Both the position numbers and the translations under genes were made by a program. From an uncultured Bacteroidales bacterium (lineage in GTDB: Bacteria; Bacteroidota; Bacteroidia; Bacteroidales; Paludibacteraceae), in assembly GCA_902769535.1 (NCBI GenBank), contig CACXPH010000001.1, forward strand, positions 1 through 64,000: 64,000 nt of DNA. The letters run 5' to 3'. A model generated the notes under the pieces. It did no database searches and was not told the origin of the DNA. It saw nothing but the letters and a program-made list of their open reading frames with translations. Positions 1 to 64,000 of the stretch are shown here, one piece after another (the stretch's first letter is position 1; every line of letters begins with the position of its first letter).

Positions 1-88
1 GCAAGCTTCTCCCGCGCTGCCCCTCGACTTGCATGTGTTAGGCCTGTCGCTAGCGTTCATCCTGAGCCAGGATCAAACTCTTCGTTGT
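1..88 (-). rRNA. 16S ribosomal RNA, 5' end only (partial)
   Basis: The reverse complement contains the universal 16S start AGAGTTTGATCCTGGCTCAG, followed by GATGAACGCTAGCGACAGGC and a run leading to ACATGCAAGTCGAG. The Bacteroidota-like start ACAACGAAGAGTTTG places the mature 5' end near base 88. The gene runs off the left edge of the window, so only about 88 bases are present. It reads leftward from the promoter near base 290. Confidence 0.97.
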
Positions 89-150
89 AAAAAGAAATTA
101 TAAGATAGCTCAGAATAATCGATTTATCAAGTGTAGAATTTTTTCGGGAA

Positions 151-192
151 CCAAATTCAAATTTCAAATTTCAAATTTCAAAATTCAAATTT
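151..192. repeat. Heptamer short tandem array, unit CAAATTT
   Basis: Five to six imperfect copies of CAAATTT/CAAATTC lie in the leader of the rRNA operon. Shorter relatives occur at 3057-3080 and 26431-26460. It is one of many arrays in this window that share the build but not the unit. Confidence 0.85.
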
Positions 193-286
193 TTAATTTT
201 TGTTCTTGTACTACAATCTTGTTATGAATAGACAATCTTTCAAAGATCATTTTCACTCCCGTCCGTTTTTTGGGCGAAAGCGGATG

Positions 287-318
287 CAAAAGTACTGCTT
301 TTTTTTGAACTGACCAAA
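287..318 (-). promoter_or_regulatory. rRNA operon promoter (Bacteroidota type)
   Basis: On the minus strand there is a -33 box TTTG (315-318), 20 bases, and a -7 box TACTTTTG (287-294), which matches the Bacteroidota sigma-ABfr pattern. Transcription would start near base 280 and leave a leader of about 190 bases before the 16S gene. The run AAAAAGCAGTACTTTTG recurs at the promoters near 19951 and 51245. The rest of the 89-485 gap holds only AT-rich leader, the heptamer array at 151-192 and no gene. Confidence 0.8.
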
Positions 319-485
319 TAATCTTGCATTTTTTTTGCTCATTTTTTTATTTTTTTTCGTAATGTGCTGAAAATAAGCGTTTTACATTTTTTGGCATTTT
401 TAGGGCATTTTTTGTCTTTTAGGGCTGTTATACGAAAAAAAGCCCCTTTCGCGAGGAAAGAGGCTATTATGCACGTGTGCATATA

Positions 486-1889
486 TTAAGGAACGCGCGG
501 GTATGTACGCGCTTGTATACGCGTAGGCGCGCTGGCAGGACCGCCATTGACCAGTTTTGATCCCTGGAGATTGATAACCGATCCATTCCGTGCATGACCG
601 GTAAGGGTCCAACCGTCTTCGGTAATAGTCATCTCGCCATCGGCAATCAACCATTGCGCCTGCGGATCGAGATAGCCTTGGTTGAAATAGTTGAGACCGG
701 TAAAGTAGAACATAGAACCGTTGATCGTTTGCGTCTCATCAACGCGCCCACCAGCTATAACCGTATTGGTTTCTCCGCTTCTATTCACAGGGAAGGTACC
801 AGTAGGCAGTGAATTACCTTGTGGCACAATCACATAGATAAAAGCAAACGGAATAGAGGTCGTTTTATTGACTACGACAGTAGCTTCTGTATTCCAAGCC
901 TGGATGGTCCACATAGTTTGGTTATATTCAGGGTACTGCTCGTAGTAGGCATAGGACGTCGCGAAGGTCTCGACCTTATTGTTGGAATATGCCGCAGGTC
1001 CATCGGTGGCATTGGGTTCCGGGTAATAATCAGGAACCGGCACAGGTGTGATACCACCGTGGAGAATGTCTGCCCCACCCCGGGTCCCCTCTACGACGGG
1101 TTTCTGCGCAGCTTGCACCACAGGTTGGAACTCTTCGGAGAGGAAGGCCACGACCATACAGTTCTCAGCATTCCAAGTGGGCTTGAGGTCGATAACGAAC
1201 TGCTCCTCATAATGACGGTCGGCCTTGACGGTGATCGGATCACCCTTCGGATTGTCAGACATAAACGCCCGCACGGCATTGCAATGGCGGAACTCCTTCC
1301 AGCCTTCGTAGGTCCCATAGTAATCCTGTTGGGTATCGACCATACCGGACTCCTTGACCAGGACGGTAAGTTTGAGGTCGGGATAGTCTTCCTTGCAGAG
1401 CACACCGGAAACGAAAACACGCAGTTCACGCGTAGCCGGGTCATAGGCATTGCGGATGTTGACAGAAGCGTAGGTTGTGGTCTCGAACTGGTTCTTGTTC
1501 ACCGAAGGCAGATTGCCGGGATGAAAGACGACCTTGTTGCCGTCAGAAGACTTGGTTCTGGCACGGTCAATAGTTATACTCGGCGCACCAGACACTCCGA
1601 GTGCGTTCGTAATGGTTTTACTACCGGAGACCGAGAAATGGTCGGCTGCATAGCCATAATGGTGCAAGATGAGGATGAAGTTAGTGTCATTGGCCATGAA
1701 GTCATGGACGCAGTCCATGCCGTAAGGACAGTAACCGCAGCCTTGGCCGGTGAACTCCTCGATGAGGTGTTTGCGGGGGAAAGACTCAGGGATAACTTCA
1801 GGTTCCGGTTCGGGCTTTGGTTCGCAAGAAGGAAGAGCGATTAGCAAAGAACCCAACGCCAAAATGGCTAAAAGTTTCAGATTTTTCAT
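486..1889 (-). CDS. Omp28-type thioredoxin-fold outer-membrane lipoprotein
   Basis: 467 residues. The start is a lipoprotein signal with lipobox LPSC and Cys22 as the lipid anchor, followed by a Pro/Glu-rich tether. FTGQGCGYCPYG gives a CxxC at Cys51 and Cys54, in the position used by Omp28-related proteins, with a thioredoxin-like region to about residue 260. The C-terminal 200 residues have no feature I recognise. Omp28 proteins are surface lipoproteins of Bacteroidota with uncertain biochemical role. It is the last gene of a six-gene minus-strand operon, 2 bases after the Cys-rich gene upstream. The CxxC, anchor length and spacing match the paralogue at 2379, so the two probably arose by duplication. 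The thiol-redox role is inferred from the motif only. Confidence 0.8.
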   Translation of the reverse strand: MKNLKLLAILALGSLLIALPSCEPKPEPEPEVIPESFPRKHLIEEFTGQGCGYCPYGMDCVHDFMANDTNFILILHHYGYAADHFSVSGSKTITNALGVSGAPSITIDRARTKSSDGNKVVFHPGNLPSVNKNQFETTTYASVNIRNAYDPATRELRVFVSGVLCKEDYPDLKLTVLVKESGMVDTQQDYYGTYEGWKEFRHCNAVRAFMSDNPKGDPITVKADRHYEEQFVIDLKPTWNAENCMVVAFLSEEFQPVVQAAQKPVVEGTRGGADILHGGITPVPVPDYYPEPNATDGPAAYSNNKVETFATSYAYYEQYPEYNQTMWTIQAWNTEATVVVNKTTSIPFAFIYVIVPQGNSLPTGTFPVNRSGETNTVIAGGRVDETQTINGSMFYFTGLNYFNQGYLDPQAQWLIADGEMTITEDGWTLTGHARNGSVINLQGSKLVNGGPASAPTRIQARTYPRVP

Positions 1890-1891
1890 AA

Positions 1892-2416
1892 TTATAAGTG
1901 ATATATGTTATTTTGTGTTTCTATATAGATGATGCCGTTGCGGAGGATTTTGCGGGTGAGGGGTGAGGGGTTATCGGTTACGGATTCGATGCCTTCGGTA
2001 GGGTCGATATAATGCACGGTAAGTGTCCACGATACGGTTCCATCGGAGAAGCAGTAGGTGACATCACATGAACCATTGTCAGCCGCCATATGGACAAACC
2101 AGTCCGCCTTGCCACCAGGAGTGAATTCAAGTTGCTCTAAGGTTTCACCGTTACCGGCAGTACACTGTCCGGCACAACAGAACTCGTCCTCGAGATTCGC
2201 CGCAGAACGGGTGATGGTGACCGTAAGCGGGTTCGTCGAGATGAGCGAGCCGGTTACAACATAGATCATGTCGCCCGTCAGTATGTCCTCTTCGGGTTCG
2301 GTTAGTTCAATCTGCATTCCTTCGGCAGGGATATCGCCGTAACCGTTCACACTCACGACGAGTGCGTGGGCAGGGATACTAAGGAGCAGTAGAAAAAGTA
2401 GTCCAAGATGTTTCAT
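1892..2416 (-). CDS. Small Cys-rich secreted protein with type IX-like tail
   Basis: 174 residues from the ATG at 2416, chosen because it opens a clear signal peptide (MKHLGLLFLLLLSIPAHA). A second ATG lies two codons upstream. This start overlaps the 3' end of the previous gene by 38 bases, suggesting translational coupling. Mature cysteines are at about 80, 81, 85, 117 and 122 (CCAGQC and CDVTYC). The last 20 residues (KILRNGIIYIETQNN) resemble the short C-terminal tails of Bacteroidales type IX cargo. I do not recognise the central domain and assign no function. It lies between two Omp28-type lipoprotein genes. The 3' end contains an in-frame short-repeat stretch near 1955-1980. Confidence 0.7.
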   Translation of the reverse strand: MKHLGLLFLLLLSIPAHALVVSVNGYGDIPAEGMQIELTEPEEDILTGDMIYVVTGSLISTNPLTVTITRSAANLEDEFCCAGQCTAGNGETLEQLEFTPGGKADWFVHMAADNGSCDVTYCFSDGTVSWTLTVHYIDPTEGIESVTDNPSPLTRKILRNGIIYIETQNNIYHL

Positions 2417-3071
2417 ATGCATCGATAATTTGTTTAGTCTGATCTGAATATATCGTAACCACTGTACAATGTGCAGGATTGCACTTGTCGGGTATGGATG
2501 CAAAGGGTTGGTTAGAGATGGCACGGAGCACATGACGATGGTAGTAGGCTGTATTCACTGTGCCATCTGGCATAGCCTGGACACCGAGCACACTGTCTTC
2601 AACAAGCCAGTAGGAGGTATCTAAAGATTGATGATTTATGATTACAAATTTATGATTTGTAGTTAGTTTAGTGGCCCAATCGGCAGGAGAGATGAAGTAG
2701 CTATCGTCGAAGAGGCGCATATCGATACTACCGGTAGGGAAAGGCGTGGTAGGTAAGCCACCGAGGAGTTGGTAGATCGAATCCGCTTCGGGACAGGTAT
2801 AGTCGTAGGCACCTTGGGTGAAGGGGTTGGAGGCTGGGTGCAGCGCTATGACGATAAGGCTGTCGCCATAGAGGTGTTTGAGGTTCGCAGCCGTCTCAGC
2901 CGCCGCGGGACAGTTGACACAGCGGAAGCCGGTGAACTCGAGCAGCACATGCCGTTGGATACCGGTCTGAACCGGGATAAGCCGTTCGGATTCAGGGATT
3001 ACTTCGCAACTTGTCAGAACAAGGGACAAGGAGCAAAGAACAAGGACGATATTTTTGATTTCAAATTTCAA
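2379..3071 (-). CDS. Omp28-type thioredoxin-fold lipoprotein (paralogue)
   Basis: 230 residues. The lipobox LTSC puts the anchor at Cys22, and FTGFRCVNCPAA gives a CxxC at Cys51/Cys54, exactly the positions in the 467-residue paralogue downstream. A thioredoxin-like fold is expected over residues 38-150. No ATG is available: the best start is TTG inside a TTTGAAA heptamer array, so the array seems to supply the start codon. The signal peptide is also coded by quasi-repeats (CTTGTTC-like units). A further array is translated in frame near 2626-2662 (KFVIINHQ). The gene follows the DUF6029 gene by 17 bases. A redox or adhesin role is inferred from the family. Confidence 0.75.
   Translation of the reverse strand: MKFEIKNIVLVLCSLSLVLTSCEVIPESERLIPVQTGIQRHVLLEFTGFRCVNCPAAAETAANLKHLYGDSLIVIALHPASNPFTQGAYDYTCPEADSIYQLLGGLPTTPFPTGSIDMRLFDDSYFISPADWATKLTTNHKFVIINHQSLDTSYWLVEDSVLGVQAMPDGTVNTAYYHRHVLRAISNQPFASIPDKCNPAHCTVVTIYSDQTKQIIDAYETSWTTFSTAP
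2626..2662. repeat. In-frame short tandem array inside Omp28 gene
   Basis: Quasi-repeats of GATGATTTATGATT type lie within the Omp28-like gene and are translated without breaking the frame. Confidence 0.6.
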
Positions 3072-3080
3072 ATTTCAATT
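3057..3080. repeat. Heptamer array TTTCAAA at Omp28 start codon
   Basis: Three copies of the TTTCAAA/TTTGAAA unit overlap the predicted TTG start of the Omp28-like gene. The unit is nearly the same as in the rRNA leader array. Confidence 0.75.
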
Positions 3081-3088
3081 TTTTTGTT

Positions 3089-4789
3089 TTACCAGTTAAA
3101 ATTATAGCTAAGGGTGAGGCCATTCATGGTGGGCACGTAACGGCAGACACCGCCGGTGCAGTTAAAACCGTCCAAGGTCTTGGTATAGCCGAGTTGGAGG
3201 CGGTGGGCACCGTGGGTATAGGTAGCAGAGGCGGTGTAGAAATGTTTATCAGCGCCGGCACGCGCATAAGCAGCCTGACCATGACCGATATTATACATAT
3301 ATTCGCCGCTGATAGTGAGGCAGCGGAAGAGACTTAGTTCGTACAGTGCGAAGATCCACTGTCCGTCGTAATGCGGGGTATAGAGGTATTGGAGCTCCGC
3401 ACGCATGGCGACATCATCGGTGATATGCACACGGGTGTCCACCACAGCTATACCGGCACGCATGAGGCCGCCCGAGCCTTCGGTAACATCGAAATTCATG
3501 GTCTCATACATAAGCATCGCATTGAGCCACCAGTTCTTTGAGATTCGCTTATCCATGGCAAGATGGATATCGGTGTAGTACTCTCCTTCGGTGCGAGTGT
3601 CAATAGCCCAACTGCCCTCTTTCTCCACGCCTCGGATATGCGAAGCGGAGAACTGGAGGGTAGTGCCATACCGACCCCCCATCTTCGTTTTGCGCGGGAA
3701 GGTATAGCGTATTTCGGTCTGGAAAGCCCACTCTCCTGAACCGTACTGGGTTGCGTAACTATTGATCGACGGCAAGGCATAAGTGTGCTGATAGCAGAAC
3801 ATCGGCAGCAAGTTCAGACGTCCTTCCAATCGCGAGTTACTTACCGCCCGGCGGGAAGAGAAGAACGACATGTTATCCGAGTGTTTGAACTGCGCCAACA
3901 CAGAGAGGCCCTTTCGCGAATAGCTGAGCGAAGCCATGAAGGCTTGGCCCGGCCGGAAGCTATACATATTGTCATCACAGGGATCATTGGCTTTGTAGGC
4001 ATATTCAACGAGCACATCCCAGTTCTTATATTGCCAGTTCGCCCGCACATCACCAGCCCCTACCCACAGCGGCACGTTATAAACGTAGATACCAGTTTCT
4101 GTGGTGGTAAAGATAGAGTCAAAGCGCTGGTATTTGCTGACATAACTACCTCCGAAGAGTAGGCTCATATCGAGTTCCTGCATTCGTTTGGACCATCGAT
4201 CGATCTGCAATTCCAGGTCGGCACCGAGGACGGCATCTTGCGTGTAGTTCCATCCCCACGCACGATCGGTATAGCAGTTCCAGAAGCGGCGTTGCTTACC
4301 GCCGAGAAGGGTGAGATGGATGCCCTGGTACGGCGTGAGATCGAATTTCGCGCCACGGAGCGAACCATCAATACCGAGCGAACGCTCTTCGTAGAGGTTG
4401 AGGATGAATCCCGAACCAAACTGACCATAGACATCACCGACCGTTATCTCACCGAAGTCAAAGGTAGCTGCAAGGCTGAGATGGCCAATACCGTGTCCAG
4501 CGAAGTCATCGTCAAAACCGGGCAAGGGCCATTGTGTCAGTTCCAGCCGCGTGGTAGCACGTAACTCTTTGAAATGAAAGCGATTGGAGTCGTTATGGTA
4601 ATGAACAGACAAGTCCAGATAAGAGTTAGAGCCGTAGTGCCATTTGGGGTTCCACTCAAGCAGACCACTATGATCAATGGCACCGCTGACATAAACGGTG
4701 TCATTGGCGGAGAGGGAGCCTACCCCCACCCCCTCCCTAAAGGGAAGGGAGAGGATGAGGAAGAGTAGTATATATCGGATCTGTTTCAA
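3089..4789 (-). CDS. DUF6029-like outer-membrane protein
   Basis: 566 residues when started at the TTG at 4789. That start sits just after the stop of the thioredoxin gene and directly opens a hydrophobic signal segment (IRYILLFLILSLP). The frame is open further upstream, but only through the thioredoxin gene. After the signal comes a long series of alternating aromatic/polar strands (for example YLDLSVHYHN) ending in LSYNFNW with a terminal aromatic residue, as in an outer-membrane beta-barrel. I match it to DUF6029 by its overall look and its partners. The signal peptide is partly coded by a GC-rich palindromic repeat (PFREGVGVGSL) shared with two other sites. It may act with the TonB receptor and Omp28 proteins of the same operon. 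Confidence 0.65.
   Translation of the reverse strand: MKQIRYILLFLILSLPFREGVGVGSLSANDTVYVSGAIDHSGLLEWNPKWHYGSNSYLDLSVHYHNDSNRFHFKELRATTRLELTQWPLPGFDDDFAGHGIGHLSLAATFDFGEITVGDVYGQFGSGFILNLYEERSLGIDGSLRGAKFDLTPYQGIHLTLLGGKQRRFWNCYTDRAWGWNYTQDAVLGADLELQIDRWSKRMQELDMSLLFGGSYVSKYQRFDSIFTTTETGIYVYNVPLWVGAGDVRANWQYKNWDVLVEYAYKANDPCDDNMYSFRPGQAFMASLSYSRKGLSVLAQFKHSDNMSFFSSRRAVSNSRLEGRLNLLPMFCYQHTYALPSINSYATQYGSGEWAFQTEIRYTFPRKTKMGGRYGTTLQFSASHIRGVEKEGSWAIDTRTEGEYYTDIHLAMDKRISKNWWLNAMLMYETMNFDVTEGSGGLMRAGIAVVDTRVHITDDVAMRAELQYLYTPHYDGQWIFALYELSLFRCLTISGEYMYNIGHGQAAYARAGADKHFYTASATYTHGAHRLQLGYTKTLDGFNCTGGVCRYVPTMNGLTLSYNFNW
4718..4755. repeat. GC-rich palindromic repeat, copy 1
   Basis: This copy contains CCCTCCCTAAAGGGAAGGG after a GCCTACCCCCACC lead. 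The same lead and palindrome recur at 15914-15952 and 41075-41111. Here it is translated as part of the signal region of the DUF6029-like protein. Confidence 0.85.
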
Positions 4790-4790
4790 A

Positions 4791-5261
4791 TCACTTGAGG
4801 TATTTGCGGATGGCCGTCTCGTCTCCTTCGGTATAGCCGACGTGATTATACACAATCTCGCCTTTGGAATTGAGGATGAACATGTGCGGAATACTCTGGA
4901 CGTTCATGGCCCGTTTGAAATTACCGTTCGGATCCAGAAGGGCATGGTATTCCCAACCGTTACCTTCTACGAGCGGTTTGACTTTGTGGCTATCCTGCGC
5001 TTGATCGACAGAGACGATATACATCTGCACACCGGTCTCTTCCTGCCAGTCGGGATAGAGTTCAGCCACGGCTTTGAGTTCGCGCATACAGGGTTTACAC
5101 CAGGTTGCAAAGAACGAGATAATGACGGGTTTGCCGGTTTTTTCAAGGTCTGCCACATTGATGGAATGGCCGTTAATGTCACGCAGCGTAACTTCCGGAA
5201 GAACAGCCCAAATAGAGAGGCTGGCTACAAGCATAAGCGCCGTAAGAATCGATTTTTTCAT
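4791..5261 (-). CDS. TlpA-like periplasmic thioredoxin
   Basis: 156 residues with a signal peptide (MKKSILTALMLVASLSIWA) and one thioredoxin domain of the TlpA/AhpC-TSA type. The active site is WCKPC (Cys55 and Cys58). The cis-proline is in SIPHMF (Pro125). The length is that of a minimal TlpA domain with no N-terminal extension. It is expected to act as a disulfide reductase in the periplasm. It lies 4 bases after the TonB-dependent receptor gene and ends 1 base before the TTG start of the next gene. Likely partners are the Cys-containing envelope proteins in the same operon (inference). Confidence 0.9.
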   Translation of the reverse strand: MKKSILTALMLVASLSIWAVLPEVTLRDINGHSINVADLEKTGKPVIISFFATWCKPCMRELKAVAELYPDWQEETGVQMYIVSVDQAQDSHKVKPLVEGNGWEYHALLDPNGNFKRAMNVQSIPHMFILNSKGEIVYNHVGYTEGDETAIRKYLK

Positions 5262-5265
5262 AACG

Positions 5266-7542
5266 TTATAATTTCAATGACAAGCCAGCGAAATAGGTAC
5301 GCGGCTGCGAAGGTCCATAAATATAATTAGCGTCTCTGTTTTCACCCTTATCGATGTCCTTTTGGAACTGGTCGAGGACGTTCTTGACACCGCAACTGAT
5401 CTCGAGGCAGTAATGTTTGTACAGATGCACATCATAAGCCAAGCGGAGCCCCAGATCCCAGAAGGTAGGAGTCTTCGTTTCTTCATCCTGCGGGATATAA
5501 CCGGCCAGGTGCGGCACGAGCATGGAACCGGTAGCTTTGCCGTTGATGGAGATGGTGAAATCATGCACGGGCTGAATATCGATAAGCACATAGGCGTAGT
5601 TATCCGGCGTGTGCATCATTCGTGTCTGCGGAGCGACATCCGCACTCCATTGCTGCGCCTCGGTATAGCGGCTCTGCTGGTACGTATAACCCATCTGCAT
5701 GGAGAAGAGCGTACCGTAGTTCACTTTTCCCTCGAGGTTGATACCCCCTACCCAAGCCGCTTTGGCATTGGTACGGGTGAAGAGCAAGTTGCCTGCCGCA
5801 TCCTTGCCTTCTTCGCGGAGGAAGAAAACATCCTGGAGGTATGTATAGAAACCTTCCGCCGTGAGGTTGAGTTCCCATTTGCCGAAGGCGCGATACCAAT
5901 CGACGCTGAGCGTAGCACTATGCGAATACTCGGGACGGAGGTTCGTATCCAAGGTGATAAGGGACACGTTGCCACCCACAGCAGCTACGTGCAGGTCTTC
6001 GTCGTAAGCCTGAGGAGCACGATAGCCGCTGCTATAACCGGCGCGAAGCACCAGTCCGTCTATCGGCGTATAACGTACCGTAGCGCGCGGTGTGCAGACC
6101 GGTTTGGTCAGGAGATTATGTTTCTCAAGTCTCGCACCTACCAAGATACTCCAATGCTCGTTTTTCCATTCGTTCTGCGCGTAGGCACCCACGACATGCA
6201 CCTTCTGCGTCATATCGCGGTTGTAACCTAACATAACATCGTGCAAGCCGTTGAAGTTATACTCCGCGCCAACCGTCAAGTCGCCATGCATGCGTCCGCA
6301 CGGGTAGGAGAAACGGTATTGGAGGCCGGTATTGGAAGTCAGATCGGTACTGCGTCCGTAAGCAGCCGTGTCCCTACCCGCTCCAAAATAACTCTCACGG
6401 CCGATATGCTGAATTGCCGAATAAGCAGACACGAAATGGCGGTTGTCCGCAGAGAACCAATCGAAAGCAAGCGAACCGGCGTCGATATTATGGCGCAGTT
6501 GCTCTGCTATATCGGCCTTATGCGGCTCAGCGTCCAAGTTGTTGCCTCCGCGACGGTAGTCGGTTGTATGATGGTACTCTGCGGTGATCTTACTATAGGC
6601 GCTGGTCTTGAAGAAGACGCGCGCACCGGCCGTAGTAGCCCGCAGTTTAGGCAGTTCCGAGAAACCGTCCTTGTCGCGGTCGTAAGCACTACGCGTACGA
6701 TGCGTGGCAAAGAGATAAGCACCTATCTTGCGGTTCTCCGACATCACAGAGGCGTTGAGGTCGGTATGAATATCGTAACCGGCGTGCTCGTTGATCATCG
6801 ATATATTGGAGATATTGACGAAGTTACGCACCGGCTCTTTGGTGATCACATTGACCACTCCCGCGATCGCATTCGCGCCGTACATAGCCGATCCGCCGCC
6901 ACGTATCACCTCGATACGATCAATCATCGCTGAAGGCACTTGTTCCAGACCATAGACAGAGGCCATGGAAGAGAAGACCGGACGCGAGTCCATGAGAATC
7001 TGCGTGTACTGGCCTTGCAAACCGTTGATACGTAATTCCGTCTTACCGCAGTTAGAACAAGTGTTCTCCACACGCAGTCCCGGCTGAAAACTAAGGACGT
7101 CCGCCACACAAGACACCGCTGCCGTCTCAAAGAGTTTCGGCGAAAGCACATTGACGATCGTAGCGGCTTCCTGCCGCTTGGTTGCATAGCGATTGGCTGT
7201 AACGACCACACCGTTCAACTGCTGCGAGATCTCATGAATAACGGCTTTGAGTTCAATCGTCTTGCCCTCCTCGAGCACTATGGGCAACTCTTCCGTCTCA
7301 TATCCGACGTAACTAAACACGATAGTTTGGCGTCCGAGAGGCAGGTCTTTTAAGAAATAGTGGCCTGACTCGTCCGTCACCGTACCGATATTGGTCCCCT
7401 TGAGTTGGACATTGACAAAGGGCAAGTGCTCTCCGGTCTGCTCGTCCAACACGTGCCCGACAAGGTGCGCATCGTACTGAGCTGCAAGAGGGACAGTCAA
7501 CGCCCATAATAAACATACTAATACCTTATATTTTATTATCAT
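5266..7542 (-). CDS. TonB-dependent outer-membrane receptor with CxxC plug
   Basis: 758 residues from the ATG at 7542. The in-frame ATG further upstream would translate the promoter itself, so it is rejected. Signal peptide to about residue 22, carboxypeptidase-regulatory-like beta-sandwich at about 26-105 (VLDEQTGEHLPFVNV), plug at about 115-240 (RIEVIRGGGSAMYGANAIAG), then the barrel ending in FAGLSLKL. The plug carries CSNC at Cys162/Cys165 before GKTELRINGLQGQYTQ, unusual for a TonB receptor. It is the first gene of the operon containing TlpA, DUF6029 and two Omp28 proteins. The substrate is unknown. The CxxC and redox partners suggest metal or thiol-linked uptake, but this is inference. 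Confidence 0.88.
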   Translation of the reverse strand: MIIKYKVLVCLLWALTVPLAAQYDAHLVGHVLDEQTGEHLPFVNVQLKGTNIGTVTDESGHYFLKDLPLGRQTIVFSYVGYETEELPIVLEEGKTIELKAVIHEISQQLNGVVVTANRYATKRQEAATIVNVLSPKLFETAAVSCVADVLSFQPGLRVENTCSNCGKTELRINGLQGQYTQILMDSRPVFSSMASVYGLEQVPSAMIDRIEVIRGGGSAMYGANAIAGVVNVITKEPVRNFVNISNISMINEHAGYDIHTDLNASVMSENRKIGAYLFATHRTRSAYDRDKDGFSELPKLRATTAGARVFFKTSAYSKITAEYHHTTDYRRGGNNLDAEPHKADIAEQLRHNIDAGSLAFDWFSADNRHFVSAYSAIQHIGRESYFGAGRDTAAYGRSTDLTSNTGLQYRFSYPCGRMHGDLTVGAEYNFNGLHDVMLGYNRDMTQKVHVVGAYAQNEWKNEHWSILVGARLEKHNLLTKPVCTPRATVRYTPIDGLVLRAGYSSGYRAPQAYDEDLHVAAVGGNVSLITLDTNLRPEYSHSATLSVDWYRAFGKWELNLTAEGFYTYLQDVFFLREEGKDAAGNLLFTRTNAKAAWVGGINLEGKVNYGTLFSMQMGYTYQQSRYTEAQQWSADVAPQTRMMHTPDNYAYVLIDIQPVHDFTISINGKATGSMLVPHLAGYIPQDEETKTPTFWDLGLRLAYDVHLYKHYCLEISCGVKNVLDQFQKDIDKGENRDANYIYGPSQPRTYFAGLSLKL

Positions 7543-7571
7543 TTTGTTTTGTGACTGCACGTTTGAGCGTG

Positions 7572-7603
7572 CAAAGGTACACAAAAAAACGCACATATGC
7601 AAA
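7572..7603 (-). promoter_or_regulatory. Promoter of the TonB receptor operon
   Basis: -33 box TTTG (7600-7603), 20-base spacer, -7 box TACCTTTG (7572-7579), reading leftward. The predicted transcript start is about 25 bases before the ATG at 7542. The -33 box lies in the loop of the dnaK terminator hairpin, so the two signals share DNA. Confidence 0.85.
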
Positions 7604-7619
7604 TTTATGTGCGTTTTTT
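7584..7619 (-). terminator. Rho-independent terminator after dnaK
   Basis: A perfect 14-bp inverted repeat AAAAAACGCACATA / TATGTGCGTTTTTT with an 8-base loop lies 49 bases past the dnaK stop. In the minus direction it ends in a T run. The loop carries part of the next promoter. Confidence 0.85.
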
Positions 7620-7667
7620 GAAATTTTTCGGAATTACGGTATCACGTAATTACGTAATTTCGAGATT

Positions 7668-9584
7668 TTATTTTACCTCTTCGAAGTCGACGTCTTCGGC
7701 GGAAGGCTGACCATTGTCATTGTTAGACGTAGGACCGTTGGTCGGGCCTTGTTGCGGGCCAGCTTGGCCTTGAGCGGCTTGCTGCGCAGCGTACATTTCC
7801 GCAGAAGCGGCTTGGAATGCAGACATCAACTCGTTGTTGTAACGCTCGCAGTCGTCGGCGTTGCGCTTCTCGTACGCCTCTTTGAGGTTCTTGAGTGCAG
7901 TCTCGATCGGCGCTTTCTTGTCAGCCGGGATCTTATCGCCCAGTTCAGCGAGTTGTTTCTCGGTCTGGAAGATCGTAGCGTCAGCCTTGTTCAGCTTGTC
8001 AGCCTGCTCTTTGGCCTTCTTATCGGCCTCAGCGTTTGCCTCAGCCTCGGCTTTCATTCGCTTGATCTCGTCGTCGGACAGACCGGACGATGCTTCGATA
8101 CGGATCTTCTGCTCTTTGCCGGTAGCTTTATCCTTGGCGGTGACGTTGAGGATACCGTTGGCGTCGATATCGAAGGTCACTTCGATCTGCGGTTCGCCAC
8201 GACGTGCCGGCATGATTCCATCGAGGTGGAAGATACCGATCTGCTTGTTCTGTGCTGCCATCGGACGCTCACCTTGGAGGACTTTGATCTCTACAGAAGG
8301 CTGGTTGTCGACAGCGGTCGTGAAGGTCTCGGTCTTCTTGGTCGGGATGGTGGTGTTGGCCTCGATCATCTTGGTCATGACACCGCCCATGGTCTCGATA
8401 CCGAGGCTCAGCGGGGTTACATCGAGCAGGAGGACATCCTTGACGTCGCCGGTGAGGACACCACCTTGGATCGCTGCACCTACGGCTACTACCTCGTCCG
8501 GGTTAACGCCCTTCGACGGAGCTTTACCGAAGAATTTCTGTACTGCATCCTGGATAGCCGGGATACGTGTCGAACCACCTACGAGGATGATCTCGTCGAT
8601 ATCGGAGGTCGTGAGGCCTGCGTTTTGAAGGGCAGTCTTACACGGCGCGATAGTACGTTGGATGAGGTCGTCGATCAGTTGCTCAAATTTAGCACGCGTC
8701 AGGGTCTTAACGAGGTGAGCAGGAACACCGTTAACCGGCATGATATACGGCAGGTTAATCTCCGTGGTCGTAGCGGACGAGAGCTCGATCTTGGCTTTCT
8801 CAGCAGCCTCTTTCAGACGCTGCATTGCCATCGGGTCTTTCGACAGATCTGCACCGCCATTCTCGTTCTTGAACTCCTGGACGAGCCAATCGATAATACG
8901 ATGATCGAAATCGTCACCGCCGAGGTGGGTATCACCGTCGGTTGCTTTTACCTCGAAGACACCGTCGCCCAGTTCGAGAACCGATACATCGTGGGTACCA
9001 CCACCGCAGTCGAAGACAACGATCTTCATGTCTTTGTTCGACTTGTCGAGGCCGTAAGCCAGGGCAGCTGCAGTCGGTTCGTTGACAATACGACGCACGT
9101 TGAGACCTGCGATCTCACCGGCTTCCTTGGTAGCCTGACGTTGCGAGTCGTTGAAGTATGCCGGCACTGTGATGACAGCTTCGGTCACTTCCTGGCCCAG
9201 GTAGTCCTCAGCGGTCTTCTTCATCTTCTGAAGGATGATCGCGCTGATCTCCTGCGGGGTATAGAGACGTCCGTCGATGTCCACACGGGGAGTGTTGTTG
9301 TCGCCCTTTGTTACCTTATAAGGAACACGTGCGATTTCAGACTGCAAGCGGTCGTAGGTCTCACCCATGAAACGCTTGATCGAATAGATAGTTTTGGTCG
9401 GGTTTGTGATTGCTTGACGCTTAGCAGGGTCACCTACTTTACGCTCGCCGCCATCAATAAATCCGACTACTGAAGGAGTAGTACGTTTACCTTCAGCGTT
9501 TGCGATAACGATGGGTTCGTTACCCTCCATAACGGCTACACACGAGTTTGTGGTACCGAGGTCAATTCCAATAATTTTAGACAT
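7668..9584 (-). CDS. dnaK: Chaperone DnaK (Hsp70)
   Basis: 638 residues, full length. It has the Hsp70 signature [17 protein letters not shown] at the N-terminus, the phosphate-loop signature with a His variant ([16 protein letters not shown]), and [13 protein letters not shown]. The substrate-binding domain starts near residue 390 ([16 protein letters not shown]), and the acidic tail ends in EDVDFEEVK. This ATP-driven cytosolic chaperone handles nascent and stress-unfolded proteins with DnaJ and GrpE, neither of which is in the window. It appears to be a single-gene unit: era lies upstream with its own terminator, and a terminator follows. I do not see a clear -7/-33 pair; the upstream gap contains a tandem 18-bp repeat. 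Confidence 0.99.
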
Positions 9585-9612
9585 AGTATATTTCCTTTCT
9601 TTAATTAATTTC

Positions 9613-9648
9613 TAGATTTTCTAGACGGCCTAGATTTTCTAGACGGCC
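9613..9648. repeat. Exact tandem duplication of an 18-bp unit upstream of dnaK
   Basis: Two identical copies of TAGATTTTCTAGACGGCC lie side by side, flanked by partial copies (TTTCTAG before, TAG after). They sit 30-60 bases upstream of the dnaK start, where they could affect its transcription. CTAGAC units also make up the array at the queD-queE junction. Confidence 0.85.
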
Positions 9649-9685
9649 TAGTCACCCTATAAATGACAAATACTATGCCATAATA

Positions 9686-9723
9686 AAAAAGTCTGCCAAA
9701 CATGACAAATTGGCAGACTTTTT
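9686..9723 (-). terminator. Terminator after era
   Basis: A perfect 14-bp stem AAAAAGTCTGCCAA / TTGGCAGACTTTTT with a 10-base loop lies just past the era stop on the minus strand. The T-tract makes it a classic intrinsic terminator. It could also work in the opposite direction. Confidence 0.88.
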
Positions 9724-9724
9724 A

Positions 9725-9756
9725 GGGGTTATGGGTTATCGGTTACGGGTTACGGG
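9725..9756. repeat. Short tandem array GGTTACGG/GGTTATCG after era
   Basis: Four quasi-repeats of a 7-8 base GGTTAtg/GGTTAcgg unit lie between the terminator and the era stop. The same core (GGTTACGGGT) forms the in-frame repeat of ruvA near 52804. Confidence 0.8.
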
Positions 9757-10665
9757 TCATGTCAAATCATAACCGTAATGCTTGAGGCGGCCGGTGTTGG
9801 AGCGCCAGTCGCGGTCCACTTTGACATAGAGTTGGAGGAAGACCTGTTTCTGGAAGAAGTCCTCGATGTCCTTGCGCGCCATCATCCCTACCCGCTTGAG
9901 GGCAGAACCGGCTTTGCCGATGATGATGCCCTTCTGGCTATCTCGCTCGCAATAGATGATCGCGGAAATGCGAATGATATCTTCCTCTTCGAGGAAGGAC
10001 TCCACTTCCACTTCGACGGAATACGGGATCTCCTTGTCGTAGTTCATGAGGATCTTCTCGCGGATGATCTCATTGACAAAGAAACGCTCAGACTTGTCCG
10101 TCAGTTGGTCTTTTGGGAAGAAAGGCGGTCCGACAGGCAGAGCGTCCTTGATGGCGTCGAAGAGTTGGGCAACACCGAAACGCTCTTGTGCGGAGATAGG
10201 GAAGATCTCTGCCTCGGGTAATTGCGTGTGCCAGAACTCTACGAGTCGCTCCAAGGTCTCTTGGGTCGTGAGGTCGATCTTATTAATAATAAGGAATACG
10301 CGCGTGCCCGCGGAAGCCATCTTCTTCACTTTTTCCAGGAAGTCGGCATTACGCTCTGGGTTATCCTGCACTTCCGTCACATACAGCAGCACATCGGCAT
10401 CCACAAGGGCTGAACGCGAGAACTCGAGCATTTTCTCCTGCAGGCGGTAGTTAGGCGAGAGGACTCCCGGTGTGTCTGAATAGACCATCTGGAAATCCTC
10501 ACCATTCACTATACCGAGGATACGATGACGAGTGGTTTGCGCCTTCGACGTAATGATCGAGAGACGCTCACCTACCAGCGCGTTCATCAACGTGGACTTG
10601 CCAACATTGGGGTTTCCCACAATGTTGACAAATCCTGAGCGATGTGTAGCATTACATAATGGCAT
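9757..10665 (-). CDS. era: GTPase Era
   Basis: 302 residues. The GTPase motifs are G1 GNPNVGKS (17-24), G3 DTPG (64-67) and G4 NKID (128-131). A C-terminal KH domain carries KGIIIGKAGSALKRVG. The length and the GTPase-KH order are those of Era, which binds the 3' end of 16S rRNA during 30S assembly. The first 14 bases overlap the end of the M16 peptidase gene, so the two are probably co-transcribed from upstream. A strong terminator follows. Confidence 0.98.
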   Translation of the reverse strand: MPLCNATHRSGFVNIVGNPNVGKSTLMNALVGERLSIITSKAQTTRHRILGIVNGEDFQMVYSDTPGVLSPNYRLQEKMLEFSRSALVDADVLLYVTEVQDNPERNADFLEKVKKMASAGTRVFLIINKIDLTTQETLERLVEFWHTQLPEAEIFPISAQERFGVAQLFDAIKDALPVGPPFFPKDQLTDKSERFFVNEIIREKILMNYDKEIPYSVEVEVESFLEEEDIIRISAIIYCERDSQKGIIIGKAGSALKRVGMMARKDIEDFFQKQVFLQLYVKVDRDWRSNTGRLKHYGYDLT

Positions 10666-13561
10666 CGTACAGCTCTTGTGTCGAGTTGAACAATTTAGCC
10701 GGCGACAGTTTGGTTACCTTGCAACCGCACTTGGTCTGGATCGCCTTGAGGTCGATCTTCTTCGGGTCACCCATAAGGATGATCGTTACCGGTTTGCCCT
10801 TGATATTATCCTCGTAGAACTTCTCGATATCGCTGAACGTGAGGTCATCGATAGCAGTTGCATTAACTTTCGAAGGATCGTCGGTATAACCGAGACGTTG
10901 CCAGTATTCGAAGGTCGAAGCCTTACCACGCATTGACGGTTTAGCCGTCTGAGCAGCCTGCTTGAGAGCAGCCTTGAGCGATGCGATGTTCGTCGAGTCT
11001 TTCGGCATGTCAGCCAGGATGTCCATGTACACATTGATAGCGTCCACTACCTTATCCGATTGCGTACCTACGTAACCGTAGAAATAGCAGTCCTTACCCG
11101 GGAGCGACGGCGTAGCGTCTACACCATATGCGCTATATGCCATAGAACGTTTCACACGAATCTCGTTCATAATGACACCCGTGAAACCACCGGACATATA
11201 CTGGTTGAAAGCATCGGAAGCGACGTCAGACGAGATATCGTAGGGACGACCGTTGATGTAGAAATACAGGTCTGCCTGCTGTACATTGCTGTTCGGCAAG
11301 AAGAGGACGGTCGGTTTGTCGTAGGTCTGACGATCCTGAACGAACGGCGAGTTGGACGGTTTGACACCTTCTACGAGCGGCAGTTCAGCTGCCACTTTGT
11401 CTTGGCTTAATGTACCGCAGTAGAAGACATCGAGCGCGTAAGTACGAGCCGATGCGAGCAACTGCTGCACCTTGATACCGTCGAGGTTCCAGATGTCGAT
11501 GAACGGCACTTCGTCGAGATACGAGGATTTCTTGCCGTAGAGGGCATACTGAAGGAGTGCCGATTTCTGCACGGCAGTCTGTTTCTGACGAATCAGACGA
11601 GTTACAAAGACAGAACCCTTTACAGCGTCTAACTGCTTTTGCTCGAGGTACGGCATGAGGAGCTGGCGGTTCACGAGGTTCATGATCTTCGCATAGTTCT
11701 CATCCTCACCTGAGATAGCGATAGTGAAGTACGAGTCGCTGCAACCGTAGGAAACGGATCCACCGAGTTCAGCGATCTGCTGGTCGAAGTCCTTACCTTC
11801 GGTAGCCGGGTTGCCCATGATACCTGCATTCTCGAGCAACTGGGTTGCGTACGGTAGTAACGGCATCTCGTGTGCACCTACACCATAACGGAGGTTGAGC
11901 GTGAAGATATCGTTCTTGTTATTCGCCGTGTAACGGAGGGTCACATGGTCACCGAGCGAGCTCACCTTGACATCGTTGAAATCATTGAAGGTCTGGAGCA
12001 ACTCACCCTTCGGCAGTTTCTGGAAGGCCTCAGCGTACTCTGTCTTCGCATTTTTCACCGGATCAAGCGGTTTGATATTCGGTTTCGGCAGGGTCTTTGC
12101 CTTTGCAGTCTTGGTATCCTCGTCGAAGGAGATCGTCATATGATCTGCATTGAAGTATTTCTTCGCTACCCGTACGATCTCCTCTTTGGTGAGGGCTTGG
12201 ATCTTCTCGTTAGCCGTGAAGATATCGTCGGTCGGTTTGCCGTAGGTGAAGGCATCCACGAGTGCGCTCATCTTATAGGACGGGTTCTCGTTGGTCATCT
12301 TCTCGCTCTGCGCGTAGAGACGCTTCACGTTCGCAATCAGTGCATCGTCGATCTGGCCATTCTTGATCTTATCCACTTCCTTCATGATGATAGCTTCGGT
12401 TGCCTTGTCGGACTCGTACATCTGCTGGTTAGCATCGTAGTACGGAATCGCCTCGATGATGAGACGACCGGAATTACGACGAGCATCATTGAAGACACCA
12501 GCGAACTGTACGTCACCCTTGGTGTTCACTTTGTCGAGCAGACCGGTCTGGCCGTTATAGAGGAGTGCGCAAACGAAGTCGAGCACATCCTGGTCGGGAT
12601 CACCTTCTTTGACACCCGGATAGATCCACGTAACGGTAGGCGTATAACCGAGGTTGTAGTGCTTCTTGCCGGTGAGTTGGGTTTCGGGATAGGAAGGACG
12701 AGCGGGTAACTCTTTGGCTTCCAGACGACCGAAGGTCTCTGCGATCATCGGTTTGGTAGTCTCCGTGTTGAAGTCACCAACGATGATGAGGGCCATGTTG
12801 TTCGCTACATACCAGGTGTTGTAGAACTCAATCAGTTTAGACAGACGCGGGTTCTTGAGGTGCTCGGGTTTACCGATGACGTCACGCTCGTACGGAGAAC
12901 CTTTGTAGATATCCTCCATGAGTTGCTTCTGCGCCTGTGAAGACGGGTTGTTGGCGTACATGTTATACTCCTCGAACACGTTCTCCAACTCCGCTTGGAA
13001 GGTACGGAAGACAGGGTTGATCAGACGATCCGAGAAGATCGTCAACCAACGGTACATCTCCGCTGCCGGGAACGAGTTATGATACGCGGTAAGGTCGTAA
13101 GACGTGTAGGCGTTCACACCTTCTGCACCGATGAGATCGAGCATATTAAAGAAGTCCTCGGTCGAGGAGATCTTCGCCTCACGCATAGAGATCTCGTTGA
13201 TCTGGGTAGCCAATTGCTCGCGTACTTTCGGGTCGGTAGCCTCGCTGTATTGGTCATAGAGTGCGATGATGGAGTCATACATCGGTTTCTCTGCCTCCCA
13301 ATCGAGTGCACCGATACGCTGCGTACCCTTGAAGAGCATATGCTCGAGGTAGTGCGCAAGACCTGTGTACTCGGCGGGTTCATCTACCGCACCTGCGCGA
13401 ACAACCACGTAACCGGTAACGTCCGGCTGGTCATGGTCTTCCCACAACATAACGGTGAGGCCGTTGTCTAACTTGTACTCAGTCAGTCCCTCACGGGTAA
13501 AAGCTGAGCAGATGGCGACGCTGCAAGTGAGCAGCAGTGCGCTAAGTAAAAACTTTCTCAT
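10652..13561 (-). CDS. M16-family zinc metallopeptidase (two-lobed)
   Basis: 969 residues from the ATG at 13561, chosen because it opens a signal peptide (MRKFLLSALLLTCSVAICSA). The ATG seven codons upstream is less likely. The zinc motif is HYLEH (His70, Glu73, His74), followed about 75 residues on by ENVFEEYNMY, which supplies the third ligand region. The second half repeats the M16 fold (HEMPLLPYATQLLENAG) without HxxEH, as in pitrilysin-like proteins with one active and one inactive half. It is predicted to be periplasmic and to degrade oligopeptides. It lies downstream of tdh, separated by an 11-bp-repeat/hairpin element, and overlaps era by 14 bases. Confidence 0.93.
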   Translation of the reverse strand: MRKFLLSALLLTCSVAICSAFTREGLTEYKLDNGLTVMLWEDHDQPDVTGYVVVRAGAVDEPAEYTGLAHYLEHMLFKGTQRIGALDWEAEKPMYDSIIALYDQYSEATDPKVREQLATQINEISMREAKISSTEDFFNMLDLIGAEGVNAYTSYDLTAYHNSFPAAEMYRWLTIFSDRLINPVFRTFQAELENVFEEYNMYANNPSSQAQKQLMEDIYKGSPYERDVIGKPEHLKNPRLSKLIEFYNTWYVANNMALIIVGDFNTETTKPMIAETFGRLEAKELPARPSYPETQLTGKKHYNLGYTPTVTWIYPGVKEGDPDQDVLDFVCALLYNGQTGLLDKVNTKGDVQFAGVFNDARRNSGRLIIEAIPYYDANQQMYESDKATEAIIMKEVDKIKNGQIDDALIANVKRLYAQSEKMTNENPSYKMSALVDAFTYGKPTDDIFTANEKIQALTKEEIVRVAKKYFNADHMTISFDEDTKTAKAKTLPKPNIKPLDPVKNAKTEYAEAFQKLPKGELLQTFNDFNDVKVSSLGDHVTLRYTANNKNDIFTLNLRYGVGAHEMPLLPYATQLLENAGIMGNPATEGKDFDQQIAELGGSVSYGCSDSYFTIAISGEDENYAKIMNLVNRQLLMPYLEQKQLDAVKGSVFVTRLIRQKQTAVQKSALLQYALYGKKSSYLDEVPFIDIWNLDGIKVQQLLASARTYALDVFYCGTLSQDKVAAELPLVEGVKPSNSPFVQDRQTYDKPTVLFLPNSNVQQADLYFYINGRPYDISSDVASDAFNQYMSGGFTGVIMNEIRVKRSMAYSAYGVDATPSLPGKDCYFYGYVGTQSDKVVDAINVYMDILADMPKDSTNIASLKAALKQAAQTAKPSMRGKASTFEYWQRLGYTDDPSKVNATAIDDLTFSDIEKFYEDNIKGKPVTIILMGDPKKIDLKAIQTKCGCKVTKLSPAKLFNSTQELYDAIM

Positions 13562-13589
13562 AATTGTTAATATTTTAAACATTATTTTA

Positions 13590-13673
13590 GTGATTTTTTA
13601 AAATCACGGGATAATATACATAGTATATTATAGGGTGTGGTGGGATACGATATACCTAGGACATACCTAGGAC
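13590..13673 (-). repeat. 11-bp direct repeat plus AT-hairpin element, copy 1
   Basis: Relative to the M16 gene (leftward) the order is: two exact 11-bp repeats (ATACCTAGGAC at 13652-13662 and 13663-13673), a spacer with GATACGATATA-like sequence, hairpin ATAATATAC-ATA-GTATATTAT (13611-13631), then a second stem GTGATTTT-TT-AAAATCAC (13590-13607). A near-identical copy in the same polarity precedes the gene at 27970. It lies within the gap between tdh and the M16 gene. Confidence 0.85.
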
Positions 13674-13685
13674 TCATCTATCTCT

Positions 13686-14711
13686 TTACCACTCCAGGAG
13701 CACCTTACCGCATTGTCCGCTGACCATAACATCGAAGCCTTTCTGGAAGTCCTCGAACTTGAAGCGGTGGGTGATGACAGGGCTGAGATCGAGTCCGCCA
13801 AGGAGCATCTGCTCCATCTGATACCATGTCTCCCACATGCGTCGGCCGGTGATACCTTTGATCGTCAGGGCATTGAAGATAACGTCAGACCAGTTGACTT
13901 GCGTGTCGGATGGCAGGATACCCAGTTGGGCGATGTTCGCACCTTTGTACATATGCTCAATCATATCGTTAAAGGCGGCAGGTGCACCGGACATCTCGAG
14001 TCCCACATCGAAGCCTTTGATTCCGAGTTGCTGCATTGCACCTTCAACGGTCTCTCCTTTGGATCCATCGACGGTAAGCGTTGCACCCATCTTCTTTGCT
14101 ATCTCGAGACGCAGCGGGTTGATATCCGTCACCACTATATGCTTGGCTCCGGCATAGCGGCATATACCTGCAGCCATCGTTCCGATGAGTCCTGCGCCGG
14201 TGATGAGTACATCTTCGCCTAGCAGCGGGAAAGCGAGGGCTGTGTGTGTGGCGTTGCCGAACGGATCCATGATCGCCGCGAAGTCATCGGGAATCTCCGG
14301 ACGGAGTTTCACAACGTTCGTCTCAGGGATCGTGACGTACTCGGCAAAACAACCGTCCTTGCCCATGATACCGACAGAAATCGTATTCTCGCAGACATGT
14401 CCCATGCCTCGACGGCAATTACGGCAGTGTCCGCAAACGATATGTCCTTCGGCCGTGACGCGCTCGCCGGCTTTGAAGTTACGCACACCTGCGCCTACTT
14501 CGGCTACGACGCCTACGAACTCATGGCCCATCGTATAAGGCGGTTTGCAATGCGCTTGCGACCATGCGTCCCATTTATACATATGCAGGTCGGTACCGCA
14601 GATAGCAGCCTTGGTGACTTTGATGAGCACATCGTTCACCCCCACTTCCGGCATCGGAACATCTTCCATCCAGATACCCGGTTCGGCATATTTCTTAACT
14701 AATGCTTTCAT
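13686..14711 (-). CDS. tdh: L-threonine 3-dehydrogenase
   Basis: 341 residues, a zinc-dependent medium-chain dehydrogenase. Catalytic zinc ligands are Cys38 (AAICGTDLHMYKWD) and the GHE at His63-Glu64. The structural zinc loop is CGHCRNCRRGMGHVC. The NAD-binding turn is GAGLIGTMAAG. The ICGTDxHxYxWD context is that of Tdh rather than other alcohol dehydrogenases. It oxidises threonine to 2-amino-3-ketobutyrate, which the product of the gene just upstream (kbl, 3-base gap) cleaves to glycine and acetyl-CoA. Pathway and order are strong mutual support. Confidence 0.97.
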   Translation of the reverse strand: MKALVKKYAEPGIWMEDVPMPEVGVNDVLIKVTKAAICGTDLHMYKWDAWSQAHCKPPYTMGHEFVGVVAEVGAGVRNFKAGERVTAEGHIVCGHCRNCRRGMGHVCENTISVGIMGKDGCFAEYVTIPETNVVKLRPEIPDDFAAIMDPFGNATHTALAFPLLGEDVLITGAGLIGTMAAGICRYAGAKHIVVTDINPLRLEIAKKMGATLTVDGSKGETVEGAMQQLGIKGFDVGLEMSGAPAAFNDMIEHMYKGANIAQLGILPSDTQVNWSDVIFNALTIKGITGRRMWETWYQMEQMLLGGLDLSPVITHRFKFEDFQKGFDVMVSGQCGKVLLEW

Positions 14712-14714
14712 ATT

Positions 14715-15905
14715 TTATTTCAATACAGCAAGTTCTGTGCCAATCTTGGTAAAGGCCGCGATACACTTGTCTAATTGTTCGCGTGTGTGCGCCGCAGAAA
14801 CCTGCACGCGGATACGTGCCTGACCCTTCGGAACCACCGGATAATAGAAGCCAGTGACATAGATACCTTCTTTCTGTAGCGCCGCCGCGAACTCTTGGCT
14901 GAGACGTGCGTCGTACAACATGACAGCACAGATAGCGGACTGCGTCGGTTTGATATCGAAACCAGCCGCTTTCATCTTCTCTACGAAGTAAGCGGTGTTC
15001 TCGTGCAGACGGTCTTGCAGTTCGTTCGAACGCGTGAGGATCTCGAAGGTCTTGATACCCGCCGCAGCGATCATCGGCGGGATAGAGTTCGAGAAGAGAT
15101 ACGGACGCGAGCGTTGACGAAGGAGATTGATAATCTCTTTCTTTCCGGTAGTGAAACCACCTACCGAACCGCCGAAGGCTTTACCGAGCGTACCGGTGAT
15201 GATCTCGATCTTGCCGCGCATGTTATACAGTTCAGTGACACCGTGTCCGGTCTTGCCGACCACGCCGGCTGAGTGGCTCTCGTCCACCATGACCATGGCG
15301 TTGTATTTCTGCGCAAGTTCGTAGATCTTGTCCAACGGGCACACATTACCGTCCATCGAGAAGACACCGTCCGTCGCGATAATACGGAAACGTTGTGCCT
15401 GCGCCTCTTTGAGTTTGGCCTCGAGATCGGCCATGTCGCCGTTCGCATAGCGATAGCGCACCGCCTTACACAGACGTACACCGTCGATGATCGAGGCATG
15501 GTTGAGTGCATCGGAGATGATCGCATCCTCTTCCGTCAACAGCGGTTCAAACAAACCACCGTTCGCATCGAAACAAGCGGCATAGAGGATCGTGTCTTCG
15601 GTACCGAAGAAATCCGAGATGACACGTTCCAACTCTTTGTGGGTATCCTGCGTACCGCAGATGAAACGCACGGAAGCCATACCGTAGCCACGCGCATCCA
15701 TGCGCGCCTTAGCTGCCTCGATCAGTTCTTTGTTGTCCGCCAAGCCGAGGTAGTTATTGGCACAGAAGTTAATCACCTCCTGCCCTCCTTCCACCGCGAT
15801 ACCTGACGACTGCGGCGTGATAATCACACGTTCGTTCTTATAGAGTCCTGCCTCCTTGATCTCCGCCAAGGTATTCTGCAGATGTTTCTGAAAATCGGTA
15901 TACAT
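14715..15905 (-). CDS. kbl: 2-amino-3-ketobutyrate CoA ligase (glycine C-acetyltransferase)
   Basis: 396 residues, a PLP enzyme of the alpha-oxoamine synthase family. It has NFCANNYLGLADN near the N-terminus, DESHSAGVVGKTGHG for the PLP ring Asp/His, and the Schiff-base lysine in ITGTLGKAFGGSVGG. It lies 3 bases before tdh and forms the threonine-to-glycine pathway with it. Alternatives in the family (7-keto-8-aminopelargonate synthase, 5-aminolevulinate synthase) are less likely given the partner gene. Just upstream of the start lies copy 2 of the GC-rich palindromic repeat. Confidence 0.97.
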   Translation of the reverse strand: MYTDFQKHLQNTLAEIKEAGLYKNERVIITPQSSGIAVEGGQEVINFCANNYLGLADNKELIEAAKARMDARGYGMASVRFICGTQDTHKELERVISDFFGTEDTILYAACFDANGGLFEPLLTEEDAIISDALNHASIIDGVRLCKAVRYRYANGDMADLEAKLKEAQAQRFRIIATDGVFSMDGNVCPLDKIYELAQKYNAMVMVDESHSAGVVGKTGHGVTELYNMRGKIEIITGTLGKAFGGSVGGFTTGKKEIINLLRQRSRPYLFSNSIPPMIAAAGIKTFEILTRSNELQDRLHENTAYFVEKMKAAGFDIKPTQSAICAVMLYDARLSQEFAAALQKEGIYVTGFYYPVVPKGQARIRVQVSAAHTREQLDKCIAAFTKIGTELAVLK

Positions 15906-15913
15906 AATATAAA

Positions 15914-15952
15914 GCCTACTCCCGACCCCTCCCTAAAAGGAGGGGAGGAGGA
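15914..15952. repeat. GC-rich palindromic repeat, copy 2
   Basis: It contains CCCCTCCCTAAAAGGAGGGG preceded by GCCTACTCCCGA. It lies in the gap between gdhA and kbl. The perfect CCCCTCC...GGAGGGG arms could fold in RNA and might dampen read-through from gdhA. Confidence 0.85.
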
Positions 15953-15960
15953 TTTTTGTT

Positions 15961-17304
15961 TTAGATAATTCCTTGCTCCAACATGGCCGTTGCCACTTTC
16001 ATAAAGCCGGCGATGTTTGCGCCTTTAACGTAGTCCACCGTGCCATCGGGTTGGGTTCCGTAACGAACGCATTGCTCGTGGATGGACTCCATAATATGAT
16101 GCAGACGCTCGTCTACTTCCTTACCCGTCCAGCTGAGGTGCTCTGCGTTCTGGGTCATCTCAAGACCGGAGGTTGCTACACCACCTGCATTAACAGCCTT
16201 ACCGGGCGCGAAGAACACACCGTTTTTCTGGAAGAAATGAATAGCACCCGGTTGGCATCCCATATTCGATACCTCGCAGCAGCACCAGCAGCCATTAGCC
16301 TTCAGTTCCTTTGCATCGTCCTCAGACAACTCATTCTGGAAGGCACACGGCAGTGCGATGTCGCAAGGAATAGACCACGCTTTCTTACCTGCTGTAAAGA
16401 CGCAGTCCTTCGGGAACTTATCCGCCATATCTTGCACCTTATTACGGTTCGACGCACGCATGACGAGCATGTAATCGATCATCTCTTTGGTAATACCGTT
16501 CGGGATGGCCACTACGCCGTCCGGACCGGAGATAGCCACGACCTTAGCGCCTAACTCGACCGCCTTCGTCGCTGCACCCCAAGCTACGTTACCGAAACCG
16601 GAGATAGCCACTTTCTTGCCTTGAATATCCTTTCCAGCCTTATGCAGCAGGTGTTGGGTAAAATAGAGTGCACCGAAGCCGGTAGCCTCCGGACGGAGGA
16701 TCGAACCACCCCATGTCATGCCCTTGCCCGTCAGCACACCTGTATGGTACTCGCGTGCGAGCTTCTGGTACATACCGTTGAGGAAACCGATCTCACGACC
16801 GCCTACGCCTACGTCACCTGCCGGAATATCCTGATCCGGACCGATGCAACGCCAGAGTTCCAGCATGAAGGCCTGGCAGAAACGCATGATTTCCGCATCG
16901 CTCTTGCCGACCGGATCAAAGTCCGAACCGCCCTTTGCACCTCCCATCGGAAGGGTTGTCAGCGCATTCTTAAAGGTCTGCTCGAAGCCCAAGAACTTGA
17001 GCATAGACGGCGTTACGGCGCGGTGGAAACGAAGACCACCCTTGTACGGGCCAATCGCACTGTTGAACTGCACACGGTAACCGAGGTTGGTCTGTACCTC
17101 ACCTTGGTCATCGATCCACGTCACGCGGAACGTAAAGATACGATCGGGCTCTACCATTCGCTCGACAATCTTCGCCTGCTCGAATTCAGGGTGTTGATTG
17201 TACACCTCTTCAATCGATTCGAGAACTTCTTGAACGGCCTGCAGATACTCTGCCTCGCCCGGATGCTTCGCAGCCAACTGCTGCATAATAGTTTGTACTT
17301 TCAT
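15961..17304 (-). CDS. gdhA: NADP-type glutamate dehydrogenase
   Basis: 447 residues from the ATG at 17304. The upstream in-frame ATG would extend into the promoter leader. The glutamate dehydrogenase signature with the catalytic lysine is in LPMGGAKGGSDFDP, with GYRVQFNSAIGPYKGGLRFH upstream. The Rossmann half carries ISGFGNVAWGAA. The length and hexameric-type sequence match bacterial GdhA, which forms glutamate from 2-oxoglutarate and ammonia in the cytosol. It has its own promoter about 55 bases upstream. The kbl-tdh pair lies downstream in the same direction after a GC-rich repeat. Confidence 0.97.
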   Translation of the reverse strand: MKVQTIMQQLAAKHPGEAEYLQAVQEVLESIEEVYNQHPEFEQAKIVERMVEPDRIFTFRVTWIDDQGEVQTNLGYRVQFNSAIGPYKGGLRFHRAVTPSMLKFLGFEQTFKNALTTLPMGGAKGGSDFDPVGKSDAEIMRFCQAFMLELWRCIGPDQDIPAGDVGVGGREIGFLNGMYQKLAREYHTGVLTGKGMTWGGSILRPEATGFGALYFTQHLLHKAGKDIQGKKVAISGFGNVAWGAATKAVELGAKVVAISGPDGVVAIPNGITKEMIDYMLVMRASNRNKVQDMADKFPKDCVFTAGKKAWSIPCDIALPCAFQNELSEDDAKELKANGCWCCCEVSNMGCQPGAIHFFQKNGVFFAPGKAVNAGGVATSGLEMTQNAEHLSWTGKEVDERLHHIMESIHEQCVRYGTQPDGTVDYVKGANIAGFMKVATAMLEQGII

Positions 17305-17359
17305 TGTTTTATGTGTTTTGGTATTTGTGTTAAATGTGTTTTGCAAACCTTTGCGACTG

Positions 17360-17391
17360 CAAAGGTACTCAAAAAAAATGACATATGCAAG
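17360..17391 (-). promoter_or_regulatory. gdhA promoter
   Basis: -7 box TACCTTTG (17360-17367), 20-base spacer, -33 box CTTG (17388-17391), reading leftward. The -33 lies in the loop of the terminator of the upstream receptor gene, as at the dnaK/TonB receptor junction. Confidence 0.78.
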
Positions 17392-17409
17392 AGCTATGTC
17401 ACTTTTTTT
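17371..17409 (-). terminator. Terminator after the outer-membrane receptor gene
   Basis: Inverted repeat TGACATA / TATGTCA with flanking A and T runs (stem extended by A-T pairs). It lies 22 bases past the stop of the receptor gene and overlaps the gdhA promoter. Confidence 0.72.
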
Positions 17410-17430
17410 ATAAAAAAGAAAACTTTTTTA

Positions 17431-19911
17431 TTAATTACCGGCTGACACACCACCACCGCCACCGAGACGGTTCAACTCGTCCATGTCGCCTACTTTACGG
17501 TTCTTATGCTGCTGATACTGGCCAAACATCCATGTGAGCGCGAACATTACACGCTGCTGACGAACAGTATTACGATACCTACTCTCATAGCCTCCCTTTT
17601 GGCCTCTATCCGTATTCTCAAATGACAGCGAACGCGCTAAGTCTTGCACGGTAAGGTTGAAGATAAGGCCCTTCTTCATGTACATCTTCCGGATGCCGAA
17701 ACTGAGGAAATACGTGCTTCCGCTGGTGTTATAGCCGGTTGTCATCGGACTGGACCAGTTGCCATCAAACGTCATGGTCCAATCTTTGGGCAAATACGCG
17801 GACAGCGTACCACCGACATAGCCATAGTGGTTTCTGTTCTCATAAACCGGTGTTCCATCAGCCTGTTTCTCGTAGGATTTATTGATGAAATGCAACCAAC
17901 CGGCATTGACTGTCAAGGCGAGCCAGGCACCTTGCATAGATTTCGTACCGTCTTCTGCCCTCACATACTTCGGCACGATAGGCAGTTCGGTAAGCGATAT
18001 GTTTCCGCCGTGAGTAGTGCACGTACCGAAATTGATCCACTGTGAATACCCCATACCATTTTCCTCAATCGTCGTTTTCGAGGAGAACATATCCTGCGTG
18101 TGTGCGAAATTAAAGGTGACATTCAAATACTGCGTCCATGAGAAATGGAGTTCCACATCGTTATTAAACTCAGGGGTCAGTTCCGTATTACCTTTCTGAT
18201 AACTGTACGCATCCACGTAGGTCTTGAACGGGTTCATCATCCAGTAACTCGGTCGTTTGATACGACGGGTATAACTGGCACTGACGGAGATGGGTTGCTG
18301 CAGTTTACCCAGCGGCGAAGAGGTATATCCCACATAAGCCGTCGGGAAGGGATCAAAATAGGACTTGTTTGTCACCGAATCGGATGTCTTCCAATCGCCG
18401 TGGCTATACGTATATTCGCCGCGCAGGCCGAGTTTAACCGACCAGTGTTCTCCGAACTGCTTACCAACACTGATATAAGCCGCAGCCACATGCTCGTCAT
18501 AACGGAAGGCACTGGTGTCGGTCGGGACACCAACCTGGTTAACGGTAGAGTCCGTGAACATATTATTATTCGTTGTAGATAGACCATATTTGACACCGCA
18601 CTCAATCATACCGGTCTGCCAGAACTTAGTCTGAAAGTCCAACTTCGCGCTATAGATATCCACTATTTGACGACTGTTGATATTCAAAGCAAGTTGGGAA
18701 TTCCCCATATAAGGTTTGTCATAGCGCGTCTCCTGATAATTCGTTTGCTTGTTGTTATAGCGGTTGTAGTCCACATTCACTGTTATTTCGCGTTCGAGCG
18801 CTTCGGAGAACGTGTGCGTATAGTTGAGGTTCGCCGTGTGTTGGGGCGCTTGAAGGCGGTTCTGCGACTCGGTCGTACTGTTGATCGAATCTGTCGGACT
18901 GTATATATACGCGTAGTTACGGCCGGGCATGATCTGCTGGTTGACATCCATGTATGGCACCTGCAGGATAAAACCGAGCGTATTGACCGAGTCGATATAC
19001 CAGTCGTTGCCGACCTTGAGCATGTAATACTGAAAATTCATGTTGTAGCCCGAGTAGGAGTAGTTCTCCAAGGTCTTGGTCTTGCGGTAGGACTCAAAAT
19101 CGATATCATTCTGTGCAAAGACTTGCGTCAATTGGCAGAAGGTATAGGTTTTCTCGCTGCGGTAATTGAGATTGAGCGAGACCATATCCATCTGCAGCCA
19201 GCGCTTCACGTCGCCAAAGTACATGCCTCCATAACCTGCAGAGAGCATACCGTTGAGACCCTTCATCATGTTGCGCTTGGTCTTGATATTGATGATACCG
19301 CCTTGTCCGCTCGCGTCGTATTTAGCGGAAGGATTGGAGATGATCTCGATCTTCTCAATGGTGTTTCCGTCCGTGCCATCCAGCATGGCTTTGAGTTGCT
19401 GGCCGCTGAGGTAAGACGGTTTGCCATCCACCCAAATCTCGACGGACTTACCGTTCACGGTGATATTTCCGTCCTTATCGATACGCACACCCGGTGCACG
19501 ACGAAGGATGTCGTTTCCGTTTGAACCGGCCGCCAGCGGCGAAGCACTCACGTTTAGCACGAGTTTGTCCATCTGCCGCTCAATAAGCGGTTTCTTGGCT
19601 TTAACCTCCAATTCCTTGAGTTGCTCCGTCTCTTCGCGCAACACGAAGTCCGGTCCGCCAAAGGCCGTCTGATAGCCAACATAGGAAGCCTGAAGGATAA
19701 AATCCTTCGTCGTCACTTCCACAACATAGGAGCCGTCGTCATTCGTGATAGCACCTGTGATGAGCGACGAGTCCTGCGCTAAAACAGAGATCGTCACGAA
19801 CGGCATCGGTTCTCCTTTTGAGTCGATAACACTTCCCCTTACGGTCTCTGCTGAAACCGGTAAAATTGCCAGTACTGCTAAAAGGATACCTAAAAAGAAT
19901 ATTCTTTTCAT
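17431..19911 (-). CDS. TonB-receptor-like outer-membrane beta-barrel protein
   Basis: 826 residues from ATG 19911 (MKRIFFLGILLAVLAILPVSA signal peptide); ATGs at 19920 and 19932 are also possible. A carboxypeptidase-regulatory-like domain covers about 24-110 (GSVIDSKGEPMPFVTISV), then a plug-like region (NDILRRAPGVRIDKDGNITV, IEIISNPSAKYDASGQGGII), then a barrel. It fits the 'outer membrane beta-barrel' receptor family that lacks a clear TonB box. The C-terminus is Gly-rich (LGGGGGVSAGN) instead of ending in Phe, which is odd for a barrel. An AraC-type regulator gene lies just upstream, and the promoter has a -7 but no -33 box, so activator control is plausible. Confidence 0.82.
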   Translation of the reverse strand: MKRIFFLGILLAVLAILPVSAETVRGSVIDSKGEPMPFVTISVLAQDSSLITGAITNDDGSYVVEVTTKDFILQASYVGYQTAFGGPDFVLREETEQLKELEVKAKKPLIERQMDKLVLNVSASPLAAGSNGNDILRRAPGVRIDKDGNITVNGKSVEIWVDGKPSYLSGQQLKAMLDGTDGNTIEKIEIISNPSAKYDASGQGGIINIKTKRNMMKGLNGMLSAGYGGMYFGDVKRWLQMDMVSLNLNYRSEKTYTFCQLTQVFAQNDIDFESYRKTKTLENYSYSGYNMNFQYYMLKVGNDWYIDSVNTLGFILQVPYMDVNQQIMPGRNYAYIYSPTDSINSTTESQNRLQAPQHTANLNYTHTFSEALEREITVNVDYNRYNNKQTNYQETRYDKPYMGNSQLALNINSRQIVDIYSAKLDFQTKFWQTGMIECGVKYGLSTTNNNMFTDSTVNQVGVPTDTSAFRYDEHVAAAYISVGKQFGEHWSVKLGLRGEYTYSHGDWKTSDSVTNKSYFDPFPTAYVGYTSSPLGKLQQPISVSASYTRRIKRPSYWMMNPFKTYVDAYSYQKGNTELTPEFNNDVELHFSWTQYLNVTFNFAHTQDMFSSKTTIEENGMGYSQWINFGTCTTHGGNISLTELPIVPKYVRAEDGTKSMQGAWLALTVNAGWLHFINKSYEKQADGTPVYENRNHYGYVGGTLSAYLPKDWTMTFDGNWSSPMTTGYNTSGSTYFLSFGIRKMYMKKGLIFNLTVQDLARSLSFENTDRGQKGGYESRYRNTVRQQRVMFALTWMFGQYQQHKNRKVGDMDELNRLGGGGGVSAGN

Positions 19912-19950
19912 TTTTGTCATATATTTATCCATTAATTTCAAAATCCGGTG

Positions 19951-19958
19951 CAAAAGTA
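19951..19958 (-). promoter_or_regulatory. -7 box of receptor promoter, no -33 box seen
   Basis: TACTTTTG on the minus strand, within the AAAAAGCAGTACTTTTG run shared with the rRNA and leucine-rich repeat promoters. The position for a -33 box (about 19979) reads atat, with no TTTG. The AraC gene ends about 50 bases upstream. Confidence 0.6.
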
Positions 19959-20006
19959 CTGCTTTTTGCGAATATGGGATATGAAAAAACGGACATTTGC
20001 TATTTT

Positions 20007-20867
20007 TTATGCAAAAAAGACGGAAAAATCTGCTGTTAACGGGATACCTAACATGCGGAAATGGCTCGGAGAGACGCATCCCATCTGCTGAAACTCCATC
20101 GCCATATGGCTTAAGTCATAATAACCGTGCTGCAGAGCCACTTGCATCAGATCGATGGTTTTGCCTGCCGCTGTCTGCTGCTGCATGTACTGAATAGCCT
20201 TATGAAAACGCTGCAGACGGATGAATTGTTTAGGCGGAATACCGACATAATTACGGAAGATACGCAGGAACTGCCGTTCGCCAAGGCAAGCCACGGATGC
20301 CATCTGCGCAGCCGATATATTGCCTCTCGCCCCGTCGCAAGCCGCTATCACTTTGCGCAAGCGCGTATAATTAATGTCCTCTTTATGCGGCAGATGACCA
20401 AGAAAGAATGCATCGATCAGGCGCGTCACCTCATCCGGTTGTTCCGTTTGTTTGAAGAGCCTGTCCAACTGCAGCAAGCCTTGGTCTCCGTATTCCTTCG
20501 CTGTCAGCACCTTACCGGCCAACTGCTGCAGATCGATACCTAACAGCGCATACATGCCTCCCGGTTCAAAATCCAGCAGCATACCGTCGAACCAGCCGCT
20601 GACAGTAGTCAAAGCGATCGTCCTCTGATTCGCGCCCAAAAGAGTCAATCCGTCGGAAGGAACATCTTCGATATCAGTAAGCACATTCCGCATGAACACA
20701 AAACTACCGTAATTAGGCAGCAGTTCCTGCACATGCTTACCGTTCACAAAACGCGGATCATTCTCCGGAGGCGCCATTGTATCCGTTGAACCTTCTGCGC
20801 GGACGCACACATAACGCGTTATATAAGGTCTAAGCGCTTCGGTAGGCTGTATGATACGAAAAATCAT
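20007..20867 (-). CDS. AraC-family transcriptional regulator
   Basis: 286 residues. The C-terminal 100 residues form the double helix-turn-helix of AraC proteins: ISAAQMASVACLGERQFLRIFRNY, then PPKQFIRLQRFHKAI and DLMQVALQHGYYDLSHM. The N-terminal about 170 residues are a cupin-like sensor of the DUF6597 kind (PYITRYVCV at the start). The gene overlaps the sensor kinase gene by 4 bases (ATGA), so it is translated from the same message. That pairing of a kinase with an AraC protein lacking a receiver domain is unusual. The gene just downstream is a receptor with an activator-type promoter, a likely target (inference). Confidence 0.9.
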   Translation of the reverse strand: MIFRIIQPTEALRPYITRYVCVRAEGSTDTMAPPENDPRFVNGKHVQELLPNYGSFVFMRNVLTDIEDVPSDGLTLLGANQRTIALTTVSGWFDGMLLDFEPGGMYALLGIDLQQLAGKVLTAKEYGDQGLLQLDRLFKQTEQPDEVTRLIDAFFLGHLPHKEDINYTRLRKVIAACDGARGNISAAQMASVACLGERQFLRIFRNYVGIPPKQFIRLQRFHKAIQYMQQQTAAGKTIDLMQVALQHGYYDLSHMAMEFQQMGCVSPSHFRMLGIPLTADFSVFFA

Positions 20868-22855
20868 GACTTTCCCTTCTTGAAATAGATGAAGAACGTC
20901 GTACCCTTCGGCGAGGTCTCGAACTGGATTCGTCCGCCTGATCCTTCTACGATATGTTTGGAGATAGCCAGACCCAGACCGTTTCCGTTGGACTTGGTCG
21001 TGAAATTCGGCTGGAAGATACGCGCCTGTATATCCTCCGGGATACCTGTACCGTCGTCCGAAATGGAAATCTGCACTTCCTTATCGGAATACGCTGCGTT
21101 GAGCACGACGATGATATCGGTCGGCGAGGCCTGCAGGGCATTGCGGATGATATTGACGAACACCTGCGCCACCTGTTCATTGTCCGCACGCACCATCACG
21201 CCGGAGTCCTCGCCTATATAGCGCACAGGGATCTGCTCGTCGTTGGCGCGCTGAAGCGTGATGACGTTCGACAGTTTCTCAGCAATATCCACTTCGGTCG
21301 TCACCACTTCCGGCTGTTTGGCAAAGGCCGAGAACGACTGCGCGATATGCGCGAGGTTGTCTATCTCCGCCACGAGCATTTTGGTGGTCTTATCAAAATA
21401 GGCATCAAAATCCGGTGTACCACGCTTGAGTTGCAGTTTCTGTACGGACAACTTCATCGGCGTCAAAGGATTATTGATCTCATGCGCTATCTGGCGCGCC
21501 ATCGTGCGCCATGCGCCTTCACGTTCGGCACGCGCTAACTGTTCTGCGCTCTCCTCTACCCGATCGACCAAGATGTTATAGCGCTCCACCAACGCACCTA
21601 ACTCATCGTGGTACGGGTAGTCAATATGATTGTCGCGACCACCAATCTCGAACTGCCGCATCTTATCGGTGAGCATCATGATCGGCGCAGTCATCGAGCG
21701 GGCCGCCAAGAACGAGAACAGCAAGGCCAACAGCAGCACCAGGATATACGGTGGCAAGAGGCGCGCCAGCAGTCTATCCACCGCCGCATTACGCGTCTGC
21801 TCGCTCACGAAATACGGCACGGCGATATATCCGATCGTCACAAACGAACCATTGTGGAAAGGTATATACGACACCAGATACGGATGCGAACCGATATACT
21901 CATAGCACACCGCCGTGTGGTCTTCGTTAAAGATCGCCTTGGGTGCCATGCGACGCGAGAGCACGCCGTTGTTGAACAGCGCCGGTGAAGAGGACGCCAA
22001 CAGCTCGCCGTTCAAGCCATAGACGTGTATATCTTGGTTCATGTCATAGCCTAAATCATGCAAATCGACCGACAAGGCCTGTTCCTGTGCAGACGTCAAC
22101 GCTACGTCCCAATAATAGAGCGAGCGCAGATACGACTGGATATACTCCGAGCGCATCTGCAAGTCATGCCGTTGGTGCTGCTCGTTCGTACGATGCACAT
22201 AGCGGATCGACATAAAGAAGATATAGATGAACACCGCGAGTACAGGCGCGAGGATGATATAGGTGATTCGCGTGGACAGGTGCATGTTACGGATGCCCTT
22301 GTTGCGTATCAGACCGATGATGCCCAACAAGATGACCAAGCCGAACAGCACGTGGCACAAGAAGAAATAGAAGCGCGACGAAGCGTAAGGTTTGTCGTTC
22401 GACTCCAACAACCGTCGGAAAGAGAAAGTCTGCGAAGCCACGGTTGATATATCCGTGAAATCCTGCAGTTCGGTATAAGCCACGGGAACGACCGTTAGCA
22501 CATTATAGATACCCGCCTTCGTCCAACGCACTTTTGTCTGCGCGTTGCTGAAAGTCTGGTCACGCCAGGTATCGTAAGCCGTCAGGTAGATCGCGTCCGA
22601 AGCCAGACGATTCGATGACCAATAAACCATCTGCCGCGCATCGAACACATAAAAAAGCACATCCTCATTGCGCTCAGCAATCAGACGTATCGTATCCATG
22701 GAAGCACTCTTATTCAGCGCCTCGCACAACTCCGCCGTCTGCTTCTCAGCCAACACCTGCCGCTCCGACAACTTCCGTTCCTGCGAAGACGACTGACACG
22801 CCGGCAACAGCCAAACAGTCAATAAGATTACTATGTATCTTCCAATTTTTCGCAT
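20864..22855 (-). CDS. Membrane sensor histidine kinase, NtrY-like
   Basis: 663 residues. The N-terminus ends in LPAC (Cys20), a possible lipobox, which is odd for a kinase. Membrane helices are at about 162-183, 197-217 and 366-386, with an extracytoplasmic sensor region between the last two (residues about 220-365). Then come HAMP (about 386-440), HisKA with His458 in RQIAHEINNPLTPMKLS, and the ATPase domain with NALQASPTD, DDGTGIP and NGNGLGLAISK. The HEINNPLTPMK box is NtrY-like. No response regulator gene is nearby; the next gene, overlapping by 4 bases, is an AraC-type regulator. It has its own promoter, shared back-to-back with the divergent transporter gene. Confidence 0.9.
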   Translation of the reverse strand: MRKIGRYIVILLTVWLLPACQSSSQERKLSERQVLAEKQTAELCEALNKSASMDTIRLIAERNEDVLFYVFDARQMVYWSSNRLASDAIYLTAYDTWRDQTFSNAQTKVRWTKAGIYNVLTVVPVAYTELQDFTDISTVASQTFSFRRLLESNDKPYASSRFYFFLCHVLFGLVILLGIIGLIRNKGIRNMHLSTRITYIILAPVLAVFIYIFFMSIRYVHRTNEQHQRHDLQMRSEYIQSYLRSLYYWDVALTSAQEQALSVDLHDLGYDMNQDIHVYGLNGELLASSSPALFNNGVLSRRMAPKAIFNEDHTAVCYEYIGSHPYLVSYIPFHNGSFVTIGYIAVPYFVSEQTRNAAVDRLLARLLPPYILVLLLALLFSFLAARSMTAPIMMLTDKMRQFEIGGRDNHIDYPYHDELGALVERYNILVDRVEESAEQLARAEREGAWRTMARQIAHEINNPLTPMKLSVQKLQLKRGTPDFDAYFDKTTKMLVAEIDNLAHIAQSFSAFAKQPEVVTTEVDIAEKLSNVITLQRANDEQIPVRYIGEDSGVMVRADNEQVAQVFVNIIRNALQASPTDIIVVLNAAYSDKEVQISISDDGTGIPEDIQARIFQPNFTTKSNGNGLGLAISKHIVEGSGGRIQFETSPKGTTFFIYFKKGKS

Positions 22856-22863
22856 AGCGACTG

Positions 22864-22895
22864 CAAAATTACAAAATTATTTTGATATATGCAAA
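22864..22895 (-). promoter_or_regulatory. Sensor kinase promoter (divergent)
   Basis: -7 box TAATTTTG (22864-22871), 20-base spacer, -33 box TTTG (22892-22895), reading leftward. It interleaves with the rightward promoter at 22881-22911. The -7 box lies only 9 bases from the start codon at 22855, so the message would have almost no leader. Confidence 0.75.
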
Positions 22896-22911
22896 CTTTT
22901 TTGTACCTTTG
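22881..22911 (+). promoter_or_regulatory. Transporter-trmN6 promoter (divergent)
   Basis: -33 box TTTG (22881-22884), 19-base spacer, -7 box TACCTTTG (22904-22911), reading rightward. Its -33 region overlaps the spacer of the leftward kinase promoter, so the two cannot be occupied freely at the same time. Confidence 0.82.
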
Positions 22912-22937
22912 CACCCGTTTTTCGAAAAGTAGAGAAG

Positions 22938-23666
22938 ATGGTACAGATTTTTACCGCGTTATTATTAGGTTTATTGACAATTTTAGACCCGTGTACGCTG
23001 ATGACGAGTATTACCGCCATCGGTTATATCGATAAGGAGATCAACAACAAACGGCTCGTCATCACGAACGGCCTTATGTTCGTGTTAGGTAAGTTAGCCA
23101 CGTATATATTGCTGAGTATCCCGTTCCTTATGGGTGCGCAGACAGACGGCATCCAGCACGTGCTCGGCCATTACGGCGAACCGATCCTCGCGGGCTTCAT
23201 GCTCATCTGCGGCATCGTGCTGCTCTTCAGCGGCCATCACCACCACGAGCACGACCACGGCATCAGTAAATGGCTCAAAGAGACCGACAGCAAGGAGAGT
23301 TGGCTTTGGTCCTTCATCCTCGGTATCTTCTTTGCGATTGCCTTCTGCCCGCACCGCCTCGTCTATTTCCTGACGATGATCGATATCACCCTGACGCTGC
23401 CAAGCTCTTGGAACTGGCTCATGCCGGTAGTCTTCGGTCTCGGAACAGGTCTGCCTATTATGCTGATTGCGTGGCTGGTAAGTTACAGTGCGGTGAGCAT
23501 CGGCAAGTTAACCAGCAAGTTAACCTCTTTCGAGAAATGGTTCCGGCGCATCTGTGCGGTACTCTTCTTGATACTGGGCATCTATCTAACCGTTCATTGC
23601 ATCATCGAGTACCACGAGCACGAACACGGTTGTTGCGACCATCATCACTATGAGCTTCCGCTTTAA
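22938..23666 (+). CDS. TauE/UreH-like membrane transporter with His-rich loops
   Basis: 242 residues from the ATG at 22938. The longer frame starts inside the promoter and is rejected. About six membrane helices are visible (for example MVQIFTALLLGLLTILDPC, GFMLICGIVLLFSG). A His-rich loop HHHHEHDHG follows the third helix, and the C-terminus is HEHEHGCCDHHHYELPL. The DPCTLMTSI and FCPHRLVYF motifs resemble the sulfite exporter TauE / UreH / cytochrome biogenesis CcdA-like group. The His-rich parts suggest a metal substrate such as nickel or zinc (inference). It overlaps trmN6 by 17 bases. Confidence 0.72.
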   Translation: MVQIFTALLLGLLTILDPCTLMTSITAIGYIDKEINNKRLVITNGLMFVLGKLATYILLSIPFLMGAQTDGIQHVLGHYGEPILAGFMLICGIVLLFSGHHHHEHDHGISKWLKETDSKESWLWSFILGIFFAIAFCPHRLVYFLTMIDITLTLPSSWNWLMPVVFGLGTGLPIMLIAWLVSYSAVSIGKLTSKLTSFEKWFRRICAVLFLILGIYLTVHCIIEYHEHEHGCCDHHHYELPL

Positions 23667-24342
23667 GCAGTTTTTTATCGAGGACAGTAAATGCGCCATG
23701 AAAGTAGGCACGGACGGTGTCCTGCTTGGCGCGTGGGTGCCGATTCCATACACCATACACCATACACCACACACCATTCTCGATATCGGAACCGGCAGCG
23801 GACTCATCGCACGGATGTTGATGCAGCGTTGTCCGGATGCAGAGGTAGAAGGCATTGATATCGACGCAGCGGCAGTAGAACAAGCCAAAGAGAATGGCGT
23901 CAAGGCTTCTTGCGTTAAACTGCAAGATTGGCAAGGCACGTACGATCTCATCGTATCTAACCCGCCCTATTTTCAAAACAGTCTCAAGAATCCCGATAAA
24001 GGTCGGCAGACTGCGCGTCACACGGACACACTCTCGTACGAAGAACTCATTGTGCATAGTGCACGGTTGCTTAACGAGGACGGCCAGTTAGCTATCATTC
24101 TTCCTGCCGAAGCCGAAGCTGAGGTACGTCGTCTCGCCGCCGTACAGAACCTCTTCCTCACGCATCTCACGCGCGTATATAGTAAGGAGACAAAGCCGGC
24201 ACGACGCGTGATGATGGCTTTCGAGATCACGAGATCACGTGATCACGTGGTCACGACAAAAACTGACACCCTCATCTTAGAGGACGAAAAAGGCGGCCGT
24301 TCAGCCGCCTATTCGGAACTCTGCAAGGAATTCTACTTATAA
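23650..24342 (+). CDS. trmN6: tRNA1(Val) (adenine37-N6)-methyltransferase
   Basis: 230 residues, a class I SAM methyltransferase. The SAM loop is ILDIGTGSGLIA and the N6-adenine motif is SNPPYF. The N-terminal FRFKQFFIEDSKCAMKVGTDGVLLGAW is characteristic of the YfiC/TrmN6 family, which modifies A37 of tRNA-Val. Two short arrays are translated in frame: IPYTIHHTPHT, between the GTDGVLLGAW and SAM motifs, and EITRSRDHVVTTK near the C-terminus. Both sit at loop positions between conserved blocks. The rny terminator hairpin is embedded in the last 60 bases. It overlaps the upstream transporter gene. Confidence 0.9.
   Translation: MSFRFKQFFIEDSKCAMKVGTDGVLLGAWVPIPYTIHHTPHTILDIGTGSGLIARMLMQRCPDAEVEGIDIDAAAVEQAKENGVKASCVKLQDWQGTYDLIVSNPPYFQNSLKNPDKGRQTARHTDTLSYEELIVHSARLLNEDGQLAIILPAEAEAEVRRLAAVQNLFLTHLTRVYSKETKPARRVMMAFEITRSRDHVVTTKTDTLILEDEKGGRSAAYSELCKEFYL
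23746..23778. repeat. In-frame tandem array CCATACA(C) in trmN6
   Basis: Four quasi-copies of the 8-base unit CCATACAC/CCACACAC, translated as PYTIHHTPHT. Confidence 0.85.
24223..24255. repeat. In-frame tandem array GATCACG(T/A) in trmN6
   Basis: Four quasi-copies of GAGATCAC/GTGATCAC, translated as EITRSRDHVVT. The same unit makes up the intergenic array at 40751-40785. Confidence 0.85.
24285..24311 (-). terminator. Terminator of the rny operon inside trmN6
   Basis: Stem AGGCGGC / GCCGCCT followed on the minus strand by a T run. It lies about 35 bases past the rny stop, but within the coding end of the convergent trmN6 gene. Confidence 0.75.
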
Positions 24343-24345
24343 TCG

Positions 24346-25878
24346 TTATTTCGCCACGTTCACTGCGCGCACCTCGCGGATGACAGTCACCTTGATCTGT
24401 CCCGGATACGTCATCTCGTCCTGGATACGTTTCGCCAGATCGAACGAGAGCAGTTCGGTATCCTTGTCGGAGATCTTGTCCGCACCTACGATAACACGCA
24501 GTTCACGACCTGCCTGGAGTGCGTAAGTCTTGACCACTCCCGGGAAACTCATAGCGAGGTTCTCGAGGTCGTTCAGACGCTTCACATAACTCTCCACGAT
24601 CTCACGACGGGCACCAGGACGGGCACCTGAGATAGCGTCACACGCCTGCACGATAGGCGCAATGAGCGTCTTCATCTCGCACTCGTCATGGTGCGCTCCG
24701 ACAGCATTGCAGATATCCGGTTTCTCGCCGTATTTCTCGCACAACTTCATACCGAGCTCTGCGTGCGGCAGTTCGACATCATCGTCTGCCACCTTACCGA
24801 TATCATGCAACAGACCGGCACGCTTAGCCGCCTTCACGCTCAAGCCCAGTTCGCCTGCCATAGCAGCACAGAGGTTCGCGGTCTCACGGCTGTGTTGCAA
24901 CAGGTTCTGACCATAGGACGAACGGTATTTCATCTTACCCACCAAACGAATCAGTTCCGGATGCAGACCGTGGATACCAAGGTCGATCGTCGTACGCTTA
25001 CCGGTCTCGACGATCTCTTCCTCAACCTGCTTGGTCACTTTGGCCACCACTTCTTCGATACGAGCCGGATGGATACGTCCGTCTTGAACGAGTTGATGCA
25101 GCGCCAAACGTGCTATCTCACGGCGAACCGGATCGAAAGCCGACAAGGTGATAGCCTCCGGTGTATCGTCCACGACGATCTCCACGCCGGTAGCGGCTTC
25201 TAACGCACGGATATTACGTCCTTCGCGACCGATAATACGACCTTTGACTTCGTCATTCTCAATATGGAAGACCGAAACGGTACTCTCGGCAGCGGTCTCA
25301 GACGCCACACGTTGAATGGTCTGGATAATGATTTTCTTCGCCTCTTTGTTAGCCTCCAGACGCGCATTGTCCATGATCTCGTTGATATAACTCATGGCTG
25401 CTGTCTTGGCCTCATCCTTGAGGGCTTCCACTAGTTGTTTCTTCGCTTCCTCAGCCGACATACCACTCAATTGTTCGAGTTGTTTCTCAGCCTGCAGATG
25501 CATCTTCTCGATCTCCTGCTGACGGTAGTCCAACGCCTGTTGACGCTGTTCTACGGCCTGCGTTTTTTGATTCACTTCATTGAGGCTGCGTTGCACCTCT
25601 CCCTGACGCTGGTTGAGCTGTTGCTCGCGTTGCTGCAAGCGTTGTTCCTGCTGCTGCAAGCGTTTGTCTTGCTCACGCACACTATTGTCGTGCTCCAACT
25701 TCAGGGCGATGAATTTCTCTTTAGCCTCAACAATCTTGTTTTTCTTCACCACTTCCGCCTCTTCGGTAGCCTTCTGGATAATTCCGGCACCGATCAACTT
25801 CGCGATGAGGTAGTAGCCGCCAACTCCCACCAGGAGTCCGCCTGCTACACTAATCACAATTAGGATTGCTGTGTTCAT
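24346..25878 (-). CDS. rny: Ribonuclease Y
   Basis: 510 residues from the ATG at 25878, which opens the membrane anchor ([21 protein letters not shown]). The longer open frame runs into zapA. Order: N-terminal membrane helix, long Gln/Glu/Arg-rich coiled coil ([17 protein letters not shown]), KH domain ([17 protein letters not shown]) and HD domain ([10 protein letters not shown]). This is the standard RNase Y layout and length; the enzyme is a membrane-tethered endoribonuclease that starts mRNA decay. It overlaps zapA by 4 bases. The only nearby terminator lies in the convergent trmN6 gene. Confidence 0.97.
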
Positions 25879-26168
25879 TTTGTTAATTTTTCTGTTATTA
25901 ATTGATTTAGCTCTTTGAGCTCTTTCTCTACGGGTGCGATACTCTTCGCACGGGCGTCCGACTGCAAGGCCACTGCAATCTCCAGCGCCGTGTACATCCA
26001 CAACTGTTCAGCCGATGCGTTCGGACGCAGTTTCAAATAATACTGATAGCGTTTATTGAGCAACTCTGCCGCAAACCGATAGTTCGGTTCTTGGTCACGC
26101 GGCACATCCAGACCCACCGTGTGGGCATCCAAATGCAAATTAATATGTTGCTTATCGCTTAAGGGCAT
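25875..26168 (-). CDS. zapA: Cell division protein ZapA
   Basis: 97 residues. It matches ZapA in size and form: an N-terminal beta region ([26 protein letters not shown], with the Pro-Asp/Glu turn) and a C-terminal coiled coil ([16 protein letters not shown]). ZapA binds FtsZ and bundles protofilaments at the division ring. It overlaps the coiled-coil gene upstream by 17 bases and rny downstream by 4 bases. This zapA-rny order is common in Bacteroidota. Confidence 0.85.
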
Positions 26169-26430
26169 TGATTGCTCGATCGATTTGCGCTATCAGCGCG
26201 TTTAGACGCTTCGTTGCTTCTTCGCTATTCTCCGCCGTATTCATGGCATTCACCACAGCGATACGACGATTCTTCTGCTGCAACTCCTGCAACTCGCTAT
26301 GCGTACGAATCAGTTCTTGACGCTGCTTCTCGATATCTTCCTTCAGACGCGCGTTCTCCTGCTGCAACGCCTCATAGCGTTCCAGTAAGTCACGCACATT
26401 TTGCGAAAGATCGTCGAGTACCTGCATCAA
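26152..26430 (-). CDS. Coiled-coil protein upstream of zapA (ZapB-like?)
   Basis: 92 residues, nearly all heptad-repeat coiled coil (ALQQENARLKEDIEKQRQEL). No signal or membrane segment. Its place directly before zapA with a 17-base overlap points to a partner role in the division ring, similar to ZapB, but I see no diagnostic motif. The start (MMQVLDD) could be either of two adjacent ATG codons. A TTGAAAT-type array lies right upstream. Confidence 0.7.
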   Translation of the reverse strand: MMQVLDDLSQNVRDLLERYEALQQENARLKEDIEKQRQELIRTHSELQELQQKNRRIAVVNAMNTAENSEEATKRLNALIAQIDRAINALKR

Positions 26431-26460
26431 ATTTGAAATCTTAAATCTAAAATCTCAAAT
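26431..26460. repeat. Short tandem array AAATCTNA between two genes
   Basis: Four quasi-repeats of AAATCTTA/AAATCTCA fill nearly the whole gap between the DUF3078 stop and the start of the coiled-coil gene. Confidence 0.75.
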
Positions 26461-26465
26461 GTTCG

Positions 26466-27629
26466 TTAGAACGAGTATCCTACGCCCAGACCGATTACAC
26501 CCTTGAACTGAACGCGTTCAGCCATCTCCGGCGTACCTTTCACTTCTTTCTCGATCAAGGTACCAGGATAGTATTTCAGGCTTGTCTGGAGGGTTACCTG
26601 CAGACATTTGAGGAACTGATAGCTCAGCGCACAATCCCAGTCTACATCAAACATACCGAAGAAACGGTTCTTATTCGAATACTCGAAGTAGTCCACATCT
26701 TTATTACGGGTCTCCCAAGAACCTGCTCCGTGATCCTTCTCATAGATATCCTTTAGGCTGAAGCCCTTACCCTGATACGGAGTAAACAGCGCCAAGGTGG
26801 TGCTCAGTTTCAGGTCTTTGTAGGTATAAGCGATACCGCCCTTGAAACTCAAACCGAACTCAGCACGCGCGTTGCGGTACTCTTTCGTACCATCATTCAG
26901 ATAGCGGTACGTACCGATGTTGCTCTGCAGCACTTCGCGCAAGTCATAATAGGTCTCTCCGGGGTGTGCATCCAGATATTCCTGGCTATATTTGTTATTC
27001 CATTTATCGCCGATATACGCCGTCGTGATACGACCTGCTACCGGAGACAGATAAATTGAGAAGTCTGCACCGTTGTAGCTCTTCTTCCAGTCAATACCGA
27101 CCGAGATATCGGTGTACGAAGGAGCCAGCCACTTGGAGATAATCGGGTTATAACCCGTCTCATAACTGCGGCCTAACGCATACTGGCTCTGGAACGAACC
27201 TAATACCGTCAGATACCAAGACTCCTTAAACTCCCAACCAAACTTGGTCGCCAACTTGATATTATCACTTGACTTCTGGAATGCATCCTCGTCCTGGTCA
27301 ATCCATGTCAGACCGAAATCGGTGTCGAAGTTTGTCTCCCAAGCAATAGCGTCCTTATGATAGAGCAAGTGTAACTTGGCATACACAATACCGTTGACGT
27401 TATTCTTACCACCGGCAGCCCAGTTTACAAGGCCCGTAGCTGCTGCATTCAGACCTACCGTTCCGTCGAACTTCCAAGCCTTCTCGCCTGCCTCGAGTTT
27501 CTTGAGATCCGCACCAGCTTTCGCAGCCGCGTCGGCATTACCCGTCACTTTCGCTTTATCCACCTCTTGAGCAGTCATGGTTAGCGCCGCAAATAGGCAA
27601 AGCGCTACAGATAAAATAGATTTTTTCAT
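26466..27629 (-). CDS. DUF3078 outer-membrane protein
   Basis: 387 residues from the ATG at 27629 (MKKSILSVALCLFAALTMTAQ signal peptide). The frame upstream crosses the promoter and is rejected. The mature part begins with an Ala/Lys-rich stretch and then beta strands with GLNAAATGLVNWAAGGKNNVN, characteristic of DUF3078, ending in VIGLGVGYSF with a terminal Phe as in barrels. It is likely an outer-membrane barrel of unknown function. It has a strong promoter of its own. Confidence 0.82.
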   Translation of the reverse strand: MKKSILSVALCLFAALTMTAQEVDKAKVTGNADAAAKAGADLKKLEAGEKAWKFDGTVGLNAAATGLVNWAAGGKNNVNGIVYAKLHLLYHKDAIAWETNFDTDFGLTWIDQDEDAFQKSSDNIKLATKFGWEFKESWYLTVLGSFQSQYALGRSYETGYNPIISKWLAPSYTDISVGIDWKKSYNGADFSIYLSPVAGRITTAYIGDKWNNKYSQEYLDAHPGETYYDLREVLQSNIGTYRYLNDGTKEYRNARAEFGLSFKGGIAYTYKDLKLSTTLALFTPYQGKGFSLKDIYEKDHGAGSWETRNKDVDYFEYSNKNRFFGMFDVDWDCALSYQFLKCLQVTLQTSLKYYPGTLIEKEVKGTPEMAERVQFKGVIGLGVGYSF

Positions 27630-27684
27630 CGTATTCAAAAATTGTTTGTTATACATTATTTGTTCGGTTTTACAAAAAACCGCA

Positions 27685-27716
27685 CAAAGGTACAAAAAAA
27701 ATCTCACATATGCAAA
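27685..27716 (-). promoter_or_regulatory. Promoter of the DUF3078 gene
   Basis: -7 box TACCTTTG (27685-27692), 20-base spacer, -33 box TTTG (27713-27716) extended to TTTGCATATGTGAG, reading leftward. Confidence 0.87.
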
Positions 27717-27809
27717 TTATTTAGGTACGCGCGCGACTTTTTTATACAAAAGTGTCAATTTTTACACATTTTTTTGGAATATGTGCACAATTAATTGAAA
27801 AAAAAGTAG

Positions 27810-27817
27810 TAATTTTG
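27810..27817 (+). promoter_or_regulatory. Possible -7 box for the 1203-residue protein gene
   Basis: TAATTTTG on the plus strand, with no TTTG at the expected -33 distance. If used, the message would carry a leader of about 150 bases that contains the repeat-hairpin element at 27867-27932. Apart from these signals, the 27630-27969 gap holds nothing I recognise. Confidence 0.45.
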
Positions 27818-27866
27818 CAGCGTGAATTAATATCGGGTAATGCGGGCCTACTTGAGTGATCGTACT

Positions 27867-27932
27867 TATGTCCTATGTATGTCCTATGTATATCGTATCC
27901 CACCCAACCCTATAATATACAAAGTATATTAT
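27867..27932 (+). repeat. 11-bp direct repeat plus AT-hairpin element, copy 2
   Basis: Two exact 11-bp repeats TATGTCCTATG (27867-27877, 27878-27888), a shared spacer (ATCGTATCCCACC), then hairpin ATAATATAC-AAA-GTATATTAT (27912-27932) and CCCGTGATTTTA. Apart from small changes in the repeats and loop it matches copy 1 near 13600, in the same polarity toward the downstream gene. Confidence 0.87.
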
Positions 27933-27969
27933 CCCGTGATTTTAGAAAATAACGAACAAAACATCCAAT

Positions 27970-30900
27970 ATGAGAAACATTAAATTCATTGTTGTAGCAA
28001 TCCTTGCTGCCTTGAACTTAAACATCGTTGCACAAACGACCAAGACCTACACGTTTGATGACGGCGTAGCATTAGCGACCGATTGGCAGGTAGTTGACAA
28101 TACGTCTTCTGTAGGGGGTACAGCCAAATGTGAGATTGTAACTTCTGGTAAGTTCACCGCCAAGAATGGTAGTTACTTACAATTCAGTTTTGAAAACAAG
28201 AGCGGTGTTTCGATTTCTATTACCAGCACTGCCTCTTTCAATAATATCTCCAATATTACCTTTGATGCGGTTGCAAACGATAATAGCAAGCCCAACTTCA
28301 CTTTGAACATTGTAGATAACAGCGGCAATGTGGTTCAGAATATATACAGCAACAAGACTACAAAAACAGACTTCAACACCGGAGGTACCAACAAATGGGG
28401 TGTTTCCAATAGTGATATCAGCTCTGTAAGCGGTCACATACAACTTATTCTACTGGCAAGTTCTTCCGGTAAATATGCAGCCATCGACAATCTCGCTGTT
28501 ACGTATCAAGCCGGTCCTTCTACAGATGCTACGCTAAGTGCGCTGACGTACGGAGGAACGTCCGTTCCTAATTTCTCTGCAAACAAGCTGGATTATGAGG
28601 TAGAATTGCCGGCTGATTATATCGGTGTTCCGTCTGTCGTGGCAACCGCAACAGATGGAGCTGCAAACGTTAACATTACGCAGGCCACCAATATACCGGG
28701 CAAAGCTACAATTGTAGTGACCGCAGAAGATGGTACTACGACAAAGACCTACACCGTGATATTCACGCGAGAGAGTGCTAATCCGAAAGTACTGACAGCC
28801 ATGTGGGACAACATCCGCGGTACAGCTAACATTGATCAAGTAAATTCGACTATCACCGGCCAAGTTTTGAATGGTAACAGTCTGACGCTTACACCGACGT
28901 TTACAGGTAAATACATTGATCATTGGGCACCGCAAGGCCCACAGAATTTCGCTAACGGGCCTATCAATTATACCTTTACCAGTGCAACGAACGAGACTAC
29001 GGTATATGCAGTTACCATCACTGAAGCGGCGGCTATGTCAACAGACGCTACGCTAAAAAGTCTGACTTATAACGGCACTTCCGTTCCGAATTTCTCACCG
29101 ACGACTTTCGTGTATAACATTGAATTAGCATCCAACGCGACCGTTCCTACCGTAGCCGCAGAGGCTAATGACATCAAAGCGACTGCAGCTGTGACGCAAG
29201 CAAGCGGTCTTCCCGGCGTGGCAAAGGTGTTGGTTACCGCAGAAGATAACACGGTAACGCAAACCTATACGGTTAACTTCACCGTGGCTGTTCCACCCAC
29301 CAGCCTCACCATCCACAAGCCGGAGACATATGAAGCAAAAGGAGACGCGGGCTATGGAGGAAAGTTGAGTACTTTCGACTCCCGCGAATATGAGGTATAT
29401 TATTGCTCTTATACGGAAAAAAACGACACATTATCTATTACTATTTCTCCCGCACAGAAATCAGCAGGTATCACAAAGGGTGATACGAAAACCTCGTTCC
29501 ATGCTAATGATGGTTGGTTTAAAGGCGAGGCTGCAAATGGAAAATCAAATTATTCATTCACTAAAAATGATGAGTTCGAGGCGGGTGATGGTGCTTTGCA
29601 CAAACTATTAAATGGGAATGAATATCAATTCCATATTGAAGGATACGATCAGTTCTCAATAATGGGAAAGGATAATAATGCCGATGCTAGCAAAGGAAGA
29701 CATTTGGAGGTTTACGTAGATAACGTCTTACAACAAATGACACTCTCTAACTCATACACCATCCGCCGCTTTAACATCACAACAGGAAGACATCTTATTC
29801 GTGTAAAAGCCAAACACGATGGTAGTAGTAATAATGAACTTAATGGTTTCTCGCTCCGTATTCCTCAAGAGCCAAAGACGAAACGGTTGAAAGGTAATGA
29901 CTCGACGCAAGTAGTTCTTCAGACGATGGCAGTACGTCCCATAACTTACGTTACGAAATACAATAACATCCCCGGTGCAGAAACCAAATTAGAGTGGAAA
30001 GGTACTCCGGCAACGGGTGTCGAATTGAAGGAGAGAGAAGGCAGTTTGGCGGATACGCTTGTACTGAGCGGAACTGTAGCCTGCCCTGTTGGCATTTACA
30101 ACTATGCCTTAGTTTCCTATCTCAACGGCGTAGAAACCAGCCGTGCAGAAGGTAAGTTCACCGTTAAGTCCGATATCATGACGTTGTCTTCTTCTGCTGA
30201 CGCAAAAGTATATACAAAAGAAGAGATGGATCCAATCCAGTTCCAATATTATGCCTTAAACGCTACCGACGTCAAGCTCACATGGGAGAACAATCAAGCC
30301 CCTGCAGGCATCGTCGGAAAAGGAACGACTGCCGGCAAATATGTGATCAGCGGAACACCACAAACCAAAGGTACGTATAACTATTCGATCACGGTAACCG
30401 ACGCAGACACAACTATCAAGGGTACTATCACCGTGGAGGAACTGGACTACGGAAACAACCCGGTTCTCTACCTCTTCAAGAATGACAATGCACCCGACAA
30501 AGACGGTGTTTACAAATACCTGACATCGCAGGGCAAAAACCTCATCAAGCGTAAAGCAAAAGAGGAAGGTCTGCGTCCTGCTGACCAGTATCAAAAATAC
30601 AATTGGATTCTCATCTCTGAGGATGTAGATGCCGACAACAAGGAAGTGCTAGCGCTGGCGCGCGGCCAAGGAGGTCTACCTGTGTTGAACATGAAATCCT
30701 TCACCTATACGGAGGGACGTCTGAACTGGGGTGAACCGGACAACGGTTCGTTGTCACAAAACGGTTGTTATATTACCGTTCAACGCGATGACCATCCTAT
30801 CTTCAAGGCGCTTAACAAGAAACGCGGTGACAAAATCATGGTACTCGACACCGTCATTCGCAAAGGTATGATGCCGATTAATGTCAACTATAGCGGAACA

Positions 30901-31581
30901 CTCTGCTTGGCTACTGCACTCACCCGCGACAAAGAGGATTATTACGGTGATGGACCGGAACAGACAATCCTGCACGAAGTACCGGCAAGTATGAACTTGG
31001 GCCAGAAATATATCTGCCTGCCGATAGGCGCTGAAGGAAGCAATCGATTGACTAACGACGGTAAGAAATTGATCGATCAATGTATTAAATACATTTTGAG
31101 CAATGAAGCTACTACTATCACTGTACCTCAAATAGCCATCACCAAATTTAAGATCGGATCGTACGAAGCAAACAATATTGACGACGGCAACCATCTCATC
31201 GAGATCAACGTGGAGGTTCAAGACAGTGATGCGATGAAGGCCGCTACGCCGGAAATCACCCTGGCAAGTCCGCTCACGTTCTATACCGCCGACAAGCAGT
31301 ATGTCAATGCGGATGGTACAGTGGACTTCTCCAACTGGCATTACGGTGTTCGCTACGTAGTAAGCGACTACATCAACTCATGGTATTACGATGTAGTGAT
31401 CAACCTCTACGACCCGCATGAGGGTATCGAGAATATTGAAGTTGGTACGTGGGTAAATATCTACGATATCTACGGTCGCAAAGTCGCGACCACGAACGAA
31501 GACCTGCGCACGATGGCTCTGCCGCAAGGCATGTATATCGTCGTCACAGAAGACGGACAAACCATTAAGATAATGAAATAA
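27970..31581 (+). CDS. Large secreted multidomain protein with type IX C-terminal domain
   Basis: 1203 residues. Signal peptide to about residue 21 (ending in VAQ). Residues about 25-180 form a jelly-roll-like module ([15 protein letters not shown]). Two copies of a cadherin-like beta-sandwich follow ([20 protein letters not shown] and [20 protein letters not shown], each about 85 residues), separated by a distinct module. Later come a second jelly-roll-like region (about 450-640), Ig-like modules (about 645-840) and a mixed domain with [12 protein letters not shown]. The end ([34 protein letters not shown]) is a clear type A type IX sorting domain. It should be surface-attached or released through SprA, which is encoded at 53.5 kb. 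Function unknown; carbohydrate binding is a guess. Confidence 0.85.
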
Positions 31582-31628
31582 ATAACGAGAGCTACTGTTT
31601 TTCCTCTCTCTCAAAACTGAAAACAACA

Positions 31629-32105
31629 ATGCGAACAGAAAACGAATTGCAGGGGGTAACCCTTCTGGGAAACCAGCACGTGCAGTATTCGGATAACTAT
31701 AATCCGAGCGTGCTGGAGACTTTCCCGAACAAACATCCGGAGAACGAGTACTTAGTTACTTTCAACTGTCCGGAATTCACCACACTTTGTCCGAAAACCG
31801 GGCAACCGGACTTCGGACACATCTACATTAGTTATATCCCGCGTGAGCGGATGGTAGAGAGCAAGAGTCTCAAACTCTACCTCTTTTCTTTCCGTAACCA
31901 TGGTGATTTTCATGAAGACTGCGTGAACATCATCATGAAGGACTTAGTGGCACTGATGGATCCCAAATACCTCGAAGTGACCGGCTATTTCATGCCGCGC
32001 GGAGGTATCAGTATCTATCCTTTCGCCAACTATGCAGACGCGGAGCATCAGGAGCTCAAGGAGCAACGCCTCAGAGAGCAATTTACATTAAACATTAAAC
32101 ACTAA
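31629..32105 (+). CDS. queF: NADPH-dependent 7-cyano-7-deazaguanine reductase
   Basis: 158 residues, the short single-domain type of QueF. The catalytic cysteine is Cys54 in [14 protein letters not shown] with Asp61 behind it. The family motif ESKSLK is at residues 77-82. It reduces preQ0 to preQ1, the last step before insertion into tRNA. The last residues (TLNIKH) are coded by the start of a TAAACAT array that runs to the queC start. First of four que genes in pathway-linked order. Confidence 0.97.
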
Positions 32106-32118
32106 ACATTCAACATTA
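32085..32118. repeat. Short tandem array (A)CATTAAA at queF-queC junction
   Basis: Five quasi-copies of an ACATTAA/ACACTAA unit. They code the queF C-terminus, supply its stop codon and run up to the queC start codon. Confidence 0.88.
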
Positions 32119-32772
32119 ATGAAGGATTCATTAATCGTGCTTTCCGGTGGACTGGATTCCACCACGATGCTTTATGAGTATCAATACCGCATCGGCATGG
32201 CTGTCTCTTTTCACTACGGCAGCAACCATAACGACCGCGAGTTAGACTTCGCCAAGCTCCATTGTGAACGCCTCGGCATACCGCATCTGGTCATTCGTCT
32301 GCCGTTCATCAAACAATTCTTCAAATCTTCGCTATTAGAAGGTGCAGACGCTATTCCCGAAGGCAATTACAACGATGAGAATATGAAATCCACCGTCGTG
32401 CCTTTCCGAAACGGCATTATGCTTTCCATCGCGGCAGGCATCGCAGAGAATAATAAGATGCAGTACGTCATGTTGGCCAACCATGCCGGCGACCATACCA
32501 TCTACCCCGACTGCCGTCCGGAGTTCGTGGAAGCGATGAATAATGCCATTCACTTCGGTACGTGGAACGGTGTACAACTGCTCACTCCCTACACCATGCT
32601 GACCAAAGCAGAGATTGCGTCCAAAGGCAAGGATCTGCATCTCGATTACGCGGAGACCTGGAGTTGCTATAAAGGTGGAGAGCACCACTGCGGTGTCTGC
32701 GGCACCTGCCGTGAACGCAAAGAAGCCCTTGCACAAGCAGGGATAGAGGATACAACAATCTATGATTGTTAA
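32119..32772 (+). CDS. queC: 7-cyano-7-deazaguanine synthase
   Basis: 217 residues. The ATP-pyrophosphatase loop is SGGLDSTT (9-16), and the zinc site is Cys183, Cys191, Cys194 and Cys197 (WSCYKGG, HHCGVCGTC). It converts 7-carboxy-7-deazaguanine to preQ0 using ammonia and ATP in the cytosol. It sits between queF and queD, and its last codons lie within a TTAATTG array. Confidence 0.97.
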   Translation: MKDSLIVLSGGLDSTTMLYEYQYRIGMAVSFHYGSNHNDRELDFAKLHCERLGIPHLVIRLPFIKQFFKSSLLEGADAIPEGNYNDENMKSTVVPFRNGIMLSIAAGIAENNKMQYVMLANHAGDHTIYPDCRPEFVEAMNNAIHFGTWNGVQLLTPYTMLTKAEIASKGKDLHLDYAETWSCYKGGEHHCGVCGTCRERKEALAQAGIEDTTIYDC

Positions 32773-32797
32773 TTGTTAATTGGTAATTGGTAATTGC
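32764..32797. repeat. Short tandem array TTAATTG(G/T) at queC-queD junction
   Basis: Four quasi-copies of TTAATTG/GTAATTG. The array supplies the queC stop codon and ends 3 bases before the queD start. Confidence 0.88.
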
Positions 32798-32800
32798 TAC

Positions 32801-33133
32801 ATGTATTACGTTCAAAAAACGATAGAGATTTCGGCAGCACATAACTTAATGCTGTCCTACGAGAGTAAGTGCGAGAACCTGCACGGCCATAACTGGATCA
32901 TCGTCGTCTATTGCAAGGCCGAAGAGCTGAACCGCGACGGCATGGTGACGGACTTCACGCACATCAAAAAAGTGGTCAAGGACACGTTCGATCATAAGTA
33001 TATCAACGACGTGCTGGATGTCAACCCGTCCGCAGAGAATATCGCCAAATGGATCTGCGACCATGTAGAAAACTGCTACAAAGTCAGTGTCCAGGAGAGC
33101 GAAGGGAATGTAGCTATTTACGAGAAAGACTAG
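32801..33133 (+). CDS. queD: 6-carboxytetrahydropterin synthase
   Basis: 110 residues from the ATG at 32801 (MYYVQKTIEISAAHNL). The ATG seven codons upstream lies in the array and lacks homology. Zinc ligands are His14, His28 and His30 (AAHNL, LHGHNW), and the catalytic cysteine is Cys24. It converts dihydroneopterin triphosphate to 6-carboxytetrahydropterin, the substrate of QueE. Its stop codon TAG is the start of a CTAGACGA array. Confidence 0.95.
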   Translation: MYYVQKTIEISAAHNLMLSYESKCENLHGHNWIIVVYCKAEELNRDGMVTDFTHIKKVVKDTFDHKYINDVLDVNPSAENIAKWICDHVENCYKVSVQESEGNVAIYEKD

Positions 33134-33160
33134 TCGACTAGACGACTAGACAACTAGATT
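33129..33160. repeat. Short tandem array ACTAGACG at queD-queE junction
   Basis: Four quasi-copies of the 8-base unit ACTAGACG/ACTAGTCG run from the queD stop codon to the first base of the queE TTG start. Confidence 0.88.
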
Positions 33161-33783
33161 TGTATAAAGTCAACGAAATATTCTTTACCCTGCAAGGCGA
33201 AGGTGCGCACAGCGGTATTCCTGCGGTGTTTGTGCGTTTCAGCGGTTGTAACCTCCGCTGCCCTTGGTGCGACACGGAGTTTGCGGACTACACTCAGATG
33301 ACAGCCGAGCAGATCGTGGCCGAGATGCTTACCCTCTACGACGTACCTAACGAGCGCCGTAAGATGTGCGTACTCACCGGAGGTGAACCGAGTCTGCAGG
33401 TGGACACAGAATTGACAGACGCGCTGCATAAGGCCGGATTCTATATCTGTATCGAGACCAACGGCACACGTCCGTTGCCGGAAGGTATCGATTGGATCAC
33501 CTGCTCGCCTAAAGAAGGCACTAAGTTGGCCTTAAAGCAGGCCAATGAAGTGAAAGTGGTCTTCACCGGCACCTACGATCCTGAAGTTTGGCGCACAAAA
33601 ATAGAGGCTGAACATTGGATGTTACAACCTCTACGTTATACCGGTGAATGGCTACTTGTCAGCGGTCTGGACGACTTTGAGATAGATAGCAATGACAATC
33701 TCGATGAGACTGTCCGCTATATCCTCGCGCATCCTTTCTGGCGCCTCAGCGTCCAACTGCATAAAATAGCAGGCCTCCGTTAA
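33160..33783 (+). CDS. queE: 7-carboxy-7-deazaguanine synthase (radical SAM)
   Basis: 207 residues starting at TTG, directly after an array. No ATG is available before the conserved YKVNEIFFTLQGEGAHSG start. The iron-sulfur cysteines are Cys30, Cys34 and Cys37 (GCNLRCPWCD), and the SAM region is VLTGGEPSLQ. It rearranges 6-carboxytetrahydropterin into 7-carboxy-7-deazaguanine for QueC. With queF, queC and queD it completes the route from dihydroneopterin triphosphate to preQ1; GTP cyclohydrolase is not in the window. A terminator hairpin starts within its last codons. Confidence 0.95.
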   Translation: MYKVNEIFFTLQGEGAHSGIPAVFVRFSGCNLRCPWCDTEFADYTQMTAEQIVAEMLTLYDVPNERRKMCVLTGGEPSLQVDTELTDALHKAGFYICIETNGTRPLPEGIDWITCSPKEGTKLALKQANEVKVVFTGTYDPEVWRTKIEAEHWMLQPLRYTGEWLLVSGLDDFEIDSNDNLDETVRYILAHPFWRLSVQLHKIAGLR

Positions 33784-33798
33784 GAAGCCTGCTTTTTT
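33768..33798 (+). terminator. Terminator of the que operon
   Basis: Stem AGCAGGC / GCCTGCT with a 12-base loop followed by TTTTT. The left arm overlaps the last codons of queE. Confidence 0.85.
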
Positions 33799-33822
33799 AG
33801 CTATCAGTATTCAGTTTTCAAA

Positions 33823-34350
33823 TCAATACTGCGCGGCGTCATAAACGGCGTCCGCTGCGTCAGAGCCTTTGAGATGCTCGATGATGCAGAAAGCGAAGTC
33901 GGCACTCAGACCCGGACCCTTCGCGGTGATGATATTCTTCGATTCAACCACCAGACCACCTACGTAACTCTCGCCAAGCGGTTCTTGACAGCCTGGGTAG
34001 CAAGTAGCTTGTTTACCTTTGAGAATGCCTAATTTACCCAGCACCATCGGTGCAGCACAGATAGCGGCAATCATCTTGTCGGCTTTGTTGTGCTCTATGA
34101 GTAATTCGCATAGTGCGGAACATTCGCCGAGTTTTGTTTGTCCTCCCGGCAGGATAAGCATCTCTGCATCGGAAAAATCAACGCGCTCTATCAGTCCGTC
34201 GGCTTCTACGGCGATGTTATGTGCGCCAAGAACCATCGGGTTACCGGTGATAGAAACGGTCGTCACTGCGATACCCGCACGACGTAACAAATCAATCGTA
34301 GTGATTGCTTCGATTTCTTCGAAACCATTGTCAAGAAACAGATAATTCAT
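33823..34350 (-). CDS. DJ-1/PfpI family protein
   Basis: 175 residues. The nucleophile elbow with Cys98 is in MIAAICAAPMVLG. The conserved Glu is in the N-terminal FLDNGFEEIEA, and LPGG is at 67-70. It matches the DJ-1/ThiJ single-domain family in size and motifs. Members act as deglycases or oxidative-stress proteins, and the exact substrate cannot be told from sequence. It stands alone between the que terminator and tonB, with an array in front of its start. Confidence 0.9.
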   Translation of the reverse strand: MNYLFLDNGFEEIEAITTIDLLRRAGIAVTTVSITGNPMVLGAHNIAVEADGLIERVDFSDAEMLILPGGQTKLGECSALCELLIEHNKADKMIAAICAAPMVLGKLGILKGKQATCYPGCQEPLGESYVGGLVVESKNIITAKGPGLSADFAFCIIEHLKGSDAADAVYDAAQY

Positions 34351-34352
34351 AC

Positions 34353-34380
34353 AATTCAGTTTTCAGTTTTCTGTTTTTAG
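34353..34380. repeat. Short tandem array TCAGTTT(T) between DJ-1 and tonB genes
   Basis: Three to four quasi-copies of TTCAGTTT/TTCTGTTT fill the whole gap between the tonB stop and the DJ-1 start codon. A shorter relative lies at about 33806-33825. Confidence 0.8.
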
Positions 34381-35162
34381 TTAAACTTGAAATTATAGGT
34401 GATTGTTCCGATCTGATCATTTGCTCCACTTAAAGCGGAGAATTTTGCTTTATAAGCAGCATCAACTGCCAGTTTTCGGGTTGCTTTATCCGAAATAGTT
34501 CCTTCCAAGTTATCAATTACTTGAATAACATTTCCCTCGGCATTAACCCGTATTCTAACGATAACAGTTCCTTCTTGCTTGAAGTCTTTCGAGGGTTGCG
34601 GCAGGTTACCTTTGATACCTCGCCCGTCGAGTGTCCACGAACCCGAGCCACTCGAGCCGTGTCCAACAGGATTACCTTTCTGACCACCACCTTGAGCGGT
34701 ACCCGAACCCGAGGTATTCGTTCCATCGGTCTTGCTGAAGAGATCACCCATCTGTCGGGCTTTCGCGATAGCTTCCGCCTCTTTCTCTTTACGCGCACGT
34801 TCAGCTGCCTCGAGTTCCTCTTTTTCTTTGCGCGCGCGCTCAAGGGCCAAGGTCTCTTCTTCGGATACGATGTGTTCAGGAGGCGCAGCAGGTGTCGAAC
34901 TGGTAGCTACTTCTTCTGCCGGTGTTGCAGGCGCTGCAGGAGCCGCATCGGTAGGCTCTTCTGCATAAGCCGCATCTCCCGTCAGAGTAGAGATCTCTTC
35001 TTCCTCCATCTCCTCCGGTTCCACGAAAGCGATCTCGATACCTTCCGCTTGCTCGGGTGCTACCGCCTTCAGACGGATAAACCAAAGCAACAGAGCTACG
35101 ACCAGCAGAAAAAGAAGGGTACCAATAGTAGCAACAATATGTCGTTCTTGCTTCTTGGTCAT
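34377..35162 (-). CDS. TonB-like energy transducer
   Basis: 261 residues. One N-terminal membrane helix (ATIGTLLFLLVVALLLWFI), then a Glu/Pro/Ala-rich spacer (about 45-105), a charged helix (RARKEKEELEAAERARKEKE), a Gly/Ser-rich linker, and a C-terminal TonB-like domain (about 180-261, EGTVIVRIRVNAEGNVIQV). It couples the inner-membrane proton gradient to outer-membrane receptors with the ExbB and ExbD products encoded just upstream, overlapping exbD by 4 bases. The helical spacer with ERARKEKE also recalls TolA. Confidence 0.9.
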   Translation of the reverse strand: MTKKQERHIVATIGTLLFLLVVALLLWFIRLKAVAPEQAEGIEIAFVEPEEMEEEEISTLTGDAAYAEEPTDAAPAAPATPAEEVATSSTPAAPPEHIVSEEETLALERARKEKEELEAAERARKEKEAEAIAKARQMGDLFSKTDGTNTSGSGTAQGGGQKGNPVGHGSSGSGSWTLDGRGIKGNLPQPSKDFKQEGTVIVRIRVNAEGNVIQVIDNLEGTISDKATRKLAVDAAYKAKFSALSGANDQIGTITYNFKFN

Positions 35163-35566
35163 CTCTTCGTTGCAACAACGATCTTCATATTATGCTCATT
35201 GGCGATATCGAGCACACGAACGACTTCCTTATATGCTACATCCTCATCGGCGTGCAACGCGATGTACATCGTGCTGTCCGAAGCCTGAATCGTACTCAGA
35301 TACGCCTCGAGGTTCTCCGGATCGATAGCTTTGGGTTTCTCCTTACCGATCGCCACATAATAGTTGCCGAGGTTGTCAATCGACACCTTAGCCACCTGCG
35401 GACGCGTCACTTTCGTGGCACGAGAAGTCGGCAGGTTGATCTTGATATCATTAGGCGAGCTCATCGTAGAGGCCATGACGAAGAACAGGAGTAACAAGAA
35501 CACCAAGTCCGTCATGGAACTCATCGCGAAGGTCGCTTCTACCCTATTGCGTCTTTTCAATGCCAT
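35159..35566 (-). CDS. exbD: ExbD/TolR biopolymer transport protein
   Basis: 135 residues. One membrane helix (MTDLVFLLLLFFVMAS) carrying the conserved aspartate (Asp25 region), followed by a periplasmic domain. It forms the proton channel with ExbB and energises the TonB-like protein. It lies 2 bases after exbB and overlaps tonB by 4 bases. Confidence 0.93.
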   Translation of the reverse strand: MALKRRNRVEATFAMSSMTDLVFLLLLFFVMASTMSSPNDIKINLPTSRATKVTRPQVAKVSIDNLGNYYVAIGKEKPKAIDPENLEAYLSTIQASDSTMYIALHADEDVAYKEVVRVLDIANEHNMKIVVATKR

Positions 35567-35568
35567 AA

Positions 35569-36264
35569 TTATGCAGGCTCGTTAAGAAGGTCCATAAACT
35601 CCATCGTGCGGCTCTCTAACAGACGAACCACGCGGTCGATGCGGGCAACCAGATAGTTATAGGCGAACATCGCCAAGATACCTACGATCAGACCACCGAT
35701 CGTCGTTACCATCGCCTGGTACATACCTGTGGACAGCGCACTCATCTCGATCATACCGCCTGTGGTCTGCGCCATGTTATAGAAGGTCTGCACCATACCG
35801 ATCACCGTTCCAAGGAAACCGAGCATCGGAGCACCGCCGGCGATAGTAGCCATGATGACCAGACCTTTCTCCAGACGACCTACCTCGAGGTTACCTACGT
35901 TTTCCACGGCTACCTGCACGTCCTGCATCGGACGACCGATACGCGTGATACCTTTCTCGATCATATGCGCCGACGGCGTGTCGGTCTGCTTGCACAGGTT
36001 CAACGCGCTGTCGATCTTACCGTCATGGATATAATCGCGAATACGATCCATAAACGACTTGTCCTCACGCGTAGCCTGCTTGATGACCACCAGACGAGCA
36101 ATGAATATATAACAAGCGATAGCCAACAGCACTGCCAGGATGATCATGATCCATCCTCCGTACTGCGCCATCTCCCATAAGTTAATAGACTGATCTTGAA
36201 CAGGCTCTGCAGCCTCGATGATTGCCTCCTCTGCGAGCGCAATCGTGTCAATTTGGAAAAGCAT
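35569..36264 (-). CDS. exbB: ExbB/TolQ proton channel protein
   Basis: 231 residues. Three membrane segments: YGGWIMIILAVLLAIACYIFI, ATIAGGAPMLGFLGTVIGMV and TTIGGLIVGILAMFAYNYL, with the MotA/TolQ/ExbB signature LGFLGTVIGM. Cytoplasmic charged loop between the first and second. It lies 1 base after pdxJ and 2 bases before exbD, in one operon. Confidence 0.95.
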   Translation of the reverse strand: MLFQIDTIALAEEAIIEAAEPVQDQSINLWEMAQYGGWIMIILAVLLAIACYIFIARLVVIKQATREDKSFMDRIRDYIHDGKIDSALNLCKQTDTPSAHMIEKGITRIGRPMQDVQVAVENVGNLEVGRLEKGLVIMATIAGGAPMLGFLGTVIGMVQTFYNMAQTTGGMIEMSALSTGMYQAMVTTIGGLIVGILAMFAYNYLVARIDRVVRLLESRTMEFMDLLNEPA

Positions 36265-36265
36265 A

Positions 36266-36982
36266 TTATTTCTTAAGTAATTCTAAATATTCTTGAATCG
36301 TTTCCTGGATACCCAGATAGAGTGCATCGCACACGATGGCGTGACCGATACTTACCTCTGCGGTCCACGGGAAAGCCTTGATAAACGGCTTGAGGTTCTT
36401 GAGGTTGAGGTCATGACCGGCATTCATACCGAGTCCTAACTCATGCGCCTTCTCAGCCGCCGGACGGTACATCTCGATGGCCTTTTTCGGGTTCTCCGGG
36501 AATAGTTCTGCGTACGGACCCGTATAGAGTTCCACGCGGTCTGCACCGGTACGGAGCGCGTACTCCACCATCACCGGATCCGGATCCACGAAGATACTCA
36601 CGCGGATGCGGTAAGCATGCAGTTGGTTCACAACGCCCTTGAGAAAATCCAGATGACGGCGCGTGTCCCAGCCGTGGTTAGACGTCAACTGACCGGGCTC
36701 ATCCGGAACGAGCGTCACCTGCGTCGGACGGATATCCTCTACCAGCGCCAGAAACTCCTCCGTCGGGTTACCCTCTACGTTCAGTTCGGTCGTGACCATC
36801 GATTTGAGCTGATAGACATCCTCCTTGCGTATATGCCGCTCATCCGGGCGCGGATGAACCGTTATTCCATGCGCACCGAACAGCTCACAATCCACTGCAA
36901 AACGCTGCACATCCGGCAGATTTCCACCACGTGCGTTGCGCAGCGTGGCTACCTTGTTAATATTTACACTCAGTTTTGTCAT
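36266..36982 (-). CDS. pdxJ: Pyridoxine 5'-phosphate synthase
   Basis: 238 residues, full length. It shows [17 protein letters not shown] at the start, [13 protein letters not shown] and the C-terminal [14 protein letters not shown]. It condenses 1-deoxyxylulose 5-phosphate with 3-amino-2-oxopropyl phosphate in vitamin B6 synthesis. It is the first gene of an operon with exbB-exbD-tonB, an arrangement known in Bacteroidota but without a clear functional link. Confidence 0.97.
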
Positions 36983-37005
36983 AACTCGTATCGCAAAATC
37001 GCTGC

Positions 37006-37036
37006 AAAGATACTACTATTTTTTGAATTGTGCAAG
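37006..37036 (-). promoter_or_regulatory. Promoter of pdxJ-exbB-exbD-tonB
   Basis: -7 box TATCTTTG (37006-37013), 19-base spacer, -33 box CTTG (37033-37036), reading leftward about 25 bases before the pdxJ start. Confidence 0.75.
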
Positions 37037-37070
37037 ATTTTAATAAATTTTATTAAAATAATCGTAATTA

Positions 37071-38498
37071 TTACAACTCCACGATCTCCCCTTTGGTCGG
37101 CACGTCGATATGCGCGAATCCTGCCTCGGCTAAATGTCCCTTGTACGTCTCGGCTGCCTGCTCTTCTCCGTGCACCACGAACACACGTTGTACCTTATCC
37201 ACCTGCAAGCTCCGTGTCAAGTAATCGATCATCTCCTTATAATCTCCGTGCCCCGAGAAGCCTTCGATCTTCGTAATCTGCGCCTTGATACGACGGTCCA
37301 ATCCGAAGATGGAAATCCATTGCAGGTTCGGTTCCTGAATACGGGCACCGAGCGTAGTTGGTGCACAATAACCGACGATGAGGATCGTGCATCTCGGATC
37401 GGATATATGGTTCGCCACGTGGTGCTTGATACGCCCGGCCTCCAACATGCCCGAAGCAGAGATGATGATACACGGTTCTTCCTTGTGGTTGAGCATCTTT
37501 GATTCGCGGATATCCGTCACATAACGCAAAGTGTTGAATCCGAACGGATCGGGATCAAAACGCATCGTGTCCCGCACTTCGTCACTCAATTCATCGGGGT
37601 ACATGCGGAAGATCTGGGTCGCATTCGTGCTCATCGGCGAATCGACATAAACGGGTATATGTGGCAGACGACCGTCGTTATAGAGTTGGTTCAACACATA
37701 CACGATCTCCTGCGTTCTTCCGACCGAGAAAGACGGAATAAGCAACTGCCCTTTGCGATACACGCAGGTGTCTTCTACCACGCCCAACAATTCTTCCTCC
37801 GTCACGAGCTGCTCTTCATGCAGGCGGTCGCCGTACGTCGATTCGCAGATGAGGTAGTCACATTGCGGGAACAGTTGCGGTTCGGGCAATATATGACAGT
37901 GTTTTCTTCCTATATCGCCTGTATAGGTAATGCGCTTCCACCGACCCTCTTCATACACCTCCAGCGAACAGATAGCGCCTCCGAGCATGTGACCGGAGTT
38001 AGTAAAAGTCAGCAGCACATCGTCGAACAGGCGGAAACGACGGTCGTAGCCGTAGGTCACGAAATGCCTCATGGCGCGATTTACATCGTTCTGGCCGTAG
38101 AGGGGTTCCACGAAATACTTCTTGCCTTTCTCCTTATGCGGGTTCTGTTTGTCGATCTTCTTGTTGTAGGTACGCACATCCTGCTCCTGAATAAACGCCG
38201 TGTCGGCGAGCATCAACGCACACAGATCCCGCGTAGCGGGAGTGCAGTAGATATCGCCTTTGAAACCCATCTTGACGATGTACGGAATAAGACCCGAATG
38301 GTCGATATGCGCATGGCTCAATACCACGCAATCCAGACTCGCCGGATCGAAACCCAAGTCGCGGTTGTCGGCGTCCGTCTCCATACCTTTACCTTGATAC
38401 ATACCACAGTCCAACAGAATCGTGTGACCAGAATCGGTCGTAATCAGATGTTTGCTTCCCGTCACTTCACGCGTGGCGCCTAAGAATTGAATTTTCAT
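37071..38498 (-). CDS. Beta-CASP metallo-beta-lactamase-fold hydrolase
   Basis: 475 residues. The metal-binding motif is HAHIDH (His62, His64, Asp66, His67), with later metal ligands in TNSGHMLGGA and TYTGDIG. The beta-CASP insert begins near residue 230 (LLIPSFSVGRTQEIVYVL). A second motif ISASGMLEAGR and the C-terminal GFSGHGDYKEM are those of the CPSF/YSH1-like RNA-processing subgroup. It is likely an RNase acting on RNA 5' or internal sites; the exact target is unknown. It is transcribed divergently from the S9 peptidase gene. Confidence 0.9.
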   Translation of the reverse strand: MKIQFLGATREVTGSKHLITTDSGHTILLDCGMYQGKGMETDADNRDLGFDPASLDCVVLSHAHIDHSGLIPYIVKMGFKGDIYCTPATRDLCALMLADTAFIQEQDVRTYNKKIDKQNPHKEKGKKYFVEPLYGQNDVNRAMRHFVTYGYDRRFRLFDDVLLTFTNSGHMLGGAICSLEVYEEGRWKRITYTGDIGRKHCHILPEPQLFPQCDYLICESTYGDRLHEEQLVTEEELLGVVEDTCVYRKGQLLIPSFSVGRTQEIVYVLNQLYNDGRLPHIPVYVDSPMSTNATQIFRMYPDELSDEVRDTMRFDPDPFGFNTLRYVTDIRESKMLNHKEEPCIIISASGMLEAGRIKHHVANHISDPRCTILIVGYCAPTTLGARIQEPNLQWISIFGLDRRIKAQITKIEGFSGHGDYKEMIDYLTRSLQVDKVQRVFVVHGEEQAAETYKGHLAEAGFAHIDVPTKGEIVEL

Positions 38499-38519
38499 GG
38501 CTTACTTCTTTTTGTGCTA

Positions 38520-38550
38520 CAAAATTACTACTTTTTTTGCATATATCAAA
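38520..38550 (-). promoter_or_regulatory. Beta-CASP hydrolase promoter (divergent)
   Basis: -7 box TAATTTTG (38520-38527), 19-base spacer, -33 box TTTG (38547-38550), reading leftward. It overlaps the rightward promoter at 38536-38567. Confidence 0.75.
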
Positions 38551-38567
38551 ATATTTTTGTAATTTTG
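38536..38567 (+). promoter_or_regulatory. S9 peptidase promoter (divergent)
   Basis: -33 box TTTG (38536-38539) extended to TTTGCATAT, 20-base spacer, -7 box TAATTTTG (38560-38567), reading rightward toward the ATG at 38586. Confidence 0.82.
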
Positions 38568-38585
38568 CACGCAAAATTTCGAATT

Positions 38586-40748
38586 ATGAAGCAATTTAGA
38601 CTTATTCTTATGGCAGTTTTAGCGTTGGTAAGCGCTTCTTGCGCCAAGCAGGAAGATCAGAAAACTCCTATCACCAAACCGCAGATCACGATAGAAGGCG
38701 GTCGTCTGACGCCGGAGGGACTCTGGGCGATGGGTCGTATCGGTAGTGTAGCGTCCGATATAGAGACCGGTCTGTTGGCTTATACCGTCAGCTATTATAG
38801 CGTTGAAGAGAACCGTTCCACGACTTGGATTCGCATCTGCAACCCCTTCACTGAGAATGGTGAAATGGAGGTCGTTGACGAATTCGTAGGCTACGATCCC
38901 GCATGGTTCGGTAGTAGCGGTTGGCTCGCTTTCATGCGAGGCGGACAACTCTACCTGCGCCGCGATAAAGAAGAAGTGATGGTCGAAGGAGCTGATGACA
39001 TCGACGGCTTCCTTCTCTCGCCGATGCGGGACAAGGTCATCCTCATCAAGCAAGTCAAGACCGTGCAGACCACGCAGGACAAGTACCCGGATCTGCCGCT
39101 TGCCACCGGACATATGCACGAAGACCTGATGTACAAACACTGGGATGAGTGGACCGAGACGGCTCCGCAACCCTTTGTATGCGAACTGGAGGTCAATTAT
39201 ATCGGTGAAGGCGAGCGCATCAAGTGTGCCAAGGTCGGCGAGGGAACCAACCTCTTGGAAGGTACGCCGTACGAGTGCCCGATGAAGCCATTCGGCGGTA
39301 TTGAGCAGTTGGCATGGAACCCGAACAACGAAGAGATCGCTTATACCTGCCGCAAGAAAACCGGTCTGGAGTACGCCATCAGCACGAACAGCGATATATA
39401 CCTATATGATTTACGCGCAGGCGCGTGCAAGAACATCACCAGAGATAATAAAGGCTACGATATTAATCCTGCCTATTCACCCGACGGAAAGTGGATTGCT
39501 TGGCAGTCCATGGAGCGTGACGGCTACGAGAGCGACGAGAATCGTCTGGCGGTCATGAACCTCGAGACCGGCGAGAAGAAATACCTCGTTTCCGGTTTTG
39601 GGCAGAGCGTGTGTGAGTTCGCGTGGTACAACGATACCACCCTTCTCTACACCGATGTATGGCAGGGTACGATTGATCTCTATCTGGCTACCTTGGACGG
39701 TAATCTCGAGCGGATCACCGAAGGCCAGTATGATCTCACGCTCGGTGATGTGAGCGATCATTACGCTTTCCTCTTAGGCCACTCCATGCGTCAAGCCAAC
39801 GAACTCTACCGGATGGATATCGAAGAGTACCTCAACGACCCGACACGTGATTTCGGACCGCGCGGACACGAATGGCAGCAACCGCACACGGCGCTGGAGA
39901 AAGAGATCCCGCAACTCACGCACGAGAACGATAACATCTACTCGCAGATAGAGCGCTCGACCGTTGTGCCGCGCTGGCAGAAGACGACGGACGGCAAACA
40001 GATGCTCACCTGGATCATCTACCCGCCGCATTTTGACCCGTCCAAGAAATATCCGACCATCCTCTATTGCGAAGGCGGCCCGCAGAGTCCCGTTTCGCAG
40101 TTTTGGTCGTTCCGCTGGAACTTCATGATGATGTCTGCCGGCGATTATATCATCGTAGCGCCTAACCGGCGCGGTCTGCCGGGCTTCGGCAAGGAGTGGA
40201 ATGAAGAGATTTCCGGTGATTATGGAGGCCAGTGTATGCGCGATTACCTGACAGCCATTGACGAGTTCTGCACGGAGCCGTACGTGGACAAGGATCGTCT
40301 CGGATGTGTAGGCGCTTCTTTCGGTGGCTTCAGCGTCTATTGGCTCGCCGGTCATCATGACAAACGCTTCAAAGCCTTCATCGCGCATGATGGTATCTTC
40401 AACCTCGAGATGCAATATCTCGAGACCGAGGAGAAATGGTTCGCTAACTGGGACATGGGCGGTGCATACTGGGACAAGAACAACAAGATCGCTCAGCGCA
40501 CGTTTGCCAACAGTCCCCATAAGTTCGTCGATAAATGGGACACGCCGATCCTCTGCATTCACGGCGAGAAGGACTATCGTATCCTGGCCAACCAAGCCAT
40601 GGCGGCTTTCGATGCGGCCAAGATGCAAGGTGTGCCGGCGGAGTTACTCATCTTCCCGGACGAGAACCACTGGGTGCTCAAGCCGCAAAACGGTATTCTC
40701 TGGCAACGCGAGTTCCGCGGATGGCTCGACAGATGGTTGAAGAACTAA
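38586..40748 (+). CDS. S9-family prolyl oligopeptidase-type lipoprotein
   Basis: 720 residues from the ATG at 38586. The longer frame starts upstream of the promoter. Lipobox SASC with an anchor Cys at about residue 19. Residues about 30-460 are a beta-propeller (repeated TYSPDGKWIAWQS-like blades, AYSPDGKWI). The hydrolase domain has the nucleophile Ser578 in GASFGG, Asp663 and His695 (DENHW). It resembles the dipeptidyl-peptidase IV / prolyl tripeptidyl peptidase group of Bacteroidota, which cleave peptides in the periplasm or on the surface. The lipid anchor implies envelope location. A GATCACGA array separates it from the next gene. Confidence 0.93.
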   Translation: MKQFRLILMAVLALVSASCAKQEDQKTPITKPQITIEGGRLTPEGLWAMGRIGSVASDIETGLLAYTVSYYSVEENRSTTWIRICNPFTENGEMEVVDEFVGYDPAWFGSSGWLAFMRGGQLYLRRDKEEVMVEGADDIDGFLLSPMRDKVILIKQVKTVQTTQDKYPDLPLATGHMHEDLMYKHWDEWTETAPQPFVCELEVNYIGEGERIKCAKVGEGTNLLEGTPYECPMKPFGGIEQLAWNPNNEEIAYTCRKKTGLEYAISTNSDIYLYDLRAGACKNITRDNKGYDINPAYSPDGKWIAWQSMERDGYESDENRLAVMNLETGEKKYLVSGFGQSVCEFAWYNDTTLLYTDVWQGTIDLYLATLDGNLERITEGQYDLTLGDVSDHYAFLLGHSMRQANELYRMDIEEYLNDPTRDFGPRGHEWQQPHTALEKEIPQLTHENDNIYSQIERSTVVPRWQKTTDGKQMLTWIIYPPHFDPSKKYPTILYCEGGPQSPVSQFWSFRWNFMMMSAGDYIIVAPNRRGLPGFGKEWNEEISGDYGGQCMRDYLTAIDEFCTEPYVDKDRLGCVGASFGGFSVYWLAGHHDKRFKAFIAHDGIFNLEMQYLETEEKWFANWDMGGAYWDKNNKIAQRTFANSPHKFVDKWDTPILCIHGEKDYRILANQAMAAFDAAKMQGVPAELLIFPDENHWVLKPQNGILWQREFRGWLDRWLKN

Positions 40749-40750
40749 TC

Positions 40751-40785
40751 GTGATCACGAGATCACGTGACCACGAAATCACGAA
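40751..40785. repeat. Short tandem array GATCACGA before thioesterase gene
   Basis: Four quasi-copies of GTGATCAC/GAGATCAC/GTGACCAC/GAAATCAC fill the gap between the S9 peptidase stop and the thioesterase start. The same unit is translated inside trmN6 at 24223-24255. Confidence 0.88.
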
Positions 40786-40790
40786 AAAGA

Positions 40791-41546
40791 ATGAAGTACA
40801 ATTACGAATACGAGATAAAATACCAGGAGGTGGATGGTTGTAAGAAGTTACGTCTCTTCAACCTTGAGAACTACCTCTTGGAGGTAGCCGGTACGGTGGC
40901 GGATGACTTAGGTTTCGGCATCTCCGTGTTGCATCCGATGGGTCTCACATGGATCCTCACGCGCCTCTCCGTCGAGATGTACGAAATGCCGACGCACTGC
41001 GACAAAATACGCTTTGAAACTTGGATAGAGTCCAATGTACACATGCTCAGTACCCGTGATTTCCGCATCTATAAGCCTAACCCCGACCCTTCCCTAAAAG
41101 GAAGGGAGGAATGGATTCTGATCGGGCGATGCAAGTCCGTCTGGGCAGTGCTTGACCTCAACAAACGCGAGATCGTCAACTGTTTCGACAACCCCATCTT
41201 TGAGGGTTCTGTGGACGGTGAGGTGCTGGATTTGCCGCGCGTGCGCATGACCACCATTCCCGAACCGACCGGCAGCGTACCGCATACCATCGTCTATTCC
41301 GACATCGATTATAACGGGCACTGCAACAGTTGCCGTTACCTGCAGGCGATGACGGATGCCTACCTGCCGGACTATTACAGCAAGCGCGTGCGGCTCGACA
41401 TCAACTACTCCAAAGAGGCGATGCTTGGTGAGACGCTTGTCACCCACTATCTGCTCACCGAAGACGGCGTGCAGTACCAACAACGCAACGAGGCCGGAGA
41501 AACATCCTGCTCCGCCAAGATAACGATTAACGAATTAACGAATTAA
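40791..41546 (+). CDS. Acyl-ACP thioesterase
   Basis: 251 residues from the ATG at 40791 (MKYNYEYEIKYQEVD); earlier in-frame starts lie in the array. Two hotdog-fold halves are visible: the first with the FLENYLLEVAG-like region, the second with YSDIDYNGHCNSCRYLQAM. The D-x-N-G-H-x-N motif is that of plant and bacterial acyl-ACP thioesterases. It releases fatty acids from acyl carrier protein. Residues about 97-107 (PDPSLKGRE) are coded by the GC-rich palindromic repeat inserted in frame between two conserved strands. The C-terminus (ITINELTN) is coded by an AATTAACG array. Confidence 0.88.
   Translation: MKYNYEYEIKYQEVDGCKKLRLFNLENYLLEVAGTVADDLGFGISVLHPMGLTWILTRLSVEMYEMPTHCDKIRFETWIESNVHMLSTRDFRIYKPNPDPSLKGREEWILIGRCKSVWAVLDLNKREIVNCFDNPIFEGSVDGEVLDLPRVRMTTIPEPTGSVPHTIVYSDIDYNGHCNSCRYLQAMTDAYLPDYYSKRVRLDINYSKEAMLGETLVTHYLLTEDGVQYQQRNEAGETSCSAKITINELTN
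41075..41111. repeat. GC-rich palindromic repeat, copy 3 (in frame)
   Basis: CCCTTCCCTAAAAGGAAGGG preceded by GCCTAACCCCGA, translated as NPDPSLKGRE inside the acyl-ACP thioesterase. Same family as copies at 4718 and 15914. Confidence 0.88.
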
Positions 41547-41549
41547 CGA
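41520..41549. repeat. Short tandem array ATTAACGA at thioesterase end
   Basis: Three to four copies of the 8-base unit ATTAACGA code the last residues of the thioesterase, supply its stop, and abut the next start codon. Confidence 0.87.
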
Positions 41550-42040
41550 TGGAGATACAACAAGAAACGACGCTGCTCAAGCGTCCTGCCGAGTTGGAAT
41601 GCGATGTAGTGCGCTTCCAGAACCAAAAAGATAAATGGATTGCATTCGTCGGTCTCAAGGACGGACGGCCTTATGAGATCTTCACCGGTCTGGCCGATGA
41701 TGAGATGGGTATCGCGCTGCCTAAGAGCGTGACGAAAGGCAAGATCATCAAGGTCGTGCAACCGGATGGCACCAAGCGCTACGACTTCCAGTTCGTCAAT
41801 ACCCGCGGCTTCAAGACCACCGTCGAAGGACTCAGTTATAAGTTCGACCGCGAGTTCTGGAACTATGCCCGCCTCATCTCCGGTGTGCTCCGATACGGCA
41901 TGCCGATCGACCAGGTCGTGCACATGATCAGCGGTCTGCAGATGGATAACGACTCCATCAACAGCTGGACCACCGGCGTGGCACGTGTGCTCAAACGTTA
42001 CGTCCCCGGTGCCGTCATCGAAGAGGAAGCTGAGAACTAA
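41549..42040 (+). CDS. Free-standing C-terminal domain like that of class II ribonucleotide reductase
   Basis: 163 residues. The sequence (RPYEIFTGLADDE, LPKSVTKGKIIKV, NYARLISGVLRYGMP) looks like the region near the C-terminus of Bacteroidota B12-dependent ribonucleotide reductases (NrdJ), just before their zinc ribbon. No catalytic barrel and no CxxC ribbon is present, so it is not an enzyme by itself. It starts 2 bases after the thioesterase stop. It could be a detached domain that binds or regulates the reductase, or a duplicated remnant; NrdJ itself is not in the window. I identify it from memory of the family, not a search. Confidence 0.55.
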   Translation: MEIQQETTLLKRPAELECDVVRFQNQKDKWIAFVGLKDGRPYEIFTGLADDEMGIALPKSVTKGKIIKVVQPDGTKRYDFQFVNTRGFKTTVEGLSYKFDREFWNYARLISGVLRYGMPIDQVVHMISGLQMDNDSINSWTTGVARVLKRYVPGAVIEEEAEN

Positions 42041-42054
42041 GCACTGAACACTAA

Positions 42055-42087
42055 AAAAAATAGAGACCGAATAGGCCTCTATTTTTT
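42055..42087. terminator. Bidirectional terminator between convergent genes
   Basis: Perfect 11-bp stem AAAAAATAGAG / CTCTATTTTTT with an 11-base loop. It gives a T run in both directions and sits between the rightward NrdJ-like gene and the leftward RNase G gene. Confidence 0.88.
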
Positions 42088-42088
42088 C

Positions 42089-43615
42089 TTACTTTTCTGC
42101 AACAAATCGCGTTTCTAACATACCGAGGGACTGGTTCTCTATCACCTTCACTCCGTACTTGCGATGCCATTGGTGGGCGAGGCTCTTTAGCCACCCGCGC
42201 GTGACGTACGCGTAAATAAATGGGTGTAGATGCAATTGCATTCCTCGTCCGTGTTGTTCGTACTCGTGCGCTATCTCTTCCTCGATCTGGTCGGTGAACA
42301 GGATAGACGCTTGGATCTTACCTTTGCCGCCACATGTCGGACAGGTCTCTTCGACTTGCATCTCCACCGCCGGACGAACACGTTGACGGGTGATCTGCAT
42401 CAGACCGAACTTACTGAGAGGCAACACATTGTGCTTCGCGCGATCGCGATCCATGAGTTTGCGTACGTAGTTATACAGCTGATCCTGATGCTCTTTGGTA
42501 TTCATGTCGATGAAATCGACGATGATGATACCGCCTATATCGCGCAGACGCAGTTGGTGAACCAACTCATCCGCGGCCAGCATGTTGAACTGGAACGCAT
42601 TCTCCTCCTGGTCCTCGTAGATCTTCTTACTGCCTGAATTGACATCTATGGAGAACAGTGCTTCGGTCTTGTCGATGATGAGGTAACCTCCGTGCTTAAA
42701 ACCGACCGTCCTGCCGAGTCCCGTCTTCATCTGACGGGTGATGTCGAAATGGTCAAAGATGGGTTGCGTACCCTTGTAATGCTTTACGATCTTCGCGCTC
42801 TCCGGTGCTATCAACTCTAAGTAATGACGAACGTCATCATAGATAGCCTGATCATTGATCTGAATAGACGCGAAGTCCGGACTGAGCACATCCCGGATGA
42901 TACCGAGCGTACGTCCCATCTCTTCACTGACCAGACTCACCGGTTCTTTCTGCTGCAGCGACTTGATCGTCTGCTGCCAGCGCTCTACTAACAGTCGTAA
43001 CTCATTGTCTAACTCCGCGACGCGTTTGTCTTCTGCGACCGTCCGCACGATGATGCCGAAGCCGGCAGGCTTGATAGAAAGCATCAACTGCTTGAGGCGC
43101 TGACGTTCCGCTTCGCGTTTAATCTTCTGCGATACCATCACGCCGTCTGAGAAGGGCATGAGGACGATATTACGTCCCGCAATCGATATCTCGGCGGTCA
43201 GGCGCGGACCCTTCGTGTTGATCGGTTCCTTGGATACTTGAACCAAGATCGGGTCGCCCACCTTGAGCACGTCGGCTATCTGACCTTCTTTGCCCACCTC
43301 CGGCTGACGAGGCGTCTTCGTGATAACAGGAATACGACGCCGGTCAGAAACGGCTTTGGTAACATACGTCTGCAGCGTACGAAACTGAGAACCTAAATCC
43401 AAATAGTGCAGAAAAGCTTCTTTCTCATGACCTACATCCACAAACACCGCATTAAGCGCCGGCATGACCTTTTTGACGCGACCGTAATAGATATTACCTA
43501 CCGCAAAATTGTCCTGGTCTCGCTTCTCGCGAGCCACCTCTTGTAATCGGTCATCCTCCGTCAGCGCAATCGCGATCTCTGTCGGCTGTACGTCAACAAT
43601 CAATTCGCTCTTCAT
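42089..43615 (-). CDS. rng: Ribonuclease G/E family endoribonuclease
   Basis: 508 residues. N-terminal S1 domain (NIYYGRVKKVMPALNAVFVDVG), 5'-sensor region, and DNase I-like catalytic core with IDVNSG and IIVDFIDM carrying the catalytic aspartates. The zinc link is CPTCGGKG. The C-terminus lacks the long disordered tail of RNase E, so it is RNase G-like. It processes rRNA precursors and decays mRNA. A strong stem-loop lies in the 95-base leader between it and the small basic gene upstream. Confidence 0.96.
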   Translation of the reverse strand: MKSELIVDVQPTEIAIALTEDDRLQEVAREKRDQDNFAVGNIYYGRVKKVMPALNAVFVDVGHEKEAFLHYLDLGSQFRTLQTYVTKAVSDRRRIPVITKTPRQPEVGKEGQIADVLKVGDPILVQVSKEPINTKGPRLTAEISIAGRNIVLMPFSDGVMVSQKIKREAERQRLKQLMLSIKPAGFGIIVRTVAEDKRVAELDNELRLLVERWQQTIKSLQQKEPVSLVSEEMGRTLGIIRDVLSPDFASIQINDQAIYDDVRHYLELIAPESAKIVKHYKGTQPIFDHFDITRQMKTGLGRTVGFKHGGYLIIDKTEALFSIDVNSGSKKIYEDQEENAFQFNMLAADELVHQLRLRDIGGIIIVDFIDMNTKEHQDQLYNYVRKLMDRDRAKHNVLPLSKFGLMQITRQRVRPAVEMQVEETCPTCGGKGKIQASILFTDQIEEEIAHEYEQHGRGMQLHLHPFIYAYVTRGWLKSLAHQWHRKYGVKVIENQSLGMLETRFVAEK

Positions 43616-43647
43616 AACTGAATTAGGATTAAAATAAATAAAAAATA

Positions 43648-43696
43648 AGCCTTGTGGCTACTTGCCCTCGCTTGAGCAAGTATATGCCACAAAGCT
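43648..43696 (-). terminator. Stem-loop followed by T-rich run in front of rng
   Basis: Two stacked stems: TTGTGGC / GCCACAA and TACTTGC / GCAAGTA, with a 3-base bulge and an outer AGC/GCT closure. On the minus strand the stem is followed by ATTTTTTATTTATTTT. It is either the terminator of the HU/small basic gene unit or an attenuator in the rng leader. Confidence 0.7.
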
Positions 43697-43710
43697 AAGT
43701 CAACCGTCAA

Positions 43711-43800
43711 TTACTTATGCTTATGACGATTCTTACGCAGGCGTTTTTTACGCTTGTGCGTCGACATCTTGTGTCTCTTATGCTTCTTTCCGTTTGGCAT
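43711..43800 (-). CDS. 29-residue basic COX24-like ribosome-associated protein
   Basis: The frame reads MPNGKKHKRHKMSTHKRKKR and continues LRKNRHKHK to a TAA stop. It is 29 residues, about two thirds Lys, Arg and His. It matches the very short 'AURKAIP1/COX24 domain' proteins found throughout Bacteroidota (MPxGKKxKRHKxxTHKRKKR pattern), related to the C-terminus of mitoribosomal protein mS38. A small-subunit ribosomal role is inferred. It lies 32 bases after the HU gene on the same strand, and a strong stem-loop follows. Confidence 0.85.
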   Translation of the reverse strand: MPNGKKHKRHKMSTHKRKKRLRKNRHKHK

Positions 43801-43832
43801 AATGAATTGTGATTAATTAGTTGTTGTATATA

Positions 43833-44135
43833 TTATTTTTTCGTTGCTTTCTTGTTCTTCGGCTGGTTCACACAGTCCTTGAACTCCTGAGCCGGTTTAA
43901 AAACAGGCACGGTATGAGCCGGTACATAAACCGATGTGCGCGCCGTGATGTTACGTGCGATGCGCTCCTTGCGATCCTTCATCGTGAAACTACCGAAACC
44001 GCGAATATAGACCGGTTTACCCTTGCCCATATTTTGCTTGATCGCCAATAAGAAACGCTCTGCAATCTTGCTAACCGTCTTTTTATCATATCCCGTGTAA
44101 AGCGCAACTTCGCTTATCAATTCAGCCTTTGTCAT
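43833..44135 (-). CDS. HU-family DNA-binding protein
   Basis: 100 residues from the ATG at 44135 (MTKAELISEVALYTGYDKKTV). The long open frame upstream is antisense to mutY and rejected. It has the HU/IHF fold signature: two N-terminal helices, GKPVYIRGFGSFTMKDRKER, and the beta arm with NITARTSVYVPAHTVPVFKP. The C-terminal extension NQPKNKKATKK is Lys-rich. It bends and compacts DNA. It is transcribed divergently from mutY. Confidence 0.94.
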   Translation of the reverse strand: MTKAELISEVALYTGYDKKTVSKIAERFLLAIKQNMGKGKPVYIRGFGSFTMKDRKERIARNITARTSVYVPAHTVPVFKPAQEFKDCVNQPKNKKATKK

Positions 44136-44182
44136 AATAATTCTTTCGTTTGATTGTTTGTTCAAATATCCGAAAAAGCGTG

Positions 44183-44190
44183 CAAAGGTA
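44183..44190 (-). promoter_or_regulatory. -7 box of the HU gene
   Basis: TACCTTTG reading leftward, about 48 bases before the HU ATG. At the -33 position there is only TTTC, so the upstream box is weak. Confidence 0.65.
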
Positions 44191-44229
44191 CTATAAAATA
44201 ATGAAATATGAAAATATTTTGCCAAAAAA

Positions 44230-44261
44230 ATTGCAAATTTGTGGTTTTTTTTGTACTTTTG
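44230..44261 (+). promoter_or_regulatory. mutY promoter
   Basis: -33-like ATTG (44230-44233), 20-base spacer, -7 box TACTTTTG (44254-44261), reading rightward to the ATG at 44293. Confidence 0.65.
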
Positions 44262-44292
44262 CACGATTTTTTGAAAAAAAAGCACGCTTTTT

Positions 44293-45303
44293 ATGCCCAA
44301 TTCACTGCTATATAGCCATTTATATGCTTGGTATGAAGCTAACCGTCGCGTCCTGCCTTGGCGGGAGACAAGCGACCCGTATGCTATATGGCTCAGTGAG
44401 ATCATTCTGCAGCAGACGCGTGTGGCACAAGGCATGGAGTACTATATGCGTTTCATTGCCCGTTGGCCGCGTGTAGAAGACCTGGCTGCAGCCGATGAAG
44501 CAGAGGTACTGCGCGAATGGCAGGGACTCGGTTATTACAGCCGCGCACGTAACCTGCATAAGGCGGCGCAGACGGTAGTAACCAACGGCTGGAGTCCGTT
44601 CCCTGCCCGTTTTGAAGACATCCGTTCCCTGCCCGGCATCGGCGATTATACAGCAGGCGCTATCGCGTCCTTTGCTTATAACCAACCCTATCCTGCTATG
44701 GACGGAAACGTCTATCGCGTCGTGGCACGACTACTTGATATCGACGAACCTTTCGACACTTCCGCCGGCAAGAAACATTTCCATCAAGCCATAGACACCC
44801 TCCTCGACCGTGAGAACCCCCGACTCTTCAACTCCGCCATCATGGAGTTCGGAGCCTTGCAATGTACGCCCTCCTTAGGCGATGCCTGCCTCACCTGTCC
44901 GCTTCAAGCGCAGTGCCTCGCCTATGCACACGGCACGGCCGAACTGCTGCCCGTGCGCAAACCCCGCCCCAAAGTGCGTGACCGATGGTTCACCTACCAT
45001 ATTTATACGAAAGGAGACGAAACGCTCATCCGCAGACGGGAGAACCCGAAAGATATTTGGTATCATCTCTACGAGTTTCCCTGCGAGGAATCGCCAGAAG
45101 AGCCATTAGCCATTAGCCCTTCGCCATTAGCCTTTACGCACGTTCTCTCGCATCAACGCCTCCATGCGCGTTTTATTGTGCATCGCGTACAAAAAATGCC
45201 GGACATTGCCGGCACTATTCGCATTCGTTGGGAAGAACTCAATGATTTTGCCCTTTCTCGATTAACGCTGCGAGCACTCGATACACTTCGCCGTAAGGCG
45301 TAG
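44293..45303 (+). CDS. mutY: A/G-specific adenine glycosylase MutY
   Basis: 336 residues. The catalytic Glu is in WLSEIILQQTRV, and the helix-hairpin-helix is LPGIGDYTAGAIASFAY with the catalytic Asp in PYPAMDGNV. The iron-sulfur loop is C-x7-C-x2-C-x5-C (CTPSLGDACLTCPLQAQC), one residue longer than the usual C-x6-C. The C-terminal NUDIX-like domain (about 230-336) is partly coded by a GCCATTAGCC array translated as EEPLAISPSPLAF. It removes adenine opposite 8-oxoguanine. Its last 65 bases overlap the convergent DUF2520 gene. Confidence 0.95.
   Translation: MPNSLLYSHLYAWYEANRRVLPWRETSDPYAIWLSEIILQQTRVAQGMEYYMRFIARWPRVEDLAAADEAEVLREWQGLGYYSRARNLHKAAQTVVTNGWSPFPARFEDIRSLPGIGDYTAGAIASFAYNQPYPAMDGNVYRVVARLLDIDEPFDTSAGKKHFHQAIDTLLDRENPRLFNSAIMEFGALQCTPSLGDACLTCPLQAQCLAYAHGTAELLPVRKPRPKVRDRWFTYHIYTKGDETLIRRRENPKDIWYHLYEFPCEESPEEPLAISPSPLAFTHVLSHQRLHARFIVHRVQKMPDIAGTIRIRWEELNDFALSRLTLRALDTLRRKA
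45102..45132. repeat. In-frame tandem array GCCATTA in mutY
   Basis: Three to four quasi-copies of GCCATTAG, translated as PLAISPSPLA between two blocks of the MutY C-terminal domain. Confidence 0.87.
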
Positions 45304-45982
45304 ATGCCAGCACTGCCTCGTGATGGGCCATCACCGCTTGGTCTCCACGCTGTGCGGGACCGGTCTGTGCGTCCTTTGGTGCCATCACATGCACTTTCTC
45401 CGCCGTGCGGTCTATGAGCGGCAACAAAGCCTCAAAGGGAATCTGCGTGTCCTTGAGTACCTCTGCCGCGATGCGGTACATGAGGTTCGTGTAGTTATTA
45501 GCGAACACCCCCGCTATATGCAGCCGCTCGCGGTCGTGCCCGTTCGCCTCATAGATACGGCTCGTCAGACACTGCGCCAGCGAGTAAATAGCCGCGATGT
45601 CGTCTATATTGCGGCCCTCAATGAAACACGGGATGTTCGACCAGTCGTCTATCAACTGAATCCGGCTGAAACTCTGGAAGAAATACAGCACGCCGGCGTG
45701 CGGTTTGTCCGCACCAAACACTTCTATCGGCATCGAACCGGACGTGTGCACATGCAGCGCTTGCGGTGCATCTACCTTCGCCACCACCGTCTCTAAGGCC
45801 TGATCCGCCACCGTGTAGATATAGCAGTCTGCCTTCGGCAACTCGCTGATTGCTTGCTGCTGAACACTTCCTCCCGCCGTCAGCGGACGAGCGTGCACCA
45901 GTTCCGCACGAATTCCTTTCAGTTCAAACGCATGGTGCAGGTTCGTGCCTACACTTCCCGCTCCGATAATGGCAATTCTCAT
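45239..45982 (-). CDS. DUF2520 NAD(P)-binding protein
   Basis: 247 residues. N-terminal Rossmann fold with GAGSVG (residues 7-12, MRIAIIGAGSVGTNLHH), then an all-helical C-terminal domain with ANNYTNLMY. It resembles the DUF2520 / pyrroline-5-carboxylate-reductase-like group, of unknown substrate. It is convergent with mutY and overlaps its coding end by 65 bases, a large overlap for two convergent genes. The end is shared, not truncated, since both proteins look complete. Confidence 0.85.
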   Translation of the reverse strand: MRIAIIGAGSVGTNLHHAFELKGIRAELVHARPLTAGGSVQQQAISELPKADCYIYTVADQALETVVAKVDAPQALHVHTSGSMPIEVFGADKPHAGVLYFFQSFSRIQLIDDWSNIPCFIEGRNIDDIAAIYSLAQCLTSRIYEANGHDRERLHIAGVFANNYTNLMYRIAAEVLKDTQIPFEALLPLIDRTAEKVHVMAPKDAQTGPAQRGDQAVMAHHEAVLASTPYGEVYRVLAALIEKGQNH

Positions 45983-45995
45983 ATCGGGTCAGTCC

Positions 45996-46517
45996 TTATT
46001 TGCCGCCGAAGGCACTGAGGAGCGAACTGATCGCACCGGCATATTGGGATGCAGTGTTGGCATAGGATGCAGCGGTAGAAGCGGTGCTCTGCGCCTGGGT
46101 TGCAGCTGTCTGAACGGCCTCACTGTTCTTAACCATATCGACCAGACTGTTCGTTACCGTTTCTACGTTCGACTGCGTCACCAGGCCTAACGAACTGGCA
46201 ATCAGACCCTTACCGAATTCTTTGAGATAAGTCTTGTCCTGATAGTTGGATTTCAGTCCTTCGCAGTTAGCCAACAGCGTGACGGTATTCAAAACATTCT
46301 GCATGTTCTTGTAGTCATATTTGTTGCCGTCCGCTTTGTACTGGGTGTACAGGGCTTGGAGAGCGTTACCTGCTCCCTGACCGCTTTGCAGGGCGCTGGT
46401 ACTAACCGTCTGAGTGGACTGAGTTGCCGTTGATGACTGTTTAGAAGAACTACCGTTCAGCATGCCGCATGCATTAAAAAGCATCGCTGCAGCTAAAAAG
46501 ATAAAGATTTTTTTCAT
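45996..46517 (-). CDS. Lipoprotein, DUF4923-like
   Basis: 173 residues. The signal peptide ends in FNAC (Cys17) followed by a Ser/Thr/Gln-rich linker (QSSTATQSTQTVSTSALQ). The mature part is mostly helical and Ala/Ser/Thr-rich, with a single Cys in LLANCEGL. Ends in AISSLLSAFGGK. I match it loosely to DUF4923 (Bacteroidales lipoproteins of unknown function). It has its own promoter and lies 13 bases upstream of the DUF2520 gene, so the two may be co-transcribed. Confidence 0.65.
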   Translation of the reverse strand: MKKIFIFLAAAMLFNACGMLNGSSSKQSSTATQSTQTVSTSALQSGQGAGNALQALYTQYKADGNKYDYKNMQNVLNTVTLLANCEGLKSNYQDKTYLKEFGKGLIASSLGLVTQSNVETVTNSLVDMVKNSEAVQTAATQAQSTASTAASYANTASQYAGAISSLLSAFGGK

Positions 46518-46546
46518 ATGCCTTGTTTATATTTTATTTGCGACTG

Positions 46547-46578
46547 CAAAGGTACTACAAAAAAATGACATATGCAAG
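46547..46578 (-). promoter_or_regulatory. Promoter of the DUF4923-like lipoprotein gene
   Basis: -7 box TACCTTTG (46547-46554), 20-base spacer, -33 box CTTG (46575-46578), reading leftward. The -33 lies within the imperfect terminator hairpin of the upstream lipoprotein gene, the third such case in the window. Confidence 0.75.
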
Positions 46579-46596
46579 CATATGCCATTCTTTTTT
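46559..46596 (-). terminator. Terminator of the lipoprotein locus
   Basis: Imperfect hairpin AAAAAAATG-CATATGC-AA-GCATATG-CATT-TTTTTT just past the stop of the last small lipoprotein gene. Confidence 0.6.
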
Positions 46597-46613
46597 ACGA
46601 AATTTCTTTCGAT

Positions 46614-47012
46614 TTACTTTTGCAGCGTGAAGGTGTGACCGGAATACAAGAGCTTGTCGCCATCGAGTGTGGCGGTCTTCTCATATTTGTCCAGATCAGC
46701 TTTCATCTCCTCTACGTTAGAGTCTGTAAAGGAGAATGTGAGGGTATTACCTTTCAACGTATAGGTTCCACCTATCCATGCGTCAATCGTCGATCCCAGC
46801 GCTTGCCCTACCTCATGAAATTTAACGGAGTTACCACTGAACTCAAAGTACATGTATCCGTTTGCATTCAATTGGCACACCCAGGTTCCACTGGCCAGTT
46901 GAGCGGTTTGCCCGTTTCCCGGTTCGTTGGAATTGTTACCATTTTTCTCACAAGCGGTAAATGCCAGTACGCCGGCTACCAGCGCGATGGCGAAAAATAA
47001 GAATTTACGCAT
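46614..47012 (-). CDS. Small lipoprotein 5, lipocalin-like
   Basis: 132 residues. The leader MRKFLFFAIALVAGVLAFTA is followed by anchor Cys21 and a Gly/Asn linker. The mature part is a run of short beta strands (GTWVCQLNANGYMYFEF, GGTYTLKGNTLTFSF), as in small lipocalin-like proteins. It is the last of five lipoprotein genes with matching leaders. Function unknown. A terminator follows. Confidence 0.75.
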   Translation of the reverse strand: MRKFLFFAIALVAGVLAFTACEKNGNNSNEPGNGQTAQLASGTWVCQLNANGYMYFEFSGNSVKFHEVGQALGSTIDAWIGGTYTLKGNTLTFSFTDSNVEEMKADLDKYEKTATLDGDKLLYSGHTFTLQK

Positions 47013-47026
47013 AATTTCTTTCGATT

Positions 47027-47467
47027 TTAGTCATTTACTATCTCGCCGTCGAAGATACCCATAGTGGAACCGTCAATGTGGTAGTCGAAGCTGCAACTGG
47101 TGGCATCGCACCAACCGTCGATGTCGAACGACTCCCATTTGTCGAATGGTTTGCCGTCCGGCAGTTGGGGCAGCGCATCGCAGTGGATATGATATCCCTC
47201 GGTTGCATTACCCTCCCATATGCCGTCATAGAGATAGAGGTTTACAGGCTCAGCATCTTCCGATGTTTTGACGCCTACCCACTTCATGGTCATCTTGTGG
47301 TTGTCTTCCAGCGCGATATACACATCATGCTCGTATTCGAAATCGGCCCAGGAGATACCTCTGTAATGATACACTGTGCCTTTCAATTCGGGCTCGTTCT
47401 TCTCGCAAGAAGTGAAAGCCAATACACTTGCTACACATGCAAAGGCGAAGATAAAAAGTTTTTTCAT
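47027..47467 (-). CDS. Small lipoprotein 4
   Basis: 146 residues. The leader MKKLFIFAFACVASVLAFTS matches the neighbours and the anchor is Cys21. The mature part is beta-rich and Trp/Asp/Tyr-rich (WESFDIDGWCDATSCSFDYH) with two further cysteines. I recognise no family. It lies in tandem with four paralogous-leader genes, 14 bases before the next. Confidence 0.72.
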   Translation of the reverse strand: MKKLFIFAFACVASVLAFTSCEKNEPELKGTVYHYRGISWADFEYEHDVYIALEDNHKMTMKWVGVKTSEDAEPVNLYLYDGIWEGNATEGYHIHCDALPQLPDGKPFDKWESFDIDGWCDATSCSFDYHIDGSTMGIFDGEIVND

Positions 47468-47487
47468 ATTCGTTGATTATTTATCGA

Positions 47488-48234
47488 TTATTTTACTCGT
47501 ACGAAATACCACTGATAATAGGTCGTACCGTCGCCGCGAACGAAGCCCATCCAGTTTTTGGTGAGCGGTTGTACGGTGATGCGGTCGTTCTCGTCCACGA
47601 GATGACTCTGTGCCGGGTTGTTGACCATCTGCATACCGAATTCGTAACTCCATGCACCATTCTGGGTCTCGCCGGTGAAGGTGCTGTGGTAGGTAGCCGA
47701 GCCGTCTGCGCGGAGTTCCCAGGTCTCAACGCCGGGGTTGGTGCCCATGGTGTACCATGCGCCCTCCAGGGTGTGCGCATCCATGCTGTAATACGCCAGT
47801 TTCCAAGTACCTACAAAGTCTTCGGTCTTCGGCTCGAAGATCTGGCTCTCGTAGTCAAACGCAGGCAGTTTACATACGTATATCTCCGTAACACCCTGGG
47901 TATCTTTCAGCTTGGCCGTCTCGCCATAGAAAGCAGCTACTTCGAAATCCATGTTGCGACTATCCACTATGAGGTGGTTGCTGTCGAAGTGGTACGTTAC
48001 GGTGTCACCGTTCAGTACGGCTTTGTCGGCTGCGATGATGTCCACGATGAAGTGGGGTCCCGGACTCTTCTCTCCATCCATGAATACGCTGTCGGTGCGC
48101 CACATAGTACCGATGAGCTCAGCGGGCTTAAGTTCCTGCTCTTCTTGAGGGTTGTTCGGGTTGTTCGGATCACAAGATGTGAATGCCAGTGCGCCGGCTA
48201 CCAGCGCAAAGGCGAAAAATAAGATTTTCTTCAT
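47488..48234 (-). CDS. Small lipoprotein 3, two-module
   Basis: 248 residues from the ATG at 48234, which opens the shared leader (MKKILFFAFALVAGALAFTS, anchor Cys21). The frame extends upstream through the neighbouring gene, but that start is rejected. The mature part has two lipocalin-like halves: LIGTMWRTDSVFMDG (about 40-130) and FVGTWKLAYYSMDA (about 140-248). The double module suggests internal duplication. Function unknown. Confidence 0.75.
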   Translation of the reverse strand: MKKILFFAFALVAGALAFTSCDPNNPNNPQEEQELKPAELIGTMWRTDSVFMDGEKSPGPHFIVDIIAADKAVLNGDTVTYHFDSNHLIVDSRNMDFEVAAFYGETAKLKDTQGVTEIYVCKLPAFDYESQIFEPKTEDFVGTWKLAYYSMDAHTLEGAWYTMGTNPGVETWELRADGSATYHSTFTGETQNGAWSYEFGMQMVNNPAQSHLVDENDRITVQPLTKNWMGFVRGDGTTYYQWYFVRVK

Positions 48235-48244
48235 AAATTTCAGC

Positions 48245-48712
48245 TTATTTGAGCATGGCATTAAAGACGAGATAAACCTGGGTGTCTTGCTCGTTATCGT
48301 TGCCAAAATGCATGTTGAACATCGTCCGATTGGCATCCATCGCAGCGTAAGCATACGATTTCGGGAAGTGTTTATAGGCCGAACCATCTGCCAGCACGAG
48401 ATTGATGTGTACCATGTGGCCTTCCTCGGTACTAATCGGCATATCGTAGATATAGATATCCTGCGGAGTCTCCTCGTCGGAAGCGATGCGTGCCTGTACA
48501 AACTTCACATCCACGGTATTCTTAGTGGGGTGCAGTGTGATTACTGCCTCTTGCTGTGTGTTATACACATCAAACATCACGCCACGCAACTCTCCGGTTA
48601 CATTGAAAACAACAGCATCCGGATCCGGTTCGTTTTGGTTTTTCTTTTCACAAGAGGTGAATGCCAGTACGCTTGCTACCAGCGCAAAGGCGAAAAATAA
48701 ATATTTTTTCAT
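48245..48712 (-). CDS. Small lipoprotein 2
   Basis: 155 residues. The leader MKKYLFFAFALVASVLAFTS has its anchor at Cys21, then KKNQNEPDPDA linker. The beta-rich mature part (VFNVTGELRGVMFDVYN) is unlike that of its neighbours, though the leaders agree. Function unknown. Confidence 0.73.
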   Translation of the reverse strand: MKKYLFFAFALVASVLAFTSCEKKNQNEPDPDAVVFNVTGELRGVMFDVYNTQQEAVITLHPTKNTVDVKFVQARIASDEETPQDIYIYDMPISTEEGHMVHINLVLADGSAYKHFPKSYAYAAMDANRTMFNMHFGNDNEQDTQVYLVFNAMLK

Positions 48713-48718
48713 GATTAT

Positions 48719-49171
48719 TTATTGTTTGGTATAGTCTGCATCCCAGGAATAATCGGTACCGTAGTCGCGTGTGATATGCATGATGTTACCATTAATGCTG
48801 AACTTCAGCTTCTCGTCTTGCGGTTGCCATTCGTCATCGTATTCTTCTGTACCATCCGCTTTCGCCATGCCGTATTTGTCCTTGTGGATAGTAATGATGT
48901 CATCGTTGATTTCATATGGGCCTCTCCATACGAAACCGTCATACGGCTTGCTCAGATCGGCACCCGGTCCATAGGCATAGTCATAGAGGGCGAATGTGCC
49001 ATCGCCATTGAAGGTGAAGATGTACACGCCGAACCAACCGGAATCTTCTGCTGGTGGTGTCTGATAGCGCCATGTACCTACGATAGGGCTGTCCACTTTG
49101 TTCTTGTCACAACTTGTGAATGCCAATACGCCGACTACCAGCGCCATGGCGAAAAATAGAATCTTTTTCAT
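48719..49171 (-). CDS. Small lipoprotein 1, lipocalin-like
   Basis: 150 residues. The leader MKKILFFAMALVVGVLAFTS has its anchor at Cys21. The mature part begins with IVGTWRYQTPPAEDSGWFGV, a lipocalin-like GTW start, and continues in beta strands. It follows the leucine-rich repeat gene by 12 bases, so it is probably read from the same promoter. Function unknown. Confidence 0.75.
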   Translation of the reverse strand: MKKILFFAMALVVGVLAFTSCDKNKVDSPIVGTWRYQTPPAEDSGWFGVYIFTFNGDGTFALYDYAYGPGADLSKPYDGFVWRGPYEINDDIITIHKDKYGMAKADGTEEYDDEWQPQDEKLKFSINGNIMHITRDYGTDYSWDADYTKQ

Positions 49172-49183
49172 AACATATGATTT

Positions 49184-51166
49184 TTAATTTTTAATTTCTG
49201 CACCAACGGCATTGTATGTCTTGCCGTTACGGAGGATGAGGATCTGACCGTCACGGATGATTTTTGTACTTTGTGCTTTGTCATTCTGCACATTCTCCAC
49301 GCCTTCGGTACTCGGGATATGCGCACGAATCATGAATACAAAAGGAGATGACCACTGACCTTGCAGATTCATCCACTCTGTGCCAAAACCAATCCATTGT
49401 GCGTTTGGATTACCTGCCGTGTAGTCCATGGCTGCCGGTTGTTCATCTGTTCCTTCTGAGAAATAAATCCACAGATTTTTGGTTGGATCTATAACGATTG
49501 GATTCTCAAAGGCGATAATATGGAAGCCGTTTCCTTCAGGCATGAACGACTCGGTATGCAGCAATTGTCCCGAGGCCGGTGTCTCTCCGCCGGATACGAC
49601 AGACAGGGTTATCTCCGAGCTATTATACCTTGTCTCAAACAACGCCACTTGCGTCAGTTTGTTGCCACGAATGGAATCCGTCGGAATCATGATACCCCAA
49701 TTAAACGTTTCTCCCGACATTCCGCAGGAGTTATCAAAATGGGCGTTGTCGTATTTGGTCCAACCCGCAAACGCAGCTTCTTCCTCTTCACCATAGATGG
49801 GCCAAATGAGGTAAAAGTTCTTCCATACATCGGCCGCCTTATAAGCCTCCAGGCTCTGTTTGGGCACTCGCAAGGAATGCATCGATCCATAGGCAAAGGC
49901 ATCCTCATGAATCCGAGGCGGTGTGATCGCTTTGCATATGAGACTACTTGCAGAACGCTTGAAGACATATTGACCGATTGTATCAAGCGAAGCAGGAAGT
50001 TCTATCTCTTTCAGGGCAGGACATTCGGAAAACGCATCTTGCCGGATGGACTTAAGTCCTTCTGGCAATTCAACGTGCGTTAACGCGCTACACGCCATGA
50101 AAGCGTATTGATCGATAGTTTTCACCCCTTGCGGGACAACCACTGAGTCCAAACTCGCGCAACCTATAAATATGCCTTCAGGCAAGGTGTCCATTGGACA
50201 ATGCAGCGTGATAGAAGTGAGATTTAAATCGTATTCAAAGGCATTGTTACCTAGATAGGTCACCGTACTTGGCACTTCCATATGAGTGAAAGCGGCGCAA
50301 CCGGAGAAAGCTTGCACGCCAATATACGTCAGACCTTCCGGCAGAACGACCGATGGCAAAACTTTACATAATTGGAAAGCATGGCTTCCTATATATTTCA
50401 CGCCAGCCGGGATATTGACAGATTGCAACTTTTCACATTCCTGAAAGGCTTCATTACCGATGAAACTGACAGAATCCGGAATCACGATGGACGTCATTGA
50501 ATTACAATATACAAAGGCCCTGTTACCTATCCATCGTGTATTGGGCTGAATGGTATAAGTTGTTTGCGACTTGTCTGTCGCCTGCACCAGGTAATCACCT
50601 GCATAGCGGATACCATCCACCACGGGCAGACTGGTACAGTACTTAAACAGGTCTACGCCAAACATAGGATCGCATTTTCCGAACGTGACCGAACTCAGGG
50701 CATCGCACTCATAGAATGCTCCAGCGCCTATATACTCCACGCTGTCACCAATCACAATGGTTGTCAATCCGTAGCATTTATAGAAAGCATTACTGCCAAT
50801 GGTCTTGACGCTATTAGGAATCACAAACGATTTCACGGATTGACACCCGCGAAAAGCACCCTCGCCAATGGTTTGCACCTTATTACCGATAACAAATTGC
50901 GTGATTCCTTCATTGTACGTGTAGCCGAACGCACTGTTTGCTATGGCTGTCACGTCGAATGTTTGTTCGTTGTAAACAACCGTGTCGGGCATAACGATGG
51001 ATGTAAGCGACTTATAGGCCTCTTTGTTATTCACCAGTGTGGCAGTAAGAGTTTCGTCATCGAGGTCATAACACAGACCGTCAATCAATACACTTGTGTA
51101 GATAGTTGCCGAAGCGAACGTGATACTTGCCGCGAGAGCAAAAAACAGAGTAAGAAGTTTCTTCAT
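49184..51166 (-). CDS. BspA-type leucine-rich repeat surface protein with type IX-like tail
   Basis: 660 residues. Signal peptide MKKLLTLFFALAASITFASA. From about residue 50 to 430 there are more than ten 23-residue repeats of the BspA type (for example SIVIPDSVSFIGNEAFQECE, and ITQFVIGNKVQTIGEGAF). A non-repeat domain follows (about 440-620). The tail STKIIRDGQILILRNGKTYN resembles Bacteroidales type IX C-terminal signals and the tail of the Cys-rich protein at 1892. BspA proteins bind host or matrix proteins; that role is inferred. It heads the lipoprotein locus and is next to a gene for a membrane AraC regulator. Confidence 0.88.
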   Translation of the reverse strand: MKKLLTLFFALAASITFASATIYTSVLIDGLCYDLDDETLTATLVNNKEAYKSLTSIVMPDTVVYNEQTFDVTAIANSAFGYTYNEGITQFVIGNKVQTIGEGAFRGCQSVKSFVIPNSVKTIGSNAFYKCYGLTTIVIGDSVEYIGAGAFYECDALSSVTFGKCDPMFGVDLFKYCTSLPVVDGIRYAGDYLVQATDKSQTTYTIQPNTRWIGNRAFVYCNSMTSIVIPDSVSFIGNEAFQECEKLQSVNIPAGVKYIGSHAFQLCKVLPSVVLPEGLTYIGVQAFSGCAAFTHMEVPSTVTYLGNNAFEYDLNLTSITLHCPMDTLPEGIFIGCASLDSVVVPQGVKTIDQYAFMACSALTHVELPEGLKSIRQDAFSECPALKEIELPASLDTIGQYVFKRSASSLICKAITPPRIHEDAFAYGSMHSLRVPKQSLEAYKAADVWKNFYLIWPIYGEEEEAAFAGWTKYDNAHFDNSCGMSGETFNWGIMIPTDSIRGNKLTQVALFETRYNSSEITLSVVSGGETPASGQLLHTESFMPEGNGFHIIAFENPIVIDPTKNLWIYFSEGTDEQPAAMDYTAGNPNAQWIGFGTEWMNLQGQWSSPFVFMIRAHIPSTEGVENVQNDKAQSTKIIRDGQILILRNGKTYNAVGAEIKN

Positions 51167-51244
51167 AATATATATCCTTTCTTTTTTAAAAAATTTTCTT
51201 ATCTCGTTTTACTTGAACGATTGTTTCCATTTGAATACAACGCA

Positions 51245-51252
51245 CAAAAGTA
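51245..51252 (-). promoter_or_regulatory. -7 box of the leucine-rich repeat gene promoter
   Basis: TACTTTTG reading leftward, in the shared run AAAAAGCAGTACTTTTG. At the -33 position (51273-51276) there is no TTTG; instead the inner edge of the direct repeat 51274-51290 sits there. This is the form of an activator-dependent promoter. Confidence 0.7.
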
Positions 51253-51273
51253 CTGCTTTTTTGTTAAAAAGCA

Positions 51274-51311
51274 TTCACAAATCGTACAAATCCATTCTCA
51301 AATCGTACAAA
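51274..51311 (-). promoter_or_regulatory. Two 17-bp direct repeats, candidate AraC-regulator sites
   Basis: TTCACAAATCGTACAAA (51274-51290) and TTCTCAAATCGTACAAA (51295-51311) differ at one base and are 21 bp apart. That is the size and spacing of AraC half-sites at an activated promoter. The inner repeat touches the missing -33 box of the leucine-rich repeat gene, and an AraC-family regulator gene ends 9 bases from the outer repeat. Binding is inference. Confidence 0.65.
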
Positions 51312-51319
51312 AGTGCAGA

Positions 51320-52396
51320 TTAGTGAGATTTTCGGTACTGGAGAGGAGTCTGACCGGTGAGGTCTTTGAAGACGCGGTAGAAATTCTGGTCGGAAGAGAA
51401 GCCGCTCAGCGCGACTGCATCGGCAACAGCCTCATGGTCGTTTTCGTACCGCGTGTCACGCAGAATAATTTGTGCATACTCTACGCGATAGCGGGAGATA
51501 TATTGCGAGAAGCTTAGCCCTGTGCGGCGGTTGATACAACTGCTGACATAGGTGCGGTTGCTGCCAACGGCGGTGGCCAGGTCCTGAATGGTCAGTCGCG
51601 GGTTGGCGAACAGTTGCTGCTCACGCATGACCGTGGCGATCTTATAAAGCAGCTCATCCGTCTCCTCGGTAGTAGCTTGGTCTTTCTCGTCTTCCTCTTC
51701 TTCGCGGGCAACCGTCTCCTGCGGGAGAGTAGTATGGGAGGCGATATATCCGAGGCTATAGAGGAGCACGGACATCACGACAGCGGGAATAAGCACCAAT
51801 TCGCTGCCGGAGAAGGTATCGCGTCCGAGCACATTGAGTAACGATGAGAAGGCGGCTGTGATTCCGATAAACACCAGCAGCGTGTGCGTCGGTTGCAAGA
51901 GTTGGCTTCGGTAGTCGGAATATGTAGTATCCATCCGCTGCTGGGTGGCGCGAATCAGTTGCCAACCGCGAATCCAGACCCATATGACAAGGAGAGCAAA
52001 GCAGCCGCGTGTAATCATCATGAAGCGGTCGTCGCTCATCCATCCCAGATAGTGACAGAGCGGATAGAAGACACCCGCCAATGCGGCCGGAACAAACAGA
52101 ATAGCCGTCTCATAACTCCTTTTAGCGCGTGTGAGGGCGCGCAAGTACGCATAATAAAGAGGATATACGCTGAGGTTCGTGATGATATAACTCCACGCCG
52201 CCGGCACGTTATCCCGCGAACCCAAGAAATACAGCCAATGGTCGAAATAGAGGATGGTAGCCGCGGTGTAGAAGAGTGTCAGCAATAACGCTACAAGACG
52301 CTCATTATCTCTCCGGAACAGACGAATACAAAAGAACACACCCCAAAAGAGGCATACCATCATCGGAAGCGATATAAGCAAATGTTGTAGCATCAT
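51320..52396 (-). CDS. Membrane-bound AraC-family regulator
   Basis: 359 residues from the ATG at 52396 (or the adjacent ATG at 52393). The earlier start would lie upstream of the promoter. About six to seven membrane helices fill the first 230 residues (LLISLPMMVCLFWGVFFCIRLF, LLVIWVWIRGWQLI), then an acidic linker (EEEEDEKDQATTEETDE) and a C-terminal AraC-type double helix-turn-helix (LTIQDLATAVGSNRTYVSSCIN, DAVALSGFSSDQNFYRVFKDL). It would sense a signal in the membrane and act on DNA nearby. The leucine-rich repeat/lipoprotein locus just downstream is the likely target. Confidence 0.9.
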   Translation of the reverse strand: MMLQHLLISLPMMVCLFWGVFFCIRLFRRDNERLVALLLTLFYTAATILYFDHWLYFLGSRDNVPAAWSYIITNLSVYPLYYAYLRALTRAKRSYETAILFVPAALAGVFYPLCHYLGWMSDDRFMMITRGCFALLVIWVWIRGWQLIRATQQRMDTTYSDYRSQLLQPTHTLLVFIGITAAFSSLLNVLGRDTFSGSELVLIPAVVMSVLLYSLGYIASHTTLPQETVAREEEEDEKDQATTEETDELLYKIATVMREQQLFANPRLTIQDLATAVGSNRTYVSSCINRRTGLSFSQYISRYRVEYAQIILRDTRYENDHEAVADAVALSGFSSDQNFYRVFKDLTGQTPLQYRKSH

Positions 52397-52404
52397 TTCC
52401 GCGA

Positions 52405-52436
52405 CAAAGGTACTACTTTTATTTGGAATATGCAAA
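52405..52436 (-). promoter_or_regulatory. Promoter of the membrane AraC regulator
   Basis: -7 box TACCTTTG (52405-52412), 20-base spacer, -33 box TTTG (52433-52436), reading leftward. The box ends only 9-12 bases before the ATG codons, so the message would be leaderless or nearly so. Confidence 0.85.
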
Positions 52437-52494
52437 TGTTTGGTGCAAAAAGTACTAATATCCTCCTAAAAACCTATCAATTACCTATGCGTTC

Positions 52495-52592
52495 CCAATG
52501 ATCGCCCAATGATCGCCCAAGGATCACCCAAGGATGAATTGATTTTTTTGACAAAAGTGTGCTTTATATGTATATATACATAGTATATATAC
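52495..52592 (+). repeat. 11-bp direct repeat plus AT-hairpin element, copy 3 (variant)
   Basis: Four 11-bp units: CCAATGATCGC twice exactly (52495-52516), CCAAGGATCAC and CCAAGGATGAA (52517-52538). Then hairpin GTATATATAC-ATA-GTATATATAC (52570-52592). Same layout and polarity toward the next gene (ruvA) as copies 1 and 2, but with a different repeat word. Confidence 0.75.
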
Positions 52593-52614
52593 AGTTTTTG
52601 TGATAAATTTTAAA

Positions 52615-52646
52615 TTTGCATATGTCATTTTTTTGTTGTACCTTTG
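52615..52646 (+). promoter_or_regulatory. ruvA promoter
   Basis: -33 box TTTG (52615-52618) extended to TTTGCATATGTC, 20-base spacer, -7 box TACCTTTG (52639-52646), reading rightward, 32 bases before the ruvA ATG. Confidence 0.88.
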
Positions 52647-52678
52647 TGCCCGATTTTATTTTGGCTAATTGTGTACGT

Positions 52679-53344
52679 ATGATTGAATATATAAAAGGAT
52701 TATTAACGGAGTTGACTCCGACGACGGCAATTGTAGAGGCGGCAGGCGTGGGTTACACGATCGAAATCACCTTGCCGACGTATAGTGCGCTGGTGGGGAA
52801 AGAGGTTACGGGTGACGGGTTACCGGTTACGGGTGACGGGTTACCGGTTACGGGTGAGCCAGTGAAGCTCTTCACGACGGAGATCATTCGCGAGGACACA
52901 CATGAGTTATACGGTTTTGCGGTGAAGGCCGAACGGCAGTTGTTTGAGTTGCTAATGACGGTCAGCGGTGTAGGTGCTGCGACCGCGCGCATGATCCTCT
53001 CGGCGTTCACGGCAGAGGAGTTGCGTATGCTCATTGCGACGGGTAACACAAAGGCGATGTCGAAGGTAAAGGGTCTGGGCACGAAGACGGCACAGCGTAT
53101 CATCGTGGACTTGAAGGACAAGGCGCTGAAGCTCGATCTGGGTGGAGATCCTACCGAGCTGCCGCTCGAAACGGTTAGCGGTGAGGGGTTAGCGGTTAGC
53201 GGTGTACGCAGTGAGGCGATCAGCGCGCTGACGATGCTCGGTTTCCCGACGAATGCCAGCGGTAAGGCCGTTGATAAGATATTAAAGAACGATCCGACAA
53301 TGAAGGTAGAGGCAGTTATTCGGGAAGCGCTGAAAATGCTTTGA
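52679..53344 (+). CDS. ruvA: Holliday junction helicase subunit RuvA
   Basis: 221 residues from the ATG at 52679 (MIEYIKGLLTELTPTTAIVE), about 20 longer than usual. Domain I is an OB fold, domain II has two helix-hairpin-helix motifs (LMTVSGVGAATARMIL, VKGLGTKTAQRIIVDLKDK), and domain III (ISALTMLGFPTNAS) contacts RuvB. The extra length is an in-frame 21-bp repeat in the OB fold (VTGDGLP twice plus VTGEP) and a second array in the domain II-III linker (TVSGEGLAVSGV). Both stand at flexible places, so function may be kept. It is followed by sprA. Confidence 0.96.
   Translation: MIEYIKGLLTELTPTTAIVEAAGVGYTIEITLPTYSALVGKEVTGDGLPVTGDGLPVTGEPVKLFTTEIIREDTHELYGFAVKAERQLFELLMTVSGVGAATARMILSAFTAEELRMLIATGNTKAMSKVKGLGTKTAQRIIVDLKDKALKLDLGGDPTELPLETVSGEGLAVSGVRSEAISALTMLGFPTNASGKAVDKILKNDPTMKVEAVIREALKML
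52804..52857. repeat. In-frame 21-bp tandem repeat in ruvA
   Basis: Two exact copies of a 21-bp unit (52804-52824, 52825-52845) built from GGTTACGGGTGACGGGTTAC plus one C, and a partial third copy. Twenty-one bases is seven codons, so the reading frame is kept (VTGDGLP). Confidence 0.95.
53172..53206. repeat. In-frame tandem array GGTTAGC(G) in ruvA linker
   Basis: Four quasi-copies of GGTTAGCG/GGTGAGGG lie in the linker between domains II and III, translated as TVSGEGLAVSGV. It uses a similar word to the array at 61291. Confidence 0.87.
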
Positions 53345-53373
53345 TTTTATAAAAAGAAAAATACATAAAAAAT

Positions 53374-53498
53374 TGATGGTTGATTTTGGTACTACGTACC
53401 TACATGGCTTATTTTGCTAACGTCCATTCACAAATAAATTTGCAATGTACCTTATCCAAATAACCCATATCTCTATCGAGATTCAAAATCAACCATCA
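53374..53498. repeat. Element bounded by 15-bp perfect inverted repeats before sprA
   Basis: TGATGGTTGATTTTG (53374-53388) and its exact reverse complement CAAAATCAACCATCA (53484-53498) enclose 95 bases. This fills most of the ruvA-sprA gap. It could be a small non-coding transposable element or a long-range RNA stem in the sprA leader. I see no target-site duplication and no clear sprA promoter. Confidence 0.72.
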
Positions 53499-53520
53499 CA
53501 AAAATACCAAAAATATTTTT

Positions 53521-56500
53521 TTGAGGAATAGACTCCTATACATATTACTGTTGATATTGTTGCCATCTATGATGGTAGCACAGGCGCCGGCGGCGGGGAC
53601 GAAGCCGAAGACACTGAAGGAGCTCGTGGCGGAAGAGAAGGCACGGAAGGAGGCGGAGAAGGCTGCTAAGGCAGCCAATGATGCGAACAAGTCGCCTAAT
53701 GATGGAATGAGCGCGACTTCGTCGCTCAATGATGGAAAGACTCCGGAAGAGGCAGCGGATATCGTAACGGAGACGGACAGTGCGATCTGGGCACCGACGA
53801 GAGTGAAGCAGTTGGGTGTGCAGAACTACGGTGAGTTGACGCAGCCAAGCAGTAGTTTGGATTTGCGTGACCCGGGAAACATCACGACGAGCGTGGAGTA
53901 CCAACCGGAGACGGGCATGTACATCATCCGCACGAAGATAGGCGACACGGAGATCACGACGCCATACCTGCTGACGCAGGACGAGTATAACCACTACGCC
54001 GAGCGGCAGATCATGCACAGTTACTGGCAGAAGAAGATCAGCGAGGTGGAACATAATAACGAGAGTAAGTTCGACATCACCGATATGAAGTTCAACATCG
54101 GTCCAGCTGATAAGGTCTTCGGTCCGGGTGGTGTACAACTGAAGATGCAGGGAAGCGCCGAGTTGCTCTTCGGCTTCAAGCACCAGTATATCGATAACCC
54201 GAGCCTTACTGTACGCGCGCGCAATAATAACATCTTCGATTTCGACGAGAAGATCCAGGCGAGCATTCAAGGTAAGGTAGGTACCAAACTTAATTTTAAC
54301 CTCAGTTATAACACCGAGGCGTCGTTCTCGTTCGACCAGCAGAATTTGAAGTTGAACTACAAAGGCGAGGAGGACGATATCATCCAGAGTATCGAGGCGG
54401 GTAACGTGACGATGGACCTACCCTCTTCGCTGATCCGAGGCAGTCAGGCCTTGTTCGGTATCAAGACGAACCTGAAGTTCGGTAAGTTCCGTATCCAGGC
54501 ACTCGTGAGTCAGCAGAACAGCGAGGCGCAGACGGTGAGCAGTAAAGGCGGTGCGCAGATGACGAAGTTCGATATATCGGGTGACAACTACGACGAGAAC
54601 CGCCATTTCTTCCTGAGTCATTTCTTCCGCGACCGGTACGAGCAGGCGATGAGCAGTGTGCCGTATATCGCGAGCGGTATCCAGATCAACAAGATCGAGG
54701 TTTGGATCACCAATAAACGGGCTAACTACGAGCAAGCGCGTAACGTAGTGGCGTTTGTCGATCTTGGTGAACAGAAACAGCACCTGCAGAACACGAGCTG
54801 GGCTGCCAATGACATCGCCGCGCCGGAGAACGTAGCGAACGACTTGTATGCGCAAATCAAGACGACCGATTTCCGTAATATCCAGCAGACCAGTTCGGCG
54901 CTGGAGGGCTTCAACGGCATGGAAGGCGGCGTGGACTACGAGAAGATCGAGTCGGCACGTCTGCTGACGAGCAGCGAATATACGCTCAACAGTGCGTTAG
55001 GATATATATCGCTCAAGAGTGCGCTTAACCAAGACGAAGTCTTGGCTGTCGCGTACGAATACACGTATAACGGCAAGGTTTATCAGGTAGGTGAGTTCAG
55101 TACGGACGGAAGTGAAGACCTGCGTGCACCGAACGCCTTAGCGCTGAAAATGCTGAAAGCAGGTGCTAACGCGCCGGATAAGAAAGGTCGCGGTACGTGG
55201 GACCTCATGATGAAGAATATCTACTCGCTCGGTGCGACGAGTATCCAGTCGGATAAGTTCGAGTTGTACGTGACGTACCGCAATGACTCCGTGGGCACCG
55301 ACATGCAGTACTTGAACGAAGGCCCGATCAGTGGCAAACAACTCATCCGTGTGATGGACCTCGACCGCTTGGATCAGAAGAACAACCCGAGTCCGGACGG
55401 ACGGTTCGACTTTGTCGAAGGACTGACGATATACGCTTCGAACGGTAAGATCATCTTCCCGGTACTAGAGCCTTTCGGTAGTCACTTGGCGTCTGCGCTG
55501 GGCAACGACGAGCGACTCACGAAGAAATACTGCTACCAGGAACTGTACGACTCCACGCTGGTGATCGCGCAGGAGTTGAGCGAGAAGAATAAGTTCCACC
55601 TGACCGGTAAGTACAAAGGCACGAACGGCAGTGAGATTCGCCTGGGTGCGATGAACGTGCCGCGTGGATCGGTGACCGTGACGGCCGGTGGTGCGACACT
55701 CATCGAGAACGTCGATTATACGGTCGATTACACGATGGGAACGGTGACGATCCTCAACACGAGTATTCTGGAGTCCGGCACGAACGTAGATGTGAAGCTC
55801 GAGAACCAAAGCACGTTCTCTATGCAGCGAAAGAGCCTTTTCGGTGCACACCTCGAGTATGAGTTCAACAAAGATCTGACTATCGGCGGAACGATCATGC
55901 ACCTACGTGAGCGGCCGTTGACAACGAAGGTAAACACAGGTAGTGAACCGCTCGCGAACACCATCTGGGGAGTTAACGGGTCATGGAAGACGGAGATGCA
56001 ATGGTTGACGAACGCGATTGATAAGATTCCATGGATCACCGCGACAGCGCCGTCCACGTTCTCTATCAATGCCGAGTTCGCGCACCTCATACCGGGTCAC
56101 ACGAATGACGTAGGATCGATCGGCACGGCGTATATAGACGATTTCGAGAACACGACGACGAATATCGACGTGCACTACCCCAGTTACTGGTTCTTAGCGT
56201 CCACGCCGTATCCGTTCAGCGAGTCGCGTGACATCAATAAGATCAGTTACAACCAGAACCGTGCGTTGCTGGCATGGTACGCGGTCGATCCTATCTTCGG
56301 TTACCCGCAGACCAACACGCCTGAGCATATACGTAACGACCTGACGGTGCTGAGTGACCACCGCACGCGTATCGTCTATCAAGACGAGATCTATCCGAAT
56401 AAACAAGAGGCCACGAATGTCGACACCAAGTTATCGGTGCTGAACCTATCGTATTACCCGCAAGAACGCGGTCCGTATAACGTGTCGGCAAGCGAGATCA

Positions 56501-59500
56501 ATAACCGCGGTGAGTTGACCAACCCCAAGAAACGCTGGGGAGGTATCATGCGGCGTTTGGACAACACGGACTTTGAGAAAGCGAATATCGAGTATATCCA
56601 ATTCTGGCTCATGGATCCGGCGCTGACGAACCCTGATGGGTACGACGGCGAGTTGTATATCAACCTCGGTGATATCAGCGAGGATATATTGCGTGACGGC
56701 AAGAAAGCCTTCGAGCACGGTCTGCCTATCTCTGCGGAAGACAAAGGACGTATCGACTCGACCATCTGGGGTTATGTACCGAAGACCACCAGTACCGTCG
56801 TGGCGTTCAGTAACGAGAGCGGAGCACGTCCCAAACAAGACGTAGGTCTGAACGGTTTGAGTTCTGCACAGGAGCAGAAATGGCCGATATACATGCAGTA
56901 CGTCAACGACCTGCAGGCGAAAGTCGATGCCGATGTGCTGAGTCAGTGGCGTAACGACGCGTTCTCTCCACTCAATGACCCTGCCGGTGATAATTTCCAT
57001 TACTACCGCGGAACGGATTACGACCAGCAAGAGGTGCCGGTTTTGAAGCGCTACAAACATTTCAACGGTACCGAAGGGAACAGTCCGGACACGGAGAGTC
57101 AGACCGAGAGTTACGGAACGGCCTCGACGCTCACGCCGGATATCGAAGATATCAACCAGGACAACACGCTCAACGAGTACGAGAAATACTATCAATACAA
57201 GGTCATCTTACGACCGGACATGATGGAGGTCGGTCGTCAGCACATCTCCGAGAAGAAAGTAGCGAAAGTGACGCTGCGTAACGGAGAGACGCAAGACGTG
57301 ACCTGGTATCAGTTCAAGATACCTCTCAAAGGTGACAGTTCGGACGTGAAGACCGTCGGTTCGATCCGTAACTGGAAATCCGTTCGTTTCATGCGTATGT
57401 ACATGACGGGCTTTGATCACGAGACGCACCTGCGTTTCGCGACGATGGACTTAGTTCGTGGTGAATGGCGTCAGTACACACGCGACCTCTATCCTATCGG
57501 CACACCGGTGAACAGCGGTGCTGCGATTGATGTGCAGACCGTCAATATCGAGGAGAACAGTACCCGTACGCCGGTTAACTACGTGCTTCCGCCGGGAGTG
57601 AGTCGTCAGACCGACCCGGGTCAGGCGCAACTCATTGCGCAGAACGAACAAGCCATGGTACTGCGCGTGATGAACCTCAGTCCGAAAGATGCCCGGGCGA
57701 TGTACAAGAACACCCATTACGACATGCGGCAGTACAAGAACCTGCAGATGTTTGTCCATGCAGAAATGATGGAAGCGCTCGACCCAACCTTGCAGGACGG
57801 CGACATGAGTTGCTTCATTCGTATCGGTTCGGACTTGCGTAATAACTACTACGAATATGAGATCCCGCTGCATCTCACTCCGGCAGGACAGTACAATAAC
57901 AACAGCGAAAAAGACCGTATGGTTGTATGGCCGGAGGAGAATATGTTCGACTTTGAGTTGAAGACTCTCACAGCCGCCAAGATTGCGCGCAACAAAGCCA
58001 AACGATCCGGGAACGAGGGGGTAAGCAACACCATTCCATACGTTATCTATGACGACGCGAACGGTAAGCCGCAGAACAAGATCACCGTGCTCGGTAACCC
58101 GACGCTGGAGGACGTAGAGACCATCATGATCGGTGTGCGCAACACGGGTCGGACCGACCACACGGCGGAGATCTGGGTGAATGAGTTACGTCTGAGCCAG
58201 TTCAACGAACAAGGCGGTGTAGCCGCCATGGCGAACATGTCACTGGCTATCAGCGATATCGCACAAGTCAACGTAGCCGGTCGGTTAGAGACCGCAGGAT
58301 ACGGTTCGATAGAATCCAACGTGCTCGACCGCAACCTCGATAACTTCTATCAGTTAAGCGTGAGTGCGGCCCTCGAGGCAGGTCGTCTGTTCCCGGAGAA
58401 AGCGAAGATCCAGATGCCGTTGTACGTATCGTACAGCAATGAGACGACGAGTCCTGATTATGACCCGCTTGATACGGATGTCAAACTCAAAGAGACACTC
58501 GAGACCTTCGATACAAAGGCAGAACGCGACTCGATCAAACAGATGTCCAACACGGTGCACGAGAGCACCTCGTTCAGCGTAAGTAACCTCAAGGTCAATA
58601 TCCACTCCAAGAAGAAAGATATGTTCTACGACCCGGCTAACTTCTCTATCTCGGCGTCGTACAACAAGCAGTCCGAGCATTCACCGGAGATGGAAGCGAA
58701 CATGACGACCGACCAGAAAGGATCGTTCACCTACGCCTACAGTTTCAACCCAAAACCGTGGGAACCGTTCGCCAAGGTGGAGAAAGTGAGCAAGGTGAAG
58801 TTCCTCAAAGAGATGAATTTCTACTACCTGCCGCAGAGTTGGTCGTTTAACACGAACATGCACCGCACCTTCAGTCACATGAAGATGCGCGACTTGACCA
58901 ATTCCGGTTTTGACGCCAAGGATCTGACGTTCAGTAAGGACTTCACATGGGATCGGCACGTGGATATCAAGTACGACTTCACGAAGAACATGAAGTTCAG
59001 TTTCCAGAGCGCGATGAACGCAATCATCGACGAGGGTACCTACACGCCGGAGATATTGAAGGGTCAGTATTTCGATGCGGAGTTCAACCATGACCAGTAC
59101 GAGGCATGGAAAGATACGATCCAGCATTCACTGGCTAAATGGGGTTCGCCATACACCTATCAGCAGGTGTTCACCGCTTCATGGAACGTGCCGTTTAACC
59201 GTATTCCGGGTCTGGACGCACTGACCGGTAACGCATCGTATAATGCCAATTATAACTGGACACGCACAGCTTCGACAAAAGCTGATACGGATCTGGGCAA
59301 CACTGTGAGTTCGTTGCAGAGCTGGCAGGTGGACGGAGGTATTAATTTCGAGACTTGGTACGGTAAGTCCAAGTACTGGAAGACCATGACCCAGCGGTAC
59401 GGCGGTGGTCGAAGCGGAGGTCGTGCAGGAGGCCGGGCGTTTAAGCCCAAGACCTATACGCAGACCGTGCAACTCAAGAAAGGCGAAGCGATCGAGATCA

Positions 59501-61116
59501 CGCACCGACTCAACAGCGAGAACGTGAACGTGACTGTGGCGGACTCGACGGGTAAGGTGATAGCCGTGACGGTCAAGCCGGACGGCAACACGAAGGTGAC
59601 CCTGACGCCGAAGAGTGACTGTGCACAGGCCACCGTGACCGTCACGACGCGTGACCCGAATGAGCGCACACCCAAGCAGGTGGCGGCAGACATGTTCGCA
59701 TATGTAGGAACAATGTTCCGTAAGTTGAATATCACCTACCGCGAGACGAACTCCATGACCGTACCGGGCTTCAGTCCGGAGGCCGGTTTCATGGGTCAGC
59801 GTAAGGTCAACGGCGCTTACGCGCCGGGCTTTGATTTCGCGTTCGGATTTATTCCGAATGACTTCGTAGAGAAAGCCAAAGAGCGTGGCTGGTTGTCAGG
59901 CGATACGAGTGTGGTACAACCTGCTGCACGCGCCATGACGAGTGATCTGGATATCAAGTTAACCCTCGAACCGCTGCCCGGTCTGAAAGTGCAGTTGAGC
60001 GGTAAACGCTACCTGGCACAATCGACCTCGATCATCTATAGTTACGACCGTCTGCAGGAGAACATGACGGGTTCGTTCAATATCACGTCTTGCGCTATCG
60101 GAACGATGTTCAGTCGTGTTGGCACGCAGGAAGAGAATTTCGCTAATAGCGCGTATGACCAGTTCCTCGCGAACCGTGACGTGCTGCGTGACCGCGTGGA
60201 GGCGCAGTACGAAGGAGCGGTCTATCCGGACGCAGGCTTCCTGCAAGGAAGTATCTTTGCCGGTAAGACCTTCGACGCCAGCAAAGGTCATGTATCCAAT
60301 AACTCCGCCGATGTACTCGTGCCGGCCTTCTTAGCGGCTTACACGGGTCGCGACGCGCATAAGATGGACATGAACCCGCTGTTAGGTATCCTGCGGATCT
60401 TGCCGAACTGGTCTGTGACCTACGACGGACTCGGTAAGTTACCGTGGATGAAAGATCATTTCAAGGCCGTGACGCTCACGCACGCCTATACGTGTAAGTA
60501 CGCCATCGGTTCGTTTGGGTCTTACTCGACTTGGGTACCGGCGCAAGGTGAGAGCGGTAAGATGATCGGTTTCGTGCGCGACGTGACAACCGACCAACCG
60601 ATCCCGAGTTCGGCATACGATATCTCGAACGTGACGATCACCGAGGCCTTCAGTCCGCTCATCGGTCTGAACCTGACGATGAAGAACAGTCTGAGTCTCA
60701 AGGCAGAGTACCGCAAGCAACGTAACTTAGCGCTCAACGTGACCAGCGTCCAACTGACCGAAGGTCATACGTCCGAGTTTGTAGTGGGTGCCGGCTATAC
60801 AGTCAAGAACCTCAATTTCATCACCAAGAAGAAAGACGGCGGACAGAAGAAAGTGAGCAACGACCTCAAGTTGCAAGTCGATGTGTCGTACAAGGACGTG
60901 AAGATGTTACTCCGTAAGATCGACGAAGGTATCACGCAGGCTTCGAGCGGAAACAAGGTGCTGGCTATCAAGATCAGTGCGGATTACGTGCTGAGTCAGA
61001 AGATCAACCTGCAACTCTTCTACGACCACCAAGGCACGACACCGCTCATCTCCAGCAGTTACCCCGTTAAGGCGGACAATATAGGACTGAATATCAAACT
61101 CATGCTGACGCGATGA
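53521..61116 (+). CDS. sprA: Type IX secretion translocon SprA/Sov
   Basis: 2531 residues, in the size range of the SprA/Sov family. No ATG is near; the TTG at 53521 opens a signal peptide (RLLYILLLILLPSMMVAQ). After a Lys/Glu/Ala-rich helical N-terminus come repeated strand-rich blocks with family phrases such as GPADKVFGPGGVQLKMQGSAE and GNPTLEDVETIMIGVRN. SprA is the 36-strand outer-membrane barrel of type IX secretion; cargo with C-terminal sorting domains is encoded in this window. Odd points: a short repeat in the N-terminal linker (SPNDG, SLNDG), and a Gly/Arg-rich insert (GGGRSGGRAGGRAF) near residue 1965. The following gene overlaps by 4 bases. Confidence 0.97.
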   Translation: MRNRLLYILLLILLPSMMVAQAPAAGTKPKTLKELVAEEKARKEAEKAAKAANDANKSPNDGMSATSSLNDGKTPEEAADIVTETDSAIWAPTRVKQLGVQNYGELTQPSSSLDLRDPGNITTSVEYQPETGMYIIRTKIGDTEITTPYLLTQDEYNHYAERQIMHSYWQKKISEVEHNNESKFDITDMKFNIGPADKVFGPGGVQLKMQGSAELLFGFKHQYIDNPSLTVRARNNNIFDFDEKIQASIQGKVGTKLNFNLSYNTEASFSFDQQNLKLNYKGEEDDIIQSIEAGNVTMDLPSSLIRGSQALFGIKTNLKFGKFRIQALVSQQNSEAQTVSSKGGAQMTKFDISGDNYDENRHFFLSHFFRDRYEQAMSSVPYIASGIQINKIEVWITNKRANYEQARNVVAFVDLGEQKQHLQNTSWAANDIAAPENVANDLYAQIKTTDFRNIQQTSSALEGFNGMEGGVDYEKIESARLLTSSEYTLNSALGYISLKSALNQDEVLAVAYEYTYNGKVYQVGEFSTDGSEDLRAPNALALKMLKAGANAPDKKGRGTWDLMMKNIYSLGATSIQSDKFELYVTYRNDSVGTDMQYLNEGPISGKQLIRVMDLDRLDQKNNPSPDGRFDFVEGLTIYASNGKIIFPVLEPFGSHLASALGNDERLTKKYCYQELYDSTLVIAQELSEKNKFHLTGKYKGTNGSEIRLGAMNVPRGSVTVTAGGATLIENVDYTVDYTMGTVTILNTSILESGTNVDVKLENQSTFSMQRKSLFGAHLEYEFNKDLTIGGTIMHLRERPLTTKVNTGSEPLANTIWGVNGSWKTEMQWLTNAIDKIPWITATAPSTFSINAEFAHLIPGHTNDVGSIGTAYIDDFENTTTNIDVHYPSYWFLASTPYPFSESRDINKISYNQNRALLAWYAVDPIFGYPQTNTPEHIRNDLTVLSDHRTRIVYQDEIYPNKQEATNVDTKLSVLNLSYYPQERGPYNVSASEINNRGELTNPKKRWGGIMRRLDNTDFEKANIEYIQFWLMDPALTNPDGYDGELYINLGDISEDILRDGKKAFEHGLPISAEDKGRIDSTIWGYVPKTTSTVVAFSNESGARPKQDVGLNGLSSAQEQKWPIYMQYVNDLQAKVDADVLSQWRNDAFSPLNDPAGDNFHYYRGTDYDQQEVPVLKRYKHFNGTEGNSPDTESQTESYGTASTLTPDIEDINQDNTLNEYEKYYQYKVILRPDMMEVGRQHISEKKVAKVTLRNGETQDVTWYQFKIPLKGDSSDVKTVGSIRNWKSVRFMRMYMTGFDHETHLRFATMDLVRGEWRQYTRDLYPIGTPVNSGAAIDVQTVNIEENSTRTPVNYVLPPGVSRQTDPGQAQLIAQNEQAMVLRVMNLSPKDARAMYKNTHYDMRQYKNLQMFVHAEMMEALDPTLQDGDMSCFIRIGSDLRNNYYEYEIPLHLTPAGQYNNNSEKDRMVVWPEENMFDFELKTLTAAKIARNKAKRSGNEGVSNTIPYVIYDDANGKPQNKITVLGNPTLEDVETIMIGVRNTGRTDHTAEIWVNELRLSQFNEQGGVAAMANMSLAISDIAQVNVAGRLETAGYGSIESNVLDRNLDNFYQLSVSAALEAGRLFPEKAKIQMPLYVSYSNETTSPDYDPLDTDVKLKETLETFDTKAERDSIKQMSNTVHESTSFSVSNLKVNIHSKKKDMFYDPANFSISASYNKQSEHSPEMEANMTTDQKGSFTYAYSFNPKPWEPFAKVEKVSKVKFLKEMNFYYLPQSWSFNTNMHRTFSHMKMRDLTNSGFDAKDLTFSKDFTWDRHVDIKYDFTKNMKFSFQSAMNAIIDEGTYTPEILKGQYFDAEFNHDQYEAWKDTIQHSLAKWGSPYTYQQVFTASWNVPFNRIPGLDALTGNASYNANYNWTRTASTKADTDLGNTVSSLQSWQVDGGINFETWYGKSKYWKTMTQRYGGGRSGGRAGGRAFKPKTYTQTVQLKKGEAIEITHRLNSENVNVTVADSTGKVIAVTVKPDGNTKVTLTPKSDCAQATVTVTTRDPNERTPKQVAADMFAYVGTMFRKLNITYRETNSMTVPGFSPEAGFMGQRKVNGAYAPGFDFAFGFIPNDFVEKAKERGWLSGDTSVVQPAARAMTSDLDIKLTLEPLPGLKVQLSGKRYLAQSTSIIYSYDRLQENMTGSFNITSCAIGTMFSRVGTQEENFANSAYDQFLANRDVLRDRVEAQYEGAVYPDAGFLQGSIFAGKTFDASKGHVSNNSADVLVPAFLAAYTGRDAHKMDMNPLLGILRILPNWSVTYDGLGKLPWMKDHFKAVTLTHAYTCKYAIGSFGSYSTWVPAQGESGKMIGFVRDVTTDQPIPSSAYDISNVTITEAFSPLIGLNLTMKNSLSLKAEYRKQRNLALNVTSVQLTEGHTSEFVVGAGYTVKNLNFITKKKDGGQKKVSNDLKLQVDVSYKDVKMLLRKIDEGITQASSGNKVLAIKISADYVLSQKINLQLFYDHQGTTPLISSSYPVKADNIGLNIKLMLTR
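53691..53737. repeat. In-frame repeat in sprA N-terminal linker
   Basis: GTCGCCTAATGATGGAA and GTCGCTCAATGATGGAA, 30 bp apart, differ at two bases. They are translated as SPNDG and SLNDG. Confidence 0.8.
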
Positions 61117-61574
61117 TGCGTATCGGAATCATAGGACCGGAGAGCACAGGGAAGACGACCCTAGCCAAAGAGTTAGCCGAGCGCTATCAGGGGATCTATG
61201 TGCCGGAGTACGCGCGGGAGTTTGTAGAGAAAAAAGGCTCGACGGAGGTAACATGGGATGAGCTCTGCGAGATAGCGAAGAAGCAAATTGAACGGTTAGC
61301 GATTAGGGATGAGGGATTAGTGGTTTTTGACACGGAGCTGATCATTACGAAAGTATGGTTTGACTACGCGTTCGGACGCTGGCCTGAGTGGTTAGACGAG
61401 GCGATAAAGCAGTACCCCATGGACGTCTATGTCATTCTCTATCCGGATCTACCATGGGAGCCCGACCCTGCGCGCAGTAACGGTTCGGACGAGATTCGAA
61501 TGGAACTGTTCGAGCGCTACAAGCAAGAGGTGGAAGCATTAGGAATCGAGCATTATTTGGTGAAACATAACTAA
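61113..61574 (+). CDS. NadR-like P-loop kinase
   Basis: 153 residues. The P-loop is GPESTGKTT (residues 8-16), followed by VPEYAREFVEKKG and FDTELIITKVWFDYAFG, which matches the AAA ATPase / NadR C-terminal ribosylnicotinamide kinase-like family. It may phosphorylate nicotinamide riboside; other nucleoside substrates are possible. It starts at ATGATG overlapping the sprA stop by 4 bases. A short array is translated in frame (ERLAIRDEGLVV), in place of a variable loop. Confidence 0.78.
   Translation: MMRIGIIGPESTGKTTLAKELAERYQGIYVPEYAREFVEKKGSTEVTWDELCEIAKKQIERLAIRDEGLVVFDTELIITKVWFDYAFGRWPEWLDEAIKQYPMDVYVILYPDLPWEPDPARSNGSDEIRMELFERYKQEVEALGIEHYLVKHN
61291..61323. repeat. In-frame tandem array GATTAGG(G/T) in the NadR-like gene
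   Basis: Four quasi-copies of a 7-8 base GGTTAGC/GATTAGG/GATGAGG unit translated as ERLAIRDEGLV. The word is close to the ruvA linker array. Confidence 0.8.
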
Positions 61575-61602
61575 CACAATATTAACTTATTTTTTAACGA
61601 CC

Positions 61603-62964
61603 ATGACTACATTTAGTGCACAAGACTTAGAGCAATTACAAGCTCGAGGCATTTCTGTGGAAAAGGCGGAAGCGCAGTTGGAGTGTTTCCGTAATGGTTT
61701 TCCCGAGTTAGACATCGTAGCTCCTGCATCGACGAAGAAGGGCATTCTCGCTCCGAAACGCGCCGAGCAGGAAGCGTACATCGCTGCATGGCAACAGTAC
61801 CTGAAAGAGGGTCATAAGATCCTTAAGTTCGTTCCGGCTTCGGGTGCAGCCAGCCGTATGTTCAAGAACCTATTCCAGTACCTGGAGGACGGTATTGAGA
61901 CGCCGTTCATTCAGGAGTTTCTGGCTAACAAAGACAAGTTCGCTTTCGGTCCGCAACTCGCAGGCAAAGAAGGTCAAGAGGCGGTTCGTTACCTGCTTAA
62001 CGACATGAAGTACGGCGAACTGCCGAAGGGTTTGCTGCTCTTCCATAAGTACCGTGACGGTGCGCGCACACCGGCGTTGGAGCACCTCGTAGAAGGCGCA
62101 CAATACTGCATAGCTCCTGCTAAAGAAGGCGAGAAGCCGACCGTTTATCTGCATTTTACCGTCAGCCATGACCACCTGCCGCTCTTCCGTCAGCACATCG
62201 CAGAGAACCTACCTAAGTTCGAGGACAAATACGGCGTGAAGTATGACGTGACGTTCAGTGAGCAGCTGCCGAGTACGGATACGATAGCAGCCAATCCGGA
62301 CGGTACGCCGTTCAGGACGAAGGACGGTAAGTTGCTCTTCCGTCCGGGTGGACACGGAGCGCTCATCGAGAACCTCAACCAGCAGGACGCAGATATCGTC
62401 TTCATCAAGAATATTGACAACGTCGTGCCTGATCGCCTCAAGAAAGATACGATCCGTTACAAACAGATCCTCGCGGGTGTGCTCGTGACCGAGCAGAAAC
62501 GCGTGTTTGAAGCGCTGAAGGATCCGAACCTGAGTGATGAAGAGCGTGCTAAACTGAACCGTCCTATCCGTGTATGCGGCGTGGTGAAGAACACGGGCGA
62601 ACCCGGTGGTGGTCCGTTCCTCGTTCGTGACGAAGACGGTTCGATTAGTTGCCAGATCCTCGAGTCCACGCAAATCAGCGACCCGGAGTTGATGAAGCAG
62701 AGTACGCACTTCAATCCGGTGGATCTCGTATGCGCTATTCGCGATTATGAAGGCAAGCCGTTTGACCTGCCCAAGTACGTCGATCCGAAGACCGGCTTCA
62801 TCTCCAATAAGAGTAAGGACGGTAAGGAACTGTTAGCACTCGAGTTACCGGGTCTGTGGAACGGCGCGATGGCAAAATGGAACACCATCTTCGTAGAAGT
62901 GCCGGTAAGCACCTTCAATCCGGTGAAGACCGTGAACGACTTGCTCCGCGAGCAGCACCAGTAA
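61603..62964 (+). CDS. DUF4301 family protein
   Basis: 453 residues, complete. The N-terminal part (FSAQDLEQLQARGISVEKAEAQLECFRNGFP) and the central FVPASGAASRMFKNLFQYLEDG are characteristic of DUF4301, with LLFHKYRDGARTPALEHLVE, FRPGGHGALIENLNQQDADIVFIKNIDNVV and GVVKNTGEPGGGPF. The latter blocks resemble nucleotidyl-transferase sugar-phosphate folds, but no activity is established. Cytosolic, no signal peptide. It follows the NadR-like gene by 28 bases and ends before a hairpin terminator. Confidence 0.9.
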   Translation: MTTFSAQDLEQLQARGISVEKAEAQLECFRNGFPELDIVAPASTKKGILAPKRAEQEAYIAAWQQYLKEGHKILKFVPASGAASRMFKNLFQYLEDGIETPFIQEFLANKDKFAFGPQLAGKEGQEAVRYLLNDMKYGELPKGLLLFHKYRDGARTPALEHLVEGAQYCIAPAKEGEKPTVYLHFTVSHDHLPLFRQHIAENLPKFEDKYGVKYDVTFSEQLPSTDTIAANPDGTPFRTKDGKLLFRPGGHGALIENLNQQDADIVFIKNIDNVVPDRLKKDTIRYKQILAGVLVTEQKRVFEALKDPNLSDEERAKLNRPIRVCGVVKNTGEPGGGPFLVRDEDGSISCQILESTQISDPELMKQSTHFNPVDLVCAIRDYEGKPFDLPKYVDPKTGFISNKSKDGKELLALELPGLWNGAMAKWNTIFVEVPVSTFNPVKTVNDLLREQHQ

Positions 62965-62994
62965 AGTTTAAAGTTGAAAGTTTAAAGTTTAAAG
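62962..62994. repeat. Heptamer array TTTAAAG after the DUF4301 gene
   Basis: Four quasi-copies of the 7-base unit TTTAAAG/TTGAAAG start at the DUF4301 stop codon and run to the terminator. Confidence 0.9.
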
Positions 62995-62995
62995 A

Positions 62996-63023
62996 AATAA
63001 GCGCCTCGAAAGGGGCGCTTATT
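62996..63023. terminator. Bidirectional terminator between convergent genes
   Basis: Perfect 10-bp stem AATAAGCGCC / GGCGCTTATT with an 8-base loop, between the rightward DUF4301 gene and the leftward DUF5020 gene, which ends 3 bases after it. Confidence 0.85.
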
Positions 63024-63025
63024 GT

Positions 63026-63799
63026 TTAGTCAAACGTCCATTTGATGCCCAGGCAGGGGTTACACATGAAACCGTTACCGGTGAAGTTATAACTAAACTC
63101 GATCTCGGTGCCGATATGGAGGTTCGGACATTTGAACCAACGACCCACGTTGTACCACAACTGCGGTTCGCTGATCATCACGAAGGATTGACCTTCTGCA
63201 TTACGCTGTCCCCATATATCGAGGAAACCCGAGAAACGCAGACCGGGTGCCGTACAGAAATCATCACAACCCCACACGAACGTGAACTGCAGCGGTACTT
63301 GGTTCGCGAGCTTATTGTAGTCATCTACAATATATTTGTATAGCAACTCGAGGTTGAAGATATTCTTATAATCGGGGGTATGCAGGCAATAGTTGAGACC
63401 GACGAGTGCGGCATGATTGATGCCGTATCCGCGAATATCTCCTACCGCGTCCTTATAGAGCCCTAACCCACCGTTGTACTCCACCTGAACACTCAGGTCT
63501 TTGGCCTTCGTGTTGCCCCAGAAATTAAGACAACGCGCGATCTCAAAATACCCTTGGAACGGAGTGTTCTTGGGGTCGTTGGGGTTGATGTTATAATCCA
63601 GATCGATGAACGCAAAGGTATTCCCCCAGTTATCCGGATAGAACAACTCCAAGGTGGTCGTCACGCGGTTCGTTCGCTGGTTCGCGCAGGCCGTGCCCAG
63701 AGACCCGAAATCGTAGTAGATCTGCAGGTTAGTGCCTGCCTGCGCACTGAGCGCAAGCAAGCACATTCCTACTATAAGCGTTAACCTATAACCTTTCAC
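63026..63799 (-). CDS. DUF5020 (Tsx-like) outer-membrane protein
   Basis: 257 residues. Signal peptide (LTLIVGMCLLALSAQAG), then a beta-barrel with TNLQIYYDFGSLG, DNWGNTFAFIDLDYN and a C-terminal YNFTGNGFMCNPCLGIKWTFD. It matches DUF5020, a family resembling the nucleoside channel Tsx. It may be a nucleoside or small-solute channel (inference). Several Cys (CDDFC, CNPC) are unusual for a barrel. The start (MKGYRLT) and its leader lie in an AGGTTATA-like quasi-repeat. It follows the partial gene upstream by 2 bases. Confidence 0.85.
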   Translation of the reverse strand: MKGYRLTLIVGMCLLALSAQAGTNLQIYYDFGSLGTACANQRTNRVTTTLELFYPDNWGNTFAFIDLDYNINPNDPKNTPFQGYFEIARCLNFWGNTKAKDLSVQVEYNGGLGLYKDAVGDIRGYGINHAALVGLNYCLHTPDYKNIFNLELLYKYIVDDYNKLANQVPLQFTFVWGCDDFCTAPGLRFSGFLDIWGQRNAEGQSFVMISEPQLWYNVGRWFKCPNLHIGTEIEFSYNFTGNGFMCNPCLGIKWTFD

Positions 63800-63801
63800 C
63801 T

Positions 63802-64000
63802 TTACTCTTCAGCCTCAGCCGTCTCCGGTTCGTTAACGAGGATATTCTTGATTTCCCAAGTCGAGCAGGTCTGATCGGGCAGACTCTTGTAACGGAAACC
63901 GATATAGATGATCTGGTCTTTCCAAGCGCTCAGGTCAAGACGACCGGTGTTGAAGAAGTTCCAACTGTTAGCGTCCGGGAAGCCGGTCTTACCGTCGAAC
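63802..64000 (-). CDS. Secreted protein, C-terminal fragment (runs off the window)
   Basis: The last 65 codons of a leftward gene are present, reading DANSWNFFNTGRLDLSAWKDQ, then IIYIGFRYKSLPDQTCSTWE, and ending in NEPETAEAEE. The aromatic, beta-rich pattern with DLSAWKDQIIYIGFRYKS resembles the 'choice-of-anchor J' domain of secreted Bacteroidota proteins. The 5' end is outside the window, so length and signal are unknown. It is tightly linked to the DUF5020 gene (2-base gap). Confidence 0.75.
   Translation of the reverse strand, partial: FDGKTGFPDANSWNFFNTGRLDLSAWKDQIIYIGFRYKSLPDQTCSTWEIKNILVNEPETAEAEE

Follow-up and report, generated by a model that had tools for sequence, protein, structure and literature searches.

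In Neisseriaceae, DNA uptake sequences form dialects, in which a short word occurs as thousands of single words and its genome-wide version is species specific. The double-strand origins of rolling-circle plasmids (e.g., pMV158) carry 11-bp direct repeats beside a hairpin. Excerpts of the report on BrickBuilt, a MITE of Porphyromonas gingivalis, describe 19 intergenic copies in one strain (10,276 bases in total), with 23-nt repeats that differ in number between strains and terminal inverted repeats most like those of ISPg1/ISPg9 (PMC4596501). REP sequences, in excerpts of two reports, have a GTAG/GTGG tag at the foot of the hairpin, a mostly GC-rich stem, and usually more than 100 copies (PMC2817692, PMC6006769). 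Here, we describe a dispersed noncoding intergenic repeat of ~100 bp, family A, which is built from a phased 11-bp array, a hairpin, and two fixed segments, the anchor and the right end. Its layout is ~2 to 7 units of 11 bp, followed by CGTATCCCACC, a perfect AT hairpin, and CCCGTGATTTTGAAA. No description of this element was recognized in open-license PMC text, as judged mostly from listings, among which papers on BrickBuilt and REP sequences surfaced.

Two copies lie in the 64-kb window, i.e., the whole stretch of DNA analyzed. The leftward copy (13599..13673, minus strand) is located between a Tdh-like gene (13686-14711, minus strand) and an M16 peptidase gene (minus strand; ATGAGAAA start at 13561, longest frame from 13582). 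Read in its own orientation, it contains two 11-bp units GTCCTAGGTAT (13652..13673; 13663-13673 and 13652-13662), the conserved anchor ATATCGTATCCCACC (13639..13653), the perfect palindrome ATAATATAC-TAT-GTATATTAT (13611..13631), and the conserved right end CCCGTGATTTTA (13599..13610). The rightward copy (27867..27950, plus strand) is located between a -7-like box, TAATTTTG (27810-27817, spotted by eye), and the gene for a 1203-aa protein (27970-31581, plus strand). It has two units GTCCTATGTAT (27870..27891; 27870-27880 and 27881-27891), the same anchor (27890..27904), the palindrome ATAATATAC-AAA-GTATATTAT (27912..27932), and the same right end (27933..27944). Rereading of the sequence bore out the first-pass annotation of both sites with respect to repeats, spacer, AT hairpin, and right end; of the hairpin loops it had given as ATA and AAA, the latter stands, and the former is TAT in the orientation of its own copy. 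The exact agreement of units within an element, which it had also reported, holds for these two copies and not in general, since units drift along the array. Its distance of 37 to 49 bases to an ATGAGAAA start is not a property of the family, as gene distances differ widely among copies. In a search of the source genome, the two copies matched over 75 bp at 92% identity (E = 2.3e-25). The exact palindrome pattern was found at five places in this 1.89-Mb genome, each within a family A element by coordinates, and read backwards it had no match. Because of this identity and the rarity and single direction of the palindrome pattern, the likeness of the two copies is not due to chance.

The source genome contains 11 copies of family A, and 50 of 121 genomes of the genus contain 1 to 22 copies each (71 have none). 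No copy was found in 32 other sampled genera of Paludibacteraceae, so that family A is so far limited to one genus of gut bacteria in this family. The core pattern had no exact match in viral contigs and blastn against phages gave no match at an E value of 0.1; a phage or viral origin was rejected on these searches.

Perfect hairpin arms of at least 8 bp were present in 166 of 167 copies, and all 358 pair cells in 46 aligned hairpin copies were standard. Two arm types occurred among the aligned copies, with both sides changing together, and palindromy was maintained through matched indels. The hairpin spacer was 3 nt long in 155 of 162 readable copies; all five spacers longer than 3 nt have ends that can pair. 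Most anchor and tail positions were conserved at near 2 bits per column. A second stem at the right end (GTGATTTT-AR-AAAATCAC), present in the 13.6-kb copy, was rejected as a family trait, with the full 8-bp form in only 3 of 163 copies.

The period of the array is real, because identity at lag 11 (0.58, 0.57, 0.45, 0.41, and 0.33 for consecutive 11-bp blocks at increasing distance from the anchor in 61 copies) exceeded that at lags 8 to 10 and 12 to 14 (0.20 to 0.30 in the same copies). Array words were nearer to words of the same genome than to those of orthologous copies in 47 of 59 comparisons, even where the hairpin was inherited. The copies of one genome thus tend to have a common repeat dialect. 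The earlier suggestion that unit pairs evolve in concert therefore proved correct and wider than proposed, with words common across loci within a genome.

Comparison of orthologous spacers revealed variable occupancy. Between tdh and the M16 gene, the element is present in the source genome and one named metagenome-assembled genome (L143), and in nine related genomes the M16 gene follows tdh without it; the core profile matched only the source locus among 18 tdh loci. The dapB-lepB spacer carries the element at 4 of 30 loci, including that of the source genome, and is otherwise empty or occupied by other inserts. Among 32 gmd-fcl loci, three sense copies and one antisense copy were found, with decay or absence elsewhere; in the copy at L257, the hairpin center is missing, which by eye represents decay. 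Because of the presence and absence at tdh-M16 and the variable state at gmd-fcl, family A behaves as an insertion. Sites at secA, uvrB, gyrB, infC, nqrA, and dapB-lepB are common to several species, which implies either that the element does not move quickly or that certain copies are retained.

On balance, we lean toward reading family A as a nonautonomous mobile element dispersed among intergenic regions, probably mobilized in trans by a putative enzyme. A trans-acting recombinase or transposase would recognize the core of anchor, hairpin, and tail, probably in the form of a folded single strand, because palindromy survives matched indels and spacers of more than 3 nt have ends that pair. 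The phased array may serve as an iteron-like, multisite docking region for a protein. After insertion, the hairpin could be lost and the array could decay, and arrays might be rehomogenized within a genome through gene conversion or fresh copying. For 161 copies, neither direct 5- to 8-mers in the flanks (target duplications) nor inverted 6- to 8-mers between left and right flanks (terminal inverted repeats) exceeded shuffled pairs, in tests that short ends or duplications could escape because the left boundary of the array is blurred. With neither ends nor duplications detected, a classical MITE was rejected. Mobilization by IS200/IS605 or RAYT enzymes was also rejected, given the lack of the REP tag and of a Y1 transposase: Y1_Tnp (PF01797), the only transposase family searched, had no match in the source genome (85% complete) and matched 5 of 14 control genomes.

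The single-strand route is kept open only by the hairpin and a modest strand bias. The skew intercept was -0.030 ± 0.0044, with 97 of 134 copies negative; 33 new copies showed a weaker bias (-0.018 ± 0.009; 21 of 33 negative, P = 0.16). Array-only loci of the source genome showed none (12 of 23 negative; 23 of 27 loci, four with poorly matching words being omitted). Entry during replication would fit this modest tendency toward the C-rich strand. Strict replication polarity was rejected, as neighboring copies 14 to 50 kb apart (in the window and in genome G002) often have opposite directions. Local skew flipped with copy direction in most of eight G002 copies viewed over longer stretches.

The elements adjoin varied genes. 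Neighbors tested included UvrB, GyrB, SecA, IF-3, Gmd/Fcl, signal peptidase I, a DapB-like protein, uridine kinase, and YchF, so that the tie to envelope and secreted protein genes, proposed from the two window copies, is not general. Among 134 copies, 116 had called genes on either side, in the arrangements ++ (39), -- (30), -+ (34), and +- (13). In 78 of 124 cases, the gene on the right-hand side of the hairpin is directed away from it (P = 0.005), and divergent spacers are more frequent than convergent ones (34 versus 13); both findings speak against a fully neutral orientation. Some copies are near contig ends or sit close to gene starts, where they could mislead annotation or pass for promoters.

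It is possible, if rather improbable, that a chromosome-structuring or regulatory protein uses the copies as a network of DNA sites, which selection would maintain or restore. One protein would bind the phased 11-bp units, the same or another would bind the palindrome, and drifting specificity would drag the arrays along. Orthologous sites common to several species are consistent with such a network, as are the one word common to hairpin elements and array-only loci in the source genome and the 44 of 48 comparisons in which a word was nearer its own genome than another genome. A relative in the window, family B (52480..52620, plus strand), also points this way: it comprises an 11-bp array (CCCAATGATCG / CCCAAGGATCA), a spacer, the palindrome TATATAC-ATA-GTATATA (52573-52589), TACAGTTTTTGTG, and, from 52615 onward, a promoter-like motif (TTTGCATATG..TACCTTTG), which precedes a gene judged RuvA-like by visual inspection of its translation. 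The hairpin is common to both families, and that of family B lies exactly 42 bp before the promoter box (-33 box) in 7 of its 11 copies in the source genome; this spacing is more in keeping with a protein-binding site than with the end of a transposon. However, family A has no fixed distance to promoters or genes, element-free spacers are common at the three surveyed sites (tdh-M16, gmd-fcl, and dapB-lepB), and exceptions to the 3-nt hairpin spacer preserve pairing, not spacing.

More tentatively still, both families could belong to a genus-wide DNA system in which a putative factor recognizes TATATAC-NNN-GTATATA beside phased 11-bp arrays in at least two settings, promoter coupled (family B) and free intergenic (family A), with the word serving as a dialect that spans the genome and differs from species to species. 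Since the dialect changes while hairpins are inherited, arrays would be rewritten in concert; in such a system, this might occur by template copying or by tracking of a fast-changing binding protein.

Neutral debris, i.e., slippage duplications of 11 bp next to an inactive old hairpin repeat, with words resembling each other through common descent per genome, is an unlikely source. Drift of units along arrays, the gain or loss of whole units between close species (L105 versus L152), and array-only spacers in many genomes are compatible with it. Evidence against it comes from the conserved core and the near-universal perfection of the palindrome, from words that differ among copies with a common locus-specific long palindrome (L109, L296, and L297), and from 53 array runs at lag 11 versus 2 at lag 10 and 0 at lag 13, though lag 7 gave 68.

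Least credible is a role as a regulatory leader, in which array and hairpin would act in RNA as a 5' UTR element of the gene downstream: although 33 promoter-like motifs for 167 copies read into the array from the left, mostly 40 to 125 bp off, and the RNA strands of the window copies are predicted to fold (-5.0 and -7.6 kcal/mol), 45 such left-side motifs face away from the element, codirectional cases have no preferred direction (++ 39 versus -- 30), one copy between gmd and fcl is antisense, neighboring genes are unrelated, and Rfam gave no match up to an E value of 1 in window positions 13400-28300; a leader RNA was rejected on orientation, element-free sites, and the absence of an Rfam match. 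The four gene arrangements, absence at orthologous sites, and the reversed copy come close to the random placement that the first-pass annotation had named as speaking against a regulatory role; of its two readings, leader and mobile noncoding element, the insertion-type element remains.

Family A has two traits that are unusual and can be tested: concerted evolution of its phased 11-bp arrays within each genome, and a hairpin that stays perfect as its two arms change together. Should a recombinase or binding protein be identified, the arrays would provide a natural record of specificity change across dozens of species. As in the uptake dialects of Neisseriaceae, the genome-wide version of a short word differs by species, but in family A the words are arranged in tandem and in phase, at tens of loci. 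The layout of 11-bp direct repeats next to a hairpin resembles pMV158-type origins, whereas family A is chromosomal and dispersed, and its loop is variable, leaving no conserved nick site there. With REP/BIME and RAYT (TnpA-REP) systems, as far as the excerpts describe them, it shares palindromic repeats that lie between genes, occur many times in each genome, and have a hairpin as the conserved core; it differs in its AT stem, the lack of a GTAG/GTGG tag in 46 aligned cores, 1 to 22 copies, the 11-bp array (PMC2817692, PMC6006769), and a source genome (85% complete) in which no Y1 transposase was found. Like BrickBuilt, it occurs between genes of Bacteroidales, has a direct-repeat array between fixed end segments, and has a narrow host range; compared by description with the excerpted BrickBuilt (longer, 23-nt repeats, ISPg1-like ends), it has 11-bp units, one internal AT hairpin, and no terminal inverted repeats detected (PMC4596501). 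Family A is best read as a new variant among the dispersed intergenic repeats of bacteria.

Both look-alike sequences in the window read as the first-pass annotation had described them. In its own orientation, each family A element, at 13599-13673 (minus strand; leftward) and 27867-27950 (plus strand; rightward), consists of a pair of 11-bp units followed by ATATCGTATCCCACC, a short stretch of bases, the perfect palindrome ATAATATAC-NNN-GTATATTAT, and CCCGTGATTTTA. The proposed genome-wide search for the palindrome pattern returned five sites in the bacterium's own genome (GCA_902769535.1) and none for the reversed pattern. With the rightward copy as the query, the leftward copy was retrieved from that genome (E = 2.3e-25) among 27 matches, of which 11 contained the hairpin core (L005 to L015) and the remainder the array or hairpin only. 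Pfam identified the window gene beside the leftward copy as an M16 peptidase and matched a zinc alcohol dehydrogenase family (Tdh-like) protein and a DUF3078 protein; the 1,203-residue protein downstream of the rightward copy had only a sub-threshold, cadherin-like match.

After removal of 7 duplicates, 141 hits yielded 134 distinct copies; 44 later loci, 11 of them already in the set, added 33 new copies (total, 167). R1, a core covariance model built on 46 of the 134 copies, recovered all 11 own-genome copies and detected 1 to 22 copies per genome in 50 of the 121 genomes of the genus. Among 150 genomes drawn from the family, three matched R1, every one from the same genus; there were no matches in the 32 other genera drawn, at a scale where filters lose weak matches. 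Scanning the genome collection for the pattern gave at least 117 stretches; among the matches listed, 80 of 80 were Paludibacteraceae or Bacteroidales metagenome-assembled genomes (MAGs), and many records were titled ruminant gut. Family A had no exact pattern match in viral contigs, no blastn match in phage records, and no match in Rfam. Some of the elements lay 75 to 300 bases from contig ends in G002:C10, G001:C12, G233:C20, own-genome C26, and others, probably because repeats break assemblies.

Shared spacers revealed empty, reversed, and decayed sites, i.e., insertion-type behavior. The tdh gene was present in all 16 genus genomes searched, including the own genome (16 of 25 genomes overall). 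By eye, nine of these (G001, G002, G003, G004, G005, G009, G010, G013, and G014) had a tdh-then-M16 spacer without the element, and in the other genomes something else occupied that position. The core profile matched 1 of 18 tdh loci, namely, the own locus; a named MAG (L143) carried an element with different words (i.e., 11-bp unit sequences) at the same place. Of 32 gmd-fcl loci (30 taken in order of match quality, together with L152 and L099), three had a sense element by core profile (two in close relatives) and one an antisense element; L257 retained the core with the hairpin centre missing. In other gmd-fcl loci, the genes overlapped or almost did so, and several had an 11-bp array only. 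At dapB-lepB, 4 of 30 loci (best matches first) had an element, in one direction throughout.

On these grounds, we lean slightly toward family A being a mobile intergenic repeat; mobility itself, an enzyme, and a role for the array are what we infer. Three observations speak against a simple transposon: no ends or duplications were detected, sites are common to several genomes, and promoter-coupled relatives (family B) exist. A maintained network of protein sites, in which copies would be kept as binding positions, is a possible but clearly less probable explanation.

The claim that the repeat pairs evolve in concert was borne out: words were closer within a genome than to orthologs in 47 of 59 paired comparisons (Wilcoxon P = 1.6e-6, an optimistic value since comparisons share members), and closer within a genome than to the other genome compared in 44 of 48. 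Mean best-unit identity was 0.624 within genomes (326 pairs), 0.532 for orthologous loci across genomes (29 pairs), and 0.478 otherwise (8,556 pairs), a result matched by 0 of 1,000 label shuffles. Some groups showed the opposite trend (e.g., L059/L101 and L082/L141). At dapB-lepB, L109, L296, and L297 had differing words and a common long locus-specific palindrome, which we take as a sign of shared descent; L109 holds the exact CCTATGTATAT of the 27.9-kb window copy.

Lag-11 identity was 0.58 beside the anchor and fell to background across ~55 bp leftward (61 copies). Period-11 arrays with unrelated words also occurred in the fetched loci, and 29 of 46 distinct lag-11 runs lay outside family A elements. 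Over all fetched loci, lag 11 had 53 runs, compared with 2 for lag 10 and none for lag 13; lags 7 (68 runs, exceeding lag 11), 14 (20), 8 (16), and 16 (11) were also populated. CTATGT at 11-bp spacing gave 60 own-genome pattern matches (≤3 mismatches) versus 6 reversed, in 30 places by our count. Three are hairpin elements; the other 27 are array only (L016 to L023 and L365 to L383), many with the left end CCTAATCGTATG/GGTGATCGTATG and with alternative right ends (CTTATCAGAA, GCTATTAGACTCTAA, and CGTGTCGTCAATT). One array-only place, L020, follows apparently the same gene end as hairpin element L063 of G002. Short-unit intergenic runs (e.g., GTTGAAA or CACCTTT) were seen in the tdh (L243 and L246) and dapB-lepB (L299, L306, and L322) spacers. 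Three loci of one genome (L093, L094, and L097) had ~100 extra bases in common upstream of the arrays that may hold a very short reading frame (ATGCCGAAAATCC).

Information content was 1.4 to 2 bits at most anchor and tail columns, with looser columns directly preceding the hairpin. Arms flanking a 3-nt loop and matched on both sides were ATATATAC in 104 of the 167 copies and ATAATATAC in 45. Perfect arms of at least 8 bp were found in 166 copies, including L159, which was scored on a longer, overlapping palindrome that arises together with an inverted right-end piece just past the element, and which has the usual arms too; the exception, L133, is truncated at the left. In L091, the right end is repeated in tandem. 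The spacer was 3 nt in 155 of 162 copies retaining ATATAC/GTATAT; the ends of all five longer spacers pair, so that a small loop remains, and one of two 2-nt spacers is self-complementary. In 46 aligned copies, all pair cells were standard. Eight of nine pairs were invariant in letters, the ninth was altered on both sides in three copies, and two pairs were lettered in only 18 copies, being absent from the short arm type; the hairpin is thus supported mainly by matched indels and less by base changes. Fold energies were -4.0 to -4.8 kcal/mol as single-stranded DNA (z, -2.0 to -2.8) and -5.0 and -7.6 kcal/mol as RNA (z, -1.6 and -2.2). That the copies are debris is unlikely.

Local GC skew on the element strand was negative after removal of the coding effect (intercept, -0.030 ± 0.0044; 97 of 134 negative, P = 2e-7). 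The 33 new copies had the same sign weakly (21 negative, P = 0.16; 118 of 167 overall), and array-only loci showed no bias (12 of 23). Four-fold-site skew was -0.086 where the adjacent gene is co-directional and -0.060 where it is opposite. Along C1, C3, C10, and C13 of G002 (L283 to L294), this skew changes sign each 10 to 40 kb, apparently an uncommon pattern in a two-replichore bacterial chromosome; by our reading of the table, copy direction tracks the flip in seven of eight cases. We assume that the C-rich strand is the lagging strand.

Neighbor orientations came from a simple codon-scored gene caller made for this analysis. Among 10 proteins given to NCBIfam, UvrB, GyrB, SecA, IF-3, Gmd, signal peptidase I, uridine kinase, and YchF were identified, with Fcl (marginally) and a DapB-like protein below cutoff; Pfam matched NqrA, an ABC transporter, lactate/malate dehydrogenase, ribosomal protein L19, and others, leaving two of eight proteins without a match. 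The right-hand gene pointed away from the element in 78 of 124 cases (P = 0.005); of the 46 pointing toward it, 21 terminate 10 bp or less from its right end. Divergent spacers numbered 34 versus 13 convergent (P = 0.003). A regulatory leader, as first suggested, is very improbable, since all four arrangements occur (++, 39; --, 30; -+, 34; +-, 13; one side missing, 18) and co-directional copies favor no direction (P = 0.34).

A second family (B) has the same hairpin. TATATAC-NNN-GTATATA occurs at 14 own-genome sites (reversed, 0), 3 inside and 11 outside family A. The latter comprise the window copy at 52480-52620 (plus strand), where a CCCAAGGATCA-type 11-bp array and the hairpin core lie 42 bp ahead of a promoter-like box belonging to a RuvA-like gene, and 10 further sites (L386 to L395). 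Ten of the 11 have CCCAAGGATCA-type arrays, nine with a common spacer and TACAGTTTTTGT-like tail (in L387, the tail is not on the same side); only L389 has other words. A TTTGC box starts exactly 42 bp past the hairpin start at seven sites, and L394 has CTTGC there. Of the 121 genus genomes, 38 yielded a total of 96 TTTGCA matches, among them a few family A cores and two double-counted sites; the offsets peaked at 42 (26 matches), with a lesser peak at 35 to 36 (15 matches). This spacing supports a protein-binding or structural role that the hairpin may have in at least one setting. For comparison, the promoter consensus in PMC7366714 is TAnnTTTG at -7 with TTTG near -33.
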